Source: a virus. From it: DNA of 32,413 nt. A program made the translations under genes and the position numbers. The notes under the pieces were generated by a model, which saw only the letters and a program-made list of their open reading frames with translations, ran no database searches and was not told where the DNA came from. Positions within the stretch are counted from its first letter, which is position 1, and each line of letters opens with the position of its first letter. The DNA lies in IMG/VR virus record IMGVR_UViG_3300022929_000116, positions 1 through 32,413 of that record. The stretch is one strand, 5' to 3'. Shown piece after piece: positions 1 through 32,413 of the stretch.

Positions 1-41
1 TGGCATATGGAAAGAAAAAAGGCAAAGGACGTAAGTGCTAA
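1..41 (+). CDS. 3' end of a tiny lysine-rich peptide gene (partial)
   Basis: The first bases read in frame to a TAA at 39-41 and encode AYGKKKGKGRKC. The window begins with TG, so one missing A would give an ATG and a complete 13-residue peptide. It may equally be the tail of a longer gene. The product is strongly basic, like the next gene. No function is assigned. Confidence 0.35.
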   Translation, partial: AYGKKKGKGRKC

Positions 42-185
42 ATGCCTCGTGGACTGTGGGATAACATTCACGCTAAACGTAAGCGCATTAAAGCAGGTTC
101 CGGCGAAAAAATGAGAAAGCCAGGATCGAAAGGTGCGCCAACATCGAAAGCACTTAAAAATTCGCAAACGAAAAAAAAGAAATAA
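42..185 (+). CDS. small basic phage protein, 47 aa
   Basis: The ORF starts at ATG 42, overlapping the previous TAA, and encodes 47 residues beginning MPRGLWDNIHAKRKRIKAGS and ending in a lysine run. The 'GLWxNIHAKRKRIKAGSGEKMRKPG' pattern is one I recognise from many phage genomes, where it is annotated as hypothetical. About a third of the residues are Lys or Arg, which suggests nucleic-acid binding, but this is inference. It is convergent with the leftward cassette that ends at 201. Confidence 0.75.
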   Translation: MPRGLWDNIHAKRKRIKAGSGEKMRKPGSKGAPTSKALKNSQTKKKK

Positions 186-214
186 AAAAAGGCCGAGAGC
201 TCACGCTCTCAGCC
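181..214 (-). terminator. intrinsic terminator of the leftward 201-881 operon
   Basis: GGCCGAGAGC (191-200), loop TCAC and GCTCTCAGCC (205-214) form a stem with one mismatch. The adjoining A-run (184-190) becomes a U-run after the stem on the - strand. The stop codon of the 201-401 gene lies in the loop. No T-run follows on the + strand, so it acts leftward. Confidence 0.8.
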
Positions 215-401
215 TCTCAACTACGTTGTTATTATATTCGTTATACTCTTCCTTGGCTGCACGATAAACATTCATGAAGATATTACGTTTGAATGCTCTG
301 TTGTCTTCTTTGAAGAACTCGCAAAGCTCATCCATACGATGATCACTGATGTTGTTATGTGCACACCACTGCGCGAAGAAATAATAATGTTTTCTAGTCA
401 T
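201..401 (-). CDS. small hypothetical phage protein, 66 aa
   Basis: It starts at ATG 401-399 with MTRKHYYFFAQW and encodes 66 residues, acidic in the middle (DELCEFFKEDN). A further upstream TTG is in frame but lacks a ribosome site; the ATG has GGAG eight bases upstream. The MTRKHYxxxA start and the later ED-N-x-F-K/R pattern resemble a small phage family seen in many tailed phages with unknown role. It is last in a three-gene leftward operon and overlaps the preceding micro-gene by eight bases, indicating coupled translation. Confidence 0.7.
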   Translation of the reverse strand: MTRKHYYFFAQWCAHNNISDHRMDELCEFFKEDNRAFKRNIFMNVYRAAKEEYNEYNNNVVERLRA

Positions 402-495
402 CTCTTGGTCTCCGAAACAATATTGGAACAATTAAACCGATGATGATGAGCACTACGCCCACCACCATCGCTAGTAGTTTGAAAATGTTCTTCAT
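394..495 (-). CDS. 33-aa single-pass membrane peptide
   Basis: The ORF encodes MKNIFKLLAMVVGVVLIIIG, then LIVPILF and a basic/acidic tail RRPRDD. Residues 7-27 form one hydrophobic helix. Its ATG overlaps the stop of the 492-881 gene as ATGA, and its own end overlaps the start of the 201-401 gene by eight bases, so it sits coupled inside an operon. This coupling is the main evidence that so short an ORF is real. The charge distribution (Lys at the N-terminus, Arg cluster at the C-terminus) leaves topology uncertain. It may be a membrane-acting accessory peptide; no family recognised. Confidence 0.65.
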   Translation of the reverse strand: MKNIFKLLAMVVGVVLIIIGLIVPILFRRPRDD

Positions 496-881
496 GCTTC
501 TTCGACGCCATCAATGACGACATCAACGCTTTGCATGTCGATATTATCAAGGCCATCAAGATCATAGCAACTTGTGACGCCACTCACTAAATCTTCAGCT
601 TCGAAACCTTGAACAAGTGTTTCAGCTGTTTCTTCGTCTGGCGCACGTACTTTAATCATGAGATCAAATGTAAGTGTTACAGCTACATCGAACTCACGCT
701 CAATCTGAATGTTTTCGACTTCCTGAAGAGCATCGTCAACATCAACACCTTGTTCGCCAAGTGTTTCGAGACAGCTGTAAATAAAATCTTTCATCTCGCT
801 TGGGCTTTGGTTTTGGAATTGCTCTCCAACCGTTGTGTGGTTGTCGACAAAGCCGATGCTCATATTATAAAATTGTGTCAT
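492..881 (-). CDS. acidic hypothetical protein, 129 aa
   Basis: The start chosen is ATG 881-879 (MTQFYNMSIG), with GGAGG five bases upstream and the repeated promoter element just before it. A longer in-frame version would run through the promoter and the terminator of the neighbouring unit and is rejected. The protein is rich in Asp and Glu, especially in the C-terminal third (DLDGLDNIDMQSVDVVIDGV), and has no membrane segment. It heads a three-gene coupled operon. I do not recognise a family; the acidity would fit a DNA-mimic or inhibitor, but nothing shows that directly. Confidence 0.75.
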   Translation of the reverse strand: MTQFYNMSIGFVDNHTTVGEQFQNQSPSEMKDFIYSCLETLGEQGVDVDDALQEVENIQIEREFDVAVTLTFDLMIKVRAPDEETAETLVQGFEAEDLVSGVTSCYDLDGLDNIDMQSVDVVIDGVEEA

Positions 882-896
882 TACGACCTCCTTGTG

Positions 897-923
897 TTGT
901 CCATAAGGGGCAGCAATTTGCGT
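897..923 (-). promoter_or_regulatory. repeated promoter-like element, copy 1
   Basis: The coding (-) strand reads ACGCAAATTG, five bases, CCTTATGGACAA. It is one of five copies with identical internal spacing, each ending 15-19 bases before a start codon in the leftward cassette. The TTATGG end could be a start site at GG, as in T7-family promoters. It serves the 492-881, 394-495 and 201-401 genes. Confidence 0.65.
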
Positions 924-935
924 CTCAAATAGACG

Positions 936-960
936 AAAAAAAACCTCGCAAAAGCGAGGT
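936..960 (-). terminator. intrinsic terminator of the 976-1401 gene
   Basis: ACCTCGC (943-949), loop AAAA and GCGAGGT (954-960) form a perfect 7-bp stem. The A-run 936-943 gives a U-tract on the - strand. It lies between the 976-1401 gene and promoter copy 1, so the two units are insulated. Confidence 0.9.
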
Positions 961-975
961 AAGTTGTGCGTAAGG

Positions 976-1401
976 TTATGCAGCAAGTCTTCGCTTGCCT
1001 TTCCATTTAAGTGTCATTGCCTCATACGTTAACGTATCGTACTTTTTTAGTTCTGATCTCGTTAAACCAGTTTCGATCTGTCTTTGCAGCCAATAGTTTT
1101 CAGAACTAGAAGCAATATAAACATCGAAATAAACGGCATATTCATGACGCAACGATGTAACTGCGTTTGGATGCAATGGAACACCGTTTACTTGACGAGG
1201 TCCACGAGCCATCAATGCAACGCGTTTTAGTTCGCCAATGTGCAAAGGCATTTTATTAAACTGCTTAACATAGTCACGCACACGTTTATTGTGCGCAGCA
1301 ACTAGCGTTTTTAAATGCAGCAAGTCTGGATCGTCTTTTGTGTACACGCTGAACTTATAGTTGTCAGTATAACGATTTTCGAAATTACAAATAAAAGACA
1401 T
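976..1401 (-). CDS. hypothetical protein, 141 aa
   Basis: The start at ATG 1401-1399 (MSFICNFENRYT) is preferred because GGAG lies six bases upstream; an ATG two codons earlier abuts the GGAG. The 141-residue protein is basic at the C-terminus (MTLKWKGKRRLAA) and has no clear membrane segment. The central part (ELKRVALMARGPR, then HEYAVYFDVYIA) suggests an alpha/beta fold. It is a single-gene unit with its own promoter element (copy 2) and terminator. No family recognised. Its place in a cassette of independently expressed small genes suggests an accessory host-takeover or defence-related role, by inference only. Confidence 0.75.
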   Translation of the reverse strand: MSFICNFENRYTDNYKFSVYTKDDPDLLHLKTLVAAHNKRVRDYVKQFNKMPLHIGELKRVALMARGPRQVNGVPLHPNAVTSLRHEYAVYFDVYIASSSENYWLQRQIETGLTRSELKKYDTLTYEAMTLKWKGKRRLAA

Positions 1402-1416
1402 TCGCATCTCCTTGTG

Positions 1417-1443
1417 TTGTCCATAAAGAGATAAAAAATGCGT
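1417..1443 (-). promoter_or_regulatory. repeated promoter-like element, copy 2
   Basis: The - strand reads ACGCATTTTT, five bases, CTTTATGGACAA, then the leader CACAAGGAG. It differs from the consensus at two bases of the upstream box and is perfect in the CTTTATGGACAA box. It serves the 976-1401 gene. Confidence 0.65.
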
Positions 1444-1455
1444 CTGAATTAAACG

Positions 1456-1478
1456 AAAAAAAGAGCGCCGAAGCGCTC
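1456..1478 (-). terminator. intrinsic terminator of the 1483-1938 operon
   Basis: GAGCGC (1463-1468), loop CGAA and GCGCTC (1473-1478) form a perfect stem. A seven-base A-run at 1456-1462 gives the U-tract leftward. It lies just beyond the stop of the 45-residue gene. Confidence 0.9.
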
Positions 1479-1482
1479 ATAT

Positions 1483-1620
1483 TTAGTCTTTTGGTATTTT
1501 GAGAAGATCACCGATTTTGTCTAACGTTTTTTGTCCGCAAGACGACATGCGATCGTAATCCCAAAACAAATCTTCAACGAGTTCGTACAGTTTTTCGATT
1601 TCAGATGAATTAAATTCCAT
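1483..1620 (-). CDS. small acidic protein, 45 aa
   Basis: The ORF runs from ATG 1620-1618 (MEFNSSEIEKLYELVEDLFW) to TAA 1485-1483. CGGAG lies seven bases upstream of the ATG. It is predicted to be mostly helical, with two helices around a DRMSSCGQ turn, and acidic. Its start overlaps the end of the 79-residue gene by eleven bases, so translation is probably coupled. It is the last gene of the operon under promoter copy 3. Function unknown. Confidence 0.7.
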   Translation of the reverse strand: MEFNSSEIEKLYELVEDLFWDYDRMSSCGQKTLDKIGDLLKIPKD

Positions 1621-1849
1621 TTGTTAACTCCGTTATTTTATCTTTCGCAGATTGAAGATAAACAAAGCTGCCATGATCTCTTACACTTTGCAGTTTGTCG
1701 TTTTCATACTCATATTCATTGACTACAAAACGATCTGCACCGATTGGATACGTCAAACATTGAATGCTGAATTGTGAATGTTCGACACACTCATATTGGT
1801 CGTCTTCGACTAGTGGGTCGTTTGATTCTACAAATTTAAACGTAAGCAT
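1610..1849 (-). CDS. hypothetical protein, 79 aa
   Basis: The start chosen is ATG 1849-1847 (MLTFKFVESNDP), with GGAG seven bases upstream and a TGATG overlap with the preceding micro-gene. A longer reading in the same frame would start inside promoter copy 3, before its own ribosome site, and is rejected. The protein is acidic (VEDDQYECVEHS; NEYEYENDK) and looks like a small beta-rich domain. No family recognised. It is the second gene of a three-gene leftward operon. Confidence 0.7.
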   Translation of the reverse strand: MLTFKFVESNDPLVEDDQYECVEHSQFSIQCLTYPIGADRFVVNEYEYENDKLQSVRDHGSFVYLQSAKDKITELTNGI

Positions 1850-1938
1850 CACATACTCCATAACGCGAGAAACAACATCATCGACATAAATATAATCGAC
1901 ACACAAACAAACTCGATTGCTGCTTGTAATTTTGACAT
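1849..1938 (-). CDS. 29-aa membrane micro-protein
   Basis: The ORF encodes MSKLQAAIEFVCVSIIFMSM plus a hydrophobic tail ending LFLALWSM. Residues 8-27 are almost wholly apolar, so it is one membrane helix with very short ends. The start at 1938-1936 has GGAG six bases upstream and is the first ATG after the promoter element. The TGA overlaps the next gene's ATG as TGATG. A longer frame crosses the same region, but its start lies upstream of the ribosome site, so this small ORF is better placed. Compare the 33-residue membrane peptide at 394-495. Function unknown. Confidence 0.6.
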   Translation of the reverse strand: MSKLQAAIEFVCVSIIFMSMMLFLALWSM

Positions 1939-1953
1939 CGCAAACTCCTTTAG

Positions 1954-1980
1954 TTGTCCATAAAGACATGAAATTTGCGT
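1954..1980 (-). promoter_or_regulatory. repeated promoter-like element, copy 3
   Basis: The - strand reads ACGCAAATTT, five bases, CTTTATGGACAA, a perfect match to the consensus, followed by CTAAAGGAG. It serves the 1849-1938, 1610-1849 and 1483-1620 operon. Confidence 0.7.
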
Positions 1981-2035
1981 CTAAAAACTAAATTGATTTA
2001 TAAACTGATTGCTGCGTTTTTTGTTCGTTTTCGAT

Positions 2036-2074
2036 AAAAAAAAAAGAGCGAGACGACTTTCGTCATCTCACTCT
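2036..2074 (-). terminator. intrinsic terminator of the 2080-2547 gene
   Basis: A 13-bp stem (2045-2057 with 2062-2074, loop TTTC) adjoins ten A's (2036-2045). Two positions are C-A mismatches in + strand RNA but G-U pairs in - strand RNA, which shows that the structure works leftward. Confidence 0.9.
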
Positions 2075-2079
2075 CATTT

Positions 2080-2547
2080 TCATTTCGCAATTGCTTTCAT
2101 AACTTTGTCGATATATTTCGACTCGTTATTTCTCGCTTCGATTTCCCATGGTTGATTTAGATACGCTTCATAATTTTTTCGTGAATTTACAGGTTTGAAT
2201 TCTTTCGACTCAAACACATAGTTTGCACCTTTGTTCGACAATTTCTTAGTCGCATATTGTTGTGCATGTGTCATTTCATGAATGATTGTAGAAACGACAG
2301 CTTTTAAATCACGATCACGAATATCAATTGCGATTTCTTTTGACGAATGTTGATAGTGACCTTTTGCTGTTCGTAAATTTCTCACAAACATTTTCACATT
2401 ATCAACTTTGAAAATCTTTTTGCACTCATCAAACGCTTTGATCATGTCTTCAATATTTTCACGATAAAATTCGCGAAGGTCTTTGAAGTCACAAGCGACT
2501 GAACCAGTTGCAAATACGTCTTTTCTAACTTCGATAAATTTTGGCAT
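2080..2547 (-). CDS. SprT-like zinc metallopeptidase, 155 aa
   Basis: The start used is ATG 2547-2545 (MPKFIEVRKD), with GGAG six bases upstream; an ATG four codons earlier overlaps the GGAG. The catalytic motif IIHEMTHAQQY puts zinc-binding histidines at residues 90 and 94 and the catalytic Glu at 91. A downstream PWEIEARNNE (134-143) offers the third ligand, probably a Glu. Length and layout fit small phage zincins (SprT/M48-like in a broad sense). The N-terminal ~85 residues form a helical and beta-strand support typical of such domains. It is a single-gene unit under promoter copy 4. The substrate is unknown; a host protein target during takeover is plausible but inferred. Confidence 0.8.
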   Translation of the reverse strand: MPKFIEVRKDVFATGSVACDFKDLREFYRENIEDMIKAFDECKKIFKVDNVKMFVRNLRTAKGHYQHSSKEIAIDIRDRDLKAVVSTIIHEMTHAQQYATKKLSNKGANYVFESKEFKPVNSRKNYEAYLNQPWEIEARNNESKYIDKVMKAIAK

Positions 2548-2565
2548 AATTCGCTCCATGTTTTG

Positions 2566-2592
2566 TTGTCCATAAAGCGGTCAAATTTGCGT
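2566..2592 (-). promoter_or_regulatory. repeated promoter-like element, copy 4
   Basis: The - strand reads ACGCAAATTT, five bases, CTTTATGGACAA, a perfect consensus match. It precedes the metallopeptidase gene and follows the terminator of the 2631-2873 gene. Confidence 0.7.
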
Positions 2593-2605
2593 TCGAACTT
2601 TAACG

Positions 2606-2632
2606 AAAAAAAAAGACGCAATTAAGCGTCTT
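2606..2632 (-). terminator. intrinsic terminator of the 2631-2873 gene
   Basis: AAGACGC (2613-2619), loop AATTAA and GCGTCTT (2626-2632) form a perfect 7-bp stem. The A-run 2606-2614 yields a nine-base U-tract leftward. The gene's stop codon overlaps the stem. Confidence 0.9.
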
Positions 2633-2873
2633 AATTTCTTGAGTTGAAACCATTTTCTTCAATCAAATCACCAAGATCAAAGTCGATTATGTATTCACTC
2701 AAATTTGTTATGTCACCACATATTAATGATGTTGAACTGTCTTTTGTTTCAACACGAATATCATAATGTTTTGTGTCTTCAATCGACTCATCAGTCAAAT
2801 ATTGTGTTTCGATTTCAACATAATACTCATCATTTGAGTTGATCATCATGTTGTTTGAGATGTCGAATGCCAT
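2631..2873 (-). CDS. acidic hypothetical protein, 80 aa
   Basis: The start is ATG 2873-2871 (MAFDISNNMMINSNDEYYVE), with GGAG seven bases upstream. The protein is very acidic, with a C-terminus of DFDLGDLIEENGFNSRN and alternating beta-strand-like stretches. No cysteine pairs or membrane helix are seen. It is the first, promoter-proximal unit of the leftward cassette (promoter copy 5). No family recognised; the size and negative charge would fit a small inhibitor, which is inference. Confidence 0.7.
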   Translation of the reverse strand: MAFDISNNMMINSNDEYYVEIETQYLTDESIEDTKHYDIRVETKDSSTSLICGDITNLSEYIIDFDLGDLIEENGFNSRN

Positions 2874-2892
2874 TGTAATTCTCCAATGTCGT

Positions 2893-2919
2893 TTGTCCAT
2901 AAAGCCTACAAATTTGCGT
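2893..2919 (-). promoter_or_regulatory. repeated promoter-like element, copy 5
   Basis: The - strand reads ACGCAAATTT, five bases, CTTTATGGACAA, a perfect consensus match. It is the outermost copy and borders the divergent control region. Confidence 0.7.
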
Positions 2920-2985
2920 TCGAAGTTTATATTTTCTTAAAAACGTTTTAGCCCATAAATCTTATCCAACTCGAAAACAATTATC

Positions 2986-3004
2986 ATTAGATACTATATC
3001 TAAT
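2986..3004. promoter_or_regulatory. perfect hairpin, 8-bp stem and 3-nt loop
   Basis: ATTAGATA, loop CTA, TATCTAAT. The stem is perfect but has only one G-C pair. Phage N4 virion RNA polymerase recognises promoter hairpins with short stems and 3-nt loops, and this phage has an N4-like polymerase candidate. The link is a hypothesis only. Confidence 0.4.
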
Positions 3005-3123
3005 CACACACTCACTCACACTATCATAACATATTGATTTTGCTGAACAAATTGGCTCCCTTTCTCGTTTCGAATAACAAATCGATTATCATTAGAGCAT
3101 TTCGAAAAAGTCGGGAGTTGTTG

Positions 3124-3159
3124 TTGTTAGGGGTTCCTGCTTGATTTGCGCCCCAACAA
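3124..3159 (+). promoter_or_regulatory. possible leader hairpin before the late block
   Basis: TTGTT-A-GGGG (3124-3133) can pair with CCCCAACAA (3151-3159), with one bulged A and a 17-base loop. A second CCCCAACA at 3171-3178 overlaps the start codon of the fibre gene and could compete for the same G-rich strand, which would hide the start. Structure prediction by eye only. Confidence 0.3.
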
Positions 3160-3177
3160 ACCTATGGAGTCCCCAAC

Positions 3178-4146
3178 ATGGCATTAGAAACTGCTAGTTA
3201 TATCAATGGCTTAGTAGCCACAAACCCTACGGCTACAGACACCGTTGCACAAGCCGACGATCACATCCGCCTGATTAAAGCAGCCATTAAAGCTACATTT
3301 CCAAATGTCACGGGTGCTATTACTGCTACACAAGCAGAGGTAAACACACTCGATGGTTTCACAGGCACAGTCACTGACCTCAATTACGCCAAAGACTTAC
3401 GAGCCACTGGCGTCACAAACACTGAGTTTGATTACCTCGATGGTGTCACAAGTAACATCCAGACCCAGTTAAACAGCAAGCAGCCTACGATTACAGGCGC
3501 GGCTACAACGATTGACAGTGCAAACCTCACAGCCAGCAGAGCTTTGGTGTCAGACGCCAGCGGTAAGGTTGCTGCAAGTTCTACGATTACATCAACAGAA
3601 CTTGGGTATCTCAGTGGCGTCACAAGCAACATTCAAACCCAGTTTAACAACGTCAGTGGTTACCCACTAGATGTCCGTGTCTTCACAAGCGGCTCAAGCT
3701 ACACCGTACCAGCGGGAGCCAAAGCAATCCTGATTAAAGCATCAGGCGGTGGCGGCGGTGGTTCACACTGGATTTTCTCAGGCAATAACGCTGGTAATGG
3801 CTCTGCTGGTGCAGACACAACAGTAACTAACGGAACATTGGGTATCTCAATTACTGCCAAAGGTGGTGCGGCGGGTATTGTCGGGACAGGAGGCTACCAA
3901 GATTTCCTAACCGGAGACAGCGGTGGTGATGTTCAGCGAGGCAAAGGTTCTATTGGTGGTTCTGCTTACAATAATAACTACGACACGGCAGCTTTCCGTG
4001 GTGGCCCAGCGAACCTAGTAACCAAGTACGTCCAAAGTTCATCAGTAGGCGGTCAGACAATCAGCTTTACACTAGGCGCAGGTGGCGCAGGGTCATCATA
4101 TGGTCGTCAGGGTGAAACAGGCTATGTCGAAATCACAGTTTGGTAA
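3178..4146 (+). CDS. tail fibre / tail appendage protein, 322 aa
   Basis: It starts at ATG 3178 with GGAG eight bases upstream. The N-terminal third has the phage-fibre motif ATFPNVTGAITATQAEVNTLDG-like, then two copies of a Y-L-D/S-GVTSNIQTQ repeat (about residues 86-98 and 144-156). The C-terminal half is glycine-rich (SGGGGGGSHW, then GAGGAGSSYG) and starts with a VFTSGSSYTVPAGAKAI strand pattern common in fibre tips. It likely forms a trimeric fibre or adhesin on the tail. It is the first gene of the rightward block, and its stop is 15 bases before the nozzle gene. A receptor-binding role is inferred from composition. Confidence 0.8.
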   Translation: MALETASYINGLVATNPTATDTVAQADDHIRLIKAAIKATFPNVTGAITATQAEVNTLDGFTGTVTDLNYAKDLRATGVTNTEFDYLDGVTSNIQTQLNSKQPTITGAATTIDSANLTASRALVSDASGKVAASSTITSTELGYLSGVTSNIQTQFNNVSGYPLDVRVFTSGSSYTVPAGAKAILIKASGGGGGGSHWIFSGNNAGNGSAGADTTVTNGTLGISITAKGGAAGIVGTGGYQDFLTGDSGGDVQRGKGSIGGSAYNNNYDTAAFRGGPANLVTKYVQSSSVGGQTISFTLGAGGAGSSYGRQGETGYVEITVW

Positions 4147-4161
4147 GATAGGAGGCGTCGT

Positions 4162-5814
4162 ATGGCCAATATGCCACTTCGAAACGTAGGCCAATATGGT
4201 GTCGTTGCTGACATCGACCCAAACGACCTGCCACCAAACACATTCAACGACGGTTCAAACGTAATCTTCAATGACAACCGGGTTATGCGAGCACCAGTCC
4301 TTAAAGATCTGTTTAACCAGACAGTACAAAATCCACAGCACATTGGCTTAGCCGGAGCTTTCACCTACAACAACCCTGATGACGGCGCAGTTATATGCGT
4401 GGCTCACACAGATAACACTGTCACAAGCTATATTGATGGGGTTGCTGATGACGTAACACCTTCGGGCGCTATTACGTCAGGCACAGACGACGCACCTTTT
4501 GTCCACACAGAGGTTGCAGGACTGTCTGTATTGTGCCGCAAAACAACCGAGCCTTACATCAGAGACCATGTGTCAGCATTAGACTACAGCTTGATGTCTG
4601 TAGGCGATTGGCCTTCAGCCGACAGAGCCGTGTCAATGAGAGGTTTTAAAGACTTTATCATTGCGCTTAATGTGACTCAAAGCGGCATAGTCTATGACAC
4701 TATGGTCAAATGGACTGATGTCGTTCAGTACCGTGCTAACCCAGCTAGCGGCGTTGTATGGACACCGTCTGCTGCCAATAGTGCTGGCTCTACTATTCTT
4801 GCCAACTTTAAGACACCTATTGTCGATGGTTTACCGCTTAACAACGCTTTCATTATTTACTCTACAACCGAAACGGCAATCATGGAGTTTACTGGCTCTG
4901 AGTTCGTATTCTCGTTCCGTAAGTTCTATGACCGCGATGGTATGATTAGCCAAAACTGCGCAGTCAGTACCGGTAAAGAGCATTATGTCTTTGGTGACAC
5001 AGACATCTATATGCACAATGGCATCACGATGGAGTCTATCGCTGTGGGCCGTGTCAAAGAGCGTATTTATCGTGAGCTTCGCCGTGAAGACAAACACAAG
5101 TTTTTTGTGCATCTAGATGAGATCAATGATCTAGTCTATTTCTGTTACGTTTCAGACGAGTCTGATATTGGCTATCCTGGCACACATTATTGTAATCGAG
5201 CTGCAGTCTACAACCTTAAGTCCAAAACCTGGTCTTTTGTCGATCTTCCAAACGTTGTCGGTGCAGGGCAAAGCAACATTTCGTTAAGTGCTACTTCTTA
5301 CGCAACACAAACTGCAAGCTACGCCGCAACAGCAAACCCATACAACAGCTACCAAGACACAAGTCCGCGGATTTCAGTTTTTGTAAGTGCCCGAGACGAC
5401 GCAAATTCGATCACAGCAGGTCGCGTTTACGCAAATGACTTGTTAGTGACTGGTTTGCTAAACACTGTCGCAAACCCAGAAGCACTAAAACCTGCTTTTG
5501 TGGAACGCCGAGGGCTAGACCTTGATGAAACTCAGGCGCCTTTACGCTCTTACAAGCAAGTGGTGTCAATGATACCGCAAATAATCACTGTATCTGGTGC
5601 AGCTCCAGTTACAGTCAAGCTAGGTTTTACCGATCTTCCTTACGACGACAGTCCTACTTACGTCACAAACTACAATTTTGTGCCAAACATAGACCACAAA
5701 ATCGACAGTAAAGCTGCAGGCAGGCTTCTCGCTTATCGAATTGAAGAGCCATCAGGCGAGTATTTCTCGTTCAGTGCCGCTGACTTTGATCTATCGGTCT
5801 ATTCGGAGCGCTAA
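4162..5814 (+). CDS. tail nozzle/hub protein (P22 gp10 / T7 gp12-like role), 550 aa
   Basis: GGAGG precedes ATG 4162. The N-terminus (MANMPLRNVGQYGVVADIDP, then LPPNTFNDGSNVIFNDNRV) matches the conserved opening of podovirus tail-hub/nozzle proteins as I know them. The body is beta-rich, with blade-like repeats such as YRANPASGVVW and VYNLKSKTWSFVDLP, consistent with a beta-propeller-like hexameric tube below the portal and adaptor. It sits between a fibre gene and small virion genes. The role in closing the capsid and forming the DNA exit channel comes from the family; no enzymatic motif is visible. Confidence 0.8.
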   Translation: MANMPLRNVGQYGVVADIDPNDLPPNTFNDGSNVIFNDNRVMRAPVLKDLFNQTVQNPQHIGLAGAFTYNNPDDGAVICVAHTDNTVTSYIDGVADDVTPSGAITSGTDDAPFVHTEVAGLSVLCRKTTEPYIRDHVSALDYSLMSVGDWPSADRAVSMRGFKDFIIALNVTQSGIVYDTMVKWTDVVQYRANPASGVVWTPSAANSAGSTILANFKTPIVDGLPLNNAFIIYSTTETAIMEFTGSEFVFSFRKFYDRDGMISQNCAVSTGKEHYVFGDTDIYMHNGITMESIAVGRVKERIYRELRREDKHKFFVHLDEINDLVYFCYVSDESDIGYPGTHYCNRAAVYNLKSKTWSFVDLPNVVGAGQSNISLSATSYATQTASYAATANPYNSYQDTSPRISVFVSARDDANSITAGRVYANDLLVTGLLNTVANPEALKPAFVERRGLDLDETQAPLRSYKQVVSMIPQIITVSGAAPVTVKLGFTDLPYDDSPTYVTNYNFVPNIDHKIDSKAAGRLLAYRIEEPSGEYFSFSAADFDLSVYSER

Positions 5815-5985
5815 ATGACTTACACAACTAAAAAAGAGCCATATTCGCGCCAAGTACCACCAGGCGACACACAAACCTTGGTGTTTTATGTCGATGAAGA
5901 GCTCAAAAAAATCGAACTATCACTATCCCGCATCAACGACATCTTAACAGAAATTGATACGAGGTTAACCGCAGGAGGCTTGTGA
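5815..5985 (+). CDS. small hypothetical protein, 56 aa
   Basis: ATG 5815 lies directly after the nozzle stop. The ORF encodes MTYTTKKEPYSRQVPPGDTQ and a helical, coiled-coil-like second half (VDEELKKIELSLSRINDILTEI). The stop overlaps the next gene's ATG as TGATG. Small helical proteins in this position occur in related phage structural operons and may be virion-associated or assembly factors. The placement and tight packing make it a likely real gene. Function unknown. Confidence 0.7.
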   Translation: MTYTTKKEPYSRQVPPGDTQTLVFYVDEELKKIELSLSRINDILTEIDTRLTAGGL

Positions 5986-6278
5986 TGCATTCACTCAAAG
6001 TCCCTGTGGCACAGCGATGGTGCTACACAATTTATTTTGAACACGTTGTTGGCACAGGCACCTTTGCGCACTGTGTCGTCCACACCAAGTGGTCAAAACT
6101 TGTCAAACAGATGCTCGCATCAGGTTGGCATCTTGTTACTACCGCCCATGGCGGTCCGATCCATGCTTTGCACGATCCCAAAGACAAGAAACACAAGAAA
6201 TTTATAAAAATCTTTGGCTTTGCCTATCAGGAAACACTTGAAGACGGCAAAGAACTCTGGGTATGGAGAAATAAATAA
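5985..6278 (+). CDS. hypothetical protein, 97 aa
   Basis: It starts at ATG 5985 with AGGAGG six bases upstream; a GTG one codon earlier is possible. The protein contains many aromatic and His residues (WCYTIYFEHVV, then HLVTTAHGGPIHALHDPKDK) and a basic stretch DKKHKKFIKIFGF, ending ELWVWRNK. No known catalytic motif is clear. Its last base overlaps the start of the following ejection-protein gene. Proteins of this shape are found next to ejection genes in marine podoviruses, annotated as hypothetical. Confidence 0.7.
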   Translation: MHSLKVPVAQRWCYTIYFEHVVGTGTFAHCVVHTKWSKLVKQMLASGWHLVTTAHGGPIHALHDPKDKKHKKFIKIFGFAYQETLEDGKELWVWRNK

Positions 6279-7447
6279 TGGGTAGCTTTTTTCAAGGCAA
6301 AACCAAGGTCACACAGTCTATAGATCCGCTTCAACAGCAAGGTTTCGACGCTTACATGGGTGCGTTGAACCCTATCAGCAACTATTTGGGCGGCCAAATT
6401 GGCGGCATGATGGCTAACCCTACATATGGTGGCCAAACCTACGCTGGTCTCGACCCACTTCAAATGCAGTATTACAACCAAGCAGGTAATTTTGCGGGTA
6501 ACCAGATGGGCAACGCTAGTGCGTTAGGTGCAGGCGCTGCAAATAACTACAATGCGACCTCTGGCTATGGCAACCAAATTGCCAATTTTACAAACATGCT
6601 AAGTAACCCTAACGGCGCTTTTGGCATGGGTAATAGCCTTGCTAATTCGCCAATGGCACAAGGCATCATTGACGCCTCTAGCCGCGATATTACAAGAAAC
6701 CTTGGCTCAAACTTAGCCCAGCTCGACAGAACTGCAGCAGGTGGTGGCAACACAAACAGCATTCGCGCTGGTATGATGGAAGGCACCATGACTGGCCTTG
6801 CAGGCGACCGTATCGCAGACATCGGCGCAAAAGTGCGGCAGGACATGTTCAACCAAGGTGTCGGCCAATTTAACACCAACATCGGCCAACAAGCCAATGC
6901 TCTTGGTATGCTTCAAGGCGCAAATGCTAGTGCAGCCGGAAACATGCTCAATGGATTCAATCTTGGCAACAGTGCCTTAGGCGCGATGTCTGGTGCAGGC
7001 AACTTTATGAACCAGTACAACCAAGGTGCAATGGACGATGCTGCTAATCAGTTCTACTTAGGCCAAGATCGACCTTTCCAACTTGCAAGCAACTACATGG
7101 GCTTATTTAACCCATTATCTGGTTTCAACGGTGGTGCAGGTGGCTCAAGCTCACAAACTGGCCCTTCAGGCGCAGACAAAATCGGCACTGTTGCTAATAT
7201 TATTGGCACAGGAATGTCGCTCTTCTGTTGGGTAGCCCGCGAAGTTTACGGACCACACAACCACAGTTGGCTAATTTTCCGCCACTGGATGTTTGCTCAC
7301 AGCCCTCGTTGGTTCTTCAAGCTATACGCTACTTATGGTGCGTCTTTTGCTCAGTTTATCTCAGACAAGCCAAAAGCTAAACGCGTTGTAAAGCACTTCA
7401 TGGATCGCATTGTTCGTAAATACGGAGGCGCACATGGGTCTCTTTGA
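6278..7447 (+). CDS. internal virion / DNA ejection protein, 389 aa
   Basis: ATG 6278 overlaps the previous TAA. Residues 1-300 are rich in Gly, Asn, Ala and Gln with amphipathic helices (GNSLANSPMAQGIIDASSRD; LGSNLAQLDRTAAGGG), typical of injected core proteins. The C-terminal domain, from about 314, has the pattern CWVAREVYGPHNHSWLIFRH then SPRWFFKLYATYG and ISDKPKAK, which I recognise as a conserved ending of such proteins in marine phages. It is probably injected or forms part of the trans-envelope channel, as inferred from family and position. The next gene overlaps its 3' end by 14 bases. Confidence 0.75.
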   Translation: MGSFFQGKTKVTQSIDPLQQQGFDAYMGALNPISNYLGGQIGGMMANPTYGGQTYAGLDPLQMQYYNQAGNFAGNQMGNASALGAGAANNYNATSGYGNQIANFTNMLSNPNGAFGMGNSLANSPMAQGIIDASSRDITRNLGSNLAQLDRTAAGGGNTNSIRAGMMEGTMTGLAGDRIADIGAKVRQDMFNQGVGQFNTNIGQQANALGMLQGANASAAGNMLNGFNLGNSALGAMSGAGNFMNQYNQGAMDDAANQFYLGQDRPFQLASNYMGLFNPLSGFNGGAGGSSSQTGPSGADKIGTVANIIGTGMSLFCWVAREVYGPHNHSWLIFRHWMFAHSPRWFFKLYATYGASFAQFISDKPKAKRVVKHFMDRIVRKYGGAHGSL

Positions 7448-8663
7448 TTTCTTCAACACAAGTGGTGCACTTAATCAACAGCAAAACACCATGGGTCCAC
7501 CTACATACGACCAAATGATGACAAACATGACTGATCCGCGCCAAATGGACACAGGCATGAAACTGCAGCTTTTAGGTCGCGCTTTTAAAGGTGACGACGT
7601 AAGTGGAAGCATCCAAGACTACCAAGATGGTATTCGCAACCGTTTCAGACAGCGCCAACAAGATCAACGCCAAAGCCGCATCGACGATCTTAATCGCAGC
7701 CAAACTGAGCTAAACATGCAAAACACCCAGCAGAGCATGGACATTGCAAACCAGAAACTGCCTGGGCAGCTTAGAAGCCAAGATCTGTCTAATCAAAGAA
7801 CAGATATTGCTAATGTCCGTAATTCTCAGCTAATCAATCAGAATAACGTTGGTAAAGCTGAATGGGTCGGCGACAATCAAACTGGTCGCGTTATGCAGCG
7901 CAATCCAAACACTGGTGCTTTAGAAGACGTTACTGATCAATACACACCAGCTCAAATTGCAGCATTCAAAGCAGCTAAAAACCCAGCACAGACAGGTAAA
8001 AACACAATCAATCCTGGTGTTGGCCGTGTGTTGAGTGAAGCAGAACGAGCACGCGATAAAGAGTTCGGTAAGAACATCGAAAAGTTCAATCCAACTGCCT
8101 CCTCTGGCAATATCGGCATGCTTCGCATGATTGCTGATGGCCTTGCCACACAAGAGCCAGGCGAAGGTAACACAGGTCTTTCTTGGATGAGCCCGTTTAA
8201 ATCGGCAGCTCGCTTGGTCGACCGTGATGGGGACATGGGCATTCGCGCTCTTGTCGACTCTGAAAGTCTTGACACCCAAGAGCTTGTTGCAGGTGTTATT
8301 CAAAAGAACTTGCGCGAAACTCTTGGTGCTCAATTTACCCAGCGAGAAGGCATGCTGCTTATTCAGCGTGCTTACAATCCTCAGCTTGACCCCAAAACAA
8401 ACTCTAAGCGACTTCAAGCAGCAGCAATGCTTGCTGAAGCCTATGTCAAGGCACAACAAGACAAACTTGATTACTACAACAAGAACAATGGCTCAATTGC
8501 AGGCTACAACCCGCAAATGGAACAAGGTCTTGCTGCCATGGAAAATCAAGTGCGCCAGATATTTGCCCAAAATGGTGGTGATATGTCAGGTGGTGCAGGC
8601 AACGGTGCTCCTCAGCTTTCTACCAGCGAAGGTGTCGCTGCATTTGAGAAGTACAACAAATAA
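7434..8663 (+). CDS. internal virion / ejection protein, 409 aa
   Basis: The start is ATG 7434 (MGLFDFFNTSGALNQQQNTM), preceded by GGAGG; an earlier in-frame start lies deep in the previous gene and lacks a ribosome site. Residues 50-140 are Gln/Arg/Asn-rich and likely coiled coil (RFRQRQQDQRQSRIDDLNRS). The middle and C-terminal part contains LRETLGAQFTQREGMLLIQR and YNPQLDPKTNSKRL, a signature I associate with podovirus ejection proteins. It lies between two other virion genes, and a three-protein ejection set (this gene, 6278 and 8686) would match the P22 and T7 arrangement. The exact role is inferred. Confidence 0.75.
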   Translation: MGLFDFFNTSGALNQQQNTMGPPTYDQMMTNMTDPRQMDTGMKLQLLGRAFKGDDVSGSIQDYQDGIRNRFRQRQQDQRQSRIDDLNRSQTELNMQNTQQSMDIANQKLPGQLRSQDLSNQRTDIANVRNSQLINQNNVGKAEWVGDNQTGRVMQRNPNTGALEDVTDQYTPAQIAAFKAAKNPAQTGKNTINPGVGRVLSEAERARDKEFGKNIEKFNPTASSGNIGMLRMIADGLATQEPGEGNTGLSWMSPFKSAARLVDRDGDMGIRALVDSESLDTQELVAGVIQKNLRETLGAQFTQREGMLLIQRAYNPQLDPKTNSKRLQAAAMLAEAYVKAQQDKLDYYNKNNGSIAGYNPQMEQGLAAMENQVRQIFAQNGGDMSGGAGNGAPQLSTSEGVAAFEKYNK

Positions 8664-8685
8664 TCTAAAATCTTAGGAGCCGAGC

Positions 8686-11600
8686 ATGCCAACAATGCAG
8701 GAGCTCGAGCGTGCGTTAGTTAATGCTGACCGCGCTGGAGACACTAATGCTGCGCGAGCACTTGTGCAGGAAATTAAGAACTTTCAGGCTCAACCCTCAC
8801 AACCGCAAGGCGACACGTCCTACGGCACTGCATTTGAATATGGTGATTTAACCACACGCGCAAACACCCTTAACTACGCAGCTGACGCAAACCAAGCTAT
8901 GGACGACGGATTGCTTGGTGATTTTACGCGTTTTGGCAGAGAAAATATTGGTAATCCTGTACGCGAGTTTTTTGGCTTTGATCCTATCGACACTGACGCT
9001 GTAAATGCTCAATACGAAGCCAATAATCGTGCTCAAGCTGATGCTTTAAACCAGCAAGCAAGTGATCTTAATTACAGATCGCTTACTACAGATGACGTAA
9101 CAGGGATTGGCTCAGCACTAAATTACGCAGGCCAAAAAGTAGCAGAGTCTGCTCCAGCTATGATTGCGTCTATTGCTGCACCAGCTGTTGCCACGCCTCT
9201 CATTATGTCCGGTGAAGTCAACGAAGGCTTGAAAAGCATCGAAGGACTGACACTCGACGAAAGAGTGCGCTACGCAACAGCGGGTGGCGCTATTATGACT
9301 GTGCTAGAGAATTTAGGTGCTAGCTTAATATTAAAAGGTGTTCCTAAAGAAGTTGTCGGCAAAATGGGCGCTCAACGCATCGCGGATTTGCTCAACAAGC
9401 GCGGTTTGACCCGCGTAGCTGGTGCTGTGCTTGCTGCTGGCACCGGTGAAAGTGCAACAGAAATAGGCCAAGAAATTACCAAAGTAGGTGTTGAAGCCTA
9501 CGCCGGTAAAGACTTTGCTGAAGGTGAAATCGGTACACGTTTAAAAGAAGCAGGCGCTGCAGGCTTTGCAGCCGGTGGTGCTATCAGAGGTAGCGGCACT
9601 GCAATCTCTGAAACAGCAAAGGCTGCCTCAAATGCCGCAGAAAACATGGATGGCCTTAAAGCTATCCATGGCGGTGACAAAGAAGCTCTTGCTGATGTCT
9701 CTCGTGATGTTGTCCAGCTGTCAAGCCAGTTCAATGATCGAAACCCTACCAAAAGTCTTGAAGACGCCGACGCAACTCTTCGTGATCTTCACACAGCCTA
9801 TATGAAGCAGTTCGATGAGGCTAAGCGCCGCGCTCAAAGCGCAGGCATTGACACCTCATCTGCAGACTTTGCTACAGCAGAGCGCCGCGCAAAGAACAGA
9901 GCTAAAAACGAAGCCTCTAATGCAGACATTGACTATTTAAGCCAAGTCGACCCAGAGCTCGGTGCATTAGCTCGTAAACTCAACGTCATTACGCGTTTCA
10001 CACAAAAAGGTGTAAAAGGTGGCGTTAGCCAGTTTACCGATCTGCTCAACCCAATCGAAGGCTTGAAAAAGTCAGGCACTTTTGGTCGCGGTGTAGGTGG
10101 TATGCAAGCTACAGGTGCATCCGCGCTTGCTGCTTACACATCAGGCGGCACAATTGCTGCGTCAGTAGGTGGTCGTTTAATCGACGCTGCCACAGGCTCT
10201 CGCAACCGCGTTAACAAGGCAATTAACAAATATTCTAACCGTGCAGGCATAGACACTTCAGGCCAAGGCCAAGTGCAGCAAAATGAAGCTGCCGCTACAG
10301 CCCAATCTGAAGCCCTGGCGCGCGCTAAAGCTACGCAAGCTGCAAACCTACAGCAACAGAACATAGCTAACCTCAAAGCTGGCTATGACTCTGTAGGTGG
10401 TGCTGAAGCTGCAATGCGCCAGCGTACTGGACTTAATCGCCAGCAAACAGCCGTTGCATTAAGAAGCCTTAAACGCAGCAGACCAGACCTTGCCCCGACA
10501 ATTAAAAGCTACGAAGAGAGTTTGAAAACAGGCTCTCGTGTCGGTGAGCAGTCACGCGAATTTTATAATCTACAAGACGCAATAGTAGGCCGAGCAAAAG
10601 AGCTCGGAATGGAAGTAAATGAAACTAATCAGAACCAAATGCTGCAACCTAATAGCATGGCGGCAAACTTTGCGCGTGGCGGTATCGGAAATCCTATCGC
10701 TTATCAAGCAACTGTTGACAATGCTATGCGAACAGCTCAAGTGGCTGTGGACAATGCTCCCACTCCAGAGCTTGCTCAGCTTGCCAACAAAATTGCTAAC
10801 GCACGCACAAAAGCTCTTAAGCAAGCTCAACTTGAAGAAGCAGTAGCTAATAACCCAGAGCATAAAGACTACTTGCTCAACGTTGTTGCACCACTCGCAG
10901 AGTTTGGGCCAGTTGAGACAAAACAAGAGTCTCGTTTTGGTGTGCCTGGCGGCGACATAATTCAAGAAGAAATGGACGCAGGCCAACAACTATACGGCGA
11001 TCGTATGGTTATATTAAACCACGGCACAAGCAAAAGTTCTGCTTCAGCAATTGATGCAAGTGGCTTTTCTACTCCGTCTGTATTTGCGGCAGTTGATCCA
11101 GCTGACGCTGATAAGTTTGCGCAGACAACATTAAATCTAAAAGATAACGGTCGCATCACAATGATGTGGCCTGAAAAAATCTTTGAGCAGCTAAAGCGCA
11201 ATAAGCTCATTAAAACCGAGCCGTACAAAACGCCTTTTGGTAAAACTATAAACGAATATGTAGTGTCGCCAACAGCGCTAGATAAAGCTGATATTTTCAG
11301 ATCTCGCTCACTTCACAAAGCTGGCAATAAAATCACAGATGCACAGCGCGCTCAGCTTGTAGCTGACGCACTAGGCAATGGTTTTAAAGTCCAGTTTAAC
11401 GCAAGCGACGATGCTTACTACAGACGCCAAGAGCTCATTACTCTGACTTCAAATGGTGACAAGCGTAAAGTCTTACACGAGATTTTTCATGCTGTCGAAA
11501 ACCGTCTTACACCAGAAGAAATGAGCATTATTCAATCTCATCCTACGTACAAAGATGTAATGGCTGAGGTTGAAGAGCTTTATTCCGATCTAAACCCCTC

Positions 11601-14208
11601 CGCAAAAATGCTTGAAGGACTTGCTGAAACTGCAGCACGACTTCAAGAAGCACGCGGCGAAAATATGGGTCGTGTAAAGTACATCTTGTCGCGCATTAAA
11701 GATCTTATTGAAGCCTTCAAGCAGCTAATCGACGGCAACGGCTTTACTAACGTTAATAATATTCTTGATGATGTTTACACAGGCAAAGCACACCAGCGCC
11801 AGATCAATGAGCATTACGCAGATCTATATGTTCCTGATATTGCTTACGCAAAGAAAGACAAGCCTGGTGGACCAATGGTCGCTAAGCGTCTTGCTGCTCT
11901 CGACAAAATTCAAGAGCTAGCCAAAAACGCTAAAACCATCGCTCCTACAATTAACAGCCAATATGACGAAGCAATGACAAACATTGCAAACAACCTTGGT
12001 CTTCCAAGTGTCACACCAGAAGTCCTTAAAAAGACTTTGTCGCGTGTAACACCAAACACCGACCTTGGCATGATTGCAGCAGACTACCTTCGTGCTATTG
12101 GCGTCATGAACGACCAGGGCATTGTCAATAAAGACCCTGACGCAGACATTGATGAAGTAGTATCACAGTATCGTGAAGACTTTTTAGTGCTGCTCAAAGC
12201 ACTTCAAAAAGCAAGTGTTATCGATGACTTTGGCCTTGCCTTCAGAACATCGGCCGGTGGTCGTATGTATCCTGTCCATATGCTCGTTCCTAAGCTCCCA
12301 GCATTGGAAGCTAAAGCCGAGTTAAACAACGTCCGTAAATTTGAAAACAGAGCTAAGCCAACCCATTGGGAAGGCAAGATTGAGATCAACGGCCATCCGT
12401 TTGGCAACTACGACAACACGGAAGCCTTTATTGATCGTGAACAAAAACAAGCTCTCGTAATCAACGACAAGATTTATGAGATGATGGACAAGATGCAGTC
12501 CACACCACAAATTCACCGTGGACTTGATCTTATATACAAAAAGGATGGAACTACAGACAGTGCGTATACGCTGGCTGCAGCAGAAGCCTTAAAACAGTAT
12601 AAAGACAACCAAGGCGAAAATGGTGGCATGACTCCGCTGTTCATGAAGCGCCGTGCACAAGATCGACTTCGTGTAGACACTTTAAACGGCTCTGCGTCAT
12701 ATCAAGGCAAAGCAGGTAAAGCTATTTGGGAGTTTCCTAATTGGGAACCACTAGGCGAAACTGGCTTTGAGCAAATGCTTCATAGCATGCGCGATCATTT
12801 CGGCATTTCAAATGAACTTCCGTACAATGAACGTGTCGGCTTTTTGTTTGGCACAGTCGGGCAGTATATGCAGCTTGCTGGTCGTCCAGCTAGCGATGCT
12901 ATTCCGCAGTCAGATCTAGACATGCCTCTTATCGACTATTTGGTCAATGCCTATGGTCAGGATGGAAGCTATGTGTTTAGCCACACACGCGGAGGCACGC
13001 CAAAGCTGTTTCTTGACAAGCAAAGCGGAACTACTCTTTACCAAAAGAACCACGCATTGTTTGACGTTGCAGATCACGGCTTTGAAATACAGCGTGCAGC
13101 CATCGAACTAGGGCGCATGAGGTCTTATCTGGAAAATATTATACCAGGTGCTAAAAAGATCCCATCAAGCGAGCTCTTTATGATGCCACAGTCTCAAGAG
13201 GCTTTGGCAGACTTCAGATCAAGCTATCCTGTTTGGTTCGATGGAACATCATCTTCATACCAGCTACACGCTGTGCTTACTGGCGACGCCAATTTGGCCC
13301 AAGAAACTAACATTGGACCAATGGACCCAGATGGACCAGGTGGCGATTTGTACCGCCCTGGTGCCGAGTATCTTCAGCGTGCACTTGACTTGCCACAAAC
13401 TAAAACACGCAAGATTACTAAGAAATTCATTAGTAATCGGCGCAGTTATGGCCAAGTTAAGCTCACAGCACTCAAATCTGGTGCAGATGAGATAGCAAAG
13501 TCAGTGCCTGCATATGCCGAGCGTGACGAGAGTGGCCAATGGCCGCAGCAAATCAAAGACAGTTTGAAGCAAATTCAAAACGATCTTGAGTTGCAGTTCG
13601 ACACACGGTTCCCAGGCGCTGCAATGGCAGAAGGTGTCGCAAAGTCAATTGCTAGCACAATGTACAACATGCAAGGGCAAGATATGTTTGCTGTGCGTGT
13701 TCCTCTTCCAGACGGAGACGTTGCTGTCTATACAGGCAAATTGCCAGACAGTGCAAAGAAGCGCGTAAAATGGAGCATCGACAAAGACAAGAACATTGCC
13801 GTTCCAGTTTTTGAAGACAAGAAAGCTATCACAGGCTTTGCTGCCTTTTTGAACCACGCTTTAGACGCTTACGTTCAACGCGAACTTGCAAAACGTCTTC
13901 GTGCTAATGGAGCAACAGGCTTTATGCACACACATGACGCTTTTGCTGTGCACGCTAAAAACGGCGAACTCATGCGACAGCTTTACTGGCAGATTTTGAG
14001 AGAGATTGCAGCTCAGCCAATTTATCAAAAGATACTTGAGGCAAACGGCTTAGATCCAAATTCAATGTCTGTTCGTTACAACATAACGACACCAGAAGGC
14101 TCACAAACCGCAGAGCGCCCAATGGCAGATGTGCTTCAGCAAATCGAGCAACAAAAATCAATGACATTCGGACAAGAAGCAGAACCGAACTTCTACGCAT
14201 TGTCATAA
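8686..14208 (+). CDS. 1840-aa polyvalent injected virion protein with zincin and candidate virion RNA polymerase
   Basis: A TAGGAG site precedes ATG 8686. The N-terminus (LERALVNADRAGDTNAARAL) is typical of injected polyvalent proteins. Residues ~140-310 are Ala/Gly-rich with membrane-compatible helices (SAPAMIASIAAPAVATPLIM). A possible ADP-ribosyltransferase-like segment has HGTSKSS at 779, VFAAVDPADADKFA and EYVV at 857. HEIFHAVE at 931-938 is an HExxH zincin motif. The last ~650 residues carry candidate single-subunit RNA polymerase motifs: SAGGRMYP (1189-1196, cf. T7 DxxGR), PVWFDGTSSSYQ (motif A, Asp1519, cf. T7 DGSCSGIQ), RKITKK...RRSYG (motif B, Lys1580, Tyr1588; spacing Lys-x7-Tyr as in T7) and HTHDAF (motif C, Asp1751, cf. 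T7 HDSF). The order is right. The 326-residue gap between SxxGR and motif A is longer than in T7 or N4. By analogy with N4, this would be packaged and injected to transcribe the first genes. The zincin call is fairly sure, the polymerase probable, the ART weak. Confidence 0.75.
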   Translation: MPTMQELERALVNADRAGDTNAARALVQEIKNFQAQPSQPQGDTSYGTAFEYGDLTTRANTLNYAADANQAMDDGLLGDFTRFGRENIGNPVREFFGFDPIDTDAVNAQYEANNRAQADALNQQASDLNYRSLTTDDVTGIGSALNYAGQKVAESAPAMIASIAAPAVATPLIMSGEVNEGLKSIEGLTLDERVRYATAGGAIMTVLENLGASLILKGVPKEVVGKMGAQRIADLLNKRGLTRVAGAVLAAGTGESATEIGQEITKVGVEAYAGKDFAEGEIGTRLKEAGAAGFAAGGAIRGSGTAISETAKAASNAAENMDGLKAIHGGDKEALADVSRDVVQLSSQFNDRNPTKSLEDADATLRDLHTAYMKQFDEAKRRAQSAGIDTSSADFATAERRAKNRAKNEASNADIDYLSQVDPELGALARKLNVITRFTQKGVKGGVSQFTDLLNPIEGLKKSGTFGRGVGGMQATGASALAAYTSGGTIAASVGGRLIDAATGSRNRVNKAINKYSNRAGIDTSGQGQVQQNEAAATAQSEALARAKATQAANLQQQNIANLKAGYDSVGGAEAAMRQRTGLNRQQTAVALRSLKRSRPDLAPTIKSYEESLKTGSRVGEQSREFYNLQDAIVGRAKELGMEVNETNQNQMLQPNSMAANFARGGIGNPIAYQATVDNAMRTAQVAVDNAPTPELAQLANKIANARTKALKQAQLEEAVANNPEHKDYLLNVVAPLAEFGPVETKQESRFGVPGGDIIQEEMDAGQQLYGDRMVILNHGTSKSSASAIDASGFSTPSVFAAVDPADADKFAQTTLNLKDNGRITMMWPEKIFEQLKRNKLIKTEPYKTPFGKTINEYVVSPTALDKADIFRSRSLHKAGNKITDAQRAQLVADALGNGFKVQFNASDDAYYRRQELITLTSNGDKRKVLHEIFHAVENRLTPEEMSIIQSHPTYKDVMAEVEELYSDLNPSAKMLEGLAETAARLQEARGENMGRVKYILSRIKDLIEAFKQLIDGNGFTNVNNILDDVYTGKAHQRQINEHYADLYVPDIAYAKKDKPGGPMVAKRLAALDKIQELAKNAKTIAPTINSQYDEAMTNIANNLGLPSVTPEVLKKTLSRVTPNTDLGMIAADYLRAIGVMNDQGIVNKDPDADIDEVVSQYREDFLVLLKALQKASVIDDFGLAFRTSAGGRMYPVHMLVPKLPALEAKAELNNVRKFENRAKPTHWEGKIEINGHPFGNYDNTEAFIDREQKQALVINDKIYEMMDKMQSTPQIHRGLDLIYKKDGTTDSAYTLAAAEALKQYKDNQGENGGMTPLFMKRRAQDRLRVDTLNGSASYQGKAGKAIWEFPNWEPLGETGFEQMLHSMRDHFGISNELPYNERVGFLFGTVGQYMQLAGRPASDAIPQSDLDMPLIDYLVNAYGQDGSYVFSHTRGGTPKLFLDKQSGTTLYQKNHALFDVADHGFEIQRAAIELGRMRSYLENIIPGAKKIPSSELFMMPQSQEALADFRSSYPVWFDGTSSSYQLHAVLTGDANLAQETNIGPMDPDGPGGDLYRPGAEYLQRALDLPQTKTRKITKKFISNRRSYGQVKLTALKSGADEIAKSVPAYAERDESGQWPQQIKDSLKQIQNDLELQFDTRFPGAAMAEGVAKSIASTMYNMQGQDMFAVRVPLPDGDVAVYTGKLPDSAKKRVKWSIDKDKNIAVPVFEDKKAITGFAAFLNHALDAYVQRELAKRLRANGATGFMHTHDAFAVHAKNGELMRQLYWQILREIAAQPIYQKILEANGLDPNSMSVRYNITTPEGSQTAERPMADVLQQIEQQKSMTFGQEAEPNFYALS

Positions 14209-14227
14209 AATACCTAAGGAGAGCAAA

Positions 14228-14614
14228 TTGAAATCTTACGAGCTATATCAGCTTATCGAAGTTTTCGACCAAATGATGAAAGACGAGCGCTTTACCAAAC
14301 AAGCGCGAATTAACATGGGGCAAGAGTTTATTAACGCTATGCCTCCAGCATCTTTAGTTAAAAGCGCATCGCAAACATACATGATGGTGCGCAACTACAT
14401 GGCAGTCATACTGCAAGGAGCTGTTCAAAATGGACAAACCGAAAGCGACGATAAATCCAAAGTCAAAACGCCTAGTGGCAGCACCCCAGATAAAACCAGC
14501 ATGGACGGAAAAGAACATGCACATGCATCCGATAAAACGGATGAAGCTGGAGGGCGGCGAAAGGTGGGAAAGACATCTGGAGCACCTTCGAACAGTAGGC
14601 GCAAAAAATCATAG
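14228..14614 (+). CDS. hypothetical protein upstream of terminase, 128 aa
   Basis: It starts at TTG 14228 with AAGGAG six to eight bases upstream. Residues 1-68 are a well-ordered helical domain (YELYQLIEVFDQMMKDERFT; NMGQEFINAMPPASLVKSAS). From residue 69 on it is low-complexity and charged (DDKSKVKTPSGSTPDKTS), ending in RRKKS. This tail is read in one frame while the start of the small terminase is read in another, a 185-base overlap. The first part looks real; the tail may simply be what the overlap permits. Possible role in packaging, from location only. Confidence 0.6.
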   Translation: MKSYELYQLIEVFDQMMKDERFTKQARINMGQEFINAMPPASLVKSASQTYMMVRNYMAVILQGAVQNGQTESDDKSKVKTPSGSTPDKTSMDGKEHAHASDKTDEAGGRRKVGKTSGAPSNSRRKKS

Positions 14615-14957
14615 ACCAGTCGGAGTACCAGATGGCTGGGGTCGCCAACTCGATAAACTTGCTGAAGTTCGTGAACAATTACGAGTTAAAGCAGAACAGA
14701 AAGTACAGCAAATGATTGAACAAGGTTTACTACCGTCTGACGACGATATTGCCAAGCGCGCTGTCACAGTTTTGCTTGAGATCGCTGAAGGACCTGATGC
14801 TGCCACCACTAAAGCTGGTGCAGCAAAAGCTCTTTTGGAGTTCACCAAGCAGAAGCCCGTGAACAAGCATGAAGTAAAGGCGGTCGCTGAAGAGTGGCTG
14901 GCAAGTCTAGATGACAACAGCGAAAGCACAGAAGATCAGGAAGCAATTGAGGGATGA
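14430..14957 (+). CDS. terS: small terminase subunit (DNA recognition), 175 aa
   Basis: AAGGAG lies nine bases before ATG 14430. Residues ~1-60 are basic and low-complexity (overlap zone). From PVGVPDGWGRQLDKLAEVRE onward the protein is helical, with a typical TerS layout: a helical domain, an alpha-helical oligomerisation stretch (VTVLLEIAEGPDAATTKAGA AKALLE), and an acidic C-terminus (LASLDDNSESTEDQEAIEG). It would bind the packaging site and activate the large subunit. It lies immediately before and overlaps terL by 47 bases. No textbook helix-turn-helix was proven by eye, so the call rests mainly on position and helical form. Confidence 0.65.
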   Translation: MDKPKATINPKSKRLVAAPQIKPAWTEKNMHMHPIKRMKLEGGERWERHLEHLRTVGAKNHRPVGVPDGWGRQLDKLAEVREQLRVKAEQKVQQMIEQGLLPSDDDIAKRAVTVLLEIAEGPDAATTKAGAAKALLEFTKQKPVNKHEVKAVAEEWLASLDDNSESTEDQEAIEG

Positions 14958-16485
14958 CTTTGGATTTTATTCCAAAAACGTTCTCAAAATTAGAACAAAA
15001 GACGGCGACGTAACTGCCCTTGAACTTAATGAAGCACAACAAAGTCTTTTAGAAAAAGTTGAAGAGCAGTTTAAAAATGAAGGCAAAGTTCGCGTCATTA
15101 TTCTAAAAGCCCGCCAAATGGGCTTGTCTACAATGGTCGGTGGTTGGCTATATTGGTGGTTGTCACAACGCAAAGCACAACGTGGCTTAGTTGTGACCCA
15201 CCACGCCGACAGCACCAGAGCTTTGTTCGATATGACAAGGCGCTATCACGAAAACTGCCCAGATCCTATTAAGCCACACACAAAATACTCTTCAAGACGA
15301 GAGCTAAACTTTGACATCTTAGATAGCTCTTACGTTGTTGCGACGGCTGGTGGTGAGTCAGTTGCGCGAGGTGAAACAGTCACTGTTGCGCATCTATCAG
15401 AACTTGCTTTCTGGTCGCATTCAACTGCCGAAGAAAATTTCAACGCTATTATGCAGGCTGTGCCTAACAAGCCAAACACAGCAGTCTTTATCGAATCAAC
15501 CGCCAATGGCGTTTCAGGCAAATTCTATGATTTATGGAAAGGCGCTTGTGAAGGCACCAACGGTTTTATACCAGTATTTTTGCCTTGGTATATTCAAGAA
15601 GAATACCAAGAGCCGTGGGTCTATGGATCTGATTATACGCCTGAAGAAGAAGAGCTTATTAAAAAATACCAGTTAACAAATGAGCAGCTAGCATTTAGAC
15701 GCAAAAAAGTAGCACAAAACGGTATTGATTTGTTTAGGCAGGAATATCCGTCTGATGCTGACGAAGCCTTTTTAACGTCAGGGCGACCTATATTTAATCC
15801 AGACCAAATATTAGAGTTTCTGGAAAAAGCCAATGAGCCAGTAGCTCGCATGGCTTTAGAAGACGAAACATGGGTAAAACATCCTAGAGGTGAATTAACT
15901 CTTTATAAAGATGTCGATCCAGGTGAGATGTACACAATAGGTGCTGACGTTGCCATGGGTATACGCGGCGGTGACTATTCCGTTGCCCAAGTGCTAGACA
16001 GCAAAAAGCGACATGTCGCAACATTCAGAGGTCATGTGCATCCTGATTATTTTGCAGATGTTCTTTTGCGTTTGGGTGAGTTTTTTAACGACGCGTATAT
16101 TATTTGTGAAAGCAACTCCCACGGTCTTTTAACGTGCACACGTTTGTACAAAGATTACGGTTATTCTAACTTTCACACTGAAATTGTTGTCGACAAAATA
16201 AGCGACAAAGAAACCATTAAATTAGGTTTTTCCACAACTTCAAAAAGCAAACCACTAGTGATCAACGAGCTTAGAGCTTCGCTTCGCATGGATGAACTTG
16301 AAATCCACGACAAAGTGACTTTGCGCGAAATGCTTACTTATATCGAGACAGAAACTGGAGGCATGGAAGCTGAAGCAGGCTGCCATGACGACTGCGTGAT
16401 GTCGCTTGCGTTTGCAAACTATGGGCACCAGCAAGGCTGGGAGCCTGTCCAAATTTATGATGATTATTACAGCGAGGCAATCTAA
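14911..16485 (+). CDS. terL: large terminase subunit (packaging ATPase-nuclease), 524 aa
   Basis: ATPase domain: Walker-A-like LKARQMGLST (65-74), Walker B with catalytic Glu in VAHLSELAFW (Glu164), and coupling motif ESTANG (195-200). Nuclease domain of RNase H fold: GADVAMGIRGGDYS (Asp346), ICESNSHG (Glu400) and CHDDCVMS (Asp493/494). Length and motif order match headful-type TerL of P22-like and marine podoviruses. It cuts concatemers and pumps DNA into the procapsid through the portal. The start at 14911 lies inside the small-subunit gene; a later ATG at 14954 is out of frame. Its last base overlaps the ATG of the portal gene. Confidence 0.95.
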   Translation: MTTAKAQKIRKQLRDDFGFYSKNVLKIRTKDGDVTALELNEAQQSLLEKVEEQFKNEGKVRVIILKARQMGLSTMVGGWLYWWLSQRKAQRGLVVTHHADSTRALFDMTRRYHENCPDPIKPHTKYSSRRELNFDILDSSYVVATAGGESVARGETVTVAHLSELAFWSHSTAEENFNAIMQAVPNKPNTAVFIESTANGVSGKFYDLWKGACEGTNGFIPVFLPWYIQEEYQEPWVYGSDYTPEEEELIKKYQLTNEQLAFRRKKVAQNGIDLFRQEYPSDADEAFLTSGRPIFNPDQILEFLEKANEPVARMALEDETWVKHPRGELTLYKDVDPGEMYTIGADVAMGIRGGDYSVAQVLDSKKRHVATFRGHVHPDYFADVLLRLGEFFNDAYIICESNSHGLLTCTRLYKDYGYSNFHTEIVVDKISDKETIKLGFSTTSKSKPLVINELRASLRMDELEIHDKVTLREMLTYIETETGGMEAEAGCHDDCVMSLAFANYGHQQGWEPVQIYDDYYSEAI

Positions 16486-18518
16486 TGGCTGAGACATTTA
16501 CAGCACTGAGTGAAGATGAGCTGCTCAGTCTCGTTAGAGACGAGATCAAAGGCTCCATCGGATATTCCGACGGCGATCTTAGCCATGAACGGCAACAGAT
16601 GCTGCGTTACTATCACGCAGAACTGCCTGAGCGCCAATCAAACGGCAACAGCAGCTACGTTTCACAAGATGTGTACGATGGCGTTGAGGGTTTAAAAGCG
16701 CTTCTATTAGAAACCTTTTCTGCCGGAACCGACGTCGTTCAGTTTTCTGCTCAAGGTCCAGAAGATGTCGAAATGGCTCGTGTCTGCACAACATACACGA
16801 ACTACATCATTCATCGGCAAAACGATGGTTTCTCTATCTACAGAGATATTATTCACGATGGGCTTATGGCACGCAATGGTATTGCGAAAGTCTACTGGGA
16901 CAACAACATTGAACTAGTCGAAGAAGAATTTGAAGACTTAACTTCAGATGAACTTGATGGCCTTATGGCTGACCCGAATGTTGACGGTTTGCAGTCGCTT
17001 AACGACGAAGATGGCTTGCTGTCTGGTGTAATTCGTAAAAGCACAAACAAATCTAAAGTGTGCATTGAAATTGTGCCACCAGAAGAATTTATTATTAACC
17101 CAATGTCTAAAAGCGTCACAGACGGTTTTGTTGCGCACAGACGCACAATGCGTAAAGCCGACTTGATTGCTATGGGCTTTGATCCTGACATTATTGAAAC
17201 TATTGCAAGCGACGAAGACCCGCTGGGTGAAAACTACTCTGAGCGTTATTATCGTCATGAGCAGGTAGGTCCACAAAAACTGTCGCCAGACGAACACAAC
17301 CGCCAAGAGCAAATGAAGCAAGTGGTCGTTTATGAGTCTTATGTCGAAGCAGACATGGAAGGTGACGGTGAAGCTCGTTTATATAAAGTTGTGTCAGCTG
17401 GAACTACTCTTCTTGATTTAGAAGAAGTAGATCGCAGACCATTTATTGTATTTACGCCTATACCTGTTCCGCATTCATTTCACGGCGAAAACTTTGCTTA
17501 CAAGTTAATGCCTACTCAGAATGCTCGCACAGCTCTAATGCGTTCAATTTTAGACCACGCATCTGTAACTACAAACCCAAGGTACCTTGTGCAAAAAGGT
17601 GCATTGTCAAATCCGCGCGAGCTTTTAGATAATCGTCTTGGTGGTATTGTTAATGTGACTCGCCCAGATGGTGTGCAGCCACTTCTTCAAAACCAGCTAA
17701 ACCCCTTTATTTTCCAAACAATAATGCAGCTCGAAGAAGATTCCGAAAATACATCGGGTATTTCTAAGCTGTCGCAGGGTTTAAATAAAGACGCTGTTAG
17801 CAAGCAAAACTCTGCTGCAATGGTTGAAAATCTTGTGAGCTTGTCACAGCAACGCTCCAAAATCATTGCTCGCAATTTTGCCAATGGGTTTTTAAAGCCA
17901 CTCTTCTTGGAAGTGTACCGTCTAGCAATTGAAAACGAAAGCTACCAAAAGGTAGTCGATGTTGCAGGCAATTATGTCCAAATAGATCCTAAGGATTGGG
18001 CAGAACGAAAAGACGTAGAAGTATCGTTCAAGCTAGGCTACGGCGAAACTGAGCGCGAAGCACAAAAGTTTCAACAGCTTCATGCAATGCTTTCACAAGA
18101 TCCAGGCATACAGCCGTTTTACACGGCACAAAACAAATATGCCATGGTTCGGCAAGCAATGCTCAATGCCGGAATTAAGGATGTCGACACATACCTTACT
18201 TCGCCAGACAAAGTCGAGCCACCACAGCCAGATCCAGCAGCTGAAATGCAGATGCAAATGCAGATGAAGCAAATGGAACTCGAAGAGCGCAAAGTGGCGC
18301 TGCAAGAGCAAGAGCTACAACTTAAAGCACAAATTGAACAAGCACGCATTGAACTTGATAAAGCGAAAGCCGAAGCAAGTGTTGCTGCGTCTTACAGCGC
18401 TGAAGAACGCAAAGACTTCGATTCAGAAGTACGCGCAGACATTGGTTACAAAGAGCTTGAGCTCGCTAAATCAACGCCTGCAACGGATCGTACCGCAATC
18501 ATCAGTCCTAATTCATAG
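16485..18518 (+). CDS. portal protein, 677 aa
   Basis: ATG 16485 overlaps the terL stop. The length and the pattern (LRYYHAELPERQSNGNSSYV near residue 40; YDGVEGLKALLLETFSAG; PPEEFIINPMSKSV; DHASVTTNPRYLVQKGAL) fit the P22-like portal family. The C-terminal ~110 residues are a long Gln/Glu/Lys/Met coiled coil (QMQMQMKQMELEERKVALQE), resembling the barrel helix of P22-type portals. It forms the dodecameric DNA channel at one capsid vertex and docks the terminase and adaptor. It is followed by a 52-base gap with its own ribosome site, then an 80-residue gene. Confidence 0.9.
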   Translation: MAETFTALSEDELLSLVRDEIKGSIGYSDGDLSHERQQMLRYYHAELPERQSNGNSSYVSQDVYDGVEGLKALLLETFSAGTDVVQFSAQGPEDVEMARVCTTYTNYIIHRQNDGFSIYRDIIHDGLMARNGIAKVYWDNNIELVEEEFEDLTSDELDGLMADPNVDGLQSLNDEDGLLSGVIRKSTNKSKVCIEIVPPEEFIINPMSKSVTDGFVAHRRTMRKADLIAMGFDPDIIETIASDEDPLGENYSERYYRHEQVGPQKLSPDEHNRQEQMKQVVVYESYVEADMEGDGEARLYKVVSAGTTLLDLEEVDRRPFIVFTPIPVPHSFHGENFAYKLMPTQNARTALMRSILDHASVTTNPRYLVQKGALSNPRELLDNRLGGIVNVTRPDGVQPLLQNQLNPFIFQTIMQLEEDSENTSGISKLSQGLNKDAVSKQNSAAMVENLVSLSQQRSKIIARNFANGFLKPLFLEVYRLAIENESYQKVVDVAGNYVQIDPKDWAERKDVEVSFKLGYGETEREAQKFQQLHAMLSQDPGIQPFYTAQNKYAMVRQAMLNAGIKDVDTYLTSPDKVEPPQPDPAAEMQMQMQMKQMELEERKVALQEQELQLKAQIEQARIELDKAKAEASVAASYSAEERKDFDSEVRADIGYKELELAKSTPATDRTAIISPNS

Positions 18519-18570
18519 GTGCGTTGCAGCCAGGCGTTGCTGGAAATTTTAATTAGGTCAAGGAGAGACT

Positions 18571-18813
18571 ATGGAAGACCAACAACTAATTGAGCAGGGT
18601 ACTCACGCAGAGGTGCTGCTCGGAAATGACGCGTTTACTAAAACCGTCAACGGCTTACTCGATCAATATGTAAGCCTTTTTTTCTCTACTGATCCGCTAC
18701 AAAACGATGAGCGCGAAGTCGCTTATCATTCTGCGCGGGCAATGCAAGAAATCGTTAACACATTGAACCAAAAGGTGATGATGAAAAATCAGATCCTTTC
18801 GGCGAAGGAGTAA
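18571..18813 (+). CDS. hypothetical protein between portal and scaffold, 80 aa
   Basis: AAGGAGA precedes ATG 18571. The 80-residue protein is helical (MEDQQLIEQGTHAEVLLGND; SARAMQEIVNTLNQKVMMKN) and has no membrane segment or cysteine. It lies three bases before the scaffold gene and appears to be part of the head-assembly operon. Small helical proteins here are common in SU10-like and marine podoviruses and may be virion components. No specific family is recognised. Confidence 0.7.
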   Translation: MEDQQLIEQGTHAEVLLGNDAFTKTVNGLLDQYVSLFFSTDPLQNDEREVAYHSARAMQEIVNTLNQKVMMKNQILSAKE

Positions 18814-18816
18814 TAT

Positions 18817-19824
18817 ATGTCCGAGACTACTGAAAATAGCGTCTCCGAGAACCCTGAAGGTCCATCAGTGGACACCGCAATCAATGCTTTTATGAAACGT
18901 TGGGAAGACTCTCCAGAACCGGAGACATCGGAACACGAAGATGAAAGCGAAACAGACTCTGAAGAAGAAGTAAGCGAAAGCTCAGAGGATGTTGAAGACT
19001 ATGAAGTTGTCGAAAGTGAAGAAATAGACCTCGATGACGTCGATCTAAATGACGATTATGATGATGAAGAATATGAAGTTGAATTAGCAGCTGATGATCT
19101 TGTCACCAAAGTCAAAGTTGGAGAAGACGAATACGAAGTATCTGTTAAAGACTTGAAACGATTATACGGTCAAGAAAAGTCGCTTACTAAAAAATCTCAA
19201 CAAGTAGCAGAACTACGCAAAACTCTAGATCAAGAGGTACAGAAGAACGCAGTTGTATTGAAATCGTTGTTGGAAAAAGCTGAGGAAAAGCTGAAGCCAT
19301 ACGCAGAGATTGATATGCTACTAGCATCTCGTCAAATGGAGCCTGAAGACTTTGCGCAACTTCGCAAAGAAGCACAAGCAGCATATGACGACTACCAATT
19401 TCTTAATCAAGAGTCAGATAAGTATTTGGAGATGATCCAAGCAACTCGCCAGCAGGAACTGAAACAGCGAGCAGCGGAAGCGATCAACACTTTACAAAAA
19501 GAAATCCCTGAATGGTCAGAGGAACTTTACAACAAGATCAGAAAATATGGTGTTAGCCAAGGCATTAGCCAGCAAGACATCGATCAACTTGTAGATCCTG
19601 CCGCCATCAAACTGGTGTTGAAAGCTATGAAGTACGATCAAGGCAAACAAGTTGCCGTCAAAAAGCGTACTAAAGCACCTAAACGAGTACTTAAACCTGG
19701 TGCAACCAAACCACAAAGCCAAGCCACGCGAACCAAGCAGCAAGCAATGACTGCTCTTGCAAAGTCTGGCACAACTGACGCGGCACGGGATGCATTTTTA
19801 GCGCGATGGTCTGCTAGTGACTAA
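18817..19824 (+). CDS. capsid scaffolding protein, 335 aa
   Basis: The protein has three zones: a very acidic N-terminus (~residues 30-95, with SDSEEEVSESSEDVEDYEV-like runs), a helical coiled-coil middle (~115-250, e.g. AELRKTLDQEVQKNAVVLKS), and a basic C-terminus (VKKRTKAPKRVLKPG). This layout matches scaffolds, where the basic end binds capsid protein and the acidic part helps with exit. It sits directly before the major capsid gene, as usual. The sequence itself is not strongly conserved, so the call rests on composition and position. Confidence 0.8.
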   Translation: MSETTENSVSENPEGPSVDTAINAFMKRWEDSPEPETSEHEDESETDSEEEVSESSEDVEDYEVVESEEIDLDDVDLNDDYDDEEYEVELAADDLVTKVKVGEDEYEVSVKDLKRLYGQEKSLTKKSQQVAELRKTLDQEVQKNAVVLKSLLEKAEEKLKPYAEIDMLLASRQMEPEDFAQLRKEAQAAYDDYQFLNQESDKYLEMIQATRQQELKQRAAEAINTLQKEIPEWSEELYNKIRKYGVSQGISQQDIDQLVDPAAIKLVLKAMKYDQGKQVAVKKRTKAPKRVLKPGATKPQSQATRTKQQAMTALAKSGTTDAARDAFLARWSASD

Positions 19825-19848
19825 TCTTTAGCCCTATAAGAGGAATCA

Positions 19849-20793
19849 ATGGCTACATATACCACGTACAATCAGATCGGAATCAAAGAAGATATTTCCG
19901 ACATCATCTCAAATATTTCACCTACAACTACACCTTTCCTGTCATCAATTGGCAAAGAGTCTGTTAAAAACACTCTGTACCAATGGCAAGAAGACTCGCT
20001 TTCTGCAACCGCAGAAAATGCTGAGGTCGAAGGCTTTACTGCTGCAGATCTGACTCTGACTCCAACAGTCATGCGGTCTAACTACACACAGATCCAGTCA
20101 AAGACCATCAAAATCTCAGCAACTGCCGATGCAATTGATGCATACGGGCGGGCACAAGAAACTGCTTACCAGCTCTCAAAGAAAGCTGCAGAATTTAAGC
20201 GTGACATTGAATTTAACCTCGTTGGCGATCGTACCACAAATGGCAACGACGCAGCTGCTGGTTCATCATCAACAGCTCGTTTGACTGCTAACGTACACGG
20301 TCAGGACGCAGGTTCTGTCGATGTCATTAACTCAGCTGTCATCGAAGATGCAGGTACTTCTGGTACACCAGCGGCGCTTTCTGAGCAGGACATCTTGAAC
20401 CTCGGCCAAAAGCTGTATGACGAAGGTGCAGAAGCATCAGTATTGATGATCAAACCAGCCGACTCAACAGTCATCGCTGGATTCACACGTTCTGCAGTAG
20501 GCTCAGGCAACGCACGCCAGGAGCACTTTGTAAACGGTGGTCGCACGCTGATGAATGTCGTTGACGTCTACATTTCGCCCTATGGTGAGCAGCGTGTCGT
20601 AATGAACCGTTTCATGAAGACATCAGTAGCTCTCATGTATGATCCAGCAAACTGGAAGATCTGCGAACTACGCCCAATGACTCGTGAGCTTCTCGCGAAG
20701 ACAGGTGATGCAGACATGCACATGATGGTGACCGAGTATGGTCTGAAGCACACCAACTACAAGGCTTCAGGCTTGATCCGCTATCTGAGCTAG
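19849..20793 (+). CDS. major capsid protein (SU10-type, HK97 fold), 314 aa
   Basis: AGAGGAAT precedes ATG 19849. The N-terminus (NQIGIKEDISDIISNISPTT TPFLSSIG) and the central pattern (WQEDSLSATAENAEVEGF; IKISATADAIDAYG) match the SU10-like major capsid family (DUF5309 type) as I know it. Later parts (PRPM-like 'ELRPMTRELLAKTGDADMHM') are also family hallmarks. It forms the T=7-like or elongated shell with HK97 fold, by family knowledge. Codon choice is more biased to C-ending codons than in flanking genes, consistent with high expression. A strong hairpin follows it (20802-20848). Confidence 0.9.
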   Translation: MATYTTYNQIGIKEDISDIISNISPTTTPFLSSIGKESVKNTLYQWQEDSLSATAENAEVEGFTAADLTLTPTVMRSNYTQIQSKTIKISATADAIDAYGRAQETAYQLSKKAAEFKRDIEFNLVGDRTTNGNDAAAGSSSTARLTANVHGQDAGSVDVINSAVIEDAGTSGTPAALSEQDILNLGQKLYDEGAEASVLMIKPADSTVIAGFTRSAVGSGNARQEHFVNGGRTLMNVVDVYISPYGEQRVVMNRFMKTSVALMYDPANWKICELRPMTRELLAKTGDADMHMMVTEYGLKHTNYKASGLIRYLS

Positions 20794-20801
20794 TCAAGTT
20801 T

Positions 20802-20848
20802 GTGCGGGTGTCCTCCGGTTGTGCTCTCCTTACGGAGGGCACTCGCAC
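20802..20848 (+). terminator. 16-bp hairpin after the capsid gene (terminator or processing site)
   Basis: The arms 20802-20817 and 20833-20848 pair along all 16 positions (two G-U), with a 15-base loop. Only a weak T-run follows (TCATTTCC), so it may be a partial terminator like T7 T-phi, which also follows the capsid gene, or an RNase III-type processing/stability hairpin. Confidence 0.6.
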
Positions 20849-20867
20849 TCATTTCCAAGGAGATATA

Positions 20868-21164
20868 ATGAATAAAACATTGATCGACGCTGATATGGCA
20901 GTCGCCCAAGACGCTGATGGTCTTTACAGAACCAGAAGCCAAGAAATTTCATCAGAGTTTCTACAAGAACTACAAGATCAAAAGACAGCTGGCGGATACA
21001 CACAAAGTGGCGAGATGTTAAAGATGGCATCTATCCCAGTTGTTATTGTTGAGCAGATGCTCAAAGAGGGTGTCGACGTTTACAAAGCGCCAATCAAAGA
21101 CATTGTTAAGTGGCTTAAAACGCACGACATGGACCATTTTATAACGACTTCTAAGAGGATCTAA
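20868..21164 (+). CDS. conserved small virion-region protein, 98 aa
   Basis: The start is ATG 20868 (MNKTLIDADMAVAQDADGLY), with AAGGAGA just upstream; a longer in-frame reading crosses the hairpin and is rejected. The pattern ...GLYRTRSQEISSEFLQELQD, then MASIPVVIVEQMLKEGVDVY resembles a small conserved protein found between capsid and adaptor genes in many marine phages, function unknown. It is mostly helical. It may help head completion, by location only. The gene is followed one base later by the adaptor gene. Confidence 0.75.
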   Translation: MNKTLIDADMAVAQDADGLYRTRSQEISSEFLQELQDQKTAGGYTQSGEMLKMASIPVVIVEQMLKEGVDVYKAPIKDIVKWLKTHDMDHFITTSKRI

Positions 21165-21165
21165 C

Positions 21166-21819
21166 ATGGCAACTTTTGCAGACCTTAAGCAAGACGTCAT
21201 TGACTTAATTAACCGTAATGACTGCACCGACGCTCTTGCAGCGACGTTTGTTACACAAGCGCAACGCCGTCTGCTAAGAACACTACGCCTACCTTCTCTT
21301 GAACAAAAACACGAAATTGTTGCTGGTACAACAACACCAGCCATTTTTGATAGCACTACTGGCACCTATTTTATTCAAGGTGATTTCTTAGAGCTAATTT
21401 ATATTTTTGACGAAGAGCGCATTTTAGAGCGCGTGCCTTTGCGCAAGTTTTTAGATTTAAGCAAAAAGCACCCAGCTTCTGGGGAGCCAAAGTTTTACAC
21501 GCGCATTAAAAACACATTTGAGCTTAAGCCTAAACCACAAACAGGACATAAGTTTTGGGTGATGTATGTCGCAGATGACACACCACTTGTAAACAACACT
21601 GACACAAATACGCTTTCAGTTTCTTGTCCAGATTTAGTCGTTTATGCCGCCGTTATGTACGCAGCTGATTATTTTAACGACTCACGCAAACCTCAATTTG
21701 AAGACGTATACAACAAGATTTATGCAGACGTCGCCTCATTGGCTGACGCTACAGACTCTTTAACTGCTGATGCGTCTGTTCAACCATCGTTCAACTTTGA
21801 ACAAGATCTTTTAAATTAA
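21166..21819 (+). CDS. head-tail adaptor protein (SU10-type), 217 aa
   Basis: MATFADLKQDVIDLINRNDC, followed by FVTQAQRRLLRTLRLPSLEQ, is the typical start of the phage SU10 adaptor family. The middle is beta-rich (IFDSTTGTYFIQGDFLELIY; FYTRIKNTFELKPKPQTG) and the C-terminus helical. It would form the ring below the portal that receives the nozzle protein. It sits directly after the capsid region in the expected order. RBS AAGAGG lies before ATG 21166. Confidence 0.85.
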   Translation: MATFADLKQDVIDLINRNDCTDALAATFVTQAQRRLLRTLRLPSLEQKHEIVAGTTTPAIFDSTTGTYFIQGDFLELIYIFDEERILERVPLRKFLDLSKKHPASGEPKFYTRIKNTFELKPKPQTGHKFWVMYVADDTPLVNNTDTNTLSVSCPDLVVYAAVMYAADYFNDSRKPQFEDVYNKIYADVASLADATDSLTADASVQPSFNFEQDLLN

Positions 21820-21830
21820 GGTAAAAACAG

Positions 21831-24488
21831 ATGCCAATTAGTTCAGTATTTCAAGTAGTCAGTGAAGATCCAGAACAGATAGAATCTCTTGTAACAACAC
21901 TAAACGGCTATGTAACAACAACAGCAGCTTCTGAAACCGCTGCTGCAACTTCAGAAACTAACGCAGCAGCTTCAGAAACCAACGCTGCCGCCAGTGCCGC
22001 AGCCGCTTTAGCTAGTGAAAATGCTGCTGCCTCTAGTGCAGCAGACGCCGCTTCGGACGCATCGACAGCATCAGCAGCATCTATTAATTCTGCGAATAGT
22101 GCAACCAACGCCCAAGACTGGGCCGTAAAGACCATTGGTCTCGTAGACAGTACAGACTACGCTTCTAAAGCATGGGCAATAGGCGGCACAGGTGTCACAG
22201 GCGGCGATGGTGCATCTAAAGAGTGGTCAACCCTTCTTGGATCAACCGTAGACGGCTCAGAATACTCAGCGAAACACTACTCACAAGTCGCAGCCAGCGA
22301 GGCAGCAGACGCAGCCGCAGATGCCGTTGCTACAGCCGCAGACCGTGTTCAGACTGGCCTCGATGTCATTGCAGCGGCTGGGTCAGCCACGGCAGCCTCT
22401 AACAGCCAAATTGCAGCAGCATCAAGCGCAGCAGCCGCAGCAGCTACTTTGGATACTTTCGATGATCGTTACTTAGGTAGCTACGCAAGCGACCCGACTG
22501 TCGACAATGACGGTAACGCTCTAATAACAGGTGCGCTGTATTTCTCAAGCACTGCAAACGAAATGCGGGTTTACGATGGTGGCAACTGGATTGCCGCAAG
22601 TTCCGCTGGTGGGGCTTCTCTTCTTAACTACAACTTCACTGCAACAGCAGCCCAGACTGCTTTCAGCGGCGCAGACGACAACAGCAATACACTCAGCTAT
22701 ACTGTGGACAATCTCATCGTTACACGGAATGGTGTCGTTCTTGAAGATGGTACTGACTACACAGCCACAGACGGCTCGACTATTACACTCGCAGTAGCAG
22801 CAGTATCCGGTGACGAAATCAATGTAGTTGCGTTCAAGTCGTTCACTACTGCCGATATGGTCTCAGCGACCAACGGTGGTGCTTTCCAAGGCAACGTAGA
22901 CTTCGCTGCTGGTATTGATGTCACTGGCAATGTGACGGTCACAGGAACTGTGGACGGACGCGATGTAGCTACAGACGGCACAAAGCTAGACGGTATCGAA
23001 GCTGGCGCAGACGTAACTGACACAGCCAACGTAACAGCCGCTGGTGCGCTAATGACTACTGGCGGTTCGGTCACTGGTGATGTTTCATTTGGCAATAACA
23101 ACAGGGCTATCTTTGGTTCTGGTGGCTTGCAGATTTATCACGATAGTGCTGACAGCGTAATAACAGAACAAGGAACTGGCTCTCTTTATATTGGCGCAGA
23201 CAGCACTATTGCATTGACCGATGCTGCTGTTACTCAGAACAAAGCGCAATTCATTACTGGTGGTGCAGTCAACTTATTCCATAACAACGCACTCAAACTC
23301 GCCACCACAGCCACAGGCGTGGATGTCACTGGTTACATTGACTACGGCCCTTCCTCTGGCAACATTGGTAAAATAGGATTTGACAGTAACAACGTTTACA
23401 TCGGGTCTACATCAGGCACAGGCTCAATACATTTTAGGAACAACATTGGTTCTACTGATGCGCCACATTCGTCTGGTGATGATAAAATGGTCATTACAGA
23501 TAGCGGCGTGGGCATTGGGACGAGCAGTCCGAGCGCAAAACTTGAAACCAAGGTCTCAAGAACATCTGGCGCAAACGTCGATGCAATTATTTTGTCAGAT
23601 GATGTAACTGGGGCGCAGACCAGCGGGTACGGAACACGAATTGTAGGCCTGTCAAATAATGGTAGTGCAGAATCTGCCATTGGGTTTGAGGCTTTTGGAG
23701 GCACAAACAACGACACTGGCTTGGGGTTTTATACACAAGCGGCTGCTGGTGGCTTAACCCGTCAGATGACCATCGACAGCATCGGTCGGGTGGGCATTGG
23801 GACTACGATTCCTAGTGTTAAATTAAACGTCCAGAATGATTCCTCAACTGCATATAATCCATCAACATCAGCGTTTAACACTCTATTAAGTTTAAAAAAC
23901 AGCACTAGTGGGGCATCTAATAATGCCATAATGTCATTCACTACAGAATCAAATGGCGAATGGTACATTGGAGGTGTTCAAAACTCTGGTAACACTGCAT
24001 CAGATTTTGTGTTTGCTAGTCGTGATTCTGGTGCTAGAGCGGAACGCCTCCGCATCAAAAGCAATGGTGTAGTTTCCCAAAAGGGGGACAATGGTTGGGA
24101 ATCCAAGATATTCTTCAGTGGCGATGGAACCGGCCCTTATATTCAAGTGAAGACGAATATACGGCGCAACACCAATATCATGTATTACGCCCACATCATT
24201 GGTCACAAGAGTTATACTGGGGCAAGAGTAAATACTATTTTAACGGGTTATGCTTACTCTGCCTACATAGGAACGCAATCATCTCAATATCACGGCTACT
24301 CAAATCTAGGTACTCACGGAATACAAGATGTCTATTATTCCAGTGATAACTATATGTGTTTTACCATCGACAGCGATTACAGTGCATACAGTATGACTTT
24401 AGGCACTAATATGAACGGTTATTCTCTAAGCACTCAGCCAGATATTCTCTCCTACACGAACACATCTTCAACAACTCGTTACTATTGA
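21831..24488 (+). CDS. long tail fibre protein, 885 aa
   Basis: Residues ~25-90 and ~145-205 are Ala/Ser/Thr-rich repeats (AASETNAAASETNAAASAAA), the coiled-coil stalk of many phage fibres. Then come DRYLGSYASDPTVDNDGNAL and YDGGNWIAASS modules, then a beta-helical region with VDGRDVATDGTKLDGIEAGA and several GIGT-SP turns (VGIGTSSPSAK, VGIGTTIPSVK). The C-terminal ~110 residues are Tyr/Ser-rich and differ in composition (YYAHIIGHKSYTGARVN), probably the receptor-binding tip. The start overlaps no gene; GGTAAAAACAG precedes ATG 21831. No peptidase S74-type self-cleaving chaperone is evident. Confidence 0.85.
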   Translation: MPISSVFQVVSEDPEQIESLVTTLNGYVTTTAASETAAATSETNAAASETNAAASAAAALASENAAASSAADAASDASTASAASINSANSATNAQDWAVKTIGLVDSTDYASKAWAIGGTGVTGGDGASKEWSTLLGSTVDGSEYSAKHYSQVAASEAADAAADAVATAADRVQTGLDVIAAAGSATAASNSQIAAASSAAAAAATLDTFDDRYLGSYASDPTVDNDGNALITGALYFSSTANEMRVYDGGNWIAASSAGGASLLNYNFTATAAQTAFSGADDNSNTLSYTVDNLIVTRNGVVLEDGTDYTATDGSTITLAVAAVSGDEINVVAFKSFTTADMVSATNGGAFQGNVDFAAGIDVTGNVTVTGTVDGRDVATDGTKLDGIEAGADVTDTANVTAAGALMTTGGSVTGDVSFGNNNRAIFGSGGLQIYHDSADSVITEQGTGSLYIGADSTIALTDAAVTQNKAQFITGGAVNLFHNNALKLATTATGVDVTGYIDYGPSSGNIGKIGFDSNNVYIGSTSGTGSIHFRNNIGSTDAPHSSGDDKMVITDSGVGIGTSSPSAKLETKVSRTSGANVDAIILSDDVTGAQTSGYGTRIVGLSNNGSAESAIGFEAFGGTNNDTGLGFYTQAAAGGLTRQMTIDSIGRVGIGTTIPSVKLNVQNDSSTAYNPSTSAFNTLLSLKNSTSGASNNAIMSFTTESNGEWYIGGVQNSGNTASDFVFASRDSGARAERLRIKSNGVVSQKGDNGWESKIFFSGDGTGPYIQVKTNIRRNTNIMYYAHIIGHKSYTGARVNTILTGYAYSAYIGTQSSQYHGYSNLGTHGIQDVYYSSDNYMCFTIDSDYSAYSMTLGTNMNGYSLSTQPDILSYTNTSSTTRYY

Positions 24489-24500
24489 TAGGGGGTATAA

Positions 24501-24779
24501 ATGTCAGGATTTGTAAAATTCACAAATAGCGATGGCACAGTAGAGTATCGCGCTGCCGACTATGACGAGCAGATAGCAGCAGAACAGGTAGTCAACCCAC
24601 CGATACCAGAAGCGGAACTGGCTGCTGTAGATGCTGTTATGTACCGCCAAAGACGCACGGAGCAGTACCCTTCTATTGGCGACCAATTAGATGCTTTGTT
24701 TCACGCTGGTGTATTCCCAGAAGAAATGGCAGCAGCAATTCAAGCGGTCAAAGACGCTAATCCAAAGCCTTCGGAGTAA
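24501..24779 (+). CDS. conserved small fibre-associated protein, 92 aa
   Basis: AGGGGG precedes ATG 24501. The pattern YRQRRTEQYPSIGDQLDALF HAGVFPEEMA is one I recognise from many phages, where a small protein of this kind lies between tail-fibre genes. It is often annotated hypothetical or as an XkdW-like tail protein. No enzymatic motif. The role may be fibre assembly or attachment. It lies 12 bases after one fibre gene and 6 bases before the next. Confidence 0.75.
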   Translation: MSGFVKFTNSDGTVEYRAADYDEQIAAEQVVNPPIPEAELAAVDAVMYRQRRTEQYPSIGDQLDALFHAGVFPEEMAAAIQAVKDANPKPSE

Positions 24780-24785
24780 CCCAAC

Positions 24786-26465
24786 ATGACAAAAGCGAAT
24801 GACCTCGCCTCCTTACTGGACGCGAATGGGGACGTTGTGTCTTCAGCCTTGGACAACGTGCCAGCAAACCCAACGCTAACTAGCCTTGGCATTCCTAATC
24901 ACGATGACATCACTGTGGATGGCTCTGGAAACGTGGGCATTAGTGAAGTCTCTCCCACATCAAAACTTACAATCGGTGGCAACGCCACCACCGCAACAAA
25001 TCCAACCGTTCAAATTACCGACACGACAAATGGTGGAAGCATTACTTTGCGTGGGCAGTCGCCTAAGCTGTTTTTTGATGTTACCGCTGGTGGTGTCGGC
25101 AAAATACTAATGGACGGCGCAGGGTTTGAGTTTAAGGATGGGACATTAGACGCTGAAGGTAATGTTGATTTAAAAATCGACAGCAGCGGTAATGTTGGTA
25201 TTGGTGATTCAGCCCCGTCTGCAAAACTAGTTTTACGAGATTCTTCTGACTTTAAGTTTGTTATGTCAAAGACAGGGGCTTCTGCGTTTGAAATTGCAAA
25301 TAACGGAACTTCTGGAACAGCTCTTACGGTTCAAGACCCTTACCCGTTGATTTTTAGCACTAACAACACAGAACGCCTCCGCATCGACAACAGCGGCAAC
25401 GTAGGCATTGGGCTTTCTTCTGGAATAGATGGAAAACTACACGTGCTTGGAAATACTGTTGTAGGTTCAGCTTCTGCCACAGCATTTTCAAGTTTTACTT
25501 CTGGGGGTCTAGACGTAGCAGTAGGAAGCGGAACTAAAGCCTTCCAAGTTTGGGATGATAATTCAACCTCAACACCCAGATTTATTGTGGAGCGCAGCGG
25601 CTTCGTGGGCATCTCTACTGCTTCTCCCAACGCACACTTACAAGTCAACGGCTCTTTGGGAAACAATACAGCAATCCTGACTGACCGTAATGGTACTGCC
25701 GCTGTTACGGTTGATCAATATGGCACAACGACTTTTGCTAACCAAGTCATTGCAAGCAACTTAGCAACCAGCTCTAGTGGAACGGCTATGACCTTTTCGC
25801 AGGGTGCTTCCGAACGTATGCGCATCGATAACGGCGGCAACGTGGGCATTGGCAATTCAAATCCGAACTATCTTTTGAAAGTTGGGCCAGTGAACACCAC
25901 TGAAACTATAGCGGTTCAGTCAGCCGGTGGTGGCGCAGAAACTATAATACAATCTGTCTCAGGGTCAGACTCAAGGGTGGGGTCTTCTGCTAATACCCCA
26001 TTGAATTTGATTACCAACAATGTAAGCCGCATGACCATCGACACATCAGGCCGTGTGACGATGCCGTATCAGCCAGCGTTTAGTGCTAGAAAATCTGCAT
26101 ACCAAACATCGTCTTCAAGTCCAATAGACCCTATTACTTTTGGGGCAACTACAGTAAATGTTGGTAATCATTTTAACACTTCGACAAGCCAATTTACTGC
26201 ACCAGTTGCCGGAACATATTGGTTTGCTTTTGCCCTAAATGTCTACAGACCAAGTTCAAGTTACATTTCAATTCAATGTAGAGTAAATGGCTCAACGCCT
26301 TCAGGGCTAAGTTTCTTAGAATACTCCTCAACTTCGTGGACTTGTATTAGTGCCGCTTTTGCATTGTCTCTAAGTGCTAACGATATTATCAAATTGGTTG
26401 CGACTTTTGACGCTAACTCTTCATTGGATAACTCAGGTTATTTTTCAGGCTATCTAATAGGTTAA
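24786..26465 (+). CDS. tail fibre with C-terminal C1q-like domain, 559 aa
   Basis: The central region carries many repeats of the GNVGIG type (SGNVGISEVSPTSKLTIGG; SSGNVGIGDSAPSAKLVL; ERMRIDNGGNVGIGNSNP), forming a beta-rich shaft. From about residue 430 (PAFSARKSAYQTSSSSP) to the end is a jelly-roll pattern typical of C1q/TNF-like domains: VNVGNHFNTSTSQFTAPVAG TYWFAFAL, ending FSGYLIG. Such domains trimerise and bind ligands, so this may be a second receptor-binding protein. It shares DNA-level segments with the preceding fibre gene. Confidence 0.8.
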   Translation: MTKANDLASLLDANGDVVSSALDNVPANPTLTSLGIPNHDDITVDGSGNVGISEVSPTSKLTIGGNATTATNPTVQITDTTNGGSITLRGQSPKLFFDVTAGGVGKILMDGAGFEFKDGTLDAEGNVDLKIDSSGNVGIGDSAPSAKLVLRDSSDFKFVMSKTGASAFEIANNGTSGTALTVQDPYPLIFSTNNTERLRIDNSGNVGIGLSSGIDGKLHVLGNTVVGSASATAFSSFTSGGLDVAVGSGTKAFQVWDDNSTSTPRFIVERSGFVGISTASPNAHLQVNGSLGNNTAILTDRNGTAAVTVDQYGTTTFANQVIASNLATSSSGTAMTFSQGASERMRIDNGGNVGIGNSNPNYLLKVGPVNTTETIAVQSAGGGAETIIQSVSGSDSRVGSSANTPLNLITNNVSRMTIDTSGRVTMPYQPAFSARKSAYQTSSSSPIDPITFGATTVNVGNHFNTSTSQFTAPVAGTYWFAFALNVYRPSSSYISIQCRVNGSTPSGLSFLEYSSTSWTCISAAFALSLSANDIIKLVATFDANSSLDNSGYFSGYLIG

Positions 26466-26479
26466 ACGGAGTAAAAACA

Positions 26480-26770
26480 ATGACACAAACAATAACAATC
26501 GAACTGACGGACACTCAGTTCAAAGGACTAGAATACGCTGCATTGTCTCCGTCTGATTGGGCTGAGAACGCAGTGACTGAACGTGCAAGGATTGCCAATG
26601 ACGAAATCGTGCAGCTAACAGTCCAGCATTGCCTCGACAACGGCATACAAGTACCAGCGACAAGAGAAGCTATCGTTGCCTACGCCTTCGACAATGATGT
26701 CGTAAAGACCGCAGCAGTGCGAAACGCAGAGGCACAAGCTGCTGAGATGGCTCCGGCAGCACCAGAATGA
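26480..26770 (+). CDS. hypothetical protein after fibre genes, 96 aa
   Basis: ACGGAG precedes ATG 26480. The protein (MTQTITIELTDTQFKGLEYA) begins with a strand-turn-helix and contains SDWAENAVTERARIANDEIV, then an acidic Ala-rich tail (AEMAPAAPE). Similar small proteins often follow fibre genes in marine phages without known role. The stop overlaps the next ATG as ATGA, so translation is coupled to the membrane protein gene. Confidence 0.7.
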   Translation: MTQTITIELTDTQFKGLEYAALSPSDWAENAVTERARIANDEIVQLTVQHCLDNGIQVPATREAIVAYAFDNDVVKTAAVRNAEAQAAEMAPAAPE

Positions 26771-26970
26771 AACTAGAGCAGTCTGTAACCCCAGAACTTC
26801 GTGTCGCCCTTGAACTTGAGGCACACGAGAAAGAGTGCGCTATCCGCTACGCTGCCGTAGAAGACAAACTTACTGGCCTCGACAAGCGGCTATGGCGTCT
26901 CGAAGCAATGATCATGGCGTCAACGATTGTTATCGTTGGTCTCGCTGGTTCATTGCTTATGAAACTATAA
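26767..26970 (+). CDS. coiled-coil plus C-terminal membrane protein (XhlA-like), 67 aa
   Basis: Residues 1-47 are charged and helical (ELEAHEKECAIRYAAVEDKL TGLDKRLWRLE) and residues 49-66 are one membrane helix (IMASTIVIVGLAGSLLMKL). This layout matches hemolysin XhlA-type membrane-anchored lysis accessory proteins. It is coupled to the preceding gene. It may aid holin action, but could also be a structural or exclusion membrane protein. Confidence 0.6.
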   Translation: MKLEQSVTPELRVALELEAHEKECAIRYAAVEDKLTGLDKRLWRLEAMIMASTIVIVGLAGSLLMKL

Positions 26971-26985
26971 TCCCAAGGAAGCATA

Positions 26986-27138
26986 ATGAATGAACTTAAT
27001 ATCATCGATCTCGTGGAACGCGAGGACGGCTCTGCGACTATGGTCGTTGAATTAGACGAAAATACTAAATGTAAGCTGCTGTCCATTGGCTTACAAAAGC
27101 TGATGGCAGACTATCTTGAGGGAGAGCGTAACTCTTAG
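26986..27138 (+). CDS. small acidic protein, 50 aa
   Basis: AAGGAAG precedes ATG 26986. The ORF encodes MNELNIIDLVEREDGSATMV, then VELDENTKCKLLSIGLQKLM and an acidic end. It is a compact alpha/beta mini-domain, shorter than usual annotation cut-offs. Its tight fit between two genes, the good ribosome site and the balanced composition support it as real. Proteins of this form occur near lysis genes in other phages. Function unknown. Confidence 0.65.
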   Translation: MNELNIIDLVEREDGSATMVVELDENTKCKLLSIGLQKLMADYLEGERNS

Positions 27139-27147
27139 GAGACGCTC

Positions 27148-27603
27148 ATGTTAGCAGAACTCGCGGCGGCTAATGCAGCCTTCGCAATCATCAAGAAATG
27201 CGTTGAGAATGGTTCAGACCTTGCCAAAGCTGGTAAAGCAATCTCAGACTTTACTCTAAACAAAGACGAAGTTCAGAAGAAGGCAGCATCTAAAGGTAGT
27301 AACCTAGACGGTAGTAAGTCTGACTTAGAAGAGTTTCTTGCCTTAGACGAACTCAAACGTAAAGAAGACGAATTACGCTCAATGATGCAGCTATACGGCA
27401 GGGCGAATATGTACCCTGACTACGTAAAGTTCTGCGCTGAAGCCAGACGACAAAGAGCCGAAGCAGCAGCAGAAGCCAAGCGTCTCGCTATAAAACGCCA
27501 AGACGACATTCTCCTTTTTATCTACTGGGCGGCTTGCATATGCCTTGGTGTCTTTGCCCTTTGTCTATTCGTATACATTTTACTGGAGGCTAGTAATGTT
27601 TAA
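27148..27603 (+). CDS. hypothetical membrane-anchored coiled-coil protein, 151 aa
   Basis: GGAG lies before ATG 27148. The N-terminal half is helical (LAAANAAFAIIKKCVENGSD; DLEEFLALDELKRKEDELRS), with YGRANMYPDYVKFCAEARRQ in the centre, followed by an Ala/Glu/Arg coiled coil and a C-terminal membrane helix (residues ~121-145, IYWAACICLGVFALCLFVYI). I recognise this pattern from marine phages, annotated as hypothetical and usually near lysis or virion genes. It could act as a spanin-like or virion-associated protein. It overlaps the next gene by eight bases. Confidence 0.7.
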   Translation: MLAELAAANAAFAIIKKCVENGSDLAKAGKAISDFTLNKDEVQKKAASKGSNLDGSKSDLEEFLALDELKRKEDELRSMMQLYGRANMYPDYVKFCAEARRQRAEAAAEAKRLAIKRQDDILLFIYWAACICLGVFALCLFVYILLEASNV

Positions 27604-27799
27604 GACGCTAGTCCTTGTATGCTCTCTCATAGACCCATCGAACTGTCTCGAGATGGAGAACACACGCCACCCGATCCTTTCAGAGAAAGCCTGTGTAGCT
27701 AGGGCGATGGAAATGGCAAGCGACCTAAACCGCTACATGCCTAACTTTAAGGCTATGTCATACAAATGTATTCCTCTTAAACGAGGAACACTCACATGA
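27596..27799 (+). CDS. small cysteine-containing protein, 67 aa
   Basis: The start chosen is ATG 27596 (MFKTLVLVCSLIDPSNCLEM), with GGAGG seven bases before it; a longer in-frame reading begins inside the previous membrane segment and is rejected. The first residues form a short hydrophobic segment that could be a weak signal or lipoprotein-like leader (VLVCS). Four Cys residues suggest an exported, disulphide-bonded product. It overlaps neighbours on both sides. A spanin-like role is possible but unproven. Confidence 0.6.
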   Translation: MFKTLVLVCSLIDPSNCLEMENTRHPILSEKACVARAMEMASDLNRYMPNFKAMSYKCIPLKRGTLT

Positions 27800-28002
27800 T
27801 GACAGCAGAACAGTTCTTAGCTCTTAAGATCCTCCCGCGAATCATGATGGCAGCTTCAACCCTAATGGCGTGGAACTGCGCCGACTGGTTTATGTCTCTT
27901 GGGCCATCAGCAACTACACAACAAACGGCTTTCGTATCCACAATCTGTGGGTGCTTTAGTGGCATGTTTGCTGTCTGGATAAATCACGAAGGAAAGAAAT
28001 AA
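27796..28002 (+). CDS. two-helix membrane protein, candidate holin, 68 aa
   Basis: The start ATGATG at 27796 overlaps the previous TGA. The protein has two apolar stretches (about residues 10-32 and 44-62: ILPRIMMAASTLMAW, then VSTICGCFSGMFAVW) and a charged tail NHEGKK, which is the class II holin form. It lies two genes before the lysozyme. The next gene also has holin features, so which one sets lysis time is not clear. Confidence 0.6.
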   Translation: MMTAEQFLALKILPRIMMAASTLMAWNCADWFMSLGPSATTQQTAFVSTICGCFSGMFAVWINHEGKK

Positions 28003-28397
28003 TGCTTCAAGCACTCATAGGACCTGTAACAGGGTTGCTGGATAAATTTATTCCAGACGCAGACGAAAAGGCCAAGCTAGCACATGAGATAGCTACGATG
28101 TCGCAAAGGCACGCTCAAGAGTTAGCAAAAGGTCAATTAGAAATAAACAAAGCAGAAGCGCAGCACCGTTCAATTTTTGTTGCTGGTTGGCGTCCGTTTT
28201 TAGGATGGATTTTAGCTAGTGCAATGGGTTGGCACTTTATATTCGCGCCAGTGACTATGTTTGTTTGTGCTTATCTCGGCGTAGAAATTCCAGAATTACC
28301 AGTATTTGACATGGACAGCCTTATGACTGTCTTGCTCGGCATGCTTGGCCTTGGTGGTCTTCGCACAGCAGAAAAGATTAAAGGGGTCAGTAAATAA
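28002..28397 (+). CDS. holin of the 3-TM / GTA type, 131 aa
   Basis: ATG 28002 overlaps the previous TAA. Residues 1-55 are soluble and helical (LLDKFIPDADEKAKLAHEIA). The conserved RPFLGWILASAMGWHFIF and TMFVCAYLGVEIPEL segments, then MTVLLGMLGLGGLRTAEKI, match the Holin_3TMS family (gene-transfer-agent type). Three membrane segments are visible. It lies four bases before the lysozyme and is the best holin candidate in the cassette. Confidence 0.8.
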   Translation: MLQALIGPVTGLLDKFIPDADEKAKLAHEIATMSQRHAQELAKGQLEINKAEAQHRSIFVAGWRPFLGWILASAMGWHFIFAPVTMFVCAYLGVEIPELPVFDMDSLMTVLLGMLGLGGLRTAEKIKGVSK

Positions 28398-28400
28398 TTA

Positions 28401-28826
28401 ATGGAGCAGCACATCGATAAACTACTTGAACAACTAATCAGACACGAAGGCATGGAGTTAAAACCCTATAAATGCACATCAGACAAGTTGACAATAGGCG
28501 TTGGTCGGAACCTACAAGACGTTGGCATCACAAAAGAAGAAGCCTTAGTGCTGTTAGAAAACGACGTCAAGAACGTAGAGCAACAACTCAAGCACTACAT
28601 GCCGTGGTCAGAGACACTAGATCCTGTCCGTCGTGCGGCATTGATCAACTTTGTCTTCAATGTGGGTATAGGAACAGCACTCAAATTCGAAAACGCAATG
28701 GCAGCGCTAAAACAGTCGGACTACGACACAGCGGCAGCCGAGCTGCTCAACAGCAGGTGGTCCACCCAAGTTGGATCGCGCGCACAAGAGCTTGCAGCCC
28801 AAATGCGCACAGGTAGCTGGCAATAA
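28401..28826 (+). CDS. endolysin, T4-like lysozyme (GH24), 141 aa
   Basis: The catalytic pattern is E-8-C-5-T: Glu16 (RHEGMELKPYK), Cys25 and Thr31 (SDKLTIGVGRNL). T4 lysozyme has Asp at the Cys position; Cys occurs in other members of the family such as P1 Lyz-type enzymes. Later family motifs are visible: ALINFVFNVG and ELLNSRWSTQVGSRAQE. No signal peptide is seen, so release would need a holin, consistent with the two upstream candidates. It is the last gene of the rightward late block; a terminator follows. Confidence 0.9.
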   Translation: MEQHIDKLLEQLIRHEGMELKPYKCTSDKLTIGVGRNLQDVGITKEEALVLLENDVKNVEQQLKHYMPWSETLDPVRRAALINFVFNVGIGTALKFENAMAALKQSDYDTAAAELLNSRWSTQVGSRAQELAAQMRTGSWQ

Positions 28827-28853
28827 CTTCAGACGCAATTTTTATCATCTAAT

Positions 28854-28884
28854 GCACTGGTCCAATCACGGACCGGTGTTTTTT
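28854..28884 (+). terminator. intrinsic terminator of the late block
   Basis: CACTGGTCC (28855-28863), loop AATCAC and GGACCGGTG (28870-28878) form a 9-bp stem with one G-U, followed by six T's. It separates the late and lysis genes from the integrase. Confidence 0.95.
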
Positions 28885-28905
28885 CACTTTATAAGGAGCA
28901 AAACA

Positions 28906-29730
28906 ATGAAACTAAGTGAGCTTCTAAACGAAGCTGGCATGAAGCTGTGGAAGGACAAAGAAGGTTGCAAAACCTTTCATTCGCAGGCTCGAAGATGTGT
29001 AGAGATACTCAAAGATCCTGATATTAAAGACATCGACACGCAGATGGTCGATAAGTACGTAGAAGGTCTTGAAAAAGTAATCACACATCGTGGCAAGCCT
29101 ATGACTGGTACGTCTATAAACCACAATATTAGTGTTCTTAGTACGTTGCTGCGTTACGCAAAACAAAGAAACCTAATAGACAAATTGCCATATTTTTCAC
29201 GCAAACAGCCTTCACCCCATCGTGTTCGCTGGCTGTCTCCAAACGAAGAAGAGAAAGTATTTGCGGCTATAGACTCTGCTGACTATTTGATAGCAAGAAA
29301 ACATAGGCAAGAAATGAAAGCGCTCGCGCGTATCTTAATAGATACAGGCATGCGCCGAGGTGAAGTGCTTGGTCTAACCAAAGAAAATCTTGATGGAGAT
29401 TGGGTTAGACTGTGGAAAACAAAAACAGGCAAAGCGCGTTCAGTACCTTTAACACCTGAAGCACGCGCTTTACTAGAAACTCACGTACCATTCGAGATCA
29501 AAAGACATCAAGTCCACAGATTTTGGGCTAAGGTTCGTGAGGAAGTAGGTCTTTCTAAGGATGCACAATTTGTGCTGCACACGTTGCGGCACACCACTGC
29601 GACGCGCATGCTGAAAAAGACTAAGAATATAGCGATGGTACAGCGAATGCTTGGTCACTCGAACATAACTACAACACTACGTTATGCTCATATTGACGAC
29701 CAGGACTTGCTAGACGCCGTCAATTCCTAA
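28906..29730 (+). CDS. int: tyrosine-family integrase, 274 aa
   Basis: The start is ATG 28906 (MKLSELLNEAGMKLWKDKEG), with AAGGAG eight bases upstream; a longer in-frame reading crosses the terminator and is rejected. The N-terminal core-binding domain is about residues 1-95. The catalytic domain shows Arg150 (TGMRRGEVLG), Lys ~172-176, His225 and Arg228 in HTLRHTTATR, His251 in LGHSN, and the nucleophile Tyr260 in TTLRYAH. All canonical residues are present, so it should be active. It would recombine attP (29762-29826) with a host tRNA-Arg gene. No excisionase or repressor is seen in the window. Confidence 0.95.
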   Translation: MKLSELLNEAGMKLWKDKEGCKTFHSQARRCVEILKDPDIKDIDTQMVDKYVEGLEKVITHRGKPMTGTSINHNISVLSTLLRYAKQRNLIDKLPYFSRKQPSPHRVRWLSPNEEEKVFAAIDSADYLIARKHRQEMKALARILIDTGMRRGEVLGLTKENLDGDWVRLWKTKTGKARSVPLTPEARALLETHVPFEIKRHQVHRFWAKVREEVGLSKDAQFVLHTLRHTTATRMLKKTKNIAMVQRMLGHSNITTTLRYAHIDDQDLLDAVNS

Positions 29731-29734
29731 TGGC

Positions 29735-29840
29735 AATCTCGTGATTAAAGCAGTGAAAAAATGGCGCGCTCGGGAAGATTCGAACTCCCGACCCCCAGAT
29801 TCGTAGTCTGGTGCTCTATCCAGCTGCAAATCACGAGATT
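29735..29840. repeat. perfect 12-bp inverted repeat flanking attP
   Basis: AATCTCGTGATT at 29735-29746 and its exact reverse complement AATCACGAGATT at 29829-29840 enclose the tRNA-derived core. They may be integrase arm or core-flanking sites; the host tRNA fragment does not contain them. Confidence 0.85.
29762..29826 (-). other. attP: attP core: 3' part of a tRNA-Arg(ACG) gene
   Basis: The - strand reads as a tRNA from within the D-arm to CCA: CAGCTGGATAGAGC, anticodon stem-loop CCAGA-CTACGAA-TCTGG (anticodon ACG), T-loop TTCGAAT, and the 3' acceptor strand CGAGCGC-G-CCA. The 5' acceptor strand and 5' D-stem are absent (ATTTG precedes), so it cannot be a working tRNA. This is the usual attP design, restoring the host tRNA on integration. 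The integrase ends 31 bases away. Confidence 0.9.
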
Positions 29841-29878
29841 TTCTAACACAAAACTTTTTTGTCGTTAAGGAGATCTAC

Positions 29879-30370
29879 GTGAACATATTCTTTCTTGCAA
29901 ATGACTACACGACAGCGGCAGAAATGCACTGCGATAAGCATGCTGTCAAAATGGTCCTAGAAACCGCCCAGATGCTCTCAACTGCACACAGAGCACTAGA
30001 CGGCAGCAAATATGCAGACAAGCACTCTCTGTGCAAAATAGCGCACCTTAACCATCCATCTACTCAATGGGTACGTGCGGGGTCTGAAAACTACAAATGG
30101 GCTTATGGTCTTTTTGTCGCTTTGCTCAGCGAGCACAAGAAGCGTTACGGCACGACACATAAATATTGGTCGCTTGTAAAACCCCTTAAGCAGCTGCCGA
30201 AGTCAATTCCAACAAATAGCTTTAAACGACCACCACAATGCATGCCTGACGTCTATAAGCACAGCAATGCTGTAACTGCGTACAGACAGTATTACCGCGG
30301 AGAAAAAGCCTATTTTGCTTCATGGGCACGTGCCACTAAAACGCCCAAATGGTGGCAAATAGCTGCCTAG
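29879..30370 (+). CDS. conserved phage protein of unknown activity, 163 aa
   Basis: It starts at GTG 29879 with AAGGAG six bases upstream. The N-terminus (MNIFFLANDYTTAAEMHCDK) with CDKHAVKMVLETAQMLSTAHR and the later LNHPSTQWVR and RPPQCMPDVYK patterns belong to a family common in marine and T4-like phages. Members are usually hypothetical and sometimes labelled as pyrimidine-dimer glycosylase-like; I could not confirm that activity from motifs. Conserved Cys, His, Lys and Asp residues suggest an enzyme. It lies between attP and the RNA polymerase gene, so in a prophage it would lie at one end. Confidence 0.7.
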   Translation: MNIFFLANDYTTAAEMHCDKHAVKMVLETAQMLSTAHRALDGSKYADKHSLCKIAHLNHPSTQWVRAGSENYKWAYGLFVALLSEHKKRYGTTHKYWSLVKPLKQLPKSIPTNSFKRPPQCMPDVYKHSNAVTAYRQYYRGEKAYFASWARATKTPKWWQIAA

Positions 30371-30383
30371 TTTCAGTTTCATC

Positions 30384-30413
30384 TTGACGCTTATATGCGC
30401 CAATTAGTAAAAT
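30384..30413 (+). promoter_or_regulatory. sigma70-like promoter for the RNA polymerase gene
   Basis: TTGACG (30384-30389), 18-base spacer, TAAAAT (30408-30413): five of six matches in each box. The start would be near 30420, about 85 bases before the polymerase ATG. A host-recognised promoter here would let the phage polymerase be made first, as in T7. Confidence 0.65.
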
Positions 30414-30504
30414 AGAACATAGCAAGAACACACGCACATCCTAGCAAATAAGTCAAGACTTTAAGAAGCCGCACTAAAGCAGATTAGTGTTGAATGGAGG
30501 TGCA

Positions 30505-32413
30505 ATGGATTCTCTACAAGAGATCTCTATGCTCGAAGATGGAATAGACAGATTCCTAACTCAAGAAGAGCAACTTTCTAAAACAGGTATTTTAGGAACC
30601 GTAGACACAAAATTAGTTAAAGGAGCAATTCCTTTAGTTTCTGAACAAATTTCTAAAGACTTAGAGTTAACAAGCCGCATTACTAGCAAGCCATTCTGGT
30701 ACTACGCATTAGATAACTTGAACAACGACACAATCGCTTATATTGGATTGAATTATGCCTTTATTGGTGTCGGTCAATTTACAGATTTGACCAACATTTG
30801 CACCAACATAGGTAAGCAAGTTTGTGTCGAATTATGGGCTTTAGATTTTTCATCTAAAAACCCAAAGCTGTTTAAGCGTCTATTCGAAATGGCCCGCAAA
30901 AATCACAACTCTAGCCGCCATAGGCTTAAAGCTATGTCAGCTGTTGCTGGGCGTGAAGGCTATGGTGTCGAAAGATGGACTGCTGAGCAGCTAGTAAATG
31001 TTGGTCAAGCTGTTTTAAATTCTGTGATAGCAGGATCAGGGTTATTTGAAGTTTATGATAGACCGAAGAAGAAGTTCTTCGTCAAAAACTTAGGTTTAAC
31101 AGAAGTAGGTAGAAAACTAGTCGATGATCTTACTGACCAAATACAGTGGATGTCGCCATTGTTTAAACCAATGCTGTCTGAGCCAAAGCCTTGGACATCT
31201 TTCAATAGTGGCTGCTACCACAATCCTAAATTAGCTAGTCTTGTCCCTCTGGTAAGACGAGCTAACAGCAAGCAAAAGGAGCTGATTGACACTGCGTTTA
31301 AATCTGGATCTATGGATCGGATTACGAGAGCACTTAACGCTGTTCAGTCAACTCCTTTTGCGATCAACAAACCAGTGCTTGAGCAAGTGATTGCTTCATG
31401 GGAACGTGGTGATGTCATCAACAAGTTTCCACGACAAGCAAAGCTAAAAGTCCCAGGCAAAACTAAAAACTGGGAGGAACTTGATAGCAAGCAGCGCAAG
31501 CACGTCAAAAAGACAAAAGAAAAGATCATACTTCGCAACAGAGCTTTTGATGCTGATGTTGTTAACATGTCTACAGATCTTAATACTGCTAAAGAGCTTG
31601 CTAAACACGACAAGTTCTACTTGCCTCATAACTTAGATTTCCGTGGTCGTCTTTACCCTATACCAACATTTAACCACCAAAGAGCTGACCACATACGTGC
31701 GTTGTTTCAATTTGCGCGTGGCAAGAAACTAGGACCTACTGGTGCTTATTGGCTTTGCATCAATGTTGCCAACACTGGTGACTTTGACAAAGTGAGTAAA
31801 AAATCCCTCAATGACCGCATTGCATGGGTTAATAAAAACCAGCGTGCTTTGTACTTAATCGGTAAAAAGCCAGGGCTAACAAGAAGCCTATGGCAAGAAG
31901 CCGACAAACCATTTTTATTCTTAGCCGCTTGCATTGATTTTGCTGGCTATGTCGAAAATGGTGACGATCATATCTCTCACATACCACCTTCAGTTGATGG
32001 TGCTAATAGCGGTGTTCAACACTACAGCGCAGCACTCAGAGACGAAAAAGGTGGTGCAACAGTTAACTTAACATACGCAGACAAGCCTGCTGATGTTTAC
32101 CAGATTGTTGCAGATAGAGTTAACGATGCTATTGCTTCTGACACTTCAGATGAAGCAGCAGCTTGGCGTACATATGGTGTGTCGCGCAAAGTTGTTAAAC
32201 GCAACGTCATGACTTTTGCCTACTCAAGCGAAAAGTTTGGGTTTAGGCAACAGCTCATGGAAGATCTTATGAAACCGCTAGAAGACGATGTTCTAGAGGG
32301 CATAAGAGAAACACACCCATTTGGCGAAGACAATGGATCTAAATGTGCCAGTTTTATGGCAGGCAAAGTTTGGGATGCCGTTAATGATGTTGTTAAAAAA
32401 GCAGCAGAAGGAA
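30505..32413 (+). CDS. T7-like single-subunit RNA polymerase (partial, 636 codons visible)
   Basis: GGAGG lies four bases before ATG 30505, and the reading frame is open to the window edge. Motifs of the T7 RNA polymerase family are clear: DFRGRLYP (378-385; DxxGR), motif A PSVDGANSGVQHYSAALRD (Asp498) and motif B RKVVKRNVMTFAYSSEKFGF (Arg561, Lys565, Tyr573). T7 has YG where this has YS (Ser574). Motif C (HDxF) lies beyond the window. It would transcribe phage genes from its own promoters; the repeated element in the leftward cassette is a candidate. A sigma70-like promoter lies upstream. Confidence 0.95.
   Translation, partial: MDSLQEISMLEDGIDRFLTQEEQLSKTGILGTVDTKLVKGAIPLVSEQISKDLELTSRITSKPFWYYALDNLNNDTIAYIGLNYAFIGVGQFTDLTNICTNIGKQVCVELWALDFSSKNPKLFKRLFEMARKNHNSSRHRLKAMSAVAGREGYGVERWTAEQLVNVGQAVLNSVIAGSGLFEVYDRPKKKFFVKNLGLTEVGRKLVDDLTDQIQWMSPLFKPMLSEPKPWTSFNSGCYHNPKLASLVPLVRRANSKQKELIDTAFKSGSMDRITRALNAVQSTPFAINKPVLEQVIASWERGDVINKFPRQAKLKVPGKTKNWEELDSKQRKHVKKTKEKIILRNRAFDADVVNMSTDLNTAKELAKHDKFYLPHNLDFRGRLYPIPTFNHQRADHIRALFQFARGKKLGPTGAYWLCINVANTGDFDKVSKKSLNDRIAWVNKNQRALYLIGKKPGLTRSLWQEADKPFLFLAACIDFAGYVENGDDHISHIPPSVDGANSGVQHYSAALRDEKGGATVNLTYADKPADVYQIVADRVNDAIASDTSDEAAAWRTYGVSRKVVKRNVMTFAYSSEKFGFRQQLMEDLMKPLEDDVLEGIRETHPFGEDNGSKCASFMAGKVWDAVNDVVKKAAEG

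Follow-up and report, generated by a model that had tools for sequence, protein, structure and literature searches.

A single-subunit RNA polymerase region at the C-terminus of a putative ejection protein from one clade of phages with ~40-kb genomes

The window, the whole stretch of DNA analysed here, comprises 32,413 nucleotides of the IMG/VR virus record IMGVR_UViG_3300022929_000116. An 1840-aa open reading frame forms the third gene of an ejection-type cluster and is located among structural genes, just ahead of terminase and portal (Table 1). All the strings that an earlier note on this DNA had picked out lie where it placed them in this frame; NELPYNERVGFL occupies residues 1376–1387. No match to the 1840-aa protein was obtained in tblastn searches of isolate phages, and no relative was confirmed in the bacterial genomes searched.

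Table 1. Features of the window (coordinates in nucleotides)
Feature	Position	Strand	Remarks
Ejection-cluster gene 1	6278..7447	+	PHROG DNA ejection protein, 9.2e-14
Ejection-cluster gene 2	7410..8663	+	no family match (Pfam, PHROG); position conserved
Cysteine-free polyprotein, 1840 aa	8686..14208	+	ejection-type N-terminus, HExxH region, C-terminal ssRNAP
N-terminal ~564 aa	8686..10377	+	homologous to positional orthologue of RNAP-less sister phages
HGTS...SGFSTP...FA stretch	11020..11385	+	ADP-ribosyltransferase-like by eye only
HEIFH (931–935), zincin-type HExxH motif	11476..11490	+	kept in all relatives examined
Single-subunit RNA polymerase (ssRNAP) region, residues 1051–1840	11836..14205	+	
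SAGGRMYP, residues 1189–1196	12250..12273	+	DxxGR candidate of the earlier note
Modelled core, residues 1310–1840	12613..14205	+	AlphaFold pLDDT 77.5, pTM 0.77; predicted ssRNAP fold
QDRLR, residues 1325–1329, invariant	12658..12672	+	aligned with DKRGR (DxxGR) of N4 RNAPII
Motif A PVWFDGTSSSYQ, residues 1515–1526 (D1519)	13228..13263	+	
Motif B RKITKKFISNRRSYG, R1575-x3-K1579-x8-Y1588-G	13408..13452	+	
NHALDAYVQRE (H1724)	13852..13884	+	aligned with THSIDGLVVRE segment of N4 RNAPII
Motif C HTHDAF, residues 1748–1753 (D1751)	13927..13944	+	
Second polymerase, canonical T7-like RNAP	30487..32412	+	cut by window end
Promoter-like motif	896..931	-	
Promoter-like motif	1416..1451	-	upstream of 976–1407(-)
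Promoter-like motif	1953..1988	-	upstream of 1610–1969(-)
Promoter-like motif	2565..2600	-	upstream of 2080–2559(-)
Promoter-like motif	2892..2927	-	upstream of 2631–2900(-)
Promoter-like motif	28825..28860	+	start of integrase/T7-like-RNAP region

Sister phages carry an orthologous ejection protein, mostly with HExxH and without RNAP, to which the N-terminal ~564 aa of the window protein are 27–28% identical (E down to 3e-21). Cysteine is absent from all 1840 residues, where 13.7 would be expected from the other ORFs of the window (P about 1e-6), and from 8 relatives of the protein. The 11 virion RNA polymerases (vRNAPs) of Schitoviridae inspected are likewise all without cysteine, a trait named as N4-like (PMC8515928); T7-like RNAPs contain 6–13 cysteines, those of the clade itself 9–13. 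Gene position, the conserved HExxH, the missing cysteine and the homology of the N-terminus to sister ejection proteins together point to packaging and injection, and the 1840-aa protein is very probably ejected into the host. As to the metallopeptidase proposed by the earlier note, HEIFH is kept in all relatives checked; beyond this motif, comparison with the N4 MPTase profile (E=0.001) revealed no significant relationship to the zincin domain of N4. Pfam did not match this region or the HGTS stretch, which is missing in L018/L019, and Pfam, NCBIfam and profile searches for ART and zincin domains gave nothing convincing.

That the C-terminal ~790 residues constitute a single-subunit RNA polymerase is strongly supported. 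Residues 1506–1578 match Pfam RNA_pol (PF00940) with 30.5 bits (E=2.2e-7; cut-off, 22 bits), and the same profile matches 17 of the 17 members of the homologue alignment (best 1.9e-11). Two PHROG RNA polymerase families also match the window protein (6.8e-9 and 1.3e-8). In hhalign comparisons the family profile aligned with N4 RNAPII (gp15+gp16) at E=3.2e-11 and with T7-like enzymes at E=7e-8, while shuffled or reversed profiles did no better than 0.003 and 0.026. Curated profiles, controlled profile-profile comparison and the fold search described below thus bear out the earlier assignment of the C-terminus as a polymerase. The three vRNAP profiles compared by hhalign gave no detectable match (E 0.08–0.27 at best), N4 vRNAP was rejected as the nearest relative, and it is N4 RNAPII and T7 that the enzyme resembles. 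That the fused polymerase arose as a duplicate of the T7-like RNAP encoded by the same phage is disfavoured by the weaker profile match of the latter (4e-5, as against 3e-11 for N4 RNAPII).

The core was modelled with AlphaFold from window and locus sequences only, without T7-like sequences. All 50 PDB matches listed for this model are ssRNAPs (best E=2.6e-9), among them yeast and human mtRNAP, T7 and N4 RNAPII; identity to these solved polymerases is ~13–17% and the TM-scores are moderate (0.4–0.5). In BFVD, too, the highest-ranking matches are phage RNAPs. An earlier model of residues 1051–1840, built with 13 sequences, was poor (pLDDT 53), and human mtRNAP still ranked first in Foldseek (E=0.017). 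In the predicted secondary structure D1519 lies at the end of a strand with a helix next to it, K1579 lies within a helix that stops before Y1588, and D1751 is at the turn joining two strands; in the model this placement is that of the ssRNAP palm and fingers. The earlier note had held that lack of a palm/fingers fold would refute a polymerase; the model that was run has the ssRNAP fold, and it is almost certain, as far as prediction goes, that the region possesses a polymerase fold.

The RNAP region is the best conserved part of the 1840-aa protein. All of the 23 sequences compared (61–91% identity to the window) have D1519, R1575, K1579, Y1588 and D1751 in common, and H1750 likewise does not vary among homologues, the most distant of which are ~61% identical. 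Within motif B, RRSYG corresponds to residues 1585–1589 and K1580 stands at the x7 spacing from Y1588 noted earlier; the invariant lysine, however, is K1579 and not K1580, which is replaced by T in two relatives. SAGGRMYP, earlier taken as DxxGR, is probably not that motif. Its Arg is replaced by V in L014 and in the L047/L049/L051–L054 group, it lies 330 residues ahead of motif A, and the DxxGR of N4 RNAPII aligns to the invariant QDRLR, which appears to be the better counterpart.

A second polymerase, T7-like and in intact relatives a single chain of 839–844 aa, is encoded at the end of the window; the earlier note had made no mention of it. The long contigs of the clade measure 39–42 kb, and these ~40-kb phages are not N4-like. 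A 36-bp promoter-like motif, TTTCnnACGCAAATTTn5CTTTATGGACAA, lies ahead of most of the small minus-strand genes. It was matched 55 times in the RNAP-fused clade, held-out genomes included, and not at all in shuffles or in 204 kb of sister contigs, which are mostly fragments, so that its absence there rests mainly on the near-complete G008 plus partial genomes. When all viral contigs were scanned with the pattern, 10 of the 11 further loci carrying it encoded clade proteins. Hairpins adjoining the motif look like terminators. One of these (28854–28879) is located directly at the end of the plus-strand motif, and this order of plus-strand motif copies and then hairpins is odd for a promoter.

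The polymerase-like domain might be ejected and yet no longer polymerise, and instead belong to the ejectosome as a DNA-binding or motor-like component. The degenerate DxxGR counterpart, owing to which polymerase activity is not certain, would fit such a role, as would the variation at K1580 and the low identity to solved polymerases. Loss of function would, however, predict loss of the catalytic residues; both catalytic aspartates, R1575, K1579, Y1588 and H1750 are instead invariant, and conservation is higher in the RNAP region than in the remaining protein. A non-polymerising domain is accordingly unlikely, and the polymerase is judged likely to be catalytically active. An active enzyme might still be synthesised during infection and work only in the host cell, in the middle or late phase, without being packaged. 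To our knowledge, phage polymerases other than the N4-type vRNAP and the jumbo-phage virion RNAPs act only inside the cell. Against this, the polymerase is fused to an N-terminus common to the RNAP-less ejection-cluster proteins of sister phages, its gene is found among the structural genes, and it is free of the cysteines present in the T7-like RNAPs of the clade. Use solely within the cell is thus very unlikely.

The reader of the ACGCAAATTT...CTTTATGGACAA motif is a separate question, which touches the promoter step only. Recognition by the ejected polymerase is put forward tentatively, as a possibility of slightly under even weight. The chances are about even that the T7-like RNAP, or else a host sigma factor, recognises the motif instead, or that it serves as an operator. 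T7-like RNAPs likewise rely on promoters that are compact and repeated, the TTTAT-GGA end of the motif resembles by eye the TATA-GGG melting/start region of T7, and the T7-like RNAP of the sister clade is a different one (36% identical), for which a different promoter would be expected. On the other hand, T7-like RNAPs usually act on structural genes, and no copy of the motif was found ahead of these; a search upstream of the same genes for another repeated promoter, one that would serve the T7-like RNAP, found none either. The motif stands instead upstream of the T7-like RNAP's own region and of small, presumably early genes. Nor are sigma-70-like sites enriched in the minus-strand cluster, where 9 were counted against 9.3 expected.

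Taken as a whole, a virion ejection protein with a competent C-terminal ssRNAP, acting as the first step of a two-polymerase cascade, is probably the best explanation. The 1840-aa chain, larger than the two other ejection proteins, would be packaged in the phage head and would cross the envelope with the DNA. Once inside, the polymerase would transcribe the first phage genes, and the T7-like RNAP encoded by the phage would take over afterwards. The early targets, probably reached through the candidate promoter motif, would be the small genes of the minus strand together with the integrase/DNA-binding/T7-like-RNAP region. In evolutionary terms, an older ejection protein, which had an HExxH region, may have gained the polymerase domain at its C-terminus within a single clade of ~40-kb phages and independently of N4 vRNAP. 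A virion-carried single-chain polymerase has hitherto been described only for N4-type phages, and its origin here seems independent. The fuller proposal, a second origin outside Schitoviridae in which an RNAPII-like ssRNAP with its own linear early promoter was fused to an ejection protein in a phage already possessing a T7-like RNAP, giving a two-ssRNAP cascade, is plausible but does not quite reach even probability. If the fusion is independent, injection of a phage's own single-chain polymerase would be a repeatable evolutionary solution, and its essentials (a cysteine-free chain, the third ejection gene, an HExxH neighbour) could be separated from N4 history. The sister phages, in which this ejection protein lacks the polymerase, provide a natural control. 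Compared with the N4 enzyme of 3500 residues, a virion polymerase that is compact, C-terminal and equipped with a candidate linear promoter would also be more tractable.

Among known systems, T7-like and mitochondrial ssRNAPs have in common with the window protein the fold, motifs A, B and C and the order of secondary structure, but they contain cysteine, are not virion proteins and carry no such fusion. The multisubunit virion RNAPs of jumbo phages (phiKZ, AR9) are unrelated, although there too a virion polymerase is combined with a later phage polymerase. Phage polyvalent proteins (Iyer et al. 2017, PMC5512222) resemble the present one in that a single chain, presumably injected, joins a polymerase to an HExxH metallopeptidase-like region and possibly to an ART-like one; that survey reported virion RNAP modules of N4-like type only from N4-like phages, to which the phage described here does not belong. 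By sequence, the catalytic domain matches N4 RNAPII best, and the two share motif A (YPV..D.TSS..Q..A.LTGD) as well as the stretch surrounding motif C; unlike the domain fused here to an ejection protein, N4 RNAPII is a gp15/gp16 heterodimer made early in infection, and the second polymerase of the present phage is a single T7-like chain. The N4 genome type is also larger (~70–75 kb in Schitoviridae, ~40 kb here), and N4-type promoters are hairpins with a 3-nt loop, in contrast to the linear promoter-like motif of the clade. N4 vRNAP (gp50) itself, apart from the missing profile match, is about twice as long (~3000–3800 aa) and has the order NTD, RNAP, HExxH/C-terminal domain with HExxH at 2228, whereas here HEIFH precedes the RNAP, which forms the end of the chain. 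Both are nevertheless large cysteine-free polymerases encoded by the third ejection gene with HExxH in the same chain, in phages that possess a second ssRNAP, and for the enzyme described here, too, transcription of early genes is proposed.

The C-terminal region (residues 1051-1840) of the 1840-aa putative ejection protein, in which the earlier note had placed an injected polymerase, was compared with curated profiles. Pfam RNA_pol (PF00940) is matched at residues 1506-1578 (E=2.2e-7, above the curated cut-off) and by 17/17 members of one homologue alignment; PHROG RNA polymerase families are matched at 6.8e-9 and 1.3e-8. Searched against 50,697 phage records (tblastn, E-limit 10), the region gave weak matches, mostly to genes annotated as RNA polymerase. 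These matches are support separate from the motif strings first read in the protein, each of which is present at the residue assigned to it. In profile-profile comparison the region matched N4 RNAPII (gp15+gp16) at E=3.2e-11 and T7-like enzymes at E=7e-8; the best values among the controls (20 column-shuffled, and reversed) were 0.003 and 0.026. No meaningful match to the region came from profiles of the N4 virion RNA polymerase (vRNAP), taken whole or split into subgroups; the same vRNAP profile was recognised by the T7 profile at 6e-13. Run against the PDB, the sequence profile returned yeast mitochondrial RNAP and, weakly, N4 RNAP2.

An AlphaFold model of residues 1310-1840 was built from 23 window/locus sequences, T7-like sequences being absent from the alignment (pLDDT 77.5, pTM 0.77). 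In the fold search all 50 PDB matches listed are single-subunit RNA polymerases (ssRNAPs) of mitochondrial, T7 or N4-RNAPII type, one of the outcomes on which the earlier claim had been staked; the best has E=2.6e-9 and probability 1.00, with TM-scores of only about 0.4-0.5. A BFVD search with the model returned phage RNA polymerases. Curated profiles, profile-profile comparison and predicted fold thus agree, and computation shows the C-terminal region to be an ssRNAP.

Invariant in the 23 sequences are D1519, R1575, K1579, Y1588, H1750 and D1751. Asp1519 and Asp1751 stand as motif residues. For motif B, the Tyr1588 first proposed is retained but Lys1580 is Thr in two of 23 sequences, and the invariant lysine is K1579; the R-x3-K pattern is preserved as R1575-x3-K1579, the spacing to Tyr-Gly being one residue longer. 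SAGGRMYP, read earlier as DxxGR, is probably not that motif: its Arg is replaced by Val in part of the family, and DxxGR of N4 RNAPII aligns to QDRLR (1325-1329). As QDRLR is invariant, the polymerase appears from the alignment to retain the Arg of DxxGR without its Asp and Gly. In the model, D1519 is predicted to close a strand that leads into a helix; R1575/K1579 lie within a helix ending before Y1588, and D1751 in a turn between two strands. Such an order is expected for motifs A, B and C of the T7 family.

Features of the window around the two polymerases and the promoter-like motif
Feature	Position	Strand	Remarks
Divergent region	2901-3177		conserved elements
Promoter-like motif copies	896-2927	-	
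Small gene	2080-2559	-	own HExxH (HEMTHAQQ); under promoter-like motif; relatives at 18 loci
DNA-ejection-protein gene	6278-7447		upstream of 1840-aa ORF; PHROG 9e-14
417-aa gene			upstream of 1840-aa ORF
1840-aa ORF	8686-14208	+	
Tail fibre	24786-26465	+	C1q domain at C-terminus (Pfam 7e-12)
Tyrosine integrase	28771-29730	+	adjoins DNA-binding protein and T7-like RNAP
Promoter-like motif copy	28825-28860	+	
Motif with terminator-like hairpin	28825-28879	+	hairpin directly after motif
Canonical T7-like RNAP	30487-32412		cut by window end; adjoins integrase

Downstream of the 1840-aa ORF lie terminase, SU10-type portal, scaffold and major capsid protein genes, and the order is retained in relatives, in which the intact T7-like RNAP has 839-844 aa. 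Several Autographiviridae likewise have a tyrosine integrase next to a DNA-binding protein and T7-like RNAP, and in view of the integrase the phage may be temperate. One relative's genome, G002, carries thymidylate synthase and ribonucleotide reductase in its replication module (locus L193, 6479-7249 and 13172-15082), which the window lacks.

About 31 IMG/VR contigs carry the polymerase region, 57-98% identical across the final ~790 residues; the C-terminal part is more conserved than the N-terminal part. No isolate phage matched the whole protein, and no bacterial genome contig with a relative was confirmed. In relatives, the protein of loci L005, L007 and L011 is lengthened in its middle by inserts of about 97-170 aa, and that of L018/L019 is missing the HGTS region; given these, the ejection protein has, judging by sequence, a modular middle section.

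In a portal-based scan (best 80 of 300 relatives), phages with ~50% portal identity had a gene of up to 1713 aa at the same position, its N-terminus homologous to that of the window (27-28% identity over ~560 aa, E down to 3e-21). Most of these sister ejection proteins have HExxH near the C-terminus; no RNAP domain was found in them even at E=10. A T7-like RNAP is also present in two sister phages with enough sequence. The simplest history is one in which ejection protein and T7-like RNAP came first, and fusion of the second polymerase to the former took place within the window's clade.

Among its 1840 residues the window's protein contains no Cys, against 13.7 predicted from the other window ORFs (P about 1e-6), and eight relatives also have none. 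Schitoviridae vRNAPs have 0 Cys in 11/11, as stated for N4-like virion RNAPs (PMC8515928); T7-like RNAPs, the clade's own included, have 6-13. Cysteine absence may reflect a constraint common to envelope-crossing chains.

Searching long genomes for repeats led to TTTCnnACGCAAATTTn5CTTTATGGACAA, a 36-bp promoter-like motif. It lies directly in front of most of the small minus-strand genes, and again close to where the integrase/T7-like-RNAP region begins. In 344 kb from the RNAP-fused clade, held-out genomes and window included, a matrix built from three genomes found 55 sites; it found none in sister contigs (204 kb), in stretches of N4 and T7 or in shuffles. The strict pattern returned 18 stretches from 2.9 million viral contigs; of loci not already known, 10/11 encode clade proteins. 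In the minus-strand cluster sigma-70-like sites are not enriched (9 vs 9.3 expected) and terminator-like hairpins are (12 vs 2.2); such a hairpin plus TTTTTTTTCGTT often directly precedes minus-strand copies. For the plus-strand hairpin (GCACTGGTCC..GGACCGGTGT TTTTT), which is conserved among relatives, possible identities are an attenuator, a small RNA and the terminus of the lysis operon. The motif is linked to the proposed virion polymerase only as a hypothesis, since the most complete motif-free sister genome is a single contig (G008), the rest being partial, and since hairpins directly follow the plus-strand copies. Four genomes share ATTAGATA..TATCTAAT and TTTCGAAAAAGTCGGG..TTGTTGTTGTTAG in the divergent region, a possible operator and late promoter.

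According to published statements, virion ssRNAPs occur only in N4-like phages (PMC5512222, PMC12633501). N4-like proteins were suggested in F116-like and StenR_269 podophages, for StenR_269 only from size, helix content and absence of cysteine (PMC5217972, PMC10747016). No report of an ejection protein with a C-terminal ssRNAP of this kind was found in the open-access literature searched. N4 has three ejection proteins, vRNAP being the largest (PMC12633501), and its RNAPII is made by vRNAP (PMC4496689). In the best-supported model, built by analogy with N4, the 1840-aa protein would be the largest of the phage's three ejection proteins, packaged in the virion, ejected and refolded in the cytoplasm; its polymerase would then start transcription of the small early genes and the T7-like-RNAP region, and the T7-like RNAP would serve later genes. 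In this model the protein would resemble N4 virion RNAP in function, but it lacks detectable homology to that enzyme and differs from it in domain order, type of genome and partner polymerase.
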